Below are positions 1 through 64,000 of a stretch of 64,000 bases of DNA, in pieces (position 1 is the first letter of the stretch; each line of letters begins with the position of its first letter). The position numbers and the translations under genes are program-made. The notes under the pieces were generated by a model. The model had not been told where the DNA came from, did no database searches, and was given only the letters and a program-made list of their open reading frames with translations. This DNA is from Mayamaea pseudoterrestris (taxonomy: Eukaryota; Bacillariophyta; Bacillariophyceae; Sellaphorales; Sellaphoraceae), in assembly GCA_027923505.1 (NCBI GenBank), contig BROI01000009.1, positions 806,001 through 870,000 on the forward strand, written 5' to 3'.

Positions 1-159
1 GCGCTGCCAACTGACGACTTGAACAAGATGCTTGATATTCAAAGCAGCATATATCATCGGAACGTTAAAGACCTGAAAGCCTGATGATATTTCTATTCTA
101 GGAAAGAGCACAGTGAAGGCAGCCATGATTTGACTTCTGCGGCCGGCGCCGAGGACCAT
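1..159 (-). CDS. DUF3605-like protein, copy 1, 5' end only
   Basis: These are the first 53 codons of a minus-strand gene that runs off the left edge. The start is the ATG at 159, matching the better-resolved second copy at 33337. The visible part is hydrophobic and carries a few substitutions relative to copy 2, but no stop. The gene diverges from the glycosyltransferase starting at 452, and the 292 bp between them must hold both promoters. Family assignment rests entirely on the C-terminal part seen in copy 2. Confidence 0.5.
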   Translation of the reverse strand, partial: MVLGAGRRSQIMAAFTVLFPRIEISSGFQVFNVPMIYAALNIKHLVQVVSWQR

Positions 160-451
160 GTTGATGGATGTCCCTGCAGATGGTACGTGATACGTCACCG
201 GGAGAACTAGCTCCTATTAGGGATGCCTTGTAGCGTTGTTTGTTTAAATTCCTTGCAAGATACTGTAGTTGCGTGCCGTGAAGGACGGAAGTGCCTGCAC
301 ATGCAAGATTTGCGACGCGACGGAAAATGATCACCTGTCGGAGCGCAACTGAATCTGTCATAGCGGTAATCAGTCATTCGCGGCCCGCGCCGCTGCGCGC
401 GATTTTGTCAATCCAAAAAAAAACGATCATCCGACATCCGACGGCGCAACC

Positions 452-1816
452 ATGGTGCAGGTCCATCGCCTCGCGACGCCCCGCAGTCGCACCAAGCCTC
501 ATCTTGTATTGAATGGAACCAAAATACTTTGTGGCGTGATCGTTCTGATTTGCGTCATTCTCTTCATCGAAACGTCAACAAGCACGACGAGTCGACCTGA
601 TGCTGCAGCTCGATCGTCCTTACTGCAGCTTCGCACGAAGAACGCCGATGACGTCTCGCAAAAGAAGGGATTAGCTACAGTTGCTTTTGCTGTAAGCATT
701 ACCGGATGTGGTTCTGATCCGATCACGGAAGGAGCTGCAGTATTAATGCACTCCATTCATCGAGCATCAGTGCTCGGATCGCTTGGCGGAAAGTACGACT
801 ACGACTTGTTTGCCATTTACCACCCGCAGGCTGCAGAATGTGCAAAGCCACTACAGAAGCTTGGGTGGAAATTGCTTGAAAGAGATGTTTTTGTAAAGGT
901 TAGCGACATTAAAGGAGACTATCTGCGCGAAAAGATTGAATCAAATGGATGCTGTGGAGAAAAGGAACTGATCAAGCTTGAAGCGTATACGCTCACCGAC
1001 TATCCCATTGTCGTACACCTTGATCTTGATGTATTGGTATTAAAGCCCATGGATGACGTCTTTGACATGATGCTGGCGACAGAGCCAGTCGATGCGGCCC
1101 AATACTCGGACGTTTTGATGCAGTATCCACCGCAAACAACGCCTGCTCGCATCAACGCCTTCTTCACCTACGACTACAATATGGTCAGTCCTCACACGGT
1201 GCATAAACCAGTACAAGGAGGTCTGATCATTCTTCGTCCCGATTTGCACGTTTACGAGGAATTTCGGCAGATTGTTTTGGAAGGTGACTTTCGCTCGAGC
1301 CAAGGCTCAAACGGCTCTGGATGGGGCGGCAAAGTTGGGCCGTTTCACGGATCCATGACTTTTCAAGGCATTGTTCCATACTACTACAATGTTTTGCACG
1401 AGGGAAAGGAATCACTAGTTTTGAATCGCTGCGTCTACAACCAAATGTGTGACAATCCACGCGACCGTCCGACTAAAAACGATATCGTTTCCGGAACATG
1501 TCGAACGGGAGAAGCAGAATGCGAGGATTGTCGGTCTCGGCCGCTCGAGGACGTAGTGACGACGCATTTTACACTCTGCCAAAAGCCATGGTGGTGTCTT
1601 CCCCATACACAGGATGCGATACAGCACCGACTCTGTCAGAAGCTGACACGCGAATGGTATCGGGTGCGTTCTGAAATGGAACAGTCATGGGGTCGGTCTG
1701 GTCAAGGTGCAGGCAACTATATGCAGGATATTTTCTTTGGATATTGCCAGCACAGTGGCCACCAAGGGTACACACCTATTGGCGAACCATATGGAGCTGT
1801 CAGCAGCAAATTGTAA
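452..1816 (+). CDS. Type II membrane glycosyltransferase, GT8-like (GT-A fold), copy 1
   Basis: Intronless, 454 aa. A short basic N-terminus is followed by one membrane anchor (about residues 25-41), then a lumenal domain beginning with VAFAVSIT. The D-L-D triad at residues 191-193, in the context VVHLDLDVLVLKP, is the metal and nucleotide-sugar binding DxD motif of GT-A enzymes. The C-terminal half is rich in conserved cysteines (CVYNQMCDNPR, CEDCRSRP, CQKPWWC), expected to form disulfides in the ER or Golgi. The ATG at 452 has a good context (aaccATGg). The sugar and acceptor cannot be read from sequence. It is paralogous to the gene at 2285 and about 97% identical to the copy at 33620, which differs by a small indel after the anchor. 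GT8-like is a best guess; the DxD glycosyltransferase class is firm. Confidence 0.8.
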   Translation: MVQVHRLATPRSRTKPHLVLNGTKILCGVIVLICVILFIETSTSTTSRPDAAARSSLLQLRTKNADDVSQKKGLATVAFAVSITGCGSDPITEGAAVLMHSIHRASVLGSLGGKYDYDLFAIYHPQAAECAKPLQKLGWKLLERDVFVKVSDIKGDYLREKIESNGCCGEKELIKLEAYTLTDYPIVVHLDLDVLVLKPMDDVFDMMLATEPVDAAQYSDVLMQYPPQTTPARINAFFTYDYNMVSPHTVHKPVQGGLIILRPDLHVYEEFRQIVLEGDFRSSQGSNGSGWGGKVGPFHGSMTFQGIVPYYYNVLHEGKESLVLNRCVYNQMCDNPRDRPTKNDIVSGTCRTGEAECEDCRSRPLEDVVTTHFTLCQKPWWCLPHTQDAIQHRLCQKLTREWYRVRSEMEQSWGRSGQGAGNYMQDIFFGYCQHSGHQGYTPIGEPYGAVSSKL

Positions 1817-2284
1817 TTGATGGTATTGCAACACTTGTTATACGCGAGCCAGGCAGAAACGGCGCCGATGAAGCACAACCTAAAGCATCCAACGTGTTTT
1901 CGCACTGCTTAAAGGTGCTTAATGACCGTCGACTACGACCAGACATTTGAGCCCTGTCTCGTTTCAGTTGCCATTTGGAAATAATATCCACGGCGACTGC
2001 CCGTGCTGCACGTGAGACTTCATTTAAGTATTGAAGCGTTTATTTTAACAAGTAGACTTTGCGCAAAAGAACCTCTATTTTCAATTCGCAAAGAGTTGTA
2101 TTATTCAAACAGACGAATACCAGCTGCACACTTTGGTAAACAGATCAACTACCGGTACCGGTAGTAGCGTAAACAAGGTTAGTCGCAGCGCAACTCATTG
2201 TGACATGCGACTTTTCCGTCGGCGACCTACAATTACAACGATGAAATTGTGGATGAACTTATCATCGGCCCCAAGTCCGACGCC
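1817..2284. other. Intergenic region between the paired glycosyltransferases
   Basis: No coding potential is seen. It holds the 3' flank of the first gene and the promoter and leader of the second. A double palindromic motif (accggtaccggt) lies near 2150-2163; copy 2 has one unit fewer at 35332. Confidence 0.6.
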
Positions 2285-3676
2285 ATGAGTTCAGCTCAGC
2301 GCACTCGGATTTTTGGATCAACAATGAACAGATATACAACATATCTGGCTGTATTCATTATTTTGCTCTTGGTTGCCGTTGTCTTCACCATCGAATCGAA
2401 CCAAAAGCTTTTGATGCCTGCGCAGATCGATGATGTGTCGCTGATTTTTGCCGGCGATCTTACAACGCAAAAGCTCGCTTCGAGACCTATAAAGGTCGCG
2501 TACGCAGTATCAATCACGTCGTGCAACTCGGGACCATATGCGACTTCCTTAGCAGATGCGGCAGCCGTCTTAAAGCATTCGATCCATCGCGCATCAATTC
2601 ACGGAACACTCGGCGGTCGCTACGACCACGACAGCTTTGTCATCTCTTATCCTGGTGCAAAAGAATGCTCAGCTGCTTTGGAAGATTTTGGATGGAAAGT
2701 GATAGAGCGACCAATCTTGGTCAACGTAAGCGAAATTCGAGGCAACCACATGCGAGAGAATGTCGACAACACGGGGTGCTGCGGCTCAAAGGAGTTTATA
2801 AAACTTGAGGCATATACAATGACTGATTACCCAATAGTTGTACATCTGGACCTTGACACTTTGGTTCTGAAACCAATGGATGACCTATTCGACGTGATGC
2901 TGAACACGTCGCCAACTATCGGCGCTGATCATTACAAAAACTTTATCATGCAGCATAGCAACAAGAATCAAACGACAATTCCCGATCGCGTCAATGCTTT
3001 TTTCACTTACGACTACAACATGGTTACGTCAAGTACTGTATATAAACCCGTACAAGGGGGCTTGATTGTTGTGAGGCCTGATCTCAATGTGTATGAAGCG
3101 TTTCGCCAAATTGTACTTGAAGGGGATTTCCGCAGTGGAGAAGAGCGAAATGGCATTGGTTGGGGCGGAAAGGTTGGACCATTTTATGGCGGCATGACCT
3201 TTCAAGGCATAATTCCCTACTATTACGATGTTCTTCACCCTGGGCAGGCTCTTGAACTAAATCGATGCGTCTACAACCAAATGTGCGACAATCCCCGGGA
3301 GCCGGTTGCAGAAAACAGCACCATACCAGGGAAATGCTTAACGAATGAAACCGAATGCGAAGACTGTCGCGCTCGTCCCGTAAATGAGATTGTAACGGCT
3401 CATTACACCATTTGTCAAAAACCCTGGTCATGTCATGCCCATGCCGAGGAATCCATTGGACATCAGCTTTGCCGTAATCTTATGCGTGAATGGTTTCGCG
3501 TACGCTCTGAAATGGAGATTTCTTGGGGCCGCAAGGGACTGGGAGCGGGTAGTTACGAACCAGACATTTTCTTTGGGTTCTGTCGCGGGCATGGCGACTT
3601 TAGTTACCTTCCGATTCAGCAGCCGTTTGGTCGACCTTTGGCCATCAACTCAGATGGCCATAACACAACTTTATAG
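2285..3676 (+). CDS. Type II membrane glycosyltransferase, GT8-like, second paralogue, copy 1
   Basis: Intronless, 463 aa from the ATG at 2285. An in-frame upstream extension has no ATG, and copy 2 starts at the same point, so 2285 is preferred. There is a single membrane anchor at about residues 17-36, then a lumenal domain with VVHLDLDTLVLKP (DxD at 189-191). It shares QGGLIV.RPDL, VLEGDFRSG, GWGGKVGPF and the cysteine-rich tail with its upstream neighbour, so the two arose by an older local duplication before the whole block doubled. Probable Golgi glycan-modifying enzyme of unknown specificity. It differs from the copy at 35459 at about five residues. Confidence 0.8.
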   Translation: MSSAQRTRIFGSTMNRYTTYLAVFIILLLVAVVFTIESNQKLLMPAQIDDVSLIFAGDLTTQKLASRPIKVAYAVSITSCNSGPYATSLADAAAVLKHSIHRASIHGTLGGRYDHDSFVISYPGAKECSAALEDFGWKVIERPILVNVSEIRGNHMRENVDNTGCCGSKEFIKLEAYTMTDYPIVVHLDLDTLVLKPMDDLFDVMLNTSPTIGADHYKNFIMQHSNKNQTTIPDRVNAFFTYDYNMVTSSTVYKPVQGGLIVVRPDLNVYEAFRQIVLEGDFRSGEERNGIGWGGKVGPFYGGMTFQGIIPYYYDVLHPGQALELNRCVYNQMCDNPREPVAENSTIPGKCLTNETECEDCRARPVNEIVTAHYTICQKPWSCHAHAEESIGHQLCRNLMREWFRVRSEMEISWGRKGLGAGSYEPDIFFGFCRGHGDFSYLPIQQPFGRPLAINSDGHNTTL

Positions 3677-4499
3677 ATATCATATTAACGTGCTGCCACT
3701 GTTAGGCATACTATAATTGCAAGAATTTCGTCGCCAAGTAGATGAACCCCGCACGTAAGAAGGTTACAACTGCATTTTTCCTGTCGCAACACTTTATCGC
3801 ATCGGTTACTATGTAATTCCGACCGAAGGGAGATGCTAGCTTCAGAGTTTAAAAAGGTCTCGACACTCTTTGAATTTACTCTGACTAATTTGTTTTTAAG
3901 GAGGAGCAAATACGCGAGTGCTTGGCAATCACTCTAACCTTGCATGCCACTTTAGTATTACCTAGCTAGCTTCCTCGTGCTCAAAGAAACAATTGGTGCA
4001 ATTGGAAGCGAAATCTGTGCCATCCATACTACGGTAGATAGGGACACCTTACTGTACTGTAATTGTCGGTATTTTACTATCCTGCATTACTTTCTTGTCT
4101 ACCGGTAGTACGAGAGAATAGCAAATTTTGTTAGCAGTGCCGGTAGGTCATGAATCATCAGCCCCGGGCATGATGCGTATCATAGCTCCCGTGTCTCTTT
4201 CCTTCGCCTCCATTGTTCTTTAGCTTCTCATTTTACTGCCTCACTGTTGCAAGTTGGAGGGTGGTCGACGGAGTGACATATATGATACCGGTATTAGGTA
4301 CATGTGTAGGTCAAGCTGAGTAGATTCGAACGCTATACCGACACTTACTTCAACAACATCGTCACTTTCTATCAACGTCATTTTTCAGCTTCAAGATGAC
4401 CCTGCCTTCGTAAAAAGTGCAAGCAGAATGTCCCCAATCATCGCTTTACAATAGCCTGCAGGGGTACGTCAGCCTTGCGAATTGTGTCCGCATTAAGTG
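3677..4499. other. Intergenic region up to the retroelement insertion
   Basis: No gene recognised. The stretch is conserved in copy 2 (36851-37675) with scattered substitutions. It carries several CCGGTA-type motifs (about 4100, 4141 and 4286), and originally formed part of the upstream region of the TPR-like gene, now 8.7 kb away. Confidence 0.6.
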
Positions 4500-4731
4500 C
4501 AATCAGCGTGGGCGCTGATTGCCCTCTGTCGCTCGGCTGCTTCGTTCTTCCAAAGTGTTGCGCGCGTTGGCGCGCTTAGACTTGCTCGTGCCTCAGGTGG
4601 CTCGACGAGTGTAGCGAGAGTCGGGTCGCATGGTCTGAGGAACACGGAGTGGACTCCGGGTTCCCAGAGCAGGAGACACGTCATGGATGACGCCTGAGGA
4701 GAATCCTGTCTTGCAGGATTCGCCACAACCC
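4500..4731 (-). repeat. Split direct repeat, unit B2 (outer)
   Basis: Nearly identical to 4975-5205 in the same orientation, differing at a handful of positions. It starts with a short palindrome (aatcagcg-tggg-cgctgatt) at the very edge of the element. Confidence 0.9.
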
Positions 4732-4746
4732 GGGTGGGTGGGCGGG

Positions 4747-4974
4747 AACAAAAACGGAGATGCTATTGCTAACAAGGGTGCAAGAGCTGATCCGAAAGGA
4801 ATGGCTTGCCGCTGAAAGCCGATGGCTTGGAGGGATGTCCAAGTGTCGCAGCAGCAGTCTCAATGTCCTAGCGGCAATCTCAATGTCATCCAAACTGTGT
4901 CTGCTACTGTACCCGTAGGTTTCCTACGGGTAGTCCCTAGGGCGGGCTCCTCTGTGCATCCGCTCTAAGCCGGA
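4747..4974 (-). repeat. Split direct repeat, unit A2
   Basis: Matches 13062-13233 at the far end of the element, but is longer. It directly abuts unit B1 at 4974/4975, giving the A2-B1 junction expected of split direct repeats. It contains a hairpin (acccgtagg-ttt-cctacgggt). Confidence 0.88.
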
Positions 4975-5205
4975 CAATCAGCGTGGGCGCTGATTGCCCT
5001 CCGTCGCTCGGCTGCTTCGTTCTTCCAACGTGTTGCGCGCGTTGGCGCGCTTAGACTTGCTCGTGCCTCAGGTGGCTCGAAAGTGTAGCGAGAGTCGGGT
5101 CGCATGGTCTGAGGAACACGGAGTGGACTCCGGGTTCCCAGAGCAGGAGACACGTCATGGATGACGCCTGAGGAGAATCCTGTCTTGCAGGATTCGCCAC
5201 AACCC
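4975..5205 (-). repeat. Split direct repeat, unit B1 (inner)
   Basis: Second copy of the 4500-4731 unit, adjoining the internal coding region. The next 270 bp up to the recombinase frame show no coding potential. Confidence 0.9.
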
Positions 5206-5476
5206 ACACGACTCAGCGAGCAAGGCTGAAGGCGTCAAGCCACAACAACAGAGTGCCTGTGGCAAGAACCGCGGAAAGGAAGAAGAAGGAAGCAGGGGAA
5301 AGAAAGGAGAAAAGGTCCTGGTCAGTGCAATGTTGGGAAAGGGAGGACGTCAGGTGAGGAGCGCCAGGACGATCTGAACTCGGGGGAGTCAGTGCCCTTG
5401 GATGCAAACTTGAATTGTCCAATCCTCAAGTTCCCAATGCAAGAAAGAATGGGTAAATGAAAAGGTGTATTTTTAA

Positions 5477-6778
5477 TTATAGCATTATTGCGCCTTTAAT
5501 GGCATTGCTGGTAAGTGTACCAATTTTTTCTGAACATTCGCGTAAATAATGGTGCACCGAAGGTGGTGACCAGCGTAAGCGAAACGCTATTTCTTCAATG
5601 CTCATACCAGAGTTATTGAGTGCTACTGCAGCAGTAACGCGATTTGAATGAGCAACAATTCGTGTAATGTTGAGTCGTAGGAAGTGGTTTGGATTGGGGT
5701 AAGCGCCAATCACTGCCTGCCGCATTACCCGGATTACGTCGCGCGCTTTGAGGTAATGGTAGTCGCCATTGTTGTTGTAGCGAAAAACTCCAAGTGGTTC
5801 TGCGTATGGTGCCTTGTGAAGAATTTTGGCACGTAGAATCAGCGAAATGCTGGCCCGTATAGGGCAGATAAATTTATGGCCCGAGCGTCGAAACTTGCGA
5901 ATCGTAAAATTGTTTTGGCTTTTGTCAAACCGGAAACGAATGTGTAATTCATACGCACTTTCGCCTGCTTTATGTAACATGGAATGTGGCAAGAGAACGT
6001 TGCATTTTGTATAAAAAACAAAGTCGAGGTCCACAAAGCCTAATGGCCAACCTGCCCATTGACCAGCGTCTCTGCTGTTGGGTACTTTGCTAAAATGGCC
6101 ACGTTTGGCAGTGGACTGTGCATATTCGTTAGCGCGTGATCCTGTGAATACGCCAAGGCAAGTCCAGTCAAGAACAGAGGCTTCCAGATCCAGGTGCGCA
6201 GTTGTGTCCGTGGTTGCTGCTGCACAAACAGACTGGTAGAGGAAGTCAAACATGCGATGCGTGTATGGCTCGCGTTTTTCCTTGGTTGTTTGCCATTTCC
6301 GACGACTGTCCAGAATATCAGCCAGTAAGGGATGGTGGCCCGAGCCGCGAGGATCTTGGATCGAAAATCTGCGTTGTACAAAAGTCTCCAGGAATGAATG
6401 GGCTGAGTTCAGGTAAGTTACCAATGATTTGGTGCAGAGAGGCGTGGGATCTTGTTGGGTGGCAAATTTTTGTGATTTCTTTTTAGCCAGCAGCGATTGT
6501 CCCCTTGAAACAACATCAAACATGTATGCGGCAATTACCGAGATTTCTTGCCCCGGTGCGAGCGCTGTAAGAGACTCGTCCGTAAACCCTGCGTCGATCG
6601 CCCATTCACCAAAATTTTTGGCGCGGCTGTCAAATGTTTTATCGTTTTTGGACCGTATGTCGCCTCGTTCGCGCTCCCGTCGATCACGGAGGAGATTGTC
6701 AAAAGCAAGTCGCGCTCCACTCGGTAAATGCTGCATGTTGCTAGCGCCTGCGTTTCCGGCGTGATAACGGACTCCCAC
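5477..6778 (-). CDS. Element part: tyrosine recombinase
   Basis: 433-codon frame of the retroelement. The C-terminal half has the tyrosine recombinase signature: an Arg in GSRANEY, then HSNR, a Trp in LRWSPPS and a Tyr in HHYLRE. It overlaps the end of the RT frame by about 240 bp in another frame, as in other DIRS-order elements. Confidence 0.88.
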   Translation of the reverse strand: MGVRYHAGNAGASNMQHLPSGARLAFDNLLRDRRERERGDIRSKNDKTFDSRAKNFGEWAIDAGFTDESLTALAPGQEISVIAAYMFDVVSRGQSLLAKKKSQKFATQQDPTPLCTKSLVTYLNSAHSFLETFVQRRFSIQDPRGSGHHPLLADILDSRRKWQTTKEKREPYTHRMFDFLYQSVCAAATTDTTAHLDLEASVLDWTCLGVFTGSRANEYAQSTAKRGHFSKVPNSRDAGQWAGWPLGFVDLDFVFYTKCNVLLPHSMLHKAGESAYELHIRFRFDKSQNNFTIRKFRRSGHKFICPIRASISLILRAKILHKAPYAEPLGVFRYNNNGDYHYLKARDVIRVMRQAVIGAYPNPNHFLRLNITRIVAHSNRVTAAVALNNSGMSIEEIAFRLRWSPPSVHHYLRECSEKIGTLTSNAIKGAIML

Positions 6779-9594
6779 GACTCCGTCGAGGTTTTGAAGC
6801 GAGAAAGTCGGTCCGCCTCCACATTGTTGGCTCCCGGCAAGTGACGTCCCTGGATGCAGAAAGTGAGACAGCTGTAAGTGGTGATGGCCTGTAAGAATCG
6901 TGCCAGCCTACGAATTTCAGGATCCCGGCTGCGCGCAGCGTGACGCATCCAGGAAAGGGCCGAAGTATTGTCGGCCAAGACGCTAATGACATGTTGGTTG
7001 TGTTTGGTTTGTGGATTTGCCATTAAAGCACTCAGCGTGAGAATCACATTTATTATAATGGCAATGAACTCCAGAATGTTGATATGGAGGGGATCACCAG
7101 TGGTGTGATGTGCCAATTCATGGAATGCTCGCATTGGAATGTTACAACTGAGCAGGTCCGATGCGTTGAGGCACCACATAAACAAGAGCTCAATATTCCA
7201 GCCTCCAACGCCAGACATGCTCGCATCACTTTTCATGGTGTTTGTTGGTACCCTTGGAATGAGCAGACCAATTGGCTTGCGCCATACGTGTGACCATTTG
7301 TCCGTGTTTAAAGTTGGACGTAAAATGCGCAAGTCGGCCAGTGCCTCCTTTGATATAGCAATCCTTGTTTTGCTCCACCATTGACGGCGAGCATAGTTCG
7401 CATTGGGGCTGGAGCGAAATGCTGCGTCGGCTTTACTTGCTGCGTCAGTGAGAGACTGCTGTAGGCGGATGGAAAGGAAATCGGCGAGATCACTGACTAA
7501 AGTTCCATGGCATATTAAACCCAATATTTCTGCCTTTTCCACTGGCGTGACTGTAATGTAATCAGGCCGAAAACCGGTTGGTTTGTCACTGAGGCGATCA
7601 ATGAGAGATGCCAAGCGTGCCTGTTTGTCCGCAGGCCAGGACAATTCCATACGGCGCGAATCCCAATCAAGACCCAAGTAGAGCAGTTTGTGTGAAATTT
7701 CCATTTTCCATTTGCGTGGGTTGATACATAAAGCGCGTCGCGCTGGAGTTGGTTCACCAAAAACAATGCGAGCCGCAATGACGCTTCTGGTAATTGCGTT
7801 CAAAATCGTGCCGCGTGTCGCCGCGACGGCTTGATCGTCGACAAAGCTGGAAAAGCCAAATCTATAGTCGCGTCCAAGTATTGAGCGAACACCCGTGTTC
7901 TTTGAGTCTGCCGTTGACTGTTGAAATGTTGCAATGGTCTCGTTGGTGGGCTCGTCGCTTAGCACTATTGTGTTTGACAGGTCGGTGGTGGCCTCGCCAA
8001 TATCAAGGAGCGCAGCAATCTGGCTGCGTAGTTCACCAAGTATCATGTAGTATCCTGGTGAATTTCGTGCGCCAAAAATTAGCCCCACCGGGACGACAAG
8101 AAATGGACCAAGGACGGATGCAAAAGCCACAGCAATGTCTGGGTGGTAGTGCAGCCAGCGGAACGCAGCTGATATGTCATCAGCAGCCAGAAAAATCTCA
8201 TCGTCCGGATTATCGAGGCGCATGTTATAAATTAGCTGGAGATAGCGGCGCAGCACAGTGCCGTAATACACTCTTGGATTGAACTGGTCACTGTCTGGGT
8301 GGAGAGAGTCTGGAATTTGCTTGTTGATCATGCCTTCGTCTGTTGTTGTAATTGGATTTGATGGATCGCATACAATCCGCCCTTCGTCACCAAGACGGCC
8401 CACTTTTGGAGGGATGTAGGAGATAATGGCAAGGAACAAGCCTGGGATAAACTTCCATAGAAAGCGAGGAAACATTATGTGGTATGACATTTTTTCTTCC
8501 TTGCGGAATTTGTCCGTTACGTCGTCCCAGCACTCGTCCAAACGACGGTTGTCAAGCTGTTCTCGTGCACGAACATCCTCAAATTTGCCAACAAAGTTGC
8601 TTTTACCTGGAACGCCTTCATGAATAATGCGTATTGCTTCATCCAATTTCACCGGTGGATAATCCGGTGGGCGCGAGGCAGTGCGTAGCGTTTCCACGAC
8701 ATCACAGAGTAGCGAGCGATCTTGGTGCTGGTAGGTGTATTCACCACCAAGCCAGCGCAGTAAGTCACCATAGTTAACGTCAAAGCGTAGAAGGGCTGCA
8801 CCCATGTCATTTGCTCGAGTCATGCTGATAGGTGAATCGTCGTCCGCCGGAAACAGGCGTGGCACACGTAGGTGTGGGACGGCTCGTGCTGTTGCACGCT
8901 GGCGCAGAAGTGCATATTTTTCCCAACAAGGTTCAACAGCAGCCATTGTTTGGCGATCTGAGACTGTAAGCCACTGCCATACAAGGTGTAAGGCCATGTG
9001 GTGCGATGGCTGTGCGTGTCGCGTCGAAATATCAGGAGTCGCTTTGCCCCAACCAAATTTTCGTCGAAGCCAAATGCGTGGATCAGGATGCATGACGGTT
9101 GTTGAACCAAAGACTGGATGTAAGAAATCAGGATATGCAGACTGTAGGGTTGCTGATTCAGTGTCCGTTAAAAATTGCCAAACTGGGGCCATGATGGTTG
9201 CCAGAAAGTGATCCCAATTGTATCGCGTCACAGAAGAGGCGCGAGTTGGTTTGCGATGTGTGCATCGGAGGAGTCGAACTGGCCGCGCACCAGTTGTTGG
9301 AATGTGTGGCAGAATGTTGCGCAGGGATTGGTTGCAAATGGATACGGAGGCTGGAGTCGACGGTGGGACCGTGTGCCTCATCTCCACGAGAGTGTTTGCT
9401 GTTTCAATCCGCGGGTGATGGCAATTGTGTCGTCTCAGCGTTGTTGCAGCAGTCCAGTTCAATGTTAATTTGTGTGATTTTTCTATAGTTGTTATGTAAA
9501 AAGGCACAATTGGGATAAGTTGAGCTTGGCCCATCCTGTGCTGCTTGTGCGCCCGCCGGCGTCGCCGACAATGTGTCGAGATCGAGTGTTTCAC
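6535..9594 (-). CDS. Element part: reverse transcriptase and RNase H
   Basis: 1019-codon frame. Reverse transcriptase motifs are visible, including SSFVDDQAV as the catalytic box, followed by an RNase H-type region (KSDASMSGVGGW). It lies between the gag-like and recombinase frames, the standard order in DIRS-order elements. Confidence 0.88.
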   Translation of the reverse strand: MKHSISTHCRRRRRAHKQHRMGQAQLIPIVPFYITTIEKSHKLTLNWTAATTLRRHNCHHPRIETANTLVEMRHTVPPSTPASVSICNQSLRNILPHIPTTGARPVRLLRCTHRKPTRASSVTRYNWDHFLATIMAPVWQFLTDTESATLQSAYPDFLHPVFGSTTVMHPDPRIWLRRKFGWGKATPDISTRHAQPSHHMALHLVWQWLTVSDRQTMAAVEPCWEKYALLRQRATARAVPHLRVPRLFPADDDSPISMTRANDMGAALLRFDVNYGDLLRWLGGEYTYQHQDRSLLCDVVETLRTASRPPDYPPVKLDEAIRIIHEGVPGKSNFVGKFEDVRAREQLDNRRLDECWDDVTDKFRKEEKMSYHIMFPRFLWKFIPGLFLAIISYIPPKVGRLGDEGRIVCDPSNPITTTDEGMINKQIPDSLHPDSDQFNPRVYYGTVLRRYLQLIYNMRLDNPDDEIFLAADDISAAFRWLHYHPDIAVAFASVLGPFLVVPVGLIFGARNSPGYYMILGELRSQIAALLDIGEATTDLSNTIVLSDEPTNETIATFQQSTADSKNTGVRSILGRDYRFGFSSFVDDQAVAATRGTILNAITRSVIAARIVFGEPTPARRALCINPRKWKMEISHKLLYLGLDWDSRRMELSWPADKQARLASLIDRLSDKPTGFRPDYITVTPVEKAEILGLICHGTLVSDLADFLSIRLQQSLTDAASKADAAFRSSPNANYARRQWWSKTRIAISKEALADLRILRPTLNTDKWSHVWRKPIGLLIPRVPTNTMKSDASMSGVGGWNIELLFMWCLNASDLLSCNIPMRAFHELAHHTTGDPLHINILEFIAIIINVILTLSALMANPQTKHNQHVISVLADNTSALSWMRHAARSRDPEIRRLARFLQAITTYSCLTFCIQGRHLPGANNVEADRLSRFKTSTESWESVITPETQALATCSIYRVERDLLLTISSVIDGSANEATYGPKTIKHLTAAPKILVNGRSTQGLRTSLLQRSHRGKKSR

Positions 9595-9604
9595 CTTGGT
9601 GGAG

Positions 9605-12600
9605 TCAAGATGATGCCGTGTTAAACACAGCTGAAGTTTCCAAAATGGCCGCTACCGCTGGCTTGCGAAAAAATTCAAGAAGCGGGCGAAGTTTCTCGCG
9701 CGTCCAAGTTCCAGTTGGGTCTGGAAGCACAATGTGGTGGCGTGGACAGTCTTTTACATCGCACCCGGGGGATCCATGCAGCGCATGGAAAAGGCATAAT
9801 TGTTTTCCTTCAAACACTGGAGCTCGGATTGGGGGAGTGCGGCGACTCAAATGTTGAAAAAGTTTCCGAACTGCGGCACCGGAACAGTCGGTGCCATCAC
9901 GCCAACGTGCCAACGAAGCAGGAGCTTTTAAATACGTACCGGTTGTTTCGCGCTTTTGTGCGGCTGAATTCTGTTGGCTGGCGCCACCTGTTGAGGTTTT
10001 TGGTTGGGTGGACGACTTGTCGTGATGTTTTGCCTTCTCAGGCAGGACGTCCGTGGGGGCTTGCCGTTTAAAAGGCCCAAAATTGGGCAATTCCTTCGCT
10101 GTAAGATTTTCAATGGTAATGCCCCTCATGGTGCTGGATCGCCATGCTGCAAGTGCCTCACTTAAGGGTTCAAAGCCATTGTTGTCTAAAAACATTTTGA
10201 ACGCGCAGACATCGGAGCGTGACTGCTGGGAGTGAAGCAGTACTCGCACACAATGATCATCGGAGTCGAGTGACATGGCCCAGTCAATAACAATGCGCCA
10301 TAAATTGCAGATAGAGTTGATGACAGCAATTGAGCAAGTTAGTTTTCTGTCGGTCGACATGTTGGACCATGTTTCGTGCAGCCGCTGGTTAGCGAGGAGC
10401 TGGATCAGCCAAGCTAGTTGACCAGCGAATGGAGATGCAAGTAGCCAAGGTGAGAGTTCAGGATGTACCTCGCGCAGTGCTGGGAATCGAACTTGGTTTG
10501 TGAAGTGGATATGGAAAAACCATGCGATATTCTTCGTCAGTTGCGCTAATTTGGCGCAGTCCAAGCCATCCTGTGTGAAGCGGTGCCCAGTTTTTTGGAC
10601 CGTTTGAATGAAGCTCCATGGGCTGATATAGGAATCAAAGGTGCAGGTTGGATCATCGCCTGCAAAGAAAAGGCCTGATTGCAGTGCTTTTATGTTATCA
10701 GGTGTGGAGAAGAAGTCGTTGTTGGCAAAGCTCGGTCGCGCGTAAGATTCCATTGTGGAGTTTTGAGCGGCGCGAAGTTCGTTGCTGAAATGGTTTGTCA
10801 CGTGGCCTGGAATTTTCGACTCGAGTACGTTTAAAGTGTACTTTTTTGACACGTAGCCTGGGATGAGAACTTGCCAATCTGGGAAACGATGTCCTTTACT
10901 GTCGTCTCGTGGACCCATGTGAAATCTTGGATCGACAGCAATGGCTCCAAAATGAGCAGCCAGGACAATAGCGTTGGAGAGTCCATCCTCCACGTAGGCT
11001 TGGCGATTAAATCGGTCGGGTTGCGAAGAAGTGGCCGGAAAGAGAAAATCAATGTTGCGAGAGAGCATCTTTGTGCCCATTGTAAAATATGGCAACAACT
11101 GGGTGTGTGGTTGCTCGTATGGCAGCAGAAACGTTGAGTTTGAAGTTGTTGTAACTGTATTGCGCGCAGGTAATTTAAATGACATTCGCGGTGGCGAGTG
11201 CTGTGCCGGTTTTGTGCCAAGATAGTCCACCGACTTGTCGTCAGTGTAGGCCTCGTATTCGATGTCCATGTAGCCAAGCTTCTGTTGCGCGCTATAGTCA
11301 AACAGCGCCTTCCTCTTGCGGCGCGAATCGGGTGGTGAAGGTGGATTTTTTGACATTGCAGCGCGTGATTGTTCATCTTCCGCCACAGTGGGCGCCCGGT
11401 TTGGTGTTGCTACTGTATGCGAGAAGCCCATGGCCGCTAGAATATCCAATGCTGCTGGAGCCGGTTGGCTATCTTGTTTTGCAGCAGATGACGGAGATTG
11501 CGCATCTGAAATTTTGTCTTTTAATTCGATGCGCAGCGAAGCAATAAAATCGTCGGAAGATTCCGCCGGCAGGTCGACACTTGCAAACCGATTCCAATGG
11601 GGCAGCAAATTTTGGCGAAGGAAAGGAATATGAAAGTTTTCAATCCACAACTTTGCCTTGGGATTGACGAGCAATGGCAAATGGATTGTGTCCATGAGAT
11701 ACTCTTTATTCCACTCAGCAATGTCGGGTGACTGCTGGAGAATGGCCATTCCTTTTTGCTCATAAAGCGTTAGCTTGTTTCCCCACTGTTTTGTGAGTGA
11801 ATGCCGGAGGTAATCCCACATCCAACTGAAGCGGATCTTTGTTTCCGGATGGAGAATGGCAAGGTGCGAGTCCAATGATTGCTCAAGTTTCCAACTCTCC
11901 CAGGACTCGTGCAATTGTGCCATGAACAAAGTGTCAAGCTTCATGGCCGCCGCCTGGGTGGCGCATGCTGCAAGAAAAGTATCCAAAATTGGATTATCAA
12001 TCATCCAAGCGTAGGCCTCGTCTGGTAGCTCCGTGAACTCCATGCAGAATGCCTTGAGGAGCGCTCCAGTGTGGCAGCGCAAGTGATCGAAAGGGACCCC
12101 AAGTGGGATGCCGTGATGGCCTTTTGGTATGAACAGCGCACGTTGCTGCACAAGCGTGCGCAGGTCGGGCATATTTTCCGTTGTCACAGGACGCTTCGTT
12201 GTCACAATCGCGAAAGGTTTGTCGCCAGAAGTGAAAGTGGGAGGCGTTGGTCCCAGAAAATACTTGCCAGCAGGGTGATCCTTTGGAATGTCCTCTTTGT
12301 GGACCAGGAAGCAAGCTGGCTGGGTCAATTTTAAGCCATTGGCAAAGACCAAGGCGTCGTGCAGTACTTCGGAATGCCGAGTCGCAGGAGCAGTCACCAA
12401 AGTGGCGCGCGTGTTTCTTGTCAAAATTGACACAACTGGGTTGACGCTGGATGGAGCCGCGACGTTCAGTGGCTGCAAGTGAGACCAAGCTTCCAACAAG
12501 AAGGAAGGTTCCTTGGCTCCGGCAGATGTATCCAATGCGTCCAAAGTGGCTTGGTTTGTTTGAAGTAAAAAGGCATTGCCGTTGGCAGTACCAGAGGGCG

Positions 12601-13090
12601 CCGCAGAGCAAATCAAAGCGTGATTGGCGTCGAGCACTTGCCCTGGAATCGAAAAGCTCGAGAGAGTAATCATAGCGCCAACGTTGGCATTGCCCATCAT
12701 TTTGAGCTTGTCAAGTGCGCCGAGGTAAATGTCGCCGGCGTCGTCGTCAGGCTCCTTTGTCTTGACCGACATGCGCTGGTTGAGCGCATAAAACTCCTCC
12801 TTTGTCAACCATTTGTGGAGCACTTTTTCCTTGTCCTTCTCCTTGTCCCAGCTTCCATCAAGCTGGAGCTCCATCGCCTTGGCGCGCTCTCCTTTAGGAG
12901 GAACATTATCCGTTCCAAGCCACGTGGTCGGCAAGGCAATCTCCTCCGGCCATGAAAGGGCCACAGGAGCGCCCCCGAACTCAGCTAGGGAAGGAAAACG
13001 AAGACGAATGAGCATGATGATGATGATGAGGAAAGAAAGCGGTTTGAAGCTACAGGCAAGAAACAAAAACGGAGATGCTATTGCTAACAA
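9605..13090 (-). CDS. Element part: gag-like protein
   Basis: 1161-codon frame whose start lies inside the A1 repeat. Gag identity is inferred from position and from a Cys/His cluster near the C-terminus (HGSPGCDVKDCPRHH). No enzymatic motif was recognised. Confidence 0.7.
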   Translation of the reverse strand: MLAIASPFLFLACSFKPLSFLIIIIMLIRLRFPSLAEFGGAPVALSWPEEIALPTTWLGTDNVPPKGERAKAMELQLDGSWDKEKDKEKVLHKWLTKEEFYALNQRMSVKTKEPDDDAGDIYLGALDKLKMMGNANVGAMITLSSFSIPGQVLDANHALICSAAPSGTANGNAFLLQTNQATLDALDTSAGAKEPSFLLEAWSHLQPLNVAAPSSVNPVVSILTRNTRATLVTAPATRHSEVLHDALVFANGLKLTQPACFLVHKEDIPKDHPAGKYFLGPTPPTFTSGDKPFAIVTTKRPVTTENMPDLRTLVQQRALFIPKGHHGIPLGVPFDHLRCHTGALLKAFCMEFTELPDEAYAWMIDNPILDTFLAACATQAAAMKLDTLFMAQLHESWESWKLEQSLDSHLAILHPETKIRFSWMWDYLRHSLTKQWGNKLTLYEQKGMAILQQSPDIAEWNKEYLMDTIHLPLLVNPKAKLWIENFHIPFLRQNLLPHWNRFASVDLPAESSDDFIASLRIELKDKISDAQSPSSAAKQDSQPAPAALDILAAMGFSHTVATPNRAPTVAEDEQSRAAMSKNPPSPPDSRRKRKALFDYSAQQKLGYMDIEYEAYTDDKSVDYLGTKPAQHSPPRMSFKLPARNTVTTTSNSTFLLPYEQPHTQLLPYFTMGTKMLSRNIDFLFPATSSQPDRFNRQAYVEDGLSNAIVLAAHFGAIAVDPRFHMGPRDDSKGHRFPDWQVLIPGYVSKKYTLNVLESKIPGHVTNHFSNELRAAQNSTMESYARPSFANNDFFSTPDNIKALQSGLFFAGDDPTCTFDSYISPWSFIQTVQKTGHRFTQDGLDCAKLAQLTKNIAWFFHIHFTNQVRFPALREVHPELSPWLLASPFAGQLAWLIQLLANQRLHETWSNMSTDRKLTCSIAVINSICNLWRIVIDWAMSLDSDDHCVRVLLHSQQSRSDVCAFKMFLDNNGFEPLSEALAAWRSSTMRGITIENLTAKELPNFGPFKRQAPTDVLPEKAKHHDKSSTQPKTSTGGASQQNSAAQKRETTGTYLKAPASLARWRDGTDCSGAAVRKLFQHLSRRTPPIRAPVFEGKQLCLFHALHGSPGCDVKDCPRHHIVLPDPTGTWTREKLRPLLEFFRKPAVAAILETSAVFNTASS

Positions 13091-13233
13091 GGGTGCAAGA
13101 GCTGTCGCAGCAGCAGTCTCAATGTCCTAGCGGCAATCTCAATGTCATCCAAACTGTGTCTGCTACTGTACCCGTAGGTTTCCTACGGGTAGTCCCTAGG
13201 GCGGGCTCCTCTGTGCATCCGCTCTAAGCCGGA
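13062..13233 (-). repeat. Split direct repeat, unit A1
   Basis: Right-hand end of the element. It repeats the A2 unit (4747-4974) in shorter form, including the acccgtagg-ttt-cctacgggt hairpin. Host sequence resumes at 13234 with gaccgaagcc, which in copy 2 directly follows the left flank. Confidence 0.9.
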
Positions 13234-13372
13234 GACCGAAGCCGAGCGAACGCCAGCGAACAGTCAATAAAGAATCGAAGCCCTTTCTAGTTGAAGTTAG
13301 ACTGCAAGCCAGATTAAACATCTCACAAAACTTTCGATCGCGCCGATTAATCCATCGCCCATCATCCCCACC

Positions 13373-14038
13373 ATGATCTGCTCGTCAATAAAGCGAGCGT
13401 CAGAACTTAACAACCATGGCATTAACTTGCTTGTCGCAGGGCATTCACAAGAGGCAATGAATACTTTTCAGAGTGCGTTGTCAGGTATCAAGGAGATTGT
13501 AAGCGATCAAGATCCAAGCCTCCATTCCGACACATCAATGAGCGTCGCCCCTACCCAAAGATTTATCAGCGAGAGCCCTTTGATTCTACATACACTACAT
13601 ACGGATCAGTCATTTGTTTACAATCGACCCTTGGTGATTGACGAGATTGTGTCGATTGACGATCTCGATTCTACCTTGGCACTACTGAGCGCCGCCATTC
13701 TTTTCAATCTCGCCTTGGTGTGCCATCAAATTGGACGAGAAGGCCAAGAGAAGGCACTCAAGCGCGCATCGGTACTGTACAGAATGAGTTTGCAGCTACT
13801 TCAAAACTGCGAGGCGAATGAATGTACCACTGTCATTTGTCTCCTCGCGCTCAACAATCGAGCGCAGATCCATTATGAGCTCTGCGACTACTCGCAGAGT
13901 GGACATTGTTTAAAGCAAATATCTAAGATCATGCACGACGATGTTCGTTTGCATGAGTCTTTGAACGCAGCAGACCTTGAAGGTCTTTTGCTGAATGTGA
14001 TGCTTCAAGATCCACCATCGGCTGCTCGAGCCGCATGA
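13373..14038 (+). CDS. TPR-like helical repeat protein, copy 1
   Basis: Intronless, 221 aa, with ATG in context caccATGa. The pattern ASELNNHGINLLVAGHSQEA near the N-terminus, then AAILFNLALVCHQIG with ALKRASVLYRMSLQLL and LLALNNRAQIHYEL, has the spacing of tetratricopeptide helices; similar proteins form a large family in diatoms. A scaffold or interaction role is inferred, with no enzymatic motif. The retroelement inserted about 140 bp upstream of this start, so the original distal promoter is displaced. The protein is identical to the one at 37815, which keeps the undisturbed upstream region. Confidence 0.65.
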   Translation: MICSSIKRASELNNHGINLLVAGHSQEAMNTFQSALSGIKEIVSDQDPSLHSDTSMSVAPTQRFISESPLILHTLHTDQSFVYNRPLVIDEIVSIDDLDSTLALLSAAILFNLALVCHQIGREGQEKALKRASVLYRMSLQLLQNCEANECTTVICLLALNNRAQIHYELCDYSQSGHCLKQISKIMHDDVRLHESLNAADLEGLLLNVMLQDPPSAARAA

Positions 14039-14864
14039 TCTCGTTGCTTGCTATCCATTTCACAACAAACCCATCAACTATTCGGTCATATACAACCTGT
14101 ATCTGCTATACGCGCCGCCTGCTAAGTGGCAACTGTTAAAATAAGGTACCAATTTTTGCTAATCTCCATATGAAATTCCGTATTTCTATAATTTGTCACT
14201 GCGCTGGGAATGGCAGGCACATATGCATCATGTATTCATATCTTTTAAGTCTTCAACGACTGGAACAGAAAATCAAATTGAAGGATATATACTTTGACAC
14301 GAGTAAGTTGCGCGGTGCGTCTTTGAGTTAACGTACATATAGCCCATCCAACAGCCCATGACATTGCATTTTGAAGGCGAGTATCTTGCGAAACGGCCTT
14401 GACAACCGCTTCTTTGAAGTTTGGTCGGTTCTTCGCATGCCGATGAACCAACTGCACGTAATATTCGTGACCGCATTGACAGTGAGTAGGATGCGATACA
14501 TCACCGGCACACCATCACCGTAGTTGGCGATGAACCTGGCCCACTTTGGATTGATACCTGCTGTACCATGTATTTCTAAGCATTAAAAGTTTGGTTCCGA
14601 TGCTGAGACCCCATCGACACATTGGAAACTCATTTGCATAATTGCCAAGATGTGCAGCGATTCGTCGGTTTTTTAATCGTAACTGCGAACTTTTACGGTG
14701 CTTGCACTTTTCTTCGTAAACTACGATAGCAAAAGTCGCTCCAGAAACGGTACGACATATCGTACCAGTAGACAGATCCTTTCGCTTGGTGCGACGACGA
14801 CACATCACATCCTTCACCTTTCCCCACTCGTTTGGTTGCTGCGATCAGGTAAATTTCAAGTAGA
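14039..14864. other. Intergenic region, partly deleted in copy 2
   Basis: No gene recognised on either strand. Positions about 14461-15125, which include the right part of this stretch and the 5' end of the next gene, are missing in copy 2, where a copia element stands instead. Confidence 0.6.
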
Positions 14865-15695
14865 ATGTCCTCTGGAGTCGACTACTCCAAATGGGACAAG
14901 TTAGATTATGGATCATCTGACGATGAGGGCAGTGGCAGCGATCAGGGTCAGGCTGAAAGTGATGTTCGTGGTCAGCAACCGCGCGTCACTAGATTCGACC
15001 AGCCCTCCACAATTACCCGAAATGTAGACGGCGAGCTCATTGTGGAAACCCAGCATGACGCAGGGGAAATGGTAGCGTTGACAGAGTCGCTTAAGTACCC
15101 AAAGGAGTCTACCGGTACCGGTAGAGCTGACTCCGCTTTTGCCGATGAGAACCCCACAGACTCCGCCTTGGCGAGCAGTCTGTCGAACGACACTGCTACA
15201 ATACCAAAGACATGGACTGAAAAGGGCTCTTTTGAGATTGTCCAAGGATGCGAAGTTTATTGGAGTCAAGATCGCTACTCTGTAATGATTCGCATCGCGC
15301 TTCCAGAGGAAGGAAAGTGGACCTGCGTCGTCTCAAGTCTGCTGGCATACGCCGATCGATTTGTTGCCGTTGGGAGCGGACCAAAATCATTATTGGAAGT
15401 TTGGCGAGCCGATTTAACAAATTCTGTATTGATGCGGTCGGAAATTGCTTATCCTGTTCATGCTACGGAAGATGACGAAGGGGTAGACTGGTCCATCGAA
15501 CGCATCGGCGTTCAGAGATTTCTGTCAGTCACGTTGAACAAAGCCACGCCAATGGCTGGCATGACGCTTTGGTGGAAGCGTCCACTCTCGGAAATGAAGG
15601 AAATATCGATGGATTGGAGGGAACCATCGTCAACGAGCTTTCAGAAAGTATGGAATGAAGCTCATGCACAATTTTACGACAAGCATCGAAACTAA
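14865..15695 (+). CDS. CS-domain (p23/NudC-like) protein, copy 1
   Basis: Intronless, 276 aa. The N-terminus DYSKWDKLDYGSSDDEG is acidic and resembles the start of CDC37. A low-complexity linker (about 25-110) follows, then a beta-rich domain (about 112-260): KGSFEIVQGCEVYWSQDRYSV ... VDWSIERIG ... LSVTLNKATPMAGM-TLWWKRPL, which recalls CS domains of p23 and NudC co-chaperones, including the W-I...LNK...WW pattern near the end. An Hsp90-linked co-chaperone role is inferred, not shown. ATG at 14865. The second copy (44002-44571) has lost the first 87 residues to a copia-associated deletion, so this is the only full-length copy here. Confidence 0.55.
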   Translation: MSSGVDYSKWDKLDYGSSDDEGSGSDQGQAESDVRGQQPRVTRFDQPSTITRNVDGELIVETQHDAGEMVALTESLKYPKESTGTGRADSAFADENPTDSALASSLSNDTATIPKTWTEKGSFEIVQGCEVYWSQDRYSVMIRIALPEEGKWTCVVSSLLAYADRFVAVGSGPKSLLEVWRADLTNSVLMRSEIAYPVHATEDDEGVDWSIERIGVQRFLSVTLNKATPMAGMTLWWKRPLSEMKEISMDWREPSSTSFQKVWNEAHAQFYDKHRN

Positions 15696-16286
15696 GTAAG
15701 CTGCTTGTAGATTCTCAAGATGTTTGACAAAATCCATCCACAAGGAGGAGTTATAAGCAGGTGCAGTAGTACACCACTTTAATTCTTTTGTATATCACTA
15801 CTATCTGCCGGTAGGAGTTTCAAAAATTCCAAACACAATACAGTACCATGAGCAACTTTGCCAATGCTCACGATCCAAATCGATCCCATCATCATTATTA
15901 CAAGGCAAGGCCACCGTTGAAGCTGCTTTGAGTCGGCGGCATATCCTGAGTCCGACTCCTTAACGTTTCCCACACGAGGAGGCAAATGTTCGTCGGCTCA
16001 ACGTGTGCGAAGTTCCCATTTTTCCACACTACTTGTACCTGTAATAGTGTCGCAGCGTTACATCTTTTGATCGTACCGGTACTTCTGCAGAGCGAGCCTC
16101 GCCTCACAAATTCTGGAAAACGAACAACGTCACCCACAAAATTGAAGGCGAAGACAATTGCCGACGCACTGCACTTCAAACCACATCATCACTTGCATCT
16201 GAGCGCAAATGCCGACTCGTCGGCAGCGCCACAAGATCACAATAACGACGGAAGTCAAGCGAGCACATAGCAGCAGCAATAATAGA
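15696..16286. other. Upstream region of the desaturase, copy 1
   Basis: No gene recognised. It contains CCGGTA motifs near 15806 and 16073. An in-frame ATG at 16209 could extend the desaturase by 26 residues. Copy 2 has a 270-bp insert at the equivalent of about 16020. Confidence 0.55.
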
Positions 16287-17699
16287 ATGATCTTCAGAAC
16301 TTCGGTCGTCCTTGCCCTTGTGGCCGCTCAGACACCCTTGAGCTCCGCGTTTCAGCCGACGCATGTCTCACGACCACATTTCTCACTCACATCACGCCGA
16401 GCCGTCGCAGTGGATGCGGAGACAGGAACGTTTTCCGCGGCTGCACTCACGCAGCAAAGTGTCTCAGCAGAGGCGACTGCTACCGGCGCCATGATGGATT
16501 TGACTGGAATTGCCTTTAGCGGACTCAAGGGACAAGCATTGTCACTTACAGACTTTCCCAAGGCCAATGAACTTCGCGCCGTCATTCCAGCTGAGTGCTT
16601 TGAACCTGAAACCGCCAAGTCTTTGGGTTATCTAAGTGTCTCACTTGCTGAAACGGCCGCATGCTCCGCCATCGGTTTGCAAATGCTCAACGTTCTACCA
16701 CCTGAAAGCATTTTCACATGGCCTATTTGGGCCGCTTACTCGGCCGTCACTGGAACCGTCGCCATGGGTCTCTGGGTTCTTGCCCACGAATGCGGGCATG
16801 GTGCCTTTTCCAAAAACAGGGCCTTACAAGACGCTGTCGGCTTTATGATACACTCCGTCATGCTCGTTCCATATTATTCATGGCAGCGATCCCATGCAGT
16901 GCATCATCAGTACACAAACAATATGGAGCTAGGCGAGACACATGTTCCAGAACCTTACGAAGACGACGGAGCGTTCGCACTGCGGGAGAAGTTTCTCGAT
17001 GTTCTTGGGCGTGAACAAGGCATCAAGGCTTGGGGCGCCTGGCAGAGCTTTCTACATCTCGGCGTTGGATGGCCGGCGTACTTGCTTATTGGTGCCACGG
17101 GTGGACTTGACCGAGGTATGACGAATCACTACTATCCGAACCCATTGACGGAACCAAAACAACCAAAGAAGGAACTTTTCCCCGGAAATTGGAAGGAGAA
17201 GGTCTACCAATCGGATATTGGCATCGCCGCTGTTATTGGAGCCGTCGTCGCTTGGACCGTATGCTGTGGTCCAGCCCAAGTTATGGCTCTTTATGGCGGT
17301 CCTCTTTTGGTGGTCAATGCCTGGCTAGTGACATACACGTGGCTACAACACACGGACGTGGACGTGCCTCATTTTAGCTCGGACAATCATAACTTCGTCA
17401 AAGGCGCCCTTCACACTATCGACCGTCCCTACGATAAGATGGATCCATGGGGCGTCATAGACTTTCTACACCATAAAATTGGAACCACACACGTTGCTCA
17501 CCATTTCGATAGCACCATTCCTCATTACAAGGCTGATGTCGCTACCAAAGCTATAAAAGACAATTTCCCTGAACACTATCTGTATGACCCAACCCCAATC
17601 CCGGAGGCGCTATGGAGAGTCGCCAAGGGATGCAACGTTGTTGAGCAGCGAGGTGACAAGTGGGTCTGGAAAAATAATGGCGTTGAGGATTTGCTTTAG
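16287..17699 (+). CDS. Membrane fatty acid desaturase, omega-6 (delta-12) type, copy 1
   Basis: Intronless, 470 aa from the ATG at 16287. Three histidine boxes that bind the di-iron centre are present: HECGH at 167-171, HAVHH at 203-207 and HVAHH at 402-406, the last in the context HVAHHFDSTIPHY typical of the FAD2/omega-6 and omega-3 group. Hydrophobic segments lie between boxes 2 and 3 as expected. The enzyme should introduce a cis double bond into acyl chains of membrane lipids. The N-terminus MIFRTSVVLALVAAQTPL is signal-peptide-like and followed by SSAFQP, resembling the plastid ASAF context, so plastid delivery is likely. This is why the 16287 start is preferred over the ATG at 16209, which would place a basic stretch before the signal. 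Delta-12 versus omega-3 specificity is not certain. Confidence 0.88.
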   Translation: MIFRTSVVLALVAAQTPLSSAFQPTHVSRPHFSLTSRRAVAVDAETGTFSAAALTQQSVSAEATATGAMMDLTGIAFSGLKGQALSLTDFPKANELRAVIPAECFEPETAKSLGYLSVSLAETAACSAIGLQMLNVLPPESIFTWPIWAAYSAVTGTVAMGLWVLAHECGHGAFSKNRALQDAVGFMIHSVMLVPYYSWQRSHAVHHQYTNNMELGETHVPEPYEDDGAFALREKFLDVLGREQGIKAWGAWQSFLHLGVGWPAYLLIGATGGLDRGMTNHYYPNPLTEPKQPKKELFPGNWKEKVYQSDIGIAAVIGAVVAWTVCCGPAQVMALYGGPLLVVNAWLVTYTWLQHTDVDVPHFSSDNHNFVKGALHTIDRPYDKMDPWGVIDFLHHKIGTTHVAHHFDSTIPHYKADVATKAIKDNFPEHYLYDPTPIPEALWRVAKGCNVVEQRGDKWVWKNNGVEDLL

Positions 17700-18096
17700 A
17701 GGTGCTCATAAGCAATGTAGAGATTAGTTACTTGCATGCAGTTCTCTTTGTAATTATCAACATTTCGACTGGCTTTCTCTTCTGGCACCAGACTACATCA
17801 CATATCAGCACAAGGAAGAGTCTGCTGGAACCCAACAATATTTGCCTCGAAAGTAGATAGAGGTGCAAATTCGCTTAACTCGCAGCGACTCTCGCTCCAT
17901 CTTTTGTCCGTTTCTTCAGGTAAAGAAACGGACACGCAACCGTGTGTTGTGGTCGATGACACACCCACATGCCATAAAACAATTGCAAGAAGAGCTGCTC
18001 TTACACTCTCTGGTCAAGTTATCGTCGCAGAGCACAGAGTATTTGTCTCCGCTCACTTCACACCTTGTTGCTTCGTGAACTCACTCAGCGCTCAGC
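17700..18096. other. Leader and promoter region of the homeobox gene, copy 1
   Basis: No protein gene. It holds a perfect 11-bp hairpin (17906-17933) whose loop contains a splice-donor-like cag|gta, and an acceptor-like ctcag immediately before the homeobox start codon. Confidence 0.55.
17906..17933 (+). promoter_or_regulatory. Hairpin in the homeobox gene leader with donor-like loop
   Basis: Stem gtccgtttctt (17906-17916) pairs perfectly with aagaaacggac (17923-17933) around the six-base loop caggta. The same hairpin is present at 47057-47084 in copy 2. If the loop is a 5' splice site, a leader intron would run from about 17920 to 18095. The function is inferred. Confidence 0.4.
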
Positions 18097-19191
18097 ATGT
18101 CGGTCAATGCGAACATTTTTGACCTCGACTGCCCATCGGAGCATTCAAACTCTCTTGGTTTGATTGTCCATCCTCCGACGACCATTTCTTTTGTTGACGA
18201 TGCGTATACGAACAAGGATCAAGTTACCATCTTGCCTAGCAAAGTCTTTCACTTGAGCAATGGGATCCATCAAGCGTTTCCTGACTCGCAGACGCATTGG
18301 GCAGCATTTTCGGTTCTGGAGTGGCTAGAATCATTGGCTTCAGCCGCCGAGACGTCGGGAGCGTCACCGATTATAGTCAATGGTACTCGATTGAGCGAGC
18401 CTTCCTTCCCGCCGATACCGACTCTGAGCAATGACCCGACCACTCCTCGGTGGACGCATGGAGAACCACAACTAGTAATGACGAAAAACAACCGTTTCAT
18501 GGACATGCAGCAACGTGATCCAGCAGGCTGGTGGGGGCTTCGGCAGCTGGAAGACGCGGCGTCGCTAGTCGAAGACATCGGTCGGTTGGAAAGTGAATAT
18601 CACGCCATCTACGAGCGATTCGAATACACGTTTAATTGCATTGTGCTGCAAGCCGAGACATGTGGTTTCGAAGGTAGGCACTTGCTTGATACTCTTTACA
18701 AAGACACGACGCGGAAACTTTGCGATCTTTTTTTAAATACATCGACATCGCATGTAGGGTCGATCGCTGGAGGTATCCCGAAGGTGATCTCAGCTGAAGG
18801 TTCAGCCAAGAAGAATTTCCCGCGGATCATGACCGCGTGGTTGGTCAGCAACTGGACCAACCCGTACCCGGACGAAGAAGGTCTAGCGGAGTTGGCTTTT
18901 GCGACAGATACTTCAGCGACCGTCGTGGGTAACTGGCTGATTAATGCGCGCACTCGCAAGTGGCGGCCGGCCATTGTCAAGGCCTCCAAGCACATGGATC
19001 GACCAGCGTCCTTGTTGCTGGAAGATTCAATCAACATCTTTTCGAATTGTCCATTGCGCACGCTTGGAGACGAAACAACGTCGTCATCGACGGAATGCAG
19101 TGAGTTTGACAGTGGTCACATGCTATCAATTGCAGATGCGTATTCCATGCCCAATAAGCGCTTGAAGTCGGACTATTTTGGAAATATGTGA
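18097..19191 (+). CDS. TALE/KN-type homeobox protein, copy 1
   Basis: Intronless, 364 aa. The homeodomain lies at about residues 238-295: KKNFPRIMTAWLVSNWTNPYP (helix 1 plus the three-residue TALE loop with PYP), then the recognition helix VVGNWLINARTRKWRP, which contains the W-x-N-A-R core. It should be a nuclear DNA-binding transcription factor; its targets are unknown. The N-terminal 230 residues carry no recognised domain but are conserved between copies. The ATG at 18097 directly follows an acceptor-like ctcag. The copy at 47249 differs by a few residues and one codon in a T/S-rich stretch. Confidence 0.9.
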   Translation: MSVNANIFDLDCPSEHSNSLGLIVHPPTTISFVDDAYTNKDQVTILPSKVFHLSNGIHQAFPDSQTHWAAFSVLEWLESLASAAETSGASPIIVNGTRLSEPSFPPIPTLSNDPTTPRWTHGEPQLVMTKNNRFMDMQQRDPAGWWGLRQLEDAASLVEDIGRLESEYHAIYERFEYTFNCIVLQAETCGFEGRHLLDTLYKDTTRKLCDLFLNTSTSHVGSIAGGIPKVISAEGSAKKNFPRIMTAWLVSNWTNPYPDEEGLAELAFATDTSATVVGNWLINARTRKWRPAIVKASKHMDRPASLLLEDSINIFSNCPLRTLGDETTSSSTECSEFDSGHMLSIADAYSMPNKRLKSDYFGNM

Positions 19192-19320
19192 TAGGCGATG
19201 ACTAATTCAAGTTAATGATAGCATAGTATATGTTTGTAAACGACATAAATGCTGCAATCTTAGACAGCGTGACGCTGACAAACCCATTGTACATTTGCAC
19301 GTATAGAAGCAACATTTCTC

Positions 19321-19807
19321 TCAATCCCCTCCAGCGTTCCACAGTCCAGAGTCCACACATCGCTTCATATGGTATTCTGCCTCCTCTGGTTCAAGTTTCA
19401 TAAGTGCTGCCTTGAGTTGCTCGACGTCTCGGCTCTCAAAAGCCTTGACCATATCTTCGGGCAATGTATCGATCACCTCCAGCGGGTCAAGCCCTCCCGG
19501 TCCTAATCGCTCCTCCTTTGGCACCTCCTCCAAGTTTTTACTAGTTGCCTCTACCGCTCGTTCAGCATCAATTTCTCGACGTTTTACCACGGCACGCTGA
19601 ACAATTTTATCCTGAAATGACTTGACGCCCTTAATAAACTCTTCCAAGTGCTCACGCTGCTCCATTCGCTTGAAGAACGGCAAAATAACATTGCCTGGAT
19701 GGGTGTCGAGTGTTTTGGCTAGTTCGGCAATGTTCGTAATAATTTGCGACTGTCGGGCCGTTCGTTGCATCGCCTCGCGCCTGCCATTCATTTCATCCTC
19801 GAGCGAC

Positions 19808-19839
<32 letters not shown>

Positions 19840-20724
19840 CAAGAGAACTTCTGCATGTTGAAGCAAAAAGTCGCGCGAACCGTTCAAATCAGGGATCTTC
19901 ATAAAGTCTTCCACAACGTCGGCGTACTTTTCGCAAAATTGCGGGTACGTTTCCATCACTCCAATATCAGCCTTGTTGAACTTTTCCACTGGACCAGTTG
20001 CAGGATTAATAATTGTTTTCGATGACGTTGTTTTACTCGCACCTTCATCGTCGACCGCTCCATCAGCCTCTGCTTCATCGCTCTTGCCCAAAACAGTGGG
20101 CTCCAATGTGTCCTCGTCTTTCGGAGGAATGAATCCGCTCTCAGTGTAGTTCTTCTTTCCAGCCGTCTTACTGACCTCTGTCTTGTCGGAGACGACCGTT
20201 CCAAGATTGTCAACGTTCCACTTCTTGTTCTTTTCGTACTCCTCAAGCTTTTCGTAACGCTTAGCATTGGCTGCCTCGAGTTCGTCCAGTTCAGCTTGAA
20301 GGGCTTCAATCTCGTCCAAATCATCGTCATCGTCCGAACCAGCCGCTTGTTGCTGCTTGATTTTTTGAATATCGTGGCGAAGAATCTTCATGCGCTGATC
20401 AGCTTGCTCAATCTGTATGTTGGTTTAGCAAATGTGAGATTGTAGTAGATGTATGTACATCGTTTCCGGTGGTACTAGTCACGAATAAAGACTCCTCTCT
20501 TTACACAAAGAGCACAAGGTCTCCACCATTATACATATTCTTCGTATGATACGCACCTGCGCCAGAATATTCTTCTTATCCTTTTCCTCGTTCTCCTCGC
20601 GCTCGACTCTGCTGCGATGCTTCAGACGGAACCAGCTCTCTCGATCAATGTTGGGGTGAACATCGTCCTCATCGTCCGATAACTCGATCTTGTCCCACTT
20701 GGAGTAGTCGAATGGTTTAGCCAT
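19321..20724 (-). CDS. CDC37: Hsp90 co-chaperone CDC37, copy 1
   Basis: Two exons: 20724-20557 and 20412-19321, with a 144-bp GT-AG intron (ILAQ|IEQAD), giving 419 aa. The N-terminus [17 protein letters not shown] followed by [12 protein letters not shown] is the CDC37 kinase-binding domain, including the SDDED site comparable to the conserved CK2-phosphorylated serine. A coiled-coil follows, then the middle Hsp90-binding region, and a C-terminal domain ending [18 protein letters not shown] ... [12 protein letters not shown]. It loads client protein kinases onto Hsp90 in the cytosol. It diverges from the GOT1-like gene with 348 bp between start codons. The copy at 48470-49873 is nearly identical and both appear functional. 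Confidence 0.92.
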
Positions 20725-21072
20725 GGCTTTGAAGGACGTTGACAGCAAGAAAGTTGATGAAGATTATGGTCAAGCTACGGTTCGCAGGAGGCAGCGAAAA
20801 TGCTTTGGAGCGAGTCGAGTCGCTGCGTTTCTCGCCGCGCCCGCCGCGCCAACGTGCTCCTTGGCGCTCGTAAATCTTGGCTTCGGTAACAGTCAGCGAT
20901 ACACATCGCTTTGTAGCGAACGCTAAGCGAGTCAACACGTGGAGATACACCAACAACATCAACCAAGTCCGTTTCAACTTGCTTTTCTTGATCAAGCCGC
21001 AACTTTTAACTTGTCGGAAAGAGCAGCACTCGCAAGTTCATTGCCAATCAGCAGTTGAAGCGTTTGTGGAAA
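20725..21072. promoter_or_regulatory. Divergent promoter between CDC37 and the GOT1-like gene, copy 1
   Basis: 348 bp separate two start codons on opposite strands. No TATA box or known element was identified. This stretch differs between the two copies by several substitutions and small indels, more than the coding regions beside it. Confidence 0.45.
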
Positions 21073-22113
21073 ATGGAGTCTGTGGCCTTTACCTGGAAAA
21101 ATGCTTCGCCGCTGCTGCAACGGCGGAATACCAAGCGCTCTTTGCTTTTGGTTTTCCTTTTCAATGCTTTATTACCTTTCTCCATGTCGACTCGAGAAGC
21201 AAACTATCAAGTCTCTCATTCCTTTCGACGGACGAGCTCTTGCTCCAGTCCTAAATGGTTAACTAAGCATCTTATATCTGGCAACGAAAAGGACAATCTG
21301 TCGTTTCCCATTTCCGTCAAATTGTCGCTTCTTGTTCAACTTCGAGGCGGAGCGTATGACTCAGACTATCGAGACGATGCAGATGCAACGGCATACTACT
21401 CCTACGCGGAATCTCACCAGCAGTCAAGAGGCGGCAACACTGGTGGAAGATACCAGGAAGACTGGGAGATTCCAGCGTCGGCAGCAGCAGCCGCCCGCAA
21501 CCGTCAATCACAGCCACAGCAACCATTACCGGTACGCACTAGTGGCAGCACCACATATGATGAAGACTATTACCTTGACCGTGGTCTCCCGTCTCCTCGG
21601 GAGCGACAACGAAAAGGCAGCAGTGCAGCATCCAAGTATGTTCCTTCTATTCTTTCGCGAGGCAACAAGAAGATTGGATTGGCACTACTCGGTTCTGGTC
21701 TTGCAGTTACTATGCTTGGAATTAGTCTGTTTTTCAACAAGACGCTGATGCGTCTCGGCAATCTACTTTTCATTGGAGGCGTGCCATTGGTCATTGGACC
21801 GACACGGACCATGGGCTACTTTATGCAGCCGGCCAAAGTGCGAGCGACAGGGTGCCTAGCATTGGGAATCTTTCTCGTCTTTGTTGGATGGCCCGTCTTT
21901 GGGATTGCACTAGAAGTTTTTGGTCTCTTGAACTTGTTCGGAAACCTATTTCCAATCTTTTGGGCTGTAGCGAAGCAAACTCCGATTGTTGGAAGCTTGC
22001 TGAAGCAAAGTGACGCGGGAAAACGTACAGGCGGAGCAGCAAGGCGACCAAAATTCACGGACGACCAGGATGATATCCAGCGTCGGCGTGAGGAGGAGAA
22101 AAGATACTATTGA
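21073..22113 (+). CDS. GOT1/SFT2-like membrane protein, copy 1
   Basis: Intronless, 346 aa from the ATG at 21073; a short upstream in-frame extension has no ATG. The C-terminal half (from about residue 198) has four closely spaced hydrophobic segments with the GOT1 pattern: KKIGLALLGSGLAVTMLGI, NLLFIGGVPLVIGPTRT, KVRATGCLALGIFLVFVGWP, then TPIVGSLL. GOT1 proteins act in ER-Golgi vesicle traffic. The N-terminal half is unusual for GOT1: a hydrophobic segment (LLLVFLFNALLPF) after a basic stretch, then LRGGAYDSDYR and a Ser/Gln-rich low-complexity region, so the protein may carry a signal or extra anchor. The basic C-terminus RRREEEKRYY faces the cytosol by homology. Confidence 0.8.
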   Translation: MESVAFTWKNASPLLQRRNTKRSLLLVFLFNALLPFSMSTREANYQVSHSFRRTSSCSSPKWLTKHLISGNEKDNLSFPISVKLSLLVQLRGGAYDSDYRDDADATAYYSYAESHQQSRGGNTGGRYQEDWEIPASAAAAARNRQSQPQQPLPVRTSGSTTYDEDYYLDRGLPSPRERQRKGSSAASKYVPSILSRGNKKIGLALLGSGLAVTMLGISLFFNKTLMRLGNLLFIGGVPLVIGPTRTMGYFMQPAKVRATGCLALGIFLVFVGWPVFGIALEVFGLLNLFGNLFPIFWAVAKQTPIVGSLLKQSDAGKRTGGAARRPKFTDDQDDIQRRREEEKRYY

Positions 22114-22550
22114 CATTGAATAATCGCGCTTGACTGCTGTCGTAAACAATGTTGAACAGCAAGCAAGCTACCTAGATCTTGCTTGGACTGCGTATCCTGT
22201 TCCGCAATATAACTTTTAACTATGTGTGATTACATAAATTGCCTGTGGCCAGGTAGTTGTGCGCAAATCATGTCGTCTGAGGAAGAATACAACTTGGCTG
22301 AGCTAAAAACTACGTTTATACGGTAATTGTACGGTAATTGGAAGGGCTGTGAAGGTAGCTGCAATCGTACCGGTATTGATTGCATACGCACGTGAGTTTT
22401 CGATCTTGCTTTCACCCAACGCTCGAGCGCGATGGCTGGAGGTTCGGCGGCAGGCCCATCACATCAGCGACGAAAGATATCGTTGATGCCGACACCGAGC
22501 AGCCATCATCTCCCTGTCACGAACTACCCGCCAAGCAGCAAATCACCACG
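22114..22550. other. Intergenic region, identical in both copies
   Basis: No gene recognised. A short direct repeat (acggtaattgt/acggtaattgg) lies near 22320-22340 and a CCGGTA motif near 22369. No difference was found between this stretch and 51260-51696. Confidence 0.55.
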
Positions 22551-23465
22551 ATGACAAACTTTGGGAAAGCAGCAATTCTTGCGGTTCTTTTCGGAGCAGC
22601 GCAAACCAACGCGTTTGTTGTCCAAGGACCTTCTCGGTCGCAGACACGGCTTGCATCGTCTGTGAGTGATTTGCCTGCCGACGCTAAGCTCTCGAAAGAC
22701 ATTTGGAGATCTGTATCGCCGACAGTCGTCCAAGGTAACTCATTGAGGACGTTTCAAACCACCTCAGCTGATAGAGTGCAGGTTCTTTTGAAGACAGAAG
22801 GACGCCCGCTCAATTCAAGGTAAAGTGTAGTGGTCACGTTCTTTTGAACAGTCGCTGTTTCAAAGATTCATCTTCTCATTAATGCACTATCATTTGCTCA
22901 CAGGGTTGAGCTATGGCAGGGACCAGATTATCTCCCGTTCAAGCTGGGCATCTATCTTGAGGACGGAAGCTTGTCGCCCTTCAACGGAGTGGTCGAGACG
23001 CCGTATGACTCAAATACTATCGCAGTCTACAATACAGGAAACTTAGAATTTCCTCTCAAAGCTTGCGTTGTGCCTGACAAGCAGGATCTTGGTCCAATCA
23101 AGGAACGGCTCATGGACTCGGCCGATCCGATTACAATCCAGGGAGGAGCTCTGCGAACGTATCCCTTTGATGCGTCGGTCGCGAGCGTGCAAGTTTGTTT
23201 GAAAACGGACGGTCGCCATCTTCAAGCGCGCATTGAATTGCTCCAGGGGCCTAACAACAACAAGCAGATTATTCAGGTCTATTCTTCGGACGGCAAGAAG
23301 CGTTCATTCTATGCCGTCTTTGAGACACCAGAAGCGGGTTGCGTCGTTCGAATCGTCAACGAACAGACAGTTGAGTATCCTCTCATGTCTTGGGTTGAGC
23401 CTTACAAGATTGACGACTCGTTTTCGGCTACAGAACCTGTCATGGGCGGCGGTAGCAATCGCTAG
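22551..23465 (+). CDS. Plastid-targeted two-module beta-rich protein of unknown function, copy 1
   Basis: Two exons: 22551-22819 and 22904-23465, with an 84-bp GT-AG intron, giving 276 aa. The first 22 residues form a signal peptide ending QTNAF, the Phe context for import into complex plastids. The mature part is an internal duplication of a module of about 90 residues (57-146 and 165-256): VVQGNSLRTF ... VQVLLKTEGRPL ... VELWQGP ... ETP, then TIQGGALRTY ... VQVCLKTDGRHL ... IELLQGP ... ETPEAG. I recognise this as a conserved algal plastid-type sequence but know no function. The intron falls in module 1. ATG at 22551; an upstream extension begins without ATG. The intron differs at about a tenth of positions from copy 2, although the exons are almost identical. 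Confidence 0.75.
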
Positions 23466-23859
23466 GCCGTCGTGCTTACGATAGTTGTTGCGATTTGTAA
23501 TGTGGGTGGCAAAGCAAAAATATTTTTGTATGGGATTCGCTTCTATGTAGACTATACATCGGGTTTTATTTCTGTAACCTTTAATATACCAAAAAGTGTT
23601 GTATAAGATTGAGGATGTGACTCAAAGCAAAAATCACTTCAGTCAGTGCTCTGACTTGCACAATATCATGCAGGTAGCTAAATATTCAATCAATCCCGCT
23701 TCAGCGCGCGCTCGTGACGTCAACGCGATGGGTCATTTCACTTGGTGGTTTCATGTTCGGTTCCACGAGCAGCAGCCAGTTCTTCTGCAGCTTCATTAGC
23801 CTCGAAGACAATTCTACCATTAACAGTCTGTTGATCCTGCTGATCTTCCAGTGAAGCAA
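23466..23859. other. Intergenic region, copy 1
   Basis: 3' flank of the two-module protein and promoter of the next gene. No coding potential or known element seen. Confidence 0.5.
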
Positions 23860-25295
23860 ATGGTGCGTCAAAACTCTGTCAAGGCTGCCTTTTCCAAGCC
23901 GGAGGCTGTCCGCTCAAGGTGAGTCGGTTTTTTGCCGTGCTCCTCTTGCATATCCTCAAAAGAACTTGGCCTCTCCGAGGTTGTGACGGATTGAAACAAA
24001 AGAGTTTCTTCATTTATAGGCGTTTTGAGCTAAATGTCTAAGCTATTTAACGCCGCTCGTTTAAAATTGCAGTACCTCATTTATAACGAAATGCTGCCGA
24101 TGCTGCTGCCTCTTTGTGTCGCTGCTGGTCTTTCTCATGATCCTCGGTGCCGGCAGCGGGCCAGTCAATGACAATGCACTATCGGGCCAAGCTCATCATG
24201 CTTCAATTCAAAACAAAGTTAATAGCAGTCGTGCTCGCGATTACGATGCAACTGCCTGGCATTATGATAAGTCGAGCGAATACGATTATGACGAGGTGGA
24301 AAATGTCGTTGGCGAAGCCAAGCTCATTCTGGAGAAGGCTGAATAAGATGTTTTGCAGGAAGAAGAGTCATTGTTGAAAAAGGCAGTTACGGCGGGAGGA
24401 CGAGCACTGCGTGCCGGCATCAAGAAAGTACTCGGGCTGGTGCAACGGACCAAGACATAGAAGCAATCGCTGCGCAAGTAGAGGAGGAAGTAGTTTCGGA
24501 TGCCATGGATGAGTTGAGAGAAGATGCGGAAATTATTTTACAGGAAGAACTTGATGGCGTGAGCGAAGACGCCTATGGAGATGTGTCCATGGGCTACGAT
24601 CGCGCCACTATTCGACATTCCATAGGAGACCGAAGGGATCATTATACATCCGACATGCGCACTCGAATTGGCGGTCTGGAGCATGACTATCAGGAGCAAT
24701 TGCCAGAAAATCTTTTGGAACTTGAGAAGAAGTTGTTAGAAAAGAAGGTTGAGCGCTAAATATGGTCGAGATGTTCATTTGAGCATTGTCGCCGGAGAGG
24801 TTCGAGAGCGACGGACGATGGCTACCTCCGTTCTACCAAGAACAAGGAAGGAAAGTGCGAGTAAGAATAGGAATCATTATGGCACAGACGACGGATAGCT
24901 ATGGAGGCGGTGGCGGGACAACTACCTCGTCGGGCTATGGCGGTGGAACTGCGTCTACTGGCTACGGCGCAGGAACGACTTCAGGTGCTCGAACGAGCTC
25001 ATATGGAGACACGGCAACTAATGAAGCGGCATCCCAGACGAAAGATGATGATGGAGCTAGTGACGATGATGATGTGTTGCTGGTACAACTGGCGACGACA
25101 GTAGCGAGGCGACGATAGAGGCTCGGATAATGACAATGACGACGACACCGCTGATGACGAAGACGGCAATGTAAGTTAATCTTATCTCTTGCATCGCGCT
25201 TCCTGACTCCACAAGCGCTGACAAATTTTGGTTGTTCACCTGCGCTACACAGGACGATGACGCAAATGATGGCGACGACAATATGCGCAAAATAG
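23860..25295 (+). pseudogene. Acidic membrane-anchored protein, copy 1, disrupted
   Basis: This aligns with the intact gene at 53009-54441. Exon 1 (from ATG 23860, to 23918) is unchanged, but exon 2 (from 24073) has a CAA-to-TAA change at 24344 and several one- and two-base indels, for example ctcgggctgg for ctcggagctgg near 24435. The protein cannot be read through. The damage is of indel type and continues into the following KARI copy, so poor consensus sequence is as likely as true decay. Confidence 0.75.
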
Positions 25296-25632
25296 ACGTG
25301 TCAGACTGCTATTTTGGGAGACTACACATTTTTTAACATTGAAATACATATAGTACGTCATGTATATTTTATTTCGGAAGAGCTGGAGCGATGTTGATTT
25401 ATTTTATGTACTGGTGCTGGTGCGCTAGCTGAGATTTTGAACCGCGCTATTCGGTCGTGAGGTGCTGCTCCTATTCTAATTTGCACGATTTACATCGCTC
25501 GTGTGAGTTGAAGTCATCGAACGCTAATGAGCACTACTAGCCGTGATTCTGGCCAGCCAACGAGGCGCGCCATCCGCGTCTGGAAAATGCAAACGAAACA
25601 TCGACCATCCACATTCTTGCACTCGTAACAAT

Positions 25633-26465
25633 CGACCAGCAATTTCCACCGGCCGGCAGTCTCCTTCTTTTTCCTTCGGCGTCGCGTTTCGCCCTATGCA
25701 CACTGCATTTGCCGCGCGAACATCGTTAGATTGGCGTAAGTATAGGTCCATGTTGCTCGTTTTCCAGTTTCCAAACAGCCGCTGCGCTTCGTGACGGTGA
25801 AGAAGTATAAGCCCCTCGCTGCGATATCTTTGACGAAGATTGCTTTGCATACCGGAATCAATTTTGCTTTGTCTGAGTCTTAGAGTTGCCGCTTCGATGT
25901 CTGCTATGAATTTCATTTTCATCTTGTCGTCGCACCTCGTCACATTCCACTCATTTCCCACCGTGTCTTGAATTCTTTCTTAGATTTTAGCTTCTGATGT
26001 TTTCAAGACACAAGAAGTCAAGTTTGCCGATACGACGGAAACGGTGTGTCAAGGGTCGCGACCTTTTCCTCTGCTTCCCAAGGCTTTTGAGGTGCAGATT
26101 GGCGTGATCGGATGGGGCTCGCAGGCGCCGGCACAGGCGCAGAACTTGGCGGGGAGTCTGGTACCGAGGCTATCGTTTCCATTGGTCTTCGTCGAAGGCT
26201 CTGCCAGTTTTCGACGAGGCGAGGCAATGCGGTTTCAGCGAAGACAAGGAACTCTTGGCGGATGTTCTCCGTCATCAAGGACAGCGACTTAGTTATTTTG
26301 TTGATCAGCGATGCCATGAGCAAGACTTTACAAGGAGATTTTGCGACCATGACCTGGAGCCTTGGGTCTTTCATGGATTCTTGCTGGGTTATTTGGAGAG
26401 TATCGGCGAGGACTTTCCGTCGAAATGGATGTTATTGCTGTGTGCCCCAGGGCATGGGTCCTTCA
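25633..26465 (+). pseudogene. Ketol-acid reductoisomerase, copy 1, truncated and indel-rich
   Basis: Aligned with the intact KARI at 54796-56659. The start codon of exon 1 is not preserved (about 25638), the signal-peptide exon has lost bases, and exon 2 has missing homopolymer bases and short gaps (for example near 26060 and 26145). Homology stops at 26465, in the codons for MGPS, removing more than half of the enzyme. The sequence then continues into an unrelated minus-strand gene, so this is both a breakpoint and a disrupted copy. Confidence 0.85.
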
Positions 26466-26479
26466 CGGCCGCATCGCAT

Positions 26480-27910
26480 TCACCGGTAGATCCGTTGCTG
26501 GACGCATCGACGAACGACCGCCGCAACAATGAATGTAGTGTCGTCTGCAGACAATATTAAATTCAACTTTTCGTCCTGATGCATCTGACAAGTCAGGCAG
26601 CGGCGAACAATATCACGTGTGGCAACTGAAGGGTCGATTCCGCTCACGATAAGCTGCTGAGTCGTTCCACGTTTGAGTGCATCAGCTAAAGAGTTCTGAA
26701 GATCAATGTAAACATGGACATTTGAAAAAATCTTATTTGCGGCCAAAGTACTCGCGTTGATCGCATGCGAGCGCCAGTGAGTATTCGCTGTCGCCTTGCA
26801 AATGCATCATGTCGCCAAGGGTGGATTGGGTTCATGCACCTTCAGACCGTTCCCGAACAATGTGCTTGCAAGTCAATGTAGATCGGCCCAGTCATGAACG
26901 CGTCATTACGCCGCTTCGTATTCCTGCTGTGAATCTTCTCCGTGTTATAATGCTTTTCAACACCGATGGGTTTTCATAGCGTTACGCCATTGTATAAGTT
27001 TGACGGGTGTCGTTTGTCAAACAGCAGTGTGCTCCAGTGAGATCACCTTGTAGTATCGTAAACGACTGGGAAGTAGCTCGTGATCATTTCCTTGCAAACA
27101 GTAAGGTGAGTCTGGGAGCGTCGGCGAAACAAAGTGCGTCATGAGAAACAAGATATCCATAAACCCATTGTGAACAGCAAGTGGCACTCTTCGTCCTGCC
27201 ACGCTGGTTCAACCGCATCAAAATCGACAGTGTCAAAGGATATGGCGCAAACAAGGGTGACTGCATCGAGAGCGGTGCCCGCGACATGCTCGCGACAACT
27301 TCAAACACCCTCCACATGCCGACATTCATCTTCCAAGCCTCGCGCTGAAGTTTCACCTTGCGCTCGCAGCACTAACTCGGAAAGACGCAACACGCGAATG
27401 TGCCCTCCTCCGCCATTTCCAAATCGGTCGGGGTACTCTCGCTCGATATTTTCGTACAGCGCCCGCCGCAAAAATGCGTACGGGAGGGCAGCAACCAGCG
27501 TCGTGGTAGACTGGTTGAACATTCCACCGCATTGTCAGGCCATTCTCGCAAGGTTGCCATTTGGTGGTCGCAAAAAATCGAACGTCATCCGTTCGAGTCA
27601 GTTCCTGGTACGGCGCAAGGTTTGCTCCACTGACTGGGATGATCGCTTGGTTTGCTGTTGCTGCTGCTCCTCTTGGTGCTTGATTGCATAATCGGCAATG
27701 ATTTGCTCTGCCAGTCGCCTGTAACGTAATTAACGCCTTGCTTGGTCCACAGGTCAAAGCTCATAATTGTGCTCGTTCAAAAGGCAACGCTGGATGGATT
27801 GAGAACAACCTCTCGGCAGAAGCATCATCAGCGAGCTGACGACGACGGAAACATGTAAAAAGAAGTTGTAGGAACGAACAGTCCATGAGTTCCGTAGCAT
27901 CAATGGCTTG
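26480..27910 (-). pseudogene. PARN/CAF1-like poly(A) deadenylase, disrupted
   Basis: Recognisable pieces appear in changing frames on the minus strand, in the right order. YAFLRRALYENIEREYP lies at about 27470. The hallmark VPLAVHNGFMDILFLMTHF (about 27195-27140) matches the conserved His-Asn-Asp-bearing block of CAF1-family nucleases. It is followed by a block like LPDSL...YDTRY, then an RRM-like end with LSADDTTFIVAAVV (about 26520). This set fits PARN, a 3' exonuclease that shortens mRNA poly(A) tails. At least half a dozen frame changes prevent a single reading. The N-terminal limit is uncertain and introns may add to the confusion. The 3' end abuts the KARI breakpoint. Confidence 0.55.
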
Positions 27911-28799
27911 ATTCGCCGATGGCAGAGTCTTGGCCACAGCAGCAACAGCAGCTGCAACGTAAATCCCTCCATTTATCGCCTTCCTCTTCCTCGTCATCGC
28001 TGGGCGCCTCTGCTTTGACCGGAGACGCCACTATATTCGAATGAAACAATGGAAACTTAATTGTATAATGCTGTATCGTTCCGGCGCTCGTTTTCAGGAT
28101 ATGTAATTTTGGGCAGCAAATCTTTGCGGGGTGGACCACGACGTGATCCGTTTGGAACTTGAATACCTGTCATTTCCTCGTCTCCGACAAAAGCAGCCGT
28201 CTGCGCGATGAATCAAATCATTCGATTGCTGTGGAAGCAGAATATGAACAACAAGTGTAAGTTTACAGCAAGTCGGACTAATGCAAAAAGCTGGTATTTG
28301 TTCTAAAAAGTCTGTGCATCAAATTTCATCGAGCACTGGTTGCAGCAGCCTCATACCTCGATAAAATTCTCTGTAGTTTACGTTCTACCATCTTGTGCTG
28401 GCTGTATGTTACGCGGATGGGCAGGATTCTCAGATAGTGGTAGCGGGTCCAACCACTCTTTGGATCGTCGCTCGAAGTCTCCGGGCTTACCGTTACGACC
28501 TGGGGTACTCTTTGTCAAACAGTATTTAATTAACGGTAAGGAAACGAGTGCCAGTGAAAACTGCGTCATAGGCAATGTTGAGAAACGAGTGCCGGTGGCA
28601 TGCCTGCAATGGTTGGAAACGTGCCCAGTGAAAACTACGTCATGCTTATATATGCCTACCGCGCCAAGGTGCCAGCGCAAGAATTGTGCGCGGGCGTGTA
28701 TTTCATTCGTCTGCTCGCACGACTAATGTACGGTATGTGTTGACCTTACATCTGCATGAGAATAGAGCATAGTAATCAACGAAGATAGAAGAATCGAGA
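27911..28799. other. Unassigned stretch between the deadenylase and the copper ATPase
   Basis: The left part may hold the N-terminus of the minus-strand deadenylase (an acidic run, APSDDEEEEGD, reads near 28000). From 28140 on no gene is supported. An imperfect direct repeat (gtgccagtgaaaactgcgtca / gtgcccagtgaaaactacg) occurs near 28550 and 28625. Confidence 0.4.
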
Positions 28800-31700
28800 A
28801 ATATGCAGAGCAATTTTTTCGGTAGGCTCAACCTCCTCCAACGACAATCAGCCAGCTGTAGCTGCTGCTTCACTGCAAACGACGGAGACTACTGTTGCAA
28901 ACGACAGGACTTGGAAGAGGCGCAGCAAAACTCGTTGCTGCCATGCAGTGTCAATTCGCACTCCATGGCCCGACGTGCAGCGCCTGTTCCGGGCCGTTGG
29001 CTGTCCGCCTTCTCGTTCAACAATCGCCAAGGAGAATGAAGAAGCGCCAAGTGCCGGCGACGGCCCTCCGACGATTCAAGTTTCTCTCTTTCCGGAAGCG
29101 ACTCTGCGAGTAAAAAATATTCTGAAAGGACTTGTTTCGCCGTATCAAATCATTGAGACGATTCAAGACATTGGGTTTGACGCGGAACTCACCAGTGAAC
29201 AGGCTGCAGACACTTAACACAGCTGCATCTTCCACTCTGCGAGTCGTTCTGTTTACGTTTACGAATGCAGAGACTGCTGAAAGGGCGTTTGCATCTTTGA
29301 CGAAAAATCCCAAGGTTCAAAGCGTTCATCCAGTCGAAGATCAGCCGCAAGAGACCAAGCGAAATTGCAGTTATTTTGTTTGGAAGCCAAGGGACGACGA
29401 AAATCATCAAAATACTTGGAGCTAGGCGAAGACAAAGGAGAGAGATTAGAAAGTACAGAGTTTGTAAGCTGCACGCTCCGTGTAACCTTTGACGAAACGT
29501 CGGGGATGGGCGTTCGAACGCTTTTGCGTGAGTTGCAAGAGCAGTTGGGATTCAACAATTCACATGACGACGACATTGAAGTCCAAGACGCGCTGGGCTT
29601 TCAATGTAATCAAGAGGCGGTTGAAGCGCGGCGACGCGCAGAGGTTGCGCGAGTGCGTTGCGATTTTTTTCTTTGCGCTGGCGCTCGCTGTTCCGGTTGG
29701 AGTTGTTTCCATGTTGCTTGGAATGATACCAAGAACCATGATGCTTGTCCATACTTATCCCTTTTGGCGGATTACTTGGCTTGAATTTATCACGTGGCTA
29801 CTAACGACGCCGATTCAGTTCATTTCCGGCGCTCGCTTTTATCGAGAATCCTACTACTCGATCAAGTCGCGACACTTTGGAATGGGTTTCCTCATCTGCC
29901 TTGGTACTAGTGCCGCATACTTTTACTCGGTGGCTGCCACATTATACAACGCCATGCAGCCAGAAGGCACTGAGATGCTTGCCACGGCGTTTGAAACGTC
30001 GGCCTTTCTGATAACCTTTGTGATTCTCGGAAAATATCTGGAGCTCAAGGCAAAGTCTCGAACGTCGCGAGCCATTGCGAGTCTGGCGCAGCTCACTCCT
30101 CAGTCGGCAACCCTTGTAGGCACATGGAATCTTGATCTTGATCGAGAGGATTCCTGCGTCGAGGAGAGGATTAATTCTGTTTTAATACAACGTGACGATG
30201 TATTGTTGGTACGACCTGGCGAAAATGTTCCAATGGATGGCATTGTGGTGCATGGTGCCTCATCCATTGACGAAAGCATGTTGACCGGCGAGTCTTTACC
30301 CATCGTCAAGCAGGCTGGTGACAGCGTTATTGGTGGAACTGTGAACCTGGATGGAGCGATCCGAGTTCGGGTAACAAAGGTGGGCAGTGATACAGCCATG
30401 GCGCAGATCATTCGCTTGATCGAATCGGCGCAGTCTACCAAGGCTCCGGTAAGCTTTAAAGAAGTGCTTATTCGCTTTTCTTCTATAATGAGAACTAAGT
30501 CTTATCCCGAATTGCATTTTTTATGCAGATTCAAGAATACGCCGACTGGTTGTCGGCACTTTTTGTGCCCGTGGTTCTGCTCATCTCTGTTTGTACCTTC
30601 ATTCTTTGGGCAATCCTTCTGAATACAGCGGCACTTGATCACGTAAAAGGTAGCTGGTCGTATTTGGACCATGGGTTGAATGATTGGACGCTTCCACTCA
30701 TATTCGCGATTTCAGTGCTGGTGATTTCCTGTCCATGTGCGCTGGGCCTGGCCACACCGGTAAGTCTTATTCGGATTATGGTTGGTTCCAAGAATGATCG
30801 TCCTATAAATGTCTTATTAAAATCAACTTGTTTGTTTACAGACGGCAATAATGGTTGGATCAGGTGTAGGAGCCCGAAACGGAATTCTTTTGAAAAGTGG
30901 CGAAGCGATTGAGCAATCGCGTGAGCTTAGGGCAATCGTGTTCGATAAAACAGGCACGTTGACCTTTGGCCGGCCATCAGTGCAAGACGTGTTACTCTTG
31001 TCGGATCGTTGTGCTACAATTTTCGACTCTTTTGTCGATGAAAAGGTTATGTCGCAAGTGCAGACAGCTGGTGGCGCAACTATAATTGAGTCAAGCGTGA
31101 ACCGTATCAAGACATTGGAGAACATATTTTTTCTGGCTGCAAGCGCGGAGCATGGCAGCGAACATCCACTCGCAAAAGGTGAGAGGAGTTCTATGGCACC
31201 TGACTTCTGTTTGAAAGGACGCGCGTCTGACATGTCTTATTTTCAGGAATTATCGGCAAGGCAGCAGACCTGGGCATTGGCGATGGACTTTCGCGACCAT
31301 TAATTCGCCCGGATGACTTCGAGAATGAACCGGGCGCTGGTATACGCTGCACTATTAGTGGGCATCGCATTCATATTGGTAACCGACGCAGTTTGAAGAC
31401 GAATGTTATTGCGTTCGGGACAGATGCCATGGACGCAATGGAATACCTAGAAACGAAGGGGCAAACAGCGGTCATTGTGTCTGTTGACGGTCAAGCCGAA
31501 GCAGTGATTGGTCTTATTGACAAGGCTAAGGACGAAGCGGCAACAACTGTTAATGTATTGAGACGGGGACTTGGAATTGACGTTTACATGCTGACTGGTG
31601 ACAATATTCGGACTGCAAGAGTTGTCGCATCGGAGGTTGGTATCGCTCCGTCGAATGTGATTGCCGATGTGCTTCCAGAAGGAAAAGTTGATTGCATTAA

Positions 31701-32494
31701 AGCTTTGCAAGCAAAGTTTGGCGGTGGTGTAGCCATGGTCGGCGACGGAGTTAATGATGCGGCCTCACTGGCTTGTGTAAGTTTACGAGGATGTCAATGA
31801 TTACGCGACGTCTGGCTGATATTTAAAAGTGCCTCTCGTTATTCTGCAGGCTAACATAGGAATAGCAGTCGCAGCTGGCACCAATGTCGCGATCGAGTCG
31901 GCATCGGTAGTACTCATCAATTCGAATTTGACTGATGTTGTCACAGCAATTCACCTGTCCAAGAGTATCTACAATCGCATTCGCTTAAACTTTCTTTGGG
32001 CGTTTGGATACAACACTCTTGCCATCCCTTTGGCCGCAGGAGCATTTTATCCAATCATGAACATGGTCGTTCCTCCTTATATTGCTGGATTGGCAATGAT
32101 ACTCTCTTCGCTCACTGTATTGTCATCGTCCTTGTTGCTAAATCAATATCAGCCTCCGAAATACGATAAGGAGTACAAGCGATTTGGCGACGGTGTGGCT
32201 TTATCAAAGGTGCACATGACTGCAGCTGGCCAAAGGGTGACGATTCAGTGCTGTGAAGGAATGCGGCAGGGAAAGCCCTGTTGCTGCCCACCCGATGCTT
32301 GCTTCTGCGATGAATGTACGGAGCACGGGCGTACTTTGACAAGAGACGACGATTCATCGACTGTATCAAGTCAGATTGAAAGTAATTATCCTGGTTGCCA
32401 GTCATCCTGGGGCAAGCCCTGCAACTGCAAGGACAACTGTCGTTGCGGTCCGGGCTGCAAATGTTGCCACGATGCAACCAAACGGACGACGTAA
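28800..32494 (+). CDS. Copper-transporting P1B-type ATPase with metallothionein-like tail; 5' part disrupted
   Basis: Four short introns are clear: 30449-30528, 30760-30841, 31179-31246 and 31777-31849. Across them read all core P1B motifs: SMLTGESLP (actuator), [12 protein letters not shown] (copper-binding CPC), [10 protein letters not shown] (phosphorylated Asp), SEHPLAKG (HP locus), TGDN and VGDGVND. It should pump Cu(I) across a Golgi or thylakoid-type membrane using ATP. The last 85 residues hold 16 cysteines in two clusters ([13 protein letters not shown] and [16 protein letters not shown]), like a copper metallothionein. The 5' part (28800-29640) contains a heavy-metal-binding domain ([12 protein letters not shown]) and its partner strands, but in several alternating frames, so the start codon and N-terminus cannot be fixed. 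From about 29640 the frame is intact. The break pattern may be sequence error. Confidence 0.85.
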
Positions 32495-32534
32495 ACGAAA
32501 TAGCAGACTTCATCGAGTACTGAAAGTTAACTTA

Positions 32535-33337
32535 TTATTCAATTTGCCCACCTTTCAAAACAAGTATATGCCTATGGTTGATGTGAGGTAAAGATTGAAG
32601 ATGAGGAGGATTCTTCCAATGCAAAAAGTCGCGAACGTCCTGTAGACGAGAGCGTAGCTCCATTTCTGCGTCAGCGACATCGTCCTCTGTGCAGTCTTCA
32701 CCCAGTTTCCATCTTTTTGCATAAAGAAGTGACAAGCGTGAGCGAAGGTGATTGCCGTGAGACAACGCCTGATTAGCACAATTTTTGCCGCAAGTTCATC
32801 ATCTTGTCAGAAGTATGCAGCATAAGCTCGTCACATTCCCACTTACAAAATCCAGTGGCATACATTTTCGCCAACATGATACGAAAAGGAGTTTTCCGCT
32901 AATACCTTCAAGGGTTGAGTGGACGATGGCCGAGGTACGTGCAAGAGTCCGTCATCTGCAACTGTCGGCACCAACCCAAACTTTTCGTAAAGTATGTAAT
33001 CGTACATGGTCCTGTATTCTTTCAATACTTTTATCCTGTGCAATTCATAAAGGTTTTGATGCTTCTTGGACCGCTTTAGTGCGTCAAGTTGGTTGGTACT
33101 GACAATGCTTTGCAGTTCGCTCCAGGTTGGCGGTGGCACTTCCTCGTCTTCGGCACCATGCATCTGGGTGGTGCTACTGCGCTGCCAAATGACGACTTGA
33201 ACAAGATGCTTGGTATTCAAAGTAGCATATCTCATCGGAACGTTAGAGACTTGAAAGCCTGATGATTTTTCTATTCTAGGAAAGAGCACAGCGAAGGCAG
33301 CCATGATTTGACTTTTGCGGCCGGCGCCGAGGACCAT
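32535..33337 (-). CDS. DUF3605-like protein, copy 2
   Basis: Exon 1 starts at the ATG at 33337 (MVLGAGRKSQ) and runs to about 32850; a second exon covers about 32768-32535. Exon 1 ends in NSFSYHVGENVCHWIL and the last exon has VRDFLHWKNPPHLQSLPHIN, which together match the DUF3605 pattern (N-F-Y...HW-LW and F-W-N-P-LQS...H-H-LV). The exact splice is unresolved: a gtaagt donor at 32848 does not keep the frame with the cag acceptor at 32769, whereas a weaker gtatgc donor at 32863 does. Function of the family is unknown. The gene diverges from the glycosyltransferase at 33620. The matching 5' end in copy 1 is at 1-159. Confidence 0.55.
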
Positions 33338-33619
33338 GTTGATGGATGTCCCTGCAGATGGTACGCGATACGTCACCGGGAGAACTAGCTCCTATTGGGG
33401 ATCTTTGTTGCGTTGTTTGTTTATATTCCTTGCAAAATACTGCAGTTGCATGCCGTGAAGGACGGAAATGCCTGCACATGCAGGATTTGCGACGTGACGG
33501 AAAATGATCACCTGTCGGAGCGCAACTGAATCTGTCATAGCGGTAATCAGTCATTCGCGGCCCGCGCCGCGCGATTCGTCGTCATTCAAAACGATCATCC
33601 GACATCCGACGGCGCAACC

Positions 33620-34993
33620 ATGGTGCAGGTCCATCGCCTCGCGACGCCCCGCAGCCGCACCAAGCCTCATCTTGTATTGAATGGAACCAAAATACTCTGT
33701 GGCGTGATCGTTCTGATTTGCGTCATTCTCTTTATCGAAACGTCAACAAGCACGACAAGTCGACCTGATGCTGCTGCTAGATCGTCGTTACTGCAGCTTC
33801 GCACGAAGAGTGCAAGCGCGGGCAACGATGTCTCGCAAAAGAAGGGATTAGCTACAGTTGCTTTTGCTGTAAGCATCACCGGGTGTGGTACTGATCCTAT
33901 CACGGAAGGAGCTGCAGTATTGATGCACTCCATTCATCGAGCATCAGTGCACGGATCGCTTAGCGGAAAGTACGACTACGACTTGTTTGCCATTTACCAC
34001 CCGCAGGCTGCCGAATGTGCAAAGCCATTACAGAAAATTGGGTGGAATTTGCTTGAACGAGATGTTTTTGTAAAAGTCAGCGACATTAAAGGTGACTATC
34101 TGCGCGAAAAGATTGAATCAAATGGATGCTGTGGAGAAAAGGAACTGATCAAGCTTGAAGCTTATACGCTCACCGATTATCCCATTGTCGTACACCTTGA
34201 TCTTGATGTACTGGTACTAAAGCCCATGGATGACGTCTTTGACATGATGCTGGCGACAGAGTCAGTGGATGCAGCACAATACTCGGACATTTTGATGCCG
34301 TATCCACCGCAAACAATGCCTGCTCGCATCAACGCCTTCTTCACCTACGACTACAATATGGTCAGTCCTCTCACGGTGCATAAACCAGTACAAGGAGGTC
34401 TGATCATTCTACGTCCCGATTTGCACGTCTACGAGGAATTTCGGCAGATTGTTTTGGAAGGTGACTTTCGCTCGAGCCACGGCTCAAACGGCTCGGGATG
34501 GGGCGGCAAAGTCGGGCCGTTTCACGGATCCATGACGTTTCAAGGCATTGTTCCATATTACTACAATGTTTTGCACGAGGGAAAGGAATCGCTAGTTTTG
34601 AATCGCTGCGTCTACAACCAAATGTGTGACAATCCACGCGACCGACCAACTAAAAACGATATCGTTTCAGGAACATGTCGAACGGGAGAAGCAGAATGCG
34701 AGGATTGTCGGTCTCGGCCGCTCGAGGACGTAGTGACGACGCATTTTACACTCTGCCAAAAGCCATGGTGGTGTCTTCCGCATACACAGGATGCGATACA
34801 GCACCGACTCTGTCAGAAGCTGACACGCGAATGGTATCGGGTGCGTTCTGAAATGGAACAGTCATGGGGTCGGTCTGGTCAAGGTGCAGGCAACTATATG
34901 CAGGATATTTTCTTTGGATATTGCCAGCACAGCGGCCACCAAGGGTACACGCCTATTGGCGAACCATATGGAGCTGTCAGCAGCAAATTGTAA
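33620..34993 (+). CDS. Type II membrane glycosyltransferase, GT8-like, copy 2
   Basis: Intronless, 457 aa, about 97% identical to the protein at 452-1816. Same membrane anchor, DxD context (VVHLDLDVLVLKP) and cysteine-rich tail. Relative to copy 1 it has a three-residue gain in the stem after the anchor (KSASAGNDVS) and about a dozen substitutions, several non-conservative (VLGSLGG to VHGSLSG, SQG to SHG). This is the most diverged intact gene pair in the block. All recognised motifs are intact. Confidence 0.8.
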   Translation: MVQVHRLATPRSRTKPHLVLNGTKILCGVIVLICVILFIETSTSTTSRPDAAARSSLLQLRTKSASAGNDVSQKKGLATVAFAVSITGCGTDPITEGAAVLMHSIHRASVHGSLSGKYDYDLFAIYHPQAAECAKPLQKIGWNLLERDVFVKVSDIKGDYLREKIESNGCCGEKELIKLEAYTLTDYPIVVHLDLDVLVLKPMDDVFDMMLATESVDAAQYSDILMPYPPQTMPARINAFFTYDYNMVSPLTVHKPVQGGLIILRPDLHVYEEFRQIVLEGDFRSSHGSNGSGWGGKVGPFHGSMTFQGIVPYYYNVLHEGKESLVLNRCVYNQMCDNPRDRPTKNDIVSGTCRTGEAECEDCRSRPLEDVVTTHFTLCQKPWWCLPHTQDAIQHRLCQKLTREWYRVRSEMEQSWGRSGQGAGNYMQDIFFGYCQHSGHQGYTPIGEPYGAVSSKL

Positions 34994-35458
34994 TCGATGG
35001 TATTGCAACACTTGTTATACGCGAGCCAGGCAGAAACGGCGCCGATGAAGCACAACCTAAAGCATCCAACGTGTTTTCGCACTGTTTAAAGGTGCTTAAT
35101 GACCGTCGAGTACGACCAGACATTTGAGCCCTGTCTCGTTTCCGTTGCTATTTGGAAATAATATCCACGGCGACTGCCCGTGCTGCACGTGTTTTTAGAC
35201 TTTATTTGAGTAATGACGCGTTTATTTTAACAAGTAGACTTTGCGCAGAGAACCTCTATTTTCAATCCGCAAAGAGCTGTATATTCAAACAGACGAATAC
35301 CAGCTGCACACTTTGGTAAACAGATCAACTACCGGTAGTAGCGTATACAAGGTAAGTCGCAGCGCAACTCATTGTGACATGCGACTTTTCCGTCGGCGAC
35401 CTACAATTACAACGATGAAATTGTTGATGAACTTATCATCGGCCCCAAGTCCGACGCC
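34994..35458. other. Intergenic region between the paired glycosyltransferases, copy 2
   Basis: Counterpart of 1817-2284, with small indels. It has a single accggt unit at 35332 where copy 1 has two. No gene seen. Confidence 0.55.
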
Positions 35459-36850
35459 ATGAGTTCGGCTCAGCGCAGTCGGATTTTTGGATCAACAATG
35501 AACAGATATACAACATATCTGGCTGTATTCTTTATTTTGCTCTTGGTTGCCGTTGTCTTCACCATCGAATCGAACCAAAAGCTTTTGATGCCTGCGCAGA
35601 TCGATGATGTGTCGCTGATTTTTGCCGGCGATCTTACAACGCAAAAGCTCGCTTCGAGACCCATAAAGGTCGCGTACGCAGTATCAATCACGTCGTGCAA
35701 CTCGGGACCATATGCGACTTCCTTAGCAGATGCGGCAGCCGTCTTAAAGCATTCGATCCATCGCGCATCAATTCACGGAACACTCGGCGGTCGCTACGAC
35801 TACGACAGCTTTGTCATCTCTTATCCTGGTGCAAAGGAATGCTCAGCTGCTTTGGAAGATTTTGGATGGAAAGTGATAGAGCGACCAATCTTGGTCAACG
35901 TAAGCGAAATTCGAGGCAACCACATGCGAGAGAATGTCGACAACACGGGGTGCTGCGGCTCAAAGGAGTTCATAAAACTTGAGGCATATACAATGACTGA
36001 TTACCCAATAGTTGTACATCTGGACCTTGACACTTTGGTTCTGAAACCAATGGATGACCTATTCGACGTGATGCTGAACACGTCGCCGACTATCGGCGCT
36101 GATCATTACAAAACCTTCATCATGCAGCATAGCAACAAGAATCAAACGACAATTCCCGATCGCGTCAATGCTTTTTTCACTTACGACTACAACATGGTTA
36201 CGTCAAGTACTGTATATAAACCCGTACAAGGGGGCTTGATTGTTGTGAGGCCTGATCTCAATGTGTATGAAGCGTTTCGCCAAATTGTACTTGAAGGGGA
36301 TTTTCGCAGTGGAGAAGAGCGAAATGGCATTGGTTGGGGCGGAAAGGTTGGACCATTTTATGGCGGCATGACCTTTCAAGGCATAATTCCCTACTATTAC
36401 GATGTTCTTCACCCTGGGCAGGCTCTTGAACTAAATCGATGCGTCTACAACCAAATGTGCGACAATCCCCGCGAGCCGGTTGCAGAAAACAGCACCATAC
36501 CAGGGAAATGCTTAACGAATGAAACCGAATGCGAAGACTGTCGCGCTCGTCCCGTAAATGAGATTGTAACGGCTCATTACACCATTTGTCAAAAACCCTG
36601 GTCATGTCATGCCCATGCCGAGGAATCCATTGGACATCAGCTTTGCCGTAATCTTATGCGTGAATGGTTTCGCGTGCGCTCTGAAATGGAGATTTCTTGG
36701 GGCCGCAAGGGACTGGGAGCGGGTAGTTACGAACCAGACATTTTCTTTGGGTTCTGTCGCGGGCATGGCGACTTTAGTTACCTTCCGATTCAGCAGCCGT
36801 TTGGTCGACCTTTGGTCATCAACTCAGATGGCCATAACACAACTTTATAG
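35459..36850 (+). CDS. Type II membrane glycosyltransferase, GT8-like, second paralogue, copy 2
   Basis: Intronless, 463 aa; about five residues differ from the protein at 2285-3676 (for example HDSF to YDSF and KNFI to KTFI). Membrane anchor at 17-36, DxD at 189-191, and the same set of conserved cysteines. No in-frame ATG lies upstream, which supports this start in both copies. Confidence 0.82.
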   Translation: MSSAQRSRIFGSTMNRYTTYLAVFFILLLVAVVFTIESNQKLLMPAQIDDVSLIFAGDLTTQKLASRPIKVAYAVSITSCNSGPYATSLADAAAVLKHSIHRASIHGTLGGRYDYDSFVISYPGAKECSAALEDFGWKVIERPILVNVSEIRGNHMRENVDNTGCCGSKEFIKLEAYTMTDYPIVVHLDLDTLVLKPMDDLFDVMLNTSPTIGADHYKTFIMQHSNKNQTTIPDRVNAFFTYDYNMVTSSTVYKPVQGGLIVVRPDLNVYEAFRQIVLEGDFRSGEERNGIGWGGKVGPFYGGMTFQGIIPYYYDVLHPGQALELNRCVYNQMCDNPREPVAENSTIPGKCLTNETECEDCRARPVNEIVTAHYTICQKPWSCHAHAEESIGHQLCRNLMREWFRVRSEMEISWGRKGLGAGSYEPDIFFGFCRGHGDFSYLPIQQPFGRPLVINSDGHNTTL

Positions 36851-37814
36851 ATATCATATTAACGTGCTGCCACTGTTAGGCATACTATAATTGCAAGAAT
36901 TTCGTCGCAAAAGTAGATGAACCCCGCACGTAAGAAGGTTACAACTGCATTTTTCCTGTCGCAACACTTTATCGCATCGGTTACTGATGTAATTCCGACC
37001 AAAGGGAGATGCTATTATCAGAGTTTAAAAAGGTCTCGACACTGTTTGAATTTACTCTGACTAATTTGTTTTTAAGGAGGAGCAGATACGCGAGTGCTTG
37101 GCAATCACTCTAACCTTGCATGCCACTTTAGTACTACCTAGCTAACTTCCTCGTGCTCAAAGAAACAATTGGTGCAGTTGGAAGCGAAATATGTGCCATC
37201 CATACTACGGTAGATAGGGACACCTTCCTGTACTGTAATTGTCGGTATTTTACTATCCTGCATTACTTTCTTGTCTACCGGTAGTACGAGAGCATAGCAA
37301 ATTGTGTTAGCAGTGCCGGTAGGTCATGAATCATCAGCCCCGGGCATGATGCGTATCATAGCTCCCGCGTCTCTTTCCTTCGCCTCCATTGTTCTTTAGC
37401 TTCTCATTTTACTGCCTCACTGTTGCAAGTTGGAGGGTGGTCGACGGAGTGACATATATGATACCGGTATTAGGTACATGTGTAGGTCAAGCTGAGTAGA
37501 TTCGAACGCTATACCGACACTTACTTCAACAACATCGTCACTTTCTATCAACGTCATTTTTCAGCTTCAAGATGACCCTGCCTTCGTAAAAAGTGCAAGC
37601 AGAATGTCCCCAATCATCGCTTTACAATAGCCTGCACGGGTACGTCAGCCTTGCGAATTGTGTCCGCATTAAGTGGACCGAAGCCGAGCGAACGCCAGCG
37701 AACAGTCAATAAAGAATCGAAGCCCTTTCTAGTTGAAGTTAGACTGCAAGCCAGATTAAACATCTCACAAAACTTTCGATCGCGCCGATTAATCCATCGC
37801 CCATCATCCCCACC
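36851..37814. other. Intergenic region with the empty retroelement site
   Basis: Shows the undisturbed layout upstream of the TPR-like gene. The 8.7-kb element of copy 1 is absent; the join cattaagtg|gaccgaag lies at 37675/37676. CCGGTA motifs recur near 37277, 37317 and 37463. No gene seen. Confidence 0.7.
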
Positions 37815-38480
37815 ATGATCTGCTCGTCAATAAAGCGAGCGTCAGAACTTAACAACCATGGCATTAATCTGCTTGTCGCAGGGCATTCACAAGAGGCAAT
37901 GAATACTTTTCAGAGTGCTTTGTCAGGTATCAAGGAAATCGTAAGCGACCAAGATCCAAGCCTCCATTCCGACACATCAATGAGCGTCGCCCCTACCCAA
38001 AGATTTATCAGCGAGAGCCCTTTGATTCTACATACACTACATACGGATCAGTCATTTGTGTACAATCGACCCTTGGTGATTGACGAGATTGTGTCGATTG
38101 ACGATCTCGATTCTACCTTGGCACTACTGAGCGCCGCCATTCTTTTCAATCTCGCCTTGGTGTGCCATCAAATTGGACGAGAAGGCCAAGAGAAGGCACT
38201 CAAGCGCGCATCGGTACTGTACAGAATGAGTTTGCAGCTACTTCAAAACTGCGAGGCGAATGAATGTACCACTGTCATTTGTCTCCTCGCGCTCAACAAT
38301 CGAGCGCAGATCCATTATGAGCTCTGCGACTACTCGCAGAGTGGACATTGTTTAAAGCAAATATCTAAGATCATGCACGACGATGTTCGTTTGCATGAGT
38401 CTTTGAACGCAGCAGACCTTGAAGGTCTTTTGCTGAATGTGATGCTTCAAGATCCACCATCGGCTGCTCGAGCCGCATGA
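37815..38480 (+). CDS. TPR-like helical repeat protein, copy 2
   Basis: 221 aa, identical in protein sequence to 13373-14038 with a few silent changes. Its upstream region is intact, so it probably keeps the ancestral expression pattern. Helix-pair pattern as in copy 1; no catalytic motif. Downstream, the intergenic region is cut short by the copia element at 38901. Confidence 0.65.
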   Translation: MICSSIKRASELNNHGINLLVAGHSQEAMNTFQSALSGIKEIVSDQDPSLHSDTSMSVAPTQRFISESPLILHTLHTDQSFVYNRPLVIDEIVSIDDLDSTLALLSAAILFNLALVCHQIGREGQEKALKRASVLYRMSLQLLQNCEANECTTVICLLALNNRAQIHYELCDYSQSGHCLKQISKIMHDDVRLHESLNAADLEGLLLNVMLQDPPSAARAA

Positions 38481-38900
38481 TCTCGTTGCTTGCTATCCAT
38501 TTCACAACAAACCCATCAACTATTTGGTCATATACAACCTGTATCTGCTATACGCGCCACCTGCTAAGTGGCAACTGTTAAAATAAGGTACCGATTTTTG
38601 CTAATCTCCATATGAAATCCCGTATTTCAATAATTTGTCACTGCGCTGGGAATGGCAGGCACATATGCATCATGTATTCATATCATTCAAGTCTTCAACG
38701 ACTGGAACAGAATGTCAAATTGAAGGATATATACTTTGACACGAGTAAGTTGCGCGGTGCGTCTTTGAGTAAGCGTGCATATAGCCCATCCAACAGCCCA
38801 TGACATTGCATTTTGAAGGCGAGTAGCTTGCGAAACGGCCTTGACAACCGTTTCTTTAAAGTTTGGTCGGTTCTTCGCATGCCGATGAACCAACTGCACG
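38481..38900. other. Intergenic region left of the copia element
   Basis: Matches 14039-14460 of copy 1 and ends where the element begins. No gene seen. Confidence 0.55.
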
Positions 38901-38992
38901 TAAGCGCACGGTAAGCTGCAACCGAAGGAGTGGATCGAGGACGATCACTTCTTGGAGAAAATAAGTAAAGTGGTTTTATTGACTCTGTTCTG
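38901..38992 (+). repeat. Left terminal direct repeat of the copia element
   Basis: 92 bp matching 43911-44000 with a few differences (taagcgcacggtaagctg against taagcgcggtaagcgg at the outer end). It is short for a copia LTR and lacks a clear TG...CA frame, so the true repeat may be longer on one side and cut on the other. Confidence 0.75.
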
Positions 38993-41900
38993 CTTAATCA
39001 TTAGTGTCGCTTCAAGGGCGCGCAAGATATATTCTAGATCCAACATTTTCTCCAAGAAGCGAGTGAAAAGACATGTCTTCGACGAGCAATACTCCGACGA
39101 CAGGAGCGGCGTCGAGCGGTGGAGGTGCACCTCCCGCTCCGCCAGCAAGCGAAGGAAACCGACGCACCGTTCATTATCTTCGTGAAAATCGTGCTGGGAA
39201 TCGTTCCGGGAATCAAGGCAATGGTAACAGACTCAACGGACCGAGTCGTGCGCCGAGTGGAAATTTCAAGGAAGCGAGCCGACGCTCGCTGGATTCATCT
39301 ACGACTATAACGGTTCGCGCGATCCCGATGGATTCATCCGTACGACGAACGAGATCATCACTTTCGTCGGGCGCTCCTACAAGAAATATACCAAGGAGCT
39401 GCTCAAGGGCATGCGCAACGTGGAACTGGAGATTCCTGACGAGCCTGCACGTCCAACGAAGGATGCCGACACGACGGACTCGGACTGGTCCATAATGCTC
39501 GAGGAATACAAGGCCGACAAGAAAGAGCATGTCGAGCGCGTGCGTGTATACTCCGACTTCCTCGCTGGTCTCTACGCCGTGTTGCATGGACAATGCACGG
39601 AGCGTATGAAGGATCGTGTCAAGTCGCACGCCAAGTTCCGAGACGCCGAGGAGGACACGGACGGAATTAAGTTGCTGGCGATTATCAAGGAGATCTCGCA
39701 TACGTACGAAGGGCGCTGCAAACTTGTGGATCAAGTCGTGGACATTCAAGCTGAGTTGTTCGGACGTACTCAAGGAGCGCGCGAAAGCCTGCAGAAATAT
39801 TACGAAAGCATGGTCACGCTGGCAGACGTGGCGAAGGCGGTTGGCGTCACGATGCACAACGAGATTGTGGCGTTGAACATTGCCAAGGATGACAATCGTA
39901 ACAAGGCGAACAAGGAGGATATCAAGGCCGCCGAAGAGCTCGAGCTTGCGATGCTTTTCGTGCGTGGCGCAACGGGCGAATACGCTGGGTATTGCAAGCA
40001 CTTGCGCAACTGCTACCTCGACGGGCACGACAACTTCCTGTTGACGATCCACGATGCATACAACATCATGCAGCGTCGTGAGCATGCGGATGGAGAAGCC
40101 ACGTTGCCAACGAACGAGGGCGTGGCGTTTCACACGACTGGTACAGCGCGTGACCCTCCCAGATGCTGGACCTGTCAACAGGTTGGTCATGTGCAGCGAG
40201 ACTGTCCTACGAGAACGGAGTCTACGGAGAGTGCGCCGGCTGCAGAGGCTAGTGGGGCGCAGCACTTCACGCTGGGTAGCGAGGAAGAAAGCGATGACGA
40301 CGATGAGGTCGGATACATGTTCGCGCAGCCGCCGAAGGTGAACATCTCGAAGAAGGCTGTGCTCTTGGACAATCAGTCGACAGTGGATCTGTTCTGCAAC
40401 GCCAAGATGCTGACGAACATTCGCCCGGTGCCAACGTGGATGGTGATCAAGTGCAACGCTGGTACAGTAAGGACGAACATGATGGGCGACCTGGAGGGCT
40501 ATGGTCCGGTGTGGTGGTATCCGCAGGGACTGGCGAACATTTTGAGTTTGGCGCAAGTCCGCAAGAAGTTTACCGTGGAGTATCTCATGCACGGCGTGGA
40601 TCGTCAATGTTCGTTGTGGAGAAGCCGGATGGTAAGCAGCGAGTTTGTCGAGACTGACTCTGGGCTGTATGTTTGCGAGAGCTTTTCGAAGGGCAAGCGC
40701 AGCGATGTCAAGGATGGAGTGGCGATGTTGACTACGGTAGACGATAACCGTCTACCTACACCAATGATGACTATTTACGCGCTGTTAGAGCTAGGGAACT
40801 GCAAATCAAAATTGGACGGCCAAGCCTCAAGGATTACCTGCGCATCGTTACTAGCAATCAGTTGCCGAACTGTCCTGTGACGAAGGCCGACATCCTGGCT
40901 GCTGAGCACATCTTTGGACCAGATGTTGGCTCGTTAAAAGGAAAGACGACGCGTCGCGCGTCGCATCTGGTGAAGCCTGCGATTGTTGAGCAGCTTCCAC
41001 CGGCTATCATGAGTCGCTATCGAGACGTTACTCTTTGTGCTGACATCATGTATATCAACAAAGTCCCTATGTTGGTGACGTTCTCCCGCAGCATTCGTTT
41101 TGCTACGGTTGAGGTGATTCAAAACCGTACGCTTCCGGTTATGTTGAAGGCAATCGAGTCTGTGTTGAAGATTTACGCACGCGGTGGGTTCCGTGTCGTC
41201 GCGGCTCTGATGGATGGGGAGTTCGCTCCAATGCTGGCGCGTTGGCTGATCTCGGAGTGGCGCTCAATGCGACATCTGAGGATGAACACGTTGGCGAAAT
41301 TGAACGTTTTATCCGTGTCGTGAAAGAACGGGTGCGCGCGACATACAACACGTTGCCATTTAAGCACGTGCCGGCACGCTTGGTTATCGAAATGACGAAG
41401 TCTGCCGTGTTTTGGTTGAATGCGTTTCCGAACGAGCGTGGCATTTCGAAGGATCTCAGTCCACGCACTATTGTGACTGGTCAGACAGTTGACTTTAATC
41501 GGCATTGCAAGTATGAATTTGGTCAGTATGTGCAAACGCATGAGTCGCACAGCAATGACATGCAGGCGCGCACGATCGGTGCGCTGGCTCTGCGCCCGAC
41601 TGGTAATGTGCAGGGTGGGTTTTATTTCCTCAGTTTGTCTTCGGGCAAAGTTCTGAATCGTGGGCACGCTACGCCTTTGCCCATGCCTGATGATGTCATT
41701 GAGCGCGTGCATCGTCTCGCTCGTCAACAGAAGGCCAATCCGGGCATCGTGTTCATGGACCGCCACCGTGTTGCGGAGGCTGCTGAGCCAGTCATGTGGC
41801 ACGAAGATGACGCCGAGGATGATGATGACTCTGATTATGATGACGACGCTTCTCGCGGTGACGACGACTCTGCCGGCGGAAGCGAAGGAGTGAATGCGAC

Positions 41901-43910
41901 CGATGACGACGACGACGACGACGATGGTGCTGACGGCGCAATCGAAGGAGTGCCGAACGACGAGGATGGTGAGGCCATTGACGGCGAACTTGACGACGCG
42001 CCAGCCGTGGATGATGGCGAAATTGAAGGAGTGCCCGATGAAGGCGAAATTGAAGGAGTGCCAGCTGCTGCGGACGAAGAGGATTTCGATGCGCGCTATG
42101 GCCCACGCACTGGTCGGTATGGCCTGCGTGCGCGCAAACCTCGCTCGTTCGCTCATTTGTTCACGCTCGACGCTGCAGAGGAAGTGTCGGAGCCACTCGT
42201 CACGGCACAGATGAATATGCGACAAGGTTTAAAGGCTTTTGGCGATGCTGGAGTGGAGGCAGTGCGCAAGGAAATGCAGCAGCTACACGACAGGCACGTC
42301 ATGAAGGCAGTCCCCCAATGCACTCTGACTCCGCAGCAGCGCAAGGACGCTCTGGCGTATTTGATGTTTCTCAAGCGCAAGAGATGCGGGACTGTGAAGG
42401 GACGCGGATGCGCGGATGGACGCAAGCAACGAGCATACACTGCAAAGGAAGACGCAGCATCTCCAACGATAGCGACAGAGGCCATCTTTCTGACAGCTAT
42501 CATTGACGCTATGGAAGGGCGCGAGGTTGCTGTGGTTGATGTACCGGGTGCTTTCATGCAAGCGGAAATGGATGAGTTGGTGCACGTTCGTTTCACTGGG
42601 AAGATGGTGGAGCTACTGTTGGAAATTGATCGCGAGATGTACGAGCCTTGCGTCACAATGGAGAATGGCGAGAAAGTCATGTATGTTGAATTACTCATGG
42701 CGCTTTATGGTACGCTTCGAGCAGCGCGACTATTCTGGGAGAAGTTGTCCGCAAAATTGCTTGAGTGGGGCTTCGAGAAGAACCCGTACGATCCGTGTGT
42801 GTGCAACAAGATTGTCAATGGGAAGCAAATCACCGTGGGATGGCACGTGGACGATTTGAAGATTTCGCACGTCGACGTGAGCGTAGTGGATGAGTTCATC
42901 GCGCAGATGGATGAGGAGTTTGGCAAGGAGACTCCAATGAATAAGTCACGCGGAAAAGTGCACGACTACCTCGGCATGGTATTGGACTATACTAAGCCTG
43001 GAGAAGTAGCAATCAACATGGTTGACTATGTGAAGAACATCCTGCATCATGCGCCAGACGACATGGATGGAACGGCAGCTACTCCGGCAGCCAGTCACTT
43101 GTTTCAGATATCGGAAAATCCTGTCATGTTGAGCGAAGCGAAGAAGCGAATTTTGTGACGATTGTGATGCAGTGTCTGTATCTGAGTCAGCGAGCGCGAC
43201 CGGATATTCGCACAGCGATTTCTTTCTTGAGCACGAGGCTGCAGCAGCCTGACGAAGACGACTATAAGAAGGCTGCAAGAGTGATTAAATATTTACGCGG
43301 AAGCGTGGACATGGTGTTGACGCTGAAGGCGGACCAGTCCGGGATAGTCCAGTGGTGGGTGGATGCGTCGTACGCGGTGCACCCAGACATGAAGGGTCAC
43401 ACTGGTGGAACAATGACACTTGGACCAGGATCAGTGTACAGTACGTCGGCTAAACAGAAGTTGGTAACAAGAAGCTCGACGGAGAGCGAAGTTGTGGGAG
43501 TTCATGATGTGCTACCGCAGTTGCTGTGGACAGGATATTTTCTGAAGGCGCAAGGTTTCGGGGTCAAAGACACGAAATTGTATCAAGACAATATGAGTTC
43601 AATGCTGTTGGAAAAGAATGGCAGAAGCTCAAGTACAAAGCGCACGCGACACATGAATGTTCGGTACTTCTTTGTGAAAGATCGCGTGGCAGCTGGTGAA
43701 GTCAACATTGAGCATTGTCCGACCGGAGACATGGTCGCGGATTTCTTCACGAAACCATTGCAGGGAGCCCAGTTTGGCAAGCTCCGCAACCTGGTTATGA
43801 ATCTGGCCTCGAGCAGTAAGTACTACTCGGCCCAAAGGAGTGTGTTGAGCATGGATGAGAACCCAAACCGAAGCGGCAGCGGTGACGTCACGAAGACGGT
43901 CACATTTAAG

Positions 43911-44000
43911 TAAGCGCGGTAAGCGGCAACCGAAGGAGTGGATCGAGGACGATCACTTCTTGGAGAAAATAAGTAAAGTGGTTTTATTGACTCTGTTCTG
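43911..44000 (+). repeat. Right terminal direct repeat of the copia element
   Basis: 90 bp matching 38901-38992. It joins host sequence directly at 44001/44002, inside the coding region of the CS-like gene. Confidence 0.75.
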
Positions 44001-44001
44001 T

Positions 44002-44571
44002 GCTGACTCCGCTTTTGCCGATGAGAACCCCACAGACTCCGCCTTGGCGAGCAGTCTGTCGAACGGCACTGCCACAATACCAAAGACATGGACCGAAAAG
44101 GGCTCTTTTGAGATTGTCCAAGGATGCGAAGTTTATTGGAGTCAAGATCGCTACTCTGTAATGATTCGCATCGCGCTTCCAGAGGAAGGAAAGTGGACCT
44201 GCGTCGTCTCAAGTCTGCTGGCATACGCCGATCGATTTGTTGCCGTTGGGAGCGGATCAAAATCATTATTGGAAGTTTGGCGAGCCGATTTAACAAATTC
44301 TGTATTGATGCGGTCGGAAATTGCTTATCCTGTTCATGCTACGGAAGATGACGAAGGGGTAGACTGGTCCATCGAACGCATCGGCGTTCAGAGATTTCTG
44401 TCAGTCACGTTGAACAAAGCCACGCCAATGGCTGGCATGACGCTTTGGTGGAAGCGTCCACTCTCGGAAATGAAGGAAATATCGATGGATTGGAGGGAAC
44501 CATCGTCAACGAGCTTTCAGAAAGTATGGAATGAAGCTCATGCACAATTTTACGACAAGCATCGAAACTAA
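44002..44571 (+). pseudogene. CS-domain-like protein, copy 2, lacking its 5' part
   Basis: Equivalent to residues 88-276 of the protein at 14865-15695, joining in at ADSAFADENPTD. The N-terminal 87 residues, with the DYSKWDK motif, and the promoter are gone, replaced by the copia element. The remaining 189 codons are open with only two or three substitutions, so the CS-like domain itself is complete. The frame is also open leftwards through the element's right terminal repeat, so a chimeric product with an element-derived start is possible. Whether it is expressed cannot be told from sequence. Confidence 0.75.
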
Positions 44572-45437
44572 GTAAGCTGCTTGTAGATTCTCAAGATGTT
44601 TAACAAAATCCTTCCACAAGGAGGAGTTATAAGCAGGTGCAGTAGTACACCACTTTAATTCTGTTGTATATCACTACTATCTGCCGGTAGGAGTTTCAAA
44701 AATTCCAAACACAATACAGTACCATGAGCAACTTTGCCAATGCTCACGATCCAAATCGATCCCATCATCATTGTTACAAGGCAAGGCCACCGTTGAAGCT
44801 GCGTTGAGTCGGCGGCATATCCTGAGTCCGACTCCTTAACGTTTCCCACGCGAGGAGGCAAATGTTCGTCGGCTCATTCGTGTGCGAAGTTCCCATTTTT
44901 TTGTGGTAGGATATAATATCCGGACATGCTTCACGACATTAATGGGTGTAACTTGGTGCGACATGCCGTACTTCTTGGCGTTCGTGTCTACTCCAATGAC
45001 TCATAAAATGACCGGTGATTCTGCGACATCATCTACCCAGGCCAGTCAATTTAATGTTAGTATGCTGCGTCTGCTGTTTGGCAATGTTTGTGCGCGCGGA
45101 GCGCGCAAAGGTCTTTGCAGGCTTTGTGAAACCATTGATCCTACCACCTCCCCGCCCCGCGAATGTGTTCACACTACTTGTACCAGTAATAATAGTGTCG
45201 CAGCGTTACATCTTTTGATCGTACCGGTACTTCTGCAGAGCGAGCCTCGCCTCACAAATTCTGGAAAACGAACAACGTCACCCACAAAATTGAAGGCGAA
45301 GACAATTGCCGACGCACTGCACTTCAAACCACATCATCACTTGCATCTGAGCGCAAATAATGCCGACTCGTCGGCAGCGCCACAAGATCACAATAACGAC
45401 GGAAGTCAAGCGAGCACATAGCAGCAGCAATAATAGA
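44572..45437. other. Upstream region of the desaturase, copy 2
   Basis: Counterpart of 15696-16286 plus a 270-bp insert at 44902-45171. Otherwise no gene recognised. An in-frame ATG at 45360 could extend the desaturase by 26 residues, as in copy 1. Confidence 0.55.
44902..45171. mobile_element. Solo-LTR-like insert, probably copia-type
   Basis: 270 bp present only in copy 2. It begins TGTGGTAGGATATAATATCC and ends GAATGTGTTCA, giving the TG...CA ends of an LTR and an AT-rich start like many copia LTRs. It has no coding capacity and is unlike the terminal repeats at 38901 and 43911. No clear target duplication. It lies about 190-270 bp upstream of the candidate desaturase starts and may bring promoter signals. 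Confidence 0.5.
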
Positions 45438-46850
45438 ATGATCTTCAGAACTTCGGTCGTCCTTGCCCTTGTGGCCGCTCAGACACCCTTGAGCTCCGCG
45501 TTTCAGCCGACGCATGTCTCACGACCACATTTTTCACTCACATCACGCCGAGCCGTCGCAGTGGATGCGGAGACAGGAACGTTTTCCGCGGCTGCACTCA
45601 CGCAGCAAAGTGTCTCAGCAGAGGCGACTGCTACCGGCGCCATGATGGATTTGACTGGAATTGCCTTTAGCGGACTCAAGGGACAAGCATTGTCACTTAC
45701 AGACTTTCCCAAGGCCAATGAACTTCGCGCCGTCATTCCAGCTGATTGCTTTGAACCTGAAACCGCCAAGTCTTTGGGTTATCTAAGTGTCTCACTTGCT
45801 GGAACGGCCGCATGCTCCGCCATCGGTTTGCAAATGCTCAACGTTCTACCACCTGAAAGCATTTTCACATGGCCTATTTGGGCCGCTTACTCGGCCGTCA
45901 CTGGAACCGTCGCCATGGGTCTCTGGGTTCTTGCCCACGAATGCGGGCATGGTGCCTTTTCCAAAAACAGGGCCTTACAAGACGCTGTCGGCTTCATGAT
46001 ACACTCCGTCATGCTCGTTCCATATTATTCATGGCAGCGATCCCATGCAGTGCATCATCAGTACACAAACAATATGGAGCTAGGCGAGACACATGTTCCA
46101 GAACCTTACGAAGACGACGGAGCGTTCGCACTGCGGGAGAAGTTTCTCGATGTTCTTGGGCGTGAACAAGGCATCAAGGCTTGGGGCGCCTGGCAGAGCT
46201 TTCTACATCTCGGCGTTGGATGGCCGGCGTACTTGCTTATTGGTGCCACGGGTGGACTTGACCGAGGTATGACGAATCACTACTATCCGAACCCATTGAC
46301 GGAACCAAAACAACCAAAGAAGGAACTTTTCCCCGGAAATTGGAAGGAGAAGGTCTACCAATCGGATATTGGCATCGCCGCTGTTATTGGAGCCGTCGTC
46401 GCTTGGACCGTATGCTGTGGTCCAGCCCAAGTTATGGCTCTTTATGGCGGTCCTCTTTTGGTGGTCAATGCCTGGCTAGTGACATACACGTGGCTACAAC
46501 ACACGGACGTGGACGTGCCTCATTTTAGCTCGGACAATCATAACTTCGTCAAAGGCGCCCTTCACACTATCGACCGTCCCTACGATAAGATGGATCCATG
46601 GGGCGTCATAGACTTTCTACACCATAAAATTGGAACAACACACGTTGCTCACCATTTCGATAGCACCATTCCTCATTACAAGGCTGATGCCGCTACCAAA
46701 GCTATAAAAGACAATTTCCCTGAACACTATCTGTATGACCCAACCCCGATCCCGGAGGCGCTATGGAGAGTCGCCAAGGGATGCAACGTTGTTGAGCAGC
46801 GAGGTGACAAGTGGGTCTGGAAGAATAATGGCGTTGAGGATTTGCTTTAG
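45438..46850 (+). CDS. Membrane fatty acid desaturase, omega-6 (delta-12) type, copy 2
   Basis: 470 aa, differing from the protein at 16287-17699 at only about three residues (AECFE to ADCFE, LAETA to LAGTA, ADVAT to ADAAT). All three histidine boxes (HECGH, HAVHH, HVAHH) and the signal-like N-terminus with SSAFQP are intact, so both copies should encode active enzymes. The main difference is upstream, where a solo-LTR-like insert separates this gene from the more distal 5' flank. See copy 1 for the choice of start and specificity. Confidence 0.88.
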   Translation: MIFRTSVVLALVAAQTPLSSAFQPTHVSRPHFSLTSRRAVAVDAETGTFSAAALTQQSVSAEATATGAMMDLTGIAFSGLKGQALSLTDFPKANELRAVIPADCFEPETAKSLGYLSVSLAGTAACSAIGLQMLNVLPPESIFTWPIWAAYSAVTGTVAMGLWVLAHECGHGAFSKNRALQDAVGFMIHSVMLVPYYSWQRSHAVHHQYTNNMELGETHVPEPYEDDGAFALREKFLDVLGREQGIKAWGAWQSFLHLGVGWPAYLLIGATGGLDRGMTNHYYPNPLTEPKQPKKELFPGNWKEKVYQSDIGIAAVIGAVVAWTVCCGPAQVMALYGGPLLVVNAWLVTYTWLQHTDVDVPHFSSDNHNFVKGALHTIDRPYDKMDPWGVIDFLHHKIGTTHVAHHFDSTIPHYKADAATKAIKDNFPEHYLYDPTPIPEALWRVAKGCNVVEQRGDKWVWKNNGVEDLL

Positions 46851-47248
46851 AGGTGCTCATAAGCAATGTAGAGATTAGTTACTTGCATGCAGTTCTCTTT
46901 GTAATTATCAACATTTCGACTGGCTTCCTCTTCTGGCACCAGACTACATCACATGTCGGCACAAGGATGAGTCTGCTGGAACACAACAATATTTGCCTCG
47001 AAAGTAGGTAGAGGTGCAAATTCGCTTAACTCGCAGCGACTCTCGCTCCATCTTTTGTCCGTTTCTTCAGGTAAAGAAACGGACACGCAACCGTGTGTTG
47101 TGGTCGATGACACACCCACATGCCATAAAACAATTGTAAGAGGAGCTGCTCTTACACTCTCTGGCCAACGTTATCGTCGCAGAGCATAGAGTATTTGTTT
47201 CCGCTCACTTCACACCTTGTTGCTTCGTGAACTCACTCAGCGCTCAGC
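46851..47248. other. Leader and promoter region of the homeobox gene, copy 2
   Basis: Same layout as 17700-18096, including the hairpin with loop caggta at 47057-47084 and the acceptor-like ctcag before the start codon. No protein gene. Confidence 0.55.
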
Positions 47249-48340
47249 ATGTCGGTCAATGCGAACATTTTTGACCTCGACTGCCCATCGGAGCATACAA
47301 ACTCTATTTGTTTGCCTGTCCATCCTCCGACGACCATTTCTTTTGTTGACGATGCGTATACGAACAAGGATCAAGTTACCATCTTGCCTAGCAAAGTCTT
47401 TCACTTGAGCAACGGGATCCATCAAGCGTTTCCTGACTCGCAGACGCATTGGGCAGCATTTTCGGTTCTGGAGTGGCTAGAATCATTGGCTTCAGCCGCC
47501 GAGACGTCGGGAGCGTCACCGATTTTAGTCAATGGTACTCGATTGAGCGAGCCTTCCTTCCCGCCGATACCGACTCTGAGCAATGACCCGACCACTCCTC
47601 GGTGGACGCATGGAGAACCACAACTAGTAATGACGAAGAACAACCGTTTCATGGACATGCAGCAACGTGATCCAGCAGGCTGGTGGGGGCTTCGGCAGCT
47701 GGAAGACGCGGCGTCGCTAGTCGAAGACATCGGTCGATTGGAAAGTGAATATCACGCCATCTACGAGCGATTCGAATACACGTTTAATTGCATTTTGCTG
47801 CAAGCCGAGACATGTGGTTTCGAAGGTAGGCACTTGCTTGATACTCTTTACAAAGACACGACGCGGAAACTTTGCGATCTTTTAAATACATCGGCATCGC
47901 ATGTAGGGTTAATCGCTGGAGGTATCCCGAAGGTGATCTCAGCTGAAGGTTCAGCCAAGAAGAATTTCCCGCGGATCATGACCGCGTGGTTGGTCAGCAA
48001 CTGGACCAACCCGTACCCGGACGAAGAAGGTCTAGCGGAGTTGGCGTTTGCGACAGATACTTCAGCGACCGTCGTGGGTAACTGGCTGATTAATGCGCGC
48101 ACTCGCAAGTGGCGGCCGGCCATTGTCAAGGCCTCCAAGCACATGGATCGACCAGCGTCCTTGTTGCTGGAAGATTCAATCAACATCTTTTCGAATTGTC
48201 CATTGCGCACGCTTGGAGACGAAACAACGTCGTCATCGACGGAATGCAGTGAGTTTGACAGTGGTCACATGCTATCAATTGCAGATGCGTATTCCATGCC
48301 CAATAAGCGCTTGAAGTCGGACTATTTTGGAAATATGTGA
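47249..48340 (+). CDS. TALE/KN-type homeobox protein, copy 2
   Basis: 363 aa, one codon shorter than copy 1 in the stretch before the homeodomain (DLLNTSASHV against DLFLNTSTSHV). Further changes sit near the N-terminus (SLGLIV to SICLPV). The homeodomain (PYP loop and NWLINARTRKWRP) is unchanged. Predicted nuclear transcription factor. Confidence 0.9.
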   Translation: MSVNANIFDLDCPSEHTNSICLPVHPPTTISFVDDAYTNKDQVTILPSKVFHLSNGIHQAFPDSQTHWAAFSVLEWLESLASAAETSGASPILVNGTRLSEPSFPPIPTLSNDPTTPRWTHGEPQLVMTKNNRFMDMQQRDPAGWWGLRQLEDAASLVEDIGRLESEYHAIYERFEYTFNCILLQAETCGFEGRHLLDTLYKDTTRKLCDLLNTSASHVGLIAGGIPKVISAEGSAKKNFPRIMTAWLVSNWTNPYPDEEGLAELAFATDTSATVVGNWLINARTRKWRPAIVKASKHMDRPASLLLEDSINIFSNCPLRTLGDETTSSSTECSEFDSGHMLSIADAYSMPNKRLKSDYFGNM

Positions 48341-48469
48341 TAGGCGATGACAAATTCAAGTTAACGATAGCATAGTATATGTTTGTAAACGACATATATG
48401 CTGCAATCGGAGACAGCATGACGCTGACAAACCCATTGTACATTTGCACGTATAGAAGCAACATTTCTC

Positions 48470-48956
48470 TCAATCCCCTCCAGCGTTCCACAGTCCAGAG
48501 TCCACACATCGCTTCATATGGTAGTCTGCCTCCTCTGGTTCAAGTTTCATAAGTGCTGCCTTGAGTTGCTCGACGTCTCGGCTCTCAAAAGCCTTGACCA
48601 TATCCTCGGGCAATGTATCGATCACCTCCAGCGGGTCAAGCCCTCCCGGTCCTAATCGCTCCTCCTTTGGCACCTCCTCCAAGTTTTTACTAGTTGCCTC
48701 TACCGCTCGTTCTGCATCAATTTCTCGACGCTTTACCACGGCACGCTGAACAATTTTATCCTGAAATGACTTGACGCCCTTAATAAACTCTTCCAAGTGC
48801 TCACGCTGCTCCATTCGTTTAAAGAACGGCAAAATAACATTGCCTGGATGGGTGTCGAGTGTTTTGGCTAGTTCGGCAATGTTCGTAATAATTTGCGACT
48901 GTCGGGCCGTTCGTTGCATCGCCTCGCGCCTGCCATTCATTTCATCCTCGAGCGAC

Positions 48957-48988
<32 letters not shown>

Positions 48989-49873
48989 CAAGAGAACTTC
49001 TGCATGTTGCAGCAAAAAGTCGCGCGAACCGTTCAAATCAGGGATCTTCATAAAGTCTTCCACAACGTCGGCGTACTTTTCGCAAAATTGCGGGTACGTT
49101 TCCATCACTCCAATATCAGCCTTGTTGAACTTTTCCACTGGACCAGTTGCAGGATTAATAATTGTTTTCGATGACGTTGTTTTACTCGCACCTTCATTGT
49201 CGACCGCTGCATCAACCTCTGTTTCATCGCTCTTGCCCAAAACAGTGGGCTCCAATGTGTCCTCGTCTTTTGGGGGAATGAATCCGCTCTCAGTGTAGTT
49301 CTTCTTTCCAGCCGTCTTACTGACCTCTGTCTTGTCGGAGACGACCGTTCCAAGATTGTCAACGTTCCACTTCTTGTTCTTTTCGTACTCCTCAAGCTTT
49401 TCGTAACGCTTAGCATTGGATGCCTCGAGTTCGTCCAGTTCAGCTTGAAGGGCTTCAATCTCGTCCAAATCATCGTCATCGTCCAAATCAGCCGCTTGTT
49501 GCTGCTTGATTTTTTGAATATCGTGGCGAAGAATTTTCATGCGCTGATCAGCTTGCTCAATCTGTATGTTGGTTTAGCAAATGTGAGATTGTAGTAGATG
49601 TATGTACATCGTTTCCGGTAGTACTAGTCACGAATAAAGACTCCTCTCTTTACACAAAGAGCACAAGGTCTCCACCATTATACATACTCTTCGTATGATA
49701 CGCACCTGCGCCAGAATATTCTTCTTATCCTTTTCCTCGTTCTCCTCGCGCTCGACTCTGCTGCGATGCTTCAGACGGAACCAGCTCTCTCGATCAATGT
49801 TGGGGTGAACATCGTCCTCATCGTCCGATAACTCGATCTTGTCCCACTTGGAGTAGTCGAATGGTTTAGCCAT
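48470..49873 (-). CDS. CDC37: Hsp90 co-chaperone CDC37, copy 2
   Basis: Exons 49873-49706 and 49561-48470 with a 144-bp intron at the same place as copy 1, giving 419 aa. Differences are few and lie in low-complexity stretches (GSDDDDD to [15 protein letters not shown] to EVDAAVDNE). The N-terminal [14 protein letters not shown] block and the C-terminal [18 protein letters not shown] block are unchanged, so both copies look functional. Divergent to the GOT1-like gene at 50219. Confidence 0.92.
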
Positions 49874-50218
49874 GGCTTTAAAGGACGTTGACTGCAAGAA
49901 GTTGATGAAGATTATGGTCAAGCTACGGTTCGCAGGAGGCAGCGAAAAAGCTTTGGAGCGAGTCGTCGCTGCGTTTCTCGCCGCGCCCGCCGCGCCATAC
50001 TGCTCCTTGGCGCTCGTAAATCTTGGCTTCGGTAACAGTCAGCCATACACATCGCTTTGTAGCGAACGCTAAGCGAGTCAACACGTGGAGATACACCCAC
50101 AACATCAACCAAGTCCGTTTCAACTTGCTTTTCTTGATCAAGCCGCAACTTATAACTTGTCGGACAGAACTGGGCTCTAAAGTTCATTGCCAATCAGCAG
50201 TTGCATCGTTTGTGGAAG
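49874..50218. promoter_or_regulatory. Divergent promoter between CDC37 and the GOT1-like gene, copy 2
   Basis: 345 bp between opposite start codons. It differs from copy 1 by several small indels and substitutions, a higher density than in the flanking coding sequence. No named element recognised. Confidence 0.45.
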
Positions 50219-51259
50219 ATGAGATCTGTGGCCTTTACCTGGAAAAATGCTTCGCCGCTGCTGCAACGGCGGACGACCAAGCGCTGTTTGCTTTTGGTTT
50301 TCCTTTTCAATGCTTTATTACCTTTCTCCATGTCGACTCGACAAGCAAACTATCAAGTCTCTCATTCATTTCGACGGACGAGCTCTTGTTCCAGTCCTGA
50401 ATCATTAACTAAGCATCGGATATCTGGCAACGAAAAGGACAATCTGTCGTTTCCCATTTCCGTCAAATTGTCGCTTCTTGTTCCACTTCGAGGCGGAGCG
50501 TATGACTCGGATTACCGAGACGATGGAGATGCAACAGCATACTACTCCTACGATCAGTCTCACCAGAAGTCAAGAGGCGGCAACACTGGTGGAAGATACC
50601 AGGAAGACTGGGAGATTCCAGCGACAGCAGCAGCAGCCGCCCGCAACCGCCAATCACAGCCACAGCAACCATTACCGGTACGCACTAGTGGCAGCACCAC
50701 ATATGATGAAGACTATTACCTTGACCGTGGTCTCCCGTCTCCTCGGGAGCGACAACGAAAAGGCAGCAGTATGGCATCCAAGTATGTTCCTTCTATTCTT
50801 TCGCGAGGCAACAAGAAAATTGGATTGGCTCTACTCGGTTCTGGTCTTGCAGTTACTATGCTTGGAATCAGTCTATTTTTCAACAAGACATTAATGCGTC
50901 TCGGCAATCTACTTTTCATTGGAGGCGTGCCATTGGTCATTGGACCGACACGGACCATGGGCTACTTTATGCAGCCGGCCAAAGTGCGAGCGACAGGGTG
51001 CCTAGCATTGGGAATCTTTCTCGTCTTTGTTGGATGGCCCGTCTTTGGGATTGCACTAGAAGTTTTTGGTCTCTTGAACTTGTTCGGAAACCTATTTCCA
51101 ATCTTTTGGGCTGTAGCGAAGCAAACTCCGATTGTTGGAAGCTTGCTGAAGCAAAGTGACGCGGGAAAACGTACAGGCGGAGCAGCAAGGCGACCAAAAT
51201 TCACGGACGACCAGGATGATATCCAGCGTCGGCGTGAGGAGGAGAAAAGATACTATTGA
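50219..51259 (+). CDS. GOT1/SFT2-like membrane protein, copy 2
   Basis: 346 aa from the ATG at 50219. The N-terminal half carries about 15 substitutions relative to copy 1, whereas the C-terminal membrane half (NKKIGLALL onward) is identical in protein and, from about 50895, in DNA. Four hydrophobic segments with the GOT1 pattern; probable ER-Golgi membrane protein. The contrast between halves suggests a recombination or gene-conversion boundary inside the gene. Confidence 0.8.
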   Translation: MRSVAFTWKNASPLLQRRTTKRCLLLVFLFNALLPFSMSTRQANYQVSHSFRRTSSCSSPESLTKHRISGNEKDNLSFPISVKLSLLVPLRGGAYDSDYRDDGDATAYYSYDQSHQKSRGGNTGGRYQEDWEIPATAAAAARNRQSQPQQPLPVRTSGSTTYDEDYYLDRGLPSPRERQRKGSSMASKYVPSILSRGNKKIGLALLGSGLAVTMLGISLFFNKTLMRLGNLLFIGGVPLVIGPTRTMGYFMQPAKVRATGCLALGIFLVFVGWPVFGIALEVFGLLNLFGNLFPIFWAVAKQTPIVGSLLKQSDAGKRTGGAARRPKFTDDQDDIQRRREEEKRYY

Positions 51260-51696
51260 CATTGAATAATCGCGCTTGACTGCTGTCGTAAACAATGTTG
51301 AACAGCAAGCAAGCTACCTAGATCTTGCTTGGACTGCGTATCCTGTTCCGCAATATAACTTTTAACTATGTGTGATTACATAAATTGCCTGTGGCCAGGT
51401 AGTTGTGCGCAAATCATGTCGTCTGAGGAAGAATACAACTTGGCTGAGCTAAAAACTACGTTTATACGGTAATTGTACGGTAATTGGAAGGGCTGTGAAG
51501 GTAGCTGCAATCGTACCGGTATTGATTGCATACGCACGTGAGTTTTCGATCTTGCTTTCACCCAACGCTCGAGCGCGATGGCTGGAGGTTCGGCGGCAGG
51601 CCCATCACATCAGCGACGAAAGATATCGTTGATGCCGACACCGAGCAGCCATCATCTCCCTGTCACGAACTACCCGCCAAGCAGCAAATCACCACG
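51260..51696. other. Intergenic region, identical to copy 1
   Basis: No difference seen from 22114-22550. It holds the same short direct repeat and CCGGTA motif. No gene seen. Confidence 0.55.
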
Positions 51697-52611
51697 ATGA
51701 CAAACTTTGGGAAAGCAGCAATTCTTGCGGTTCTTTTCGGAGCAGCGCAAACCAACGCGTTTGTTGTCCAAGGACCTTCTCGGTCGCAGACACGGCTTGC
51801 ATCGTCTGTGAGTGATTTGCCTGCCGACGCTAAGCTCTCGAAAGACATTTGGAGATCTGTATCGCCGACAGTCGTCCAAGGTAACTCATTGAGGACGTTT
51901 CAAACCACCTCAGCTGATAGAGTGCAGGTTCTTTTGAAGACAGAAGGACGCCCGCTCAATTCAAGGTAAAGTTTAGTAGTCACGTTCTTTTGCACAGTCG
52001 CTGTCTCAAAGATTCATCTCCTCATTAATGCGATATCACTTGCTAACAGGGTTGAGCTATGGCAGGGACCAGATTATCTCCCGTTCAAGCTGGGCATCTA
52101 TCTTGAGGACGGAAACTTGTCGCCCTTCAACGGAGTGGTCGAGACGCCGTATGACTCAAATACTATCGCAGTCTACAATACCGGAAACTTAGAATTTCCT
52201 CTCAAAGCTTGCGTTGTGCCTGACAAGCAGGATCTTGGTCCAATCAAGGAACGGCTCATGGACTCGGCCGATCCGATTACAATCCAGGGAGGAGCTCTGC
52301 GAACGTATCCCTTTGATGCGTCGGTCGCGAGCGTGCAAGTTTGTTTGAAAACGGACGGTCGCCATCTTCAAGCGCGCATTGAATTGCTCCAGGGGCCTAA
52401 CAACAACAAGCAGATTATTCAGGTCTATTCTTCGGACGGCAAGAAGCGTTCATTCTATGCCGTCTTTGAGACACCAGAAGCGGGTTGCGTCGTTCGAATC
52501 GTCAACGAACAGACGGTTGAGTATCCTCTCATGTCTTGGGTTGAGCCTTACAAGATTGACGACTCGTTTTCGGCTACAGAACCTGTCATGGGCGGCGGTA
52601 GCAATCGCTAG
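51697..52611 (+). CDS. Plastid-targeted two-module beta-rich protein, copy 2
   Basis: Exons 51697-51965 and 52050-52611, giving 276 aa; exon 1 is identical to copy 1, and exon 2 has one amino-acid change (DGSLS to DGNLS). Signal peptide with QTNAF, followed by the two related modules. The 84-bp intron keeps its length and splice sites but differs from copy 1 at about nine positions. Confidence 0.75.
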
Positions 52612-53008
52612 GCCGTCGTGATTACGATAGTTGTTGCGATTTGTAATGTGGGTGGCAAAGCAAAAATATAATTTTTGTATGGGATTCGCTTCTATGTAGA
52701 CTATACATCGGGTTTTATTTCTGTACCCTTTAATATACCAAAAAGTGTTGTATAAGATTGAGGATGTGACTCAAAGCAAAAATCACTTCAGTCAGTGCTC
52801 TGACTTGCACAATATCATGCAGGTAGCTAAATATTCAATCAATCCCGCTTCAGCGCGCGCTCGTGACGTCAACGCTATGGGTCATTTCACTTGGTGGTTT
52901 CATGTTCGGTTCCACGAGCAGCAGCCAGTTCTTCTGCAGCTTCATTAGCCTCGAAGACAATTCTACCATTAACAGTCTGTTGATCCTGCTGATCTTCCAG
53001 TGAAGCAA
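52612..53008. other. Intergenic region, copy 2
   Basis: Counterpart of 23466-23859, nearly identical. No gene seen. Confidence 0.5.
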
Positions 53009-54441
53009 ATGGTGCGTCAAAACTCTGTCAAGGCTGCCTTTTCCAAGCCGGAGGCTGTCCGCTCAAGGTGAGTCGGTTTTTTGCCGTGCTCCTCTTGCAT
53101 ATCCTCAAAAGAACTTGGCCTCTCCGAGGTTGTGACGGATTGAAACAAAAGAGTTTCTTCATATGAACACATTTCAGCTAAATGTCTAATCTATTTAATG
53201 TCGTTCATATACTTGCAGTACCTCATTCATAACGAAATGTTGCCGATGCTGCTGCCTTCTTGTGTCGCTGCTGGTCTTTCTCATGATCCTCGGTGCCGGC
53301 AGCGGGCCAGTCAATGACAATGCACTATCGGGCCAAGCTCATCATGCTTCAATTCAAAACAAAGTTAATAGCAGTCGTGCTCGCGATTACGATGCAACTG
53401 CCTGGCATTATGATAAGTCGAGCGAATACGATTATGACGAGGTGGAAAATGTCGTTGGCGAAGCCAAGCTCATTCTGGAGAAGGCTGAACAAGATGTTTT
53501 GCAGGAAGAAGAGTCATTGTTGAAAAAGGCAGTTACGGCGGGAGGACAGGCACTGCGTGCCGGCATCAAGAAAGTACTCGGAGCTGGTGCAACGGACCAA
53601 GACATAGAAGCAATCGCTGCGCAAGTAGAGGAGGAAGTAGTTTCGGATGCCATGGATGAGTTGAGAGAAGATGCGGAAATTATTTTACAGGAAGAACTTG
53701 ATGGCGTGAGCGAAGACGCCTATGGAGATGTGTCCATGGGCTACGATCGCGCCACTATTCGACATTCCATAGGAGACCGAAGGGATCATTATACATCCGA
53801 CATGCGCACTCGAATTGGCGGTCTGGAGCATGACTATCAGGAGCAATTGCCAGAAAAATCTTTGGAACTTGAGAAGAAGTTGTTAGAAAAGAAGTTGAGC
53901 GCTAAATATGGTCGAGATGTTCATTTGAGCATTGTCGCCGGAGAGGTTCGAGCGACGGACGATGGCTACCTCCGTTCTACCAAGAACAAGAAAAAGAAGA
54001 AAAGGAGTAAGAATAGGAATCATTATGGCACGACGACGGATAGCTATGGAGGCGGTGGCGGGACAACTACCTCGTCGGGCTATGGCGGTGGAACTGCGTC
54101 TACTGGCTACGGCGCAGGAACAACTTCAGGTGCTCGAACGAGCTCATATGGAGACACGGCAACTAATGAAGCAGCATCCCAGACGAAAGATGATGATGGA
54201 GCTAGTGACGATGATGATGGTGTTGCTGGTACAACTGGCGACGACAGTAGCGAAGGCGACGATAGAGGCTCGGATAATGACAATGACGACGACACCGCTG
54301 ATGACGAAGACGGCAATGTAAGTTAATCTTATCTCTTGCATCGCGCTTCCTGACTCCACAAGCGCTGACAAATTTTGGTTGTTCACCTGCGCTACACAGG
54401 ACGATGACGCAAATGATGGCGACGACAATATGCGCAAATAG
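53009..54441 (+). CDS. Acidic, membrane-anchored low-complexity protein, copy 2 (intact)
   Basis: Three exons: 53009-53067, 53219-54317 and 54400-54441 (introns 151 and 82 bp, GT-AG), giving 399 aa. The short first exon MVRQNSVKAAFSKPEA leads into a cysteine-rich hydrophobic segment (KCCRCCCLLVSLLVFLMILG, spanning the join region), probably one membrane span or an uncleaved signal. A charged helical region follows (EVENVVGEAKLILEKAEQDVL, EELDGVSEDAYGDV), a basic patch (NKKKKKRSKNRN), a Gly/Thr/Ser/Tyr-rich repeat (GGGGTTTSSGYGGGT) and a strongly acidic Asp-rich tail. I do not recognise the family. The Cys cluster beside the membrane could be palmitoylated. Copy 1 is disrupted, so this is the only readable version here. 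Confidence 0.7.
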
Positions 54442-54795
54442 ACGTGTCAGACTGCTATTTTTGGGAGACTACAATTACTTTTAACATTGAAATACATATA
54501 GTACGTCATGTATATTTTATTTCGGAAGAGCTGGAGCGATGTTGATTTATTTTATGTACTGGTGCTGGTGCGCTAGCTGAGATTTTGAACCGCGCTATTC
54601 GGTCATGAGTGCTTGCTCCTATTCTAATTTGCACGATTTACATCGCTCGTGTAGGTTGAAGTCACATCGAACGCTAATGAGCAGCTTCTACTAGCCGTAG
54701 ATTCTGGCCAGCCAACGAGGCGCGCCATCGCGCGTCTGGAAGATGCAAACGAAACATCGACCATCGCACATTCTTGCATCTTCAACAAGTCGACC
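54442..54795. other. Upstream region of KARI
   Basis: 354 bp between the acidic protein and the KARI start. No gene; only AT-rich stretches and no named element. Confidence 0.5.
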
Positions 54796-56659
<1,864 letters not shown>

Positions 56660-56795
56660 TTGTGAGATGCGTTGTAATTGTATAACACAGTTGACTTAAT
56701 ATTACTGTCCATACATGTACCGTAGATCTAGGTACTGACCTGCAGCAGTTGCGTGAAGTAAGGTTGTTGTCTATCAATGGTTGTACTCTACTTTT

Positions 56796-57746
56796 TTACT
56801 TTGCCAATGCAAAGGTCATTTCTCCAACCTCCACAACGAGTGTACCATCGACATAGGCTCTTCCACTCGCTTTGGCCAAACCAAACTTGGCGTTCCACTT
56901 TTTGATTTCAACTTCCATCACTAAGGAGTCTCCTGGCACGACTGGCTTCTTCCACTTGACTCCGTCGACACCGGCAAAGAAAAAGACAGCGCCTGGCGAC
57001 GCGCCGTCCATTTGTAGGCAAACGATGCCGGCCAGTTGCGCCAATGCTTCAACTTGTAGAACACCCGGCATGATGCTGAATAACCAGGTAAGTTAATGAA
57101 TCATGTTAGCGAAACATCATGGAGTCATCTGCCCACTCGCTCCTTCAGTATATTGCTTCGCACTTACGGCCTTCCAGGAAAATGTCCATTGAAAAATTCC
57201 TCGTTCTGTGTATAGATACATGATGCAAAAATGAGCCTCAGTCGAGCCATGGTTCGCAATATCAGCAACACTCTCGACAAAAAACATTCAAGCAGGATAA
57301 ACAATCAACATCTCGTTTGAACGTCTCAAGCGAAGCATTGTAATGGAAACATTGAACAGTAATGGCTCAACTCAGGTGTGCTAACACACACACCAAAGAC
57401 AGCATGCATCTACCGTAGCCGTGACTTCCTCCACTCTTACACATACCTTGGTGACGCTCTTGATTCCGACGGCTCTCTTGCCTGCCTCATACTCGACAAC
57501 CTTGTCGACGAGCGCAAACGGATAGCGATGCGGCAAAAGCTCATCAATCTGTTCCGATGTGTAAATGACTTGTTGTCCGGCCGTAGCTGCCGAAATCTCT
57601 TTACCCGTCTTGCTGGATGTGGCTGGTGTCGCTTCTTCAGTGGCAACAGCAGAAAAGGGACGCGCAGTCGAAGCTTGCTGGGAGGATGGGATGGTAAAGG
57701 CAAATGCCGAGGAAAGGCTGAGGAGAGCGATGAAGGCAGTCTTCAT
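56796..57746 (-). CDS. fabZ: 3-hydroxyacyl-[ACP] dehydratase FabZ, plastid
   Basis: Three exons: 57746-57447, 57205-57168 (only 38 bp) and 57075-56796, joined by GT-AG introns of 241 and 92 bp, giving 205 aa. It removes water from 3-hydroxyacyl-ACP in the type II fatty acid synthesis cycle. The tiny middle exon encodes [13 protein letters not shown] with catalytic His108; exon 3 continues [16 protein letters not shown] with catalytic Glu122. The N-terminus [17 protein letters not shown] is a signal peptide with the SSAFAF plastid cleavage context, followed by a Ser/Thr/Ala-rich transit peptide to about residue 55. It diverges from the PDH-E2 gene, with 369 bp between start codons. Confidence 0.93.
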
Positions 57747-58115
57747 GATAAATTATTGTTGCGATTCGGGCAAGAAAAGAAGGTATGTATAGCAATGCCG
57801 TACAAGTATGAGCAAGAATCGGTGAAGGCGACGACGGCCTTGATGATGAGAGACGATTCAAAGCTTGGGCGTCGCCATTTTCCATCCGTCGCTGACGTAT
57901 CTACTTTGAAAATGTCGGACCGGTTCAAATTTCAGCCAACCAGAAGGCGCGGACCGTCACATTCGTCACTCACCCGCGCGGCGACGGATGATGCTCGACA
58001 AAGGACGACGACATGTTCGACCATCTATAGCACTAGCGTCGAGCATTTCATTGCATCGAATCCTTGTTGGATATAGCGAACGACGACGAAGAATCAATCA
58101 TTGTCAATCGGTCTA
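57747..58115. promoter_or_regulatory. Divergent promoter between FabZ and PDH-E2
   Basis: 369 bp separate the start codons of two plastid fatty-acid-supply genes on opposite strands. No TATA box or known motif was identified; open frames through it are chance. Confidence 0.5.
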
Positions 58116-60122
58116 ATGAAGTCGTTTGCTCTTGTCGCTATTCTTCTCGCCTCGGCGTCGACGGCGGATGCCTTTTCCGTTCAAAGACTGGGAGCTGCAA
58201 TGCGGTCACATAAGATGACGCAACTCTTCATGAGCGGCAGCAAAATTACCATGCCAGCATTGAGTTCCACCATGAAGGAGGGGCGGGTTGTTAGCTGGCT
58301 CAAAAATGAAGGCGATGCCATTGAGGCGGGAGAAGCCATCATGGTGGTGGAATCCGATAAGGCTGACATGGATGTCGAAGCATTTGAGGATGGTTTTCTG
58401 GCCAAGATTATCATCGGCGAAGGTGAAATGGCTCCAGTTGGAGAACCAGTTGCTTTGATAGCGTCCGAGGAGAGCGATATCGAGAGTGTCGTGGCGGCGT
58501 ACTCCTCTGGTGGTGCTTCTGCCCCAGCACCTCCAGCGGCCGCTCCTTCCGAAGCTTCATCTGTCCCAGCTTGTGAGTATAGTTTTACATTGACTTGCTA
58601 TGCAATCATAAGCTAAAATGTCTCACGCATTTCCGTTATATCTACAGCTGCCTCATCTGCACCGGATTGTGAATTTAGTCAGATTGACATGCCAGCTCTC
58701 AGTTCCACCATGAAAGAAGGAAAGGTTGTCTCCTGGCTCAAGAATGTCGGTGACGCCATTTCTGCAGGCGAAGCTATTATGGTGGTTGAATCAGACAAAG
58801 CTGACATGGATGTGGAAGCCTTCGAGGATGGCTACCTAGCTGCTATCATCACTGGCGAAGGAGAAAGTGGAGCGGTTGGTGCACCAGTCGCTTTGATTGC
58901 TACTAGCGAAGCCGACATCCCCACTCTGCAGGAGTATGCTTCGACATTGTCAGGAGGAGCTCCCGTTGCTGCTGCTTCGGCACCTTCTGCGCCACCTGCA
59001 GCGTCCCCTGCGCCGGCTGCTGCTCCCAAGAGTGTGTCCGCGCCGCCAGCTGGTGGCCGCGTGGTCGCATCTCCCTTGGCTCGCAAAAAGGCCGAGGAGC
59101 TTGGCATTGATATCAGTACCGTGGCAGGAAGTGGACCCGAGGGTCGCATCACGGCATCTGATGTTGAGAATGCAGCCTCTGGAAAGTCATCGGGTGCACC
59201 TGCAAAGAAGGCAGCTGCTGCCCCGGCCAAGCCTTCATGGACGCCTGCTCCTGGTGTCGTTGCTGCCACCCCAACTGCCCGTCAGCTCGCCAAGAAATAC
59301 AAAATTGACCTCAACAGCCTACAGGGAACTGGAAGTCTTGGACGTGTCACGGCCGATGATGTTCTCATGGCGGCTGGTGAAAAGAAACCAGAACGCAAAA
59401 AGGCAGCTTCTCCGGGAGAAGAAGTTGTTGAAATGCCATCGGGAGTCGTACCAATGACGGGCATGCAACGCGCCGTTAGCAACAACATGGTCGCGACACT
59501 TTCCATCCCTGAGTTCCGTGTTAGTCGCGAAATTGAAATGGACAAGTTCGATGCCATGTACCAAAAGCTAAAGTCCAAGGGCGTTTCCGTCTCGTCGCTC
59601 CTCGCCAAAGCTGTCGCACTTGCCATTGAGAAGCATCCCATCATGAACAGTGAGTTCTCAGACGCAGGAGGTGGATCCATTATTTACAAGTCGGATATTA
59701 ACATTGCCATGGCTGTATCAATTGATGGTGGCCTCATTACGCCGACTCTTACCAATGCCAACGAGCGCAGCGCCGTTGAACTCGCTGAGAACTGGAAGGA
59801 GCTGGTGGACAAGGCTCGATCCGGAACTCTTTCGCCTGCCGAGTACACTTCCGGCACGTTTACTATTTCCAACATGGGCATGTTCGGCGTGACTCAGTTT
59901 GGTGCTATTCTTCCCAAAGGACAAGGCGGCATTCTCGCCATTGGCGGCACCCAGGAATTAATCGTTCCATGCAGCCAAGCTGTCCTTGGAATGAAGAAGG
60001 TAAAGAAGATGACTGTCACTCTGACATGCGATCATCGTCAAATCTATGGATCGGACGCTGCCTTCTTCCTCAAGACTTTGGCGGACATAATGGAGAACCA
60101 ACTCGACAAGGTTGCTCGCTGA
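58116..60122 (+). CDS. Dihydrolipoamide acetyltransferase (E2) of plastid pyruvate dehydrogenase
   Basis: Two exons: 58116-58572 and 58648-60122 (intron 75 bp), giving 643 aa. The signal peptide ends STADAF, the plastid context. Two lipoyl domains follow, each with ESDKADMDVEAFEDG (lipoyl lysines about 82 and 204), joined by Ala/Pro/Ser linkers. Two peripheral-subunit-binding domains then appear, at about 290-326 (ASPLARKKAEELGI ... GPEGRITASDV) and 356-396 (ATPTARQLAKKYKI ... GSLGRVTADDV); most E2 proteins have one. The catalytic domain (about 410-643) ends with DHRQIYGSDAA, the active-site His at about 615. The complex turns pyruvate into acetyl-CoA for fatty acid synthesis. The start is the ATG at 58116; the reading frame extends slightly upstream without an ATG. 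Confidence 0.93.
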
Positions 60123-60311
60123 GTAAGCGCTACTGACGAATAGATAATAATCAGGTTGTATTTTGCAAAACATTTGCTGCTATACACTTTGCATATGAGA
60201 TTATAGAGTGCTCGAGACGGCGACGAAGATACAAAATGCATTCCCACTGTGTATGGTGCATCGACTTCATACAAGTCCCGCATCAAACTGAAATAGTATT
60301 ATCGTCCATGC

Positions 60312-61487
60312 TCACCGCGTTCCGCCAAGAGGAGGCGATGAAGCGTAGGAGTCAGAAAGTGATATATCCAAATCGTCTACCAGTGACTGTATATACTTCT
60401 CGTCGCCCCATGTGGTTTTCCGTGCCAGCTCCTGATACTTGGAGATGCGCGACTCGGAGATATGATCAACCGTTGAAGCGGTTTCCGACCCTTCAATCGA
60501 TTCTGTGGCAGAAACATCCCCGTCTGGAGGATTATTTTGTACTGCTCCGCGTTCCACATCGTCCGATGTCTCAGAATTTTTGCGCGAAATGATGGAAGGG
60601 TCGCGGCCATTCGTGTATACTGATTCGTCGTATTCGCTAAAGCCGTCGTACGCTTGATTCCGAGTCTCGTCGTCATTCTCTTCAACATCGTCACTCTTTC
60701 TCAAAAAATCTTCTTCGTCCGTCTGTTCGTGAGCGAGGTCATGATCGTCTCCAGGCAAGTAGTCTGCATCAAAATCCAAATCGTCATGACGTTTCCGAGG
60801 GTTAAGAAAGCAATTCATCAACAATGCCACGAGAAACAGAGAGCTTGCCGCAACCCCATACTTCCCCGATAGTCCCAGCATACATTGTTTTGCTTGTTGA
60901 GGTGTCGACTCTACGCCTTCTGTTTGAAACCATAAAGGATTCGAGCAAAGAGCCACGTCAAAAAACAGAAATTTGCTTCCTTCCGCAATAAACGAGAGCA
61001 TGACAATCGGCAGCAACAGGCCCGGCCAAAGGATATTTGTCGGGAGTGGAGTCAAGACCATCAGCCAGTTCAACAGCGTAGAGATACCGCCTCCTACGGC
61101 GGCAATGATCGCCATGATGCGTGAGACTTTCCACGTCTTGTCATTTGACATGAAAACCTCTGTAAATTGTTTAGAGTACGGAGTGCATCCTGGTAACCAG
61201 CGCTGTCGATTGTCGTTTTCGAGGGTAAAACCGGGCTTCTGGATCATAAACAGGCCAATTTCTAACTGACTGCTACTATTCCATGCAGAATTGGCTGGAA
61301 CAAAGTCAATGTCCACATGAATGAAGTCGCAGCCGGCCGACGAGTAGAGTGACAGAATCAAGGCCGCTGTCAGAATCGGCGCGAGTAAGACGGGAATAAG
61401 CCCGTAGAGACAGCAACATGCTCGACAACTGCGTCGCTGACGAGCCATGCATGATGGTGACGATGAATCCTTCAAGTCGATTGCCAT
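60312..61487 (-). CDS. Tetraspan-type membrane protein of unknown function
   Basis: 391 aa from the ATG at 61487 (context caccATGG); the frame stays open upstream but into the neighbour's promoter. A Cys-rich N-terminus (CRACCCLYG) precedes four hydrophobic segments: about 30-50 (LIPVLLAPILTAALILSLY), IMAIIAAVGGGISTLLNWLM, ILWPGLLLPIVMLSFIAEG and YGVAASSLFLVALLMNCFL. A large extracytosolic loop with WLPGC lies between the first two. The C-terminal 130 residues are hydrophilic and acidic (DLDFDADYLPGDDHD, EQTDEEDF). I recognise it only as a type of four-span protein common in diatom genomes; no function is known. It converges with PDH-E2 and diverges from the next gene. Confidence 0.7.
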   Translation of the reverse strand: MAIDLKDSSSPSCMARQRRSCRACCCLYGLIPVLLAPILTAALILSLYSSAGCDFIHVDIDFVPANSAWNSSSQLEIGLFMIQKPGFTLENDNRQRWLPGCTPYSKQFTEVFMSNDKTWKVSRIMAIIAAVGGGISTLLNWLMVLTPLPTNILWPGLLLPIVMLSFIAEGSKFLFFDVALCSNPLWFQTEGVESTPQQAKQCMLGLSGKYGVAASSLFLVALLMNCFLNPRKRHDDLDFDADYLPGDDHDLAHEQTDEEDFLRKSDDVEENDDETRNQAYDGFSEYDESVYTNGRDPSIISRKNSETSDDVERGAVQNNPPDGDVSATESIEGSETASTVDHISESRISKYQELARKTTWGDEKYIQSLVDDLDISLSDSYASSPPLGGTR

Positions 61488-61667
61488 GGTGGTATACTTT
61501 GTGGAGGGATGCATCCTTGGGTCACGATGAAAGATCGCGCCCGTCACCCATCGGTTGCACGTGCGGGCCGAAAATTTGCGAGCCGGCACAGCCTTATGTC
61601 GTACCAGCATCCGACATCGATGAGGTGTAGTCGTATCGGTACTAAATTTCGTCGGCGCGCCACAACC
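61488..61667. promoter_or_regulatory. Short divergent promoter
   Basis: Only 180 bp separate two start codons on opposite strands, each in good context (caccATGg and aaccATGg). It must serve both genes. No specific element identified. Confidence 0.45.
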
Positions 61668-62549
61668 ATGGAAGATTCCGCAGACTCGCAACATACATTC
61701 GTTCGCAACTTGACCTCAGCGGTGTTTTCTTCGTTTATACCACATCTCCTTGCCATGTCTAATGTAACGAGAGACGAGCTGCTAACACGCTATTTAACGC
61801 CACTTCTGGAAAAGCATGAACGTAACGAGACGATCGTTTGGGAGGATCTTATGCATGCCAAGCATTCGGCTGATGCTGCACTCCAGTCGAGTGACAGCAA
61901 AGAGGCTCAAAAGGAGGCAGAGGAAGAGCTTCAACAACTGCACAAGTCTCAGGTCGCGCTTTACCGCGAACAAGCCGCACATGCTCTTTTACAATGGTGT
62001 CAGACATGGAAACTTCCCGATCCTACGGAAGATGAAACTCACATGCAGTACGTTCAGCGATGCTTGACACGAGCATTTGACGAGCGACCATTCTGGAAGC
62101 TTGGTACTGGTATGCTGCAGAAGATTCTCTCGCCGCCGATAAAGAAGCGGACGGAAGCTTTGTATCTGGACATGACCAATCGGCGCCGTCGCAAGCAGGA
62201 CGATGAAGTAAAAGACGCTTTGAATGCAGAAGAAAGCGACGGAGAAATTGGCGAGGAGGACGAAGTCGATGGAGAGGATGAAGAGTTGGACGGTGCTGGC
62301 GATACTGAGGATGGAGAGGCTGGCAACGAAGAAACGCATCCAAAAGCAAACACTGCAGGAAAGTCAACTTTAGCGAGCAAAGCGGCCGTAAACAAGAAGA
62401 AGGTTGTTCCCGTCAAAAAGACTATTCAACGGAAGAAGCGACCGGCTGCAGTGACCACCGACAAGTTGAATCAACCAAGGAAAGTCGGTGCGAAGAAGCG
62501 CGGCAGAGGCGGTGCTACAGCTACTGGCGCTGCTAGCAGTAACAAGTAG
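61668..62549 (+). CDS. Helical protein with acidic stretch and Lys/Arg-rich tail, probably nuclear
   Basis: Intronless, 293 aa from the ATG at 61668 (aaccATGg). The N-terminal half is helical (LTRYLTPLLEKHERNETIVW, AQKEAEEELQQLHKSQVALY) with no recognised domain. A run of acidic residues (EESDGEIGEEDEVDGEDEEL) at about 190-215 is followed by a basic tail (KKKVVPVKKTIQRKKRP, KKRGRGGA) that looks like nuclear localisation and nucleic-acid binding sequence. Such acidic-basic layouts occur in histone chaperones and chromatin proteins, but I cannot assign a family. Confidence 0.65.
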   Translation: MEDSADSQHTFVRNLTSAVFSSFIPHLLAMSNVTRDELLTRYLTPLLEKHERNETIVWEDLMHAKHSADAALQSSDSKEAQKEAEEELQQLHKSQVALYREQAAHALLQWCQTWKLPDPTEDETHMQYVQRCLTRAFDERPFWKLGTGMLQKILSPPIKKRTEALYLDMTNRRRRKQDDEVKDALNAEESDGEIGEEDEVDGEDEELDGAGDTEDGEAGNEETHPKANTAGKSTLASKAAVNKKKVVPVKKTIQRKKRPAAVTTDKLNQPRKVGAKKRGRGGATATGAASSNK

Positions 62550-62674
62550 TGACTACAATGCTGACGACATGAGGTTGCAGCATGCTATCTCAATAACTTT
62601 TATCTACATGTGCAGAGGCATTAACTATTGTCATTATCTATTTCAATAAGTCAAGAGGGCTGGACGCTTACAAC

Positions 62675-64000
62675 TTAGAAACATTCCCATGCTTGTTCTT
62701 CCGCTCGTCGATGGGCAAACGTCGTCGTCTCGCACGGATCGATGCTCCAGGTACTGAGTAGATCGCGAAAGTGTTGTGGCGACGATACATGTACGCTAGG
62801 CTGATTGAGAAGAAACTGACTGATCCATTGAGAGGCTTCTTTTCCCACTTGAAGGAGCTCCCTTCGAAGCTCCACAAACTTGTCATCGCATATGTCAATA
62901 GCATAGTGGAAATTCGGTCTCTCTTCTTTTTTCTTTTTGCCAACCAATTTAAGAAATATCTTTCTTAGTGTGCTTTCGTTGTCAACCGGCCGTAACGGTT
63001 TGTCGAGCTGCAGAAACTCTTTAAAATCGTGGGCAAACCGCCGAGCCAAGCCATTCTCCTTGACGAATGGCTGGCTAACCTCATACAAAAAGACCTGATT
63101 TCTCATATAAGCAGGCGGATATGGCATCGCAAATGCCTTTCGGGTGTTGGGCGATTGCATATCTGAGCCCGCACCATTTAGCAAAGCTTGCTCCTTTGGA
63201 TCGGTCACGTTTGTTTTCCCAAGCATTGCTAGATGATGATGGAACTGGACGCGATCTGGTAATTTTCGGCCAACCATTTGTTCCGCAGGTAGCATTACTG
63301 CCTCTCCGTCGGTAAAGTTTCTTCTCTTTTGACTTTGCCTAACCTGTTATGAAGAATGCAATTGTTGAGTGGGTGTTGGGTGTTGGATACGTAACATATG
63401 AACAAACTCGCTGTTTTAACACCATAACTCACGTTAAAGTTGTAATAAGATTCAAACCACTTGACTGGATGACGAAGCCCCACCACAAGTCTCGTGTCAG
63501 GCCAGTACTTGCGAAAGGCGCTCAGTGCAGGAGGACGACGGATATCATTGGGTGCCTTGTAGCCTCGGCGCTTGTTTGCATCGTAGGGGCCCAGCTCGTA
63601 CATTGATTTAACCATTTTTGCTGGACCTCTCGTCGCATCAAGCAAATGATGTATTTCTTGGTTGTAAATGAGTACTTGTGGATGTTCATACAGCCAATGT
63701 TTTATAAACGTTGTCGCAGTCTTGGCATGCCCTATAATAGCAAAATCCATAAGGTATTGAACATCGCTCGTTACATTCATAAAGTCGTCAGTAATCAATG
63801 AGGTCAGAGGAGTTTCCGACACTTGTGGGTGGTGCGAGTTGAGTTTAGTATGGCCAATGATGTATATCGCCGCCACACCCACAGCAAGCATTATGCTGAG
63901 CAAGCATCCGAAGAAATTCCACCGTGGTCTTTGGTGGAAAATCTTAGCGACTATACGAGCATGGAATGCTTTAGCAGCATCAGCATCAGCAGCATATTCC
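62675..64000 (-). CDS. Membrane-anchored sulfotransferase, 5' end outside the window
   Basis: Exon 1 runs from beyond the right edge (64000) to 63433 and exon 2 from 63343 to 62675, with an 89-bp GT-AG intron. The frame is open to the edge, so the start codon lies outside. An Ala/Asp stretch and a basic segment precede one membrane anchor (LLSIMLAVGVAAIYIIG), then DFAIIGHAKTATTFIKHWL, the P-loop-like 5'-phosphosulfate-binding motif. GLRHPVKWFESYYNFN is the 3'-phosphate-binding motif with Arg and Ser/Tyr positions. It should transfer sulfate from PAPS to a glycan or protein in the Golgi. Acceptor unknown. Confidence 0.85.

Follow-up and report, generated by a model that had tools for sequence, protein, structure and literature searches.

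False duplication of alleles is a well-known phenomenon. In the portion of Ko et al. 2022 (PMC9516828) that bears on it, a near-identical tract bordering a divergent tract was described as a setting prone to false duplication. For Drechmeria coniospora, the relevant account (PMC7500977) reported that one very long chimeric nanopore read had caused the misassembly of a contig. In the section of Filloramo et al. 2021 (PMC8147415) on the Canu assembly of the diatom Phaeodactylum tricornutum, many duplicated conserved genes were noted, the assembly size was given as 57.0 Mbp (Table 2) and 66.8 Mbp (text), and two readings were raised: both haplotypes were resolved, or the genome contains segmental duplications.

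The locus described here lies in the window, which is the whole stretch of 64,000 nucleotides that was analyzed (C9:806001-870000, on one of the 41 contigs of a 30.6-Mb assembly). The copies were delimited by a self-comparison of C9:740001-920000, and one direct duplication explained the pattern: copy A is followed head to tail by copy B (Table 1). The alignment of the two copies fell into four pieces, which were split by stretches unique to one copy. The copy A pieces (C9:799191-810499, 819234-820461, 821126-822023, and 822025-832465) were colinear with copy B and showed 96-99% identity. One of the unique stretches was an insertion found only in copy A (window positions 4500-13233), and another was an insertion found only in copy B (about 38904-44001). 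Both were mobile-element-like, and the latter contained a reverse transcriptase of the PF07727 family, which is of the Copia type. No further copy of window positions 1-4499 or 16024-24300 was present among the matches listed. For the flanks (55670-64000 and C9:772028-780000), the matches were short, at 67-86%, and none amounted to a second copy. The initial 3.0 kb of copy A, which lie upstream of the window, were present once more at C9:789101-792117, within a unit of an exact tandem that we refer to as R1. Separately, we noted a partial match to the diatom pyrenoid shell protein family PF25192 at 22380-22823 and a match to a fucoxanthin-type light-harvesting protein, both of which indicate a diatom; for two further light-harvesting proteins, the cut-off applied left matches to chains of entry 9vfj only. 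A search with an 18S pattern gave no match.

Table 1. Coordinates of the two copies, their junction, and the surrounding zones (window positions unless C9 is given)
Feature	Position	Strand	Remarks
Copy A	C9:799191-832465 (window -6809 to 26465)	+	From self-comparison; its start lies 6.8 kb before the window
Copy B	C9:832466-861669 (window 26466 to 55669)	+	Directly abuts copy A
A/B junction	26465/26466		Left side in KARI, right side in PARN/CAF1-like gene
Light zone	24050-25456	+	11 indels vs 1.6 expected (MAFFT)
Heavy zone, left flank (end of copy A)	25457-26465	+	From indel counts by MAFFT and blastn
Heavy zone, right flank (start of copy B)	26466-29387	+	Dense up to about 29060
Residual zone	29388-29664	+	Single-base indels at 29389 and 29664, both breaking the ATPase frame
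Copy B near-identical to copy A	29665-32996	+	7 substitutions and 0 indels in 29665-32900
Clean counterpart of left noisy flank, copy B	53262-55669	+	Open ORFs
Intact acidic-protein ORF, copy B	53262-54326	+	ORF open
Intact KARI ORF starting in copy B	55286-56659	+	Pfam matches to KARI_N and KARI_C

The initial annotation of this DNA had described an indel-rich block at 24300-29650 and had placed the join of two copies within 26.3-26.6 kb. Both features were found: the copies met at a single junction inside that interval, and the block was heavy from 25457 to about 29060 and lighter out to about 24050 and 29664. When the junction was judged against clean copy B sequence past 55669 and clean copy A sequence before -6809, it showed no microhomology, no shared base, and no insert. 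Runs of N were absent from C9:740001-920000. The lack of an N run and of an insert at the junction is a counterpoint to a false join.

Small indels per 100 bp were rare along both copies except at the junction flanks. The noise in the left flank was uneven and increased toward the junction, and to the right of 29664 the copies were clean. According to MAFFT, the 3931-bp heavy zone contained 97 indels, whereas the rate in the remaining A/B alignment predicts about 4.5, and 235 substitutions; the rest contained 21 indels and 317 substitutions in 18439 aligned bp (Fisher p = 1.6e-15), so copy-specific words exist outside the block. Affine blastn yielded 132 indels and 131 substitutions in the heavy zone versus 20 and 278 outside it, where "outside" covered the two long pieces and omitted the two short middle ones. 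The indel/substitution ratio was thus 1.01 in the heavy zone versus 0.07 in the long outside pieces by blastn, and 0.41 in the heavy zone versus 0.066 in the rest of C9 by MAFFT. The left heavy flank accounted for 41 indels and 26 substitutions by blastn (33 and 46 by MAFFT), and the right heavy flank accounted for 91 and 105 (64 and 189). MAFFT renders some indels as substitutions, and the counts are therefore aligner-dependent. On the right, the noise has its edge at 29389, close to the position that matches the end of the 10,090-bp repeat unit (about 29387), but we drew nothing from this coincidence because the dense noise already ends at about 29060.

A pair of sequences on contig C3 (220118 vs 259051) was considered as a possible second case. 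Its members have diverged naturally, by about 9% in substitutions, and their indel/substitution ratio was unremarkable (0.075 by MAFFT; 59 indels and 789 substitutions, summed by hand over 18 of 21 alignment rows with the ragged last three dropped), close to that of the rest of C9 and unlike that of the heavy zone. The sequence to the left of 259051 was a repeat found at many places in the genome (at least 41 matches, counting its own place, with 40 of the 97 candidates scored). The pair is therefore not like the case at hand and served as a yardstick only.

The block covers parts of four neighboring genes, all of which had been annotated initially as broken by frame-shifting indels, and the alignments bore this out. 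Specifically, frame-breaking indels numbered 7 in the gene for an acidic protein, 11 in KARI, 38 in the PARN-like nuclease gene, and 8 in the part encoding the N-terminus of an ATPase. The nuclease matched the Pfam CAF1 ribonuclease family, and the ATPase matched the Pfam E1-E2 ATPase family, with an HMA metal-binding match that fell under the Pfam cut-off; the acidic protein matched no Pfam family. At the clean homologous positions, which are the end of copy B and the start of copy A, the frames for the acidic protein, KARI, the CAF1/PARN nuclease, and the E1-E2 ATPase were open.

The four coding stretches in the block were compared with eight duplicated ORFs outside it. The former carried 64 frame-breaking indels in 3966 bp (64 of 70 indels), and the latter carried none in 8448 bp (0 of 2). 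Substitutions at codon positions 1, 2, and 3 occurred in a ratio of 48:50:59 inside versus 32:25:94 outside (p = 2e-5). These frame and codon-position counts were taken from MAFFT only. What is left of the ATPase gene (1234 bp with 3 substitutions and the two frame-breaking indels of the residual zone) borders the noise and was for that reason placed in neither group. All eight ORFs from outside the block were mechanical ORFs. Three of them had Pfam matches (desaturase, homeobox, and CDC37), ORFs 454 and 475 had no Pfam match, and among the other three, the 147-aa ORF was the one searched, and it matched.

Broken frames with protein pieces that are still recognizable are what one would also see if four adjacent genes had decayed into pseudogenes beside the point of duplication. 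However, the indel/substitution ratio in the heavy zone was 6 times (MAFFT) to 14 times (blastn) the outside value, and the noise ended 2.4 kb to the left and 3.2 kb to the right of the junction, the two sides of which consist of different genes. Real decay is also at odds with a strand asymmetry in the exchanges between A and G, which is described below, and we regard it as extremely unlikely.

The spectrum of the changes was examined relative to the clean counterparts. In the heavy zone, losses outnumbered gains by 101 to 31 according to blastn and by 73 to 24 according to MAFFT. On the + strand, blastn counted 68 A/G and 11 C/T exchanges inside the zone versus 76 and 76 outside (p = 3e-8), and the excess had the same sign on both flanks (55:10 to the right of the junction and 13:1 to the left). 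The corresponding MAFFT counts were 98:54 in total (p = 4e-4), 80:43 to the right, 18:11 to the left (p = 0.26), and 88:90 outside, with A>G versus T>C changes at 62:25 in total and 11:7 in the left flank. The strand asymmetry is therefore aligner-dependent: it was weaker by MAFFT, where the left flank alone was non-significant. The sign in the left flank is based on few substitutions. We see no evident reason why mutation and selection would produce a strand preference over 4 kb that includes unrelated genes on both strands. The shared A/G sign suggests that one + strand read, or reads of the same orientation, crossed the junction.

Nanopore reads show more losses than gains and an excess of A-G exchanges in read orientation (Delahaye and Nicolas, PMC8486125). 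Both properties were found in the heavy zone with either aligner, and the changes in the block look like raw nanopore error, so a nanopore origin of its letters is a reasonable deduction from the error spectrum. Losses in homopolymers, which were part of the initial annotation, were only partly borne out: single-base losses fell in runs of at least 4 bases in 5 of 32 cases (background 0.049, p = 0.02), but the 17 of 32 that fell in runs of at least 2 bases did not differ significantly from the background of 0.43 (p = 0.16). The homopolymer enrichment is thus weak. Error of the PacBio CLR type was considered and rejected, since losses dominate here. Errors in PacBio CLR reads are mostly insertions.

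Taken together, the single junction, the noise on both of its flanks, the error spectrum, and the shared strand orientation make it highly probable that the apparent tandem duplication is a false one, in which two alleles were joined through a poorly supported and probably chimeric read. A diploid diatom would carry the region once on each homologous chromosome, and the two alleles would differ in sequence and in their mobile elements. During assembly, or in gap filling afterwards, the path would have run through the copy A allele and then back about 33 kb upstream onto the copy B allele, led by a single unpolished nanopore read or by very few of them, a chimeric read being the most likely case. 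The raw letters would have been kept in the contig because the clean counterpart copies were the better target for accurate reads. The four broken genes would then be sequencing error, and the tandem duplication would be a false heterotype duplication. The suggestion that one poorly corrected read linked two haplotypes, as initially annotated, agrees with the single junction, the noisy flanks, the clean counterparts, and the spectrum, its homopolymer part being the weak one; the accompanying judgment that independent decay is less likely than a bad read was upheld by the indel/substitution ratio, the strand asymmetry, and the placement of the noise.

One rival to a false join is a real tandem duplication that is fixed on at least one homologue and whose junction was badly polished because short reads were ambiguous between near-identical copies. 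If the junction were present at normal depth in the cells, spanning reads should map best there, and polishing should clean it. Error-rich letters exactly at the join suggest poor read support, and the junction is probably absent from the cells. The noise also hugs the junction on both flanks, while the rest of the A/B alignment has few indels. A fixed duplication would fit the exact abutment of the copies, and the assembly contains other long direct repeats, namely an exact 10,090-bp tandem just upstream on C9 and a 12.07-kb repeat on C8, which suggests that this genome may undergo tandem duplication for real. The C9 tandem consists of R1 and R2 (C9:782028-792117 and 792118-802207). Its units would be harder to map than copies A and B, yet they are identical, with 0 mismatches and open frames, including that of the PARN-like gene. 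Because this exact tandem is clean, we judged mapping ambiguity to be weak as a sole cause.

The divergence between the copies, taken per 500 columns, ranged from 0 up to about 8%. Past the near-identical tract, it set in sharply at about 32997, with a mean of 2.8% over 32901-37675 and values up to about 6% per 500 columns, and the proposed back-jump leads into the near-identical tract just before this rise. In the eight outside ORFs, the frames were kept and 94 of 151 substitutions were at third positions. Such frame-keeping, silent-leaning differences, together with the presence or absence of elements, fit alleles in a diploid and would fit recent paralogues as well. Tandem paralogues, too, show divergence in the range of 0 to 8% and differ in elements, which is in keeping with a fixed duplication, but given the clean R1/R2 tandem, the expected polishing, and the noise around the junction, we consider that reading very unlikely. 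That the copies are alleles of one diploid region would instead follow from the false join.

The junction may also have arisen in living cells by a rare, real non-homologous exchange between homologues, such that a minority of cells carry the two alleles in tandem and one or a few reads caught the arrangement. In sequence, this event would look just like a chimeric read, and frequent mitotic recombination in P. tricornutum is mentioned, as a cited result, in PMC9266582. However, a homology-free junction is expected of a chimera and is unlike homologous exchange, and a second unlikely step would be required, in which the assembler preferred the minority molecule. We consider such a rearrangement very unlikely; if it did occur, the cells themselves would generate allele-in-tandem duplications.

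The false join, which we favor, has consequences for users of the assembly: at face value, the recent tandem duplicates would include KARI, the PARN/CAF1-like nuclease, the metal-ATPase, and the desaturase, and the four broken genes would pass for pseudogenes. Most of these apparent duplicates and pseudogenes probably dissolve. For suspected duplications, a read-free diagnostic might be a junction-centered zone that combines a raised indel/substitution ratio, substitutions spread evenly over codon positions, and a strand-asymmetric excess of A/G over C/T exchanges.

The locus resembles the described systems in several respects. As in false heterotype duplication, a term of the VGP, in the form set out in the relevant part of PMC9516828, two alleles would lie side by side in one contig, the boundary is at the edge between near-identical and divergent sequence, and the link would be of doubtful read support; unlike in that form, the link here consists of about 4-5 kb of raw-read-like letters and not of an N gap. 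As in the D. coniospora case, to the extent that it is detailed in the account cited above (PMC7500977), the contig would have run on along a read that connects places far apart, and in that account the break points of chimeric reads likewise showed no bias in sequence. The two cases differ in that the joined places here are homologous copies, so that the join mimics a tandem duplication. Finally, in line with the cited section on the P. tricornutum assembly (PMC8147415), this is a diatom assembly with apparently duplicated gene content.

A tandem duplication with a unit of 10,090 bp and 0 mismatches between its units was found left of the window. The boundary of the units contained a 2-base microhomology, GC, and one copy of the metal-ATPase (E1-E2 ATPase) gene was cut by the duplication. 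This tandem may be real, or it may be a second assembly loop. Long direct repeats were also observed on two other contigs of the Mayamaea pseudoterrestris assembly. The C8 repeats, which were spaced 12,073 bp apart, were 99.96% identical (3 mismatches in 6968 bp, compared over the fetched part of the repeat). The C3 repeats, with a spacing of 38.9 kb, were nearly identical for about 300 bp at the start (a single 1-base gap), and about 9% substitutions were observed thereafter.

Coordinates of the repeats, insertions, and ORF
Feature	Window	Contig
Exact tandem, two units	-23972 to -3793	BROI01000009.1:782028-792117, 792118-802207
Copy-A insertion	4500-13233	
Corresponding site in copy B, without insert	37675/37676	
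Split direct repeats in copy-A insertion	4500-4731/4975-5205; 4844-4974/13103-13233	
Copy-B insertion	38904-44001	
Reverse transcriptase	41242-43158	
Short ORF, copies A and B	22380-22823; 51526-51969	
Short repeat in noisy block	28541-28643	
Tandem array		BROI01000009.1:880221-884234
C8 direct repeat		C8:34960-41927, 47033-54000
C3 direct repeat, starts		C3:220118, 259051

As for copies A and B, which are arranged head to tail, an 8.7-kb insertion was located in copy A. The 1019-aa and 1161-aa ORFs in this insertion matched no Pfam family at an E value of 0.001, and a 433-aa ORF yielded only weak Pfam matches, such as integrase PF00589 (E = 0.038). Among the matches listed, contigs C1 and C2 held 97% copies of positions 4500 to 10000. 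The insertion is possibly a tyrosine-recombinase mobile element that is poorly represented in Pfam. Another insertion, which was present in copy B only, contained a reverse transcriptase (PF07727), and its rightmost kilobase was almost identical to a genome repeat found at many places.

The noisy block, an error-rich zone flanking the junction of the two copies, contained a stretch of about 100 bp with more than 100 partial matches (71 to 97%) genome-wide, and these frequently formed arrays in which successive matches were spaced about 42 or 84 bases apart. This stretch is perhaps a minisatellite or the coding unit of a repeat domain. An array of approximately 168-bp units, which were roughly 78 to 90% alike, was located 10 kb right of the window. 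A conserved 18S rRNA motif had no exact match in the whole 30.6-Mb assembly; the rDNA may have been left out of it. Finally, a short ORF with the same sequence in both copies partially matched PF25192, the diatom pyrenoid shell protein (positions 1 to 40 of 209).
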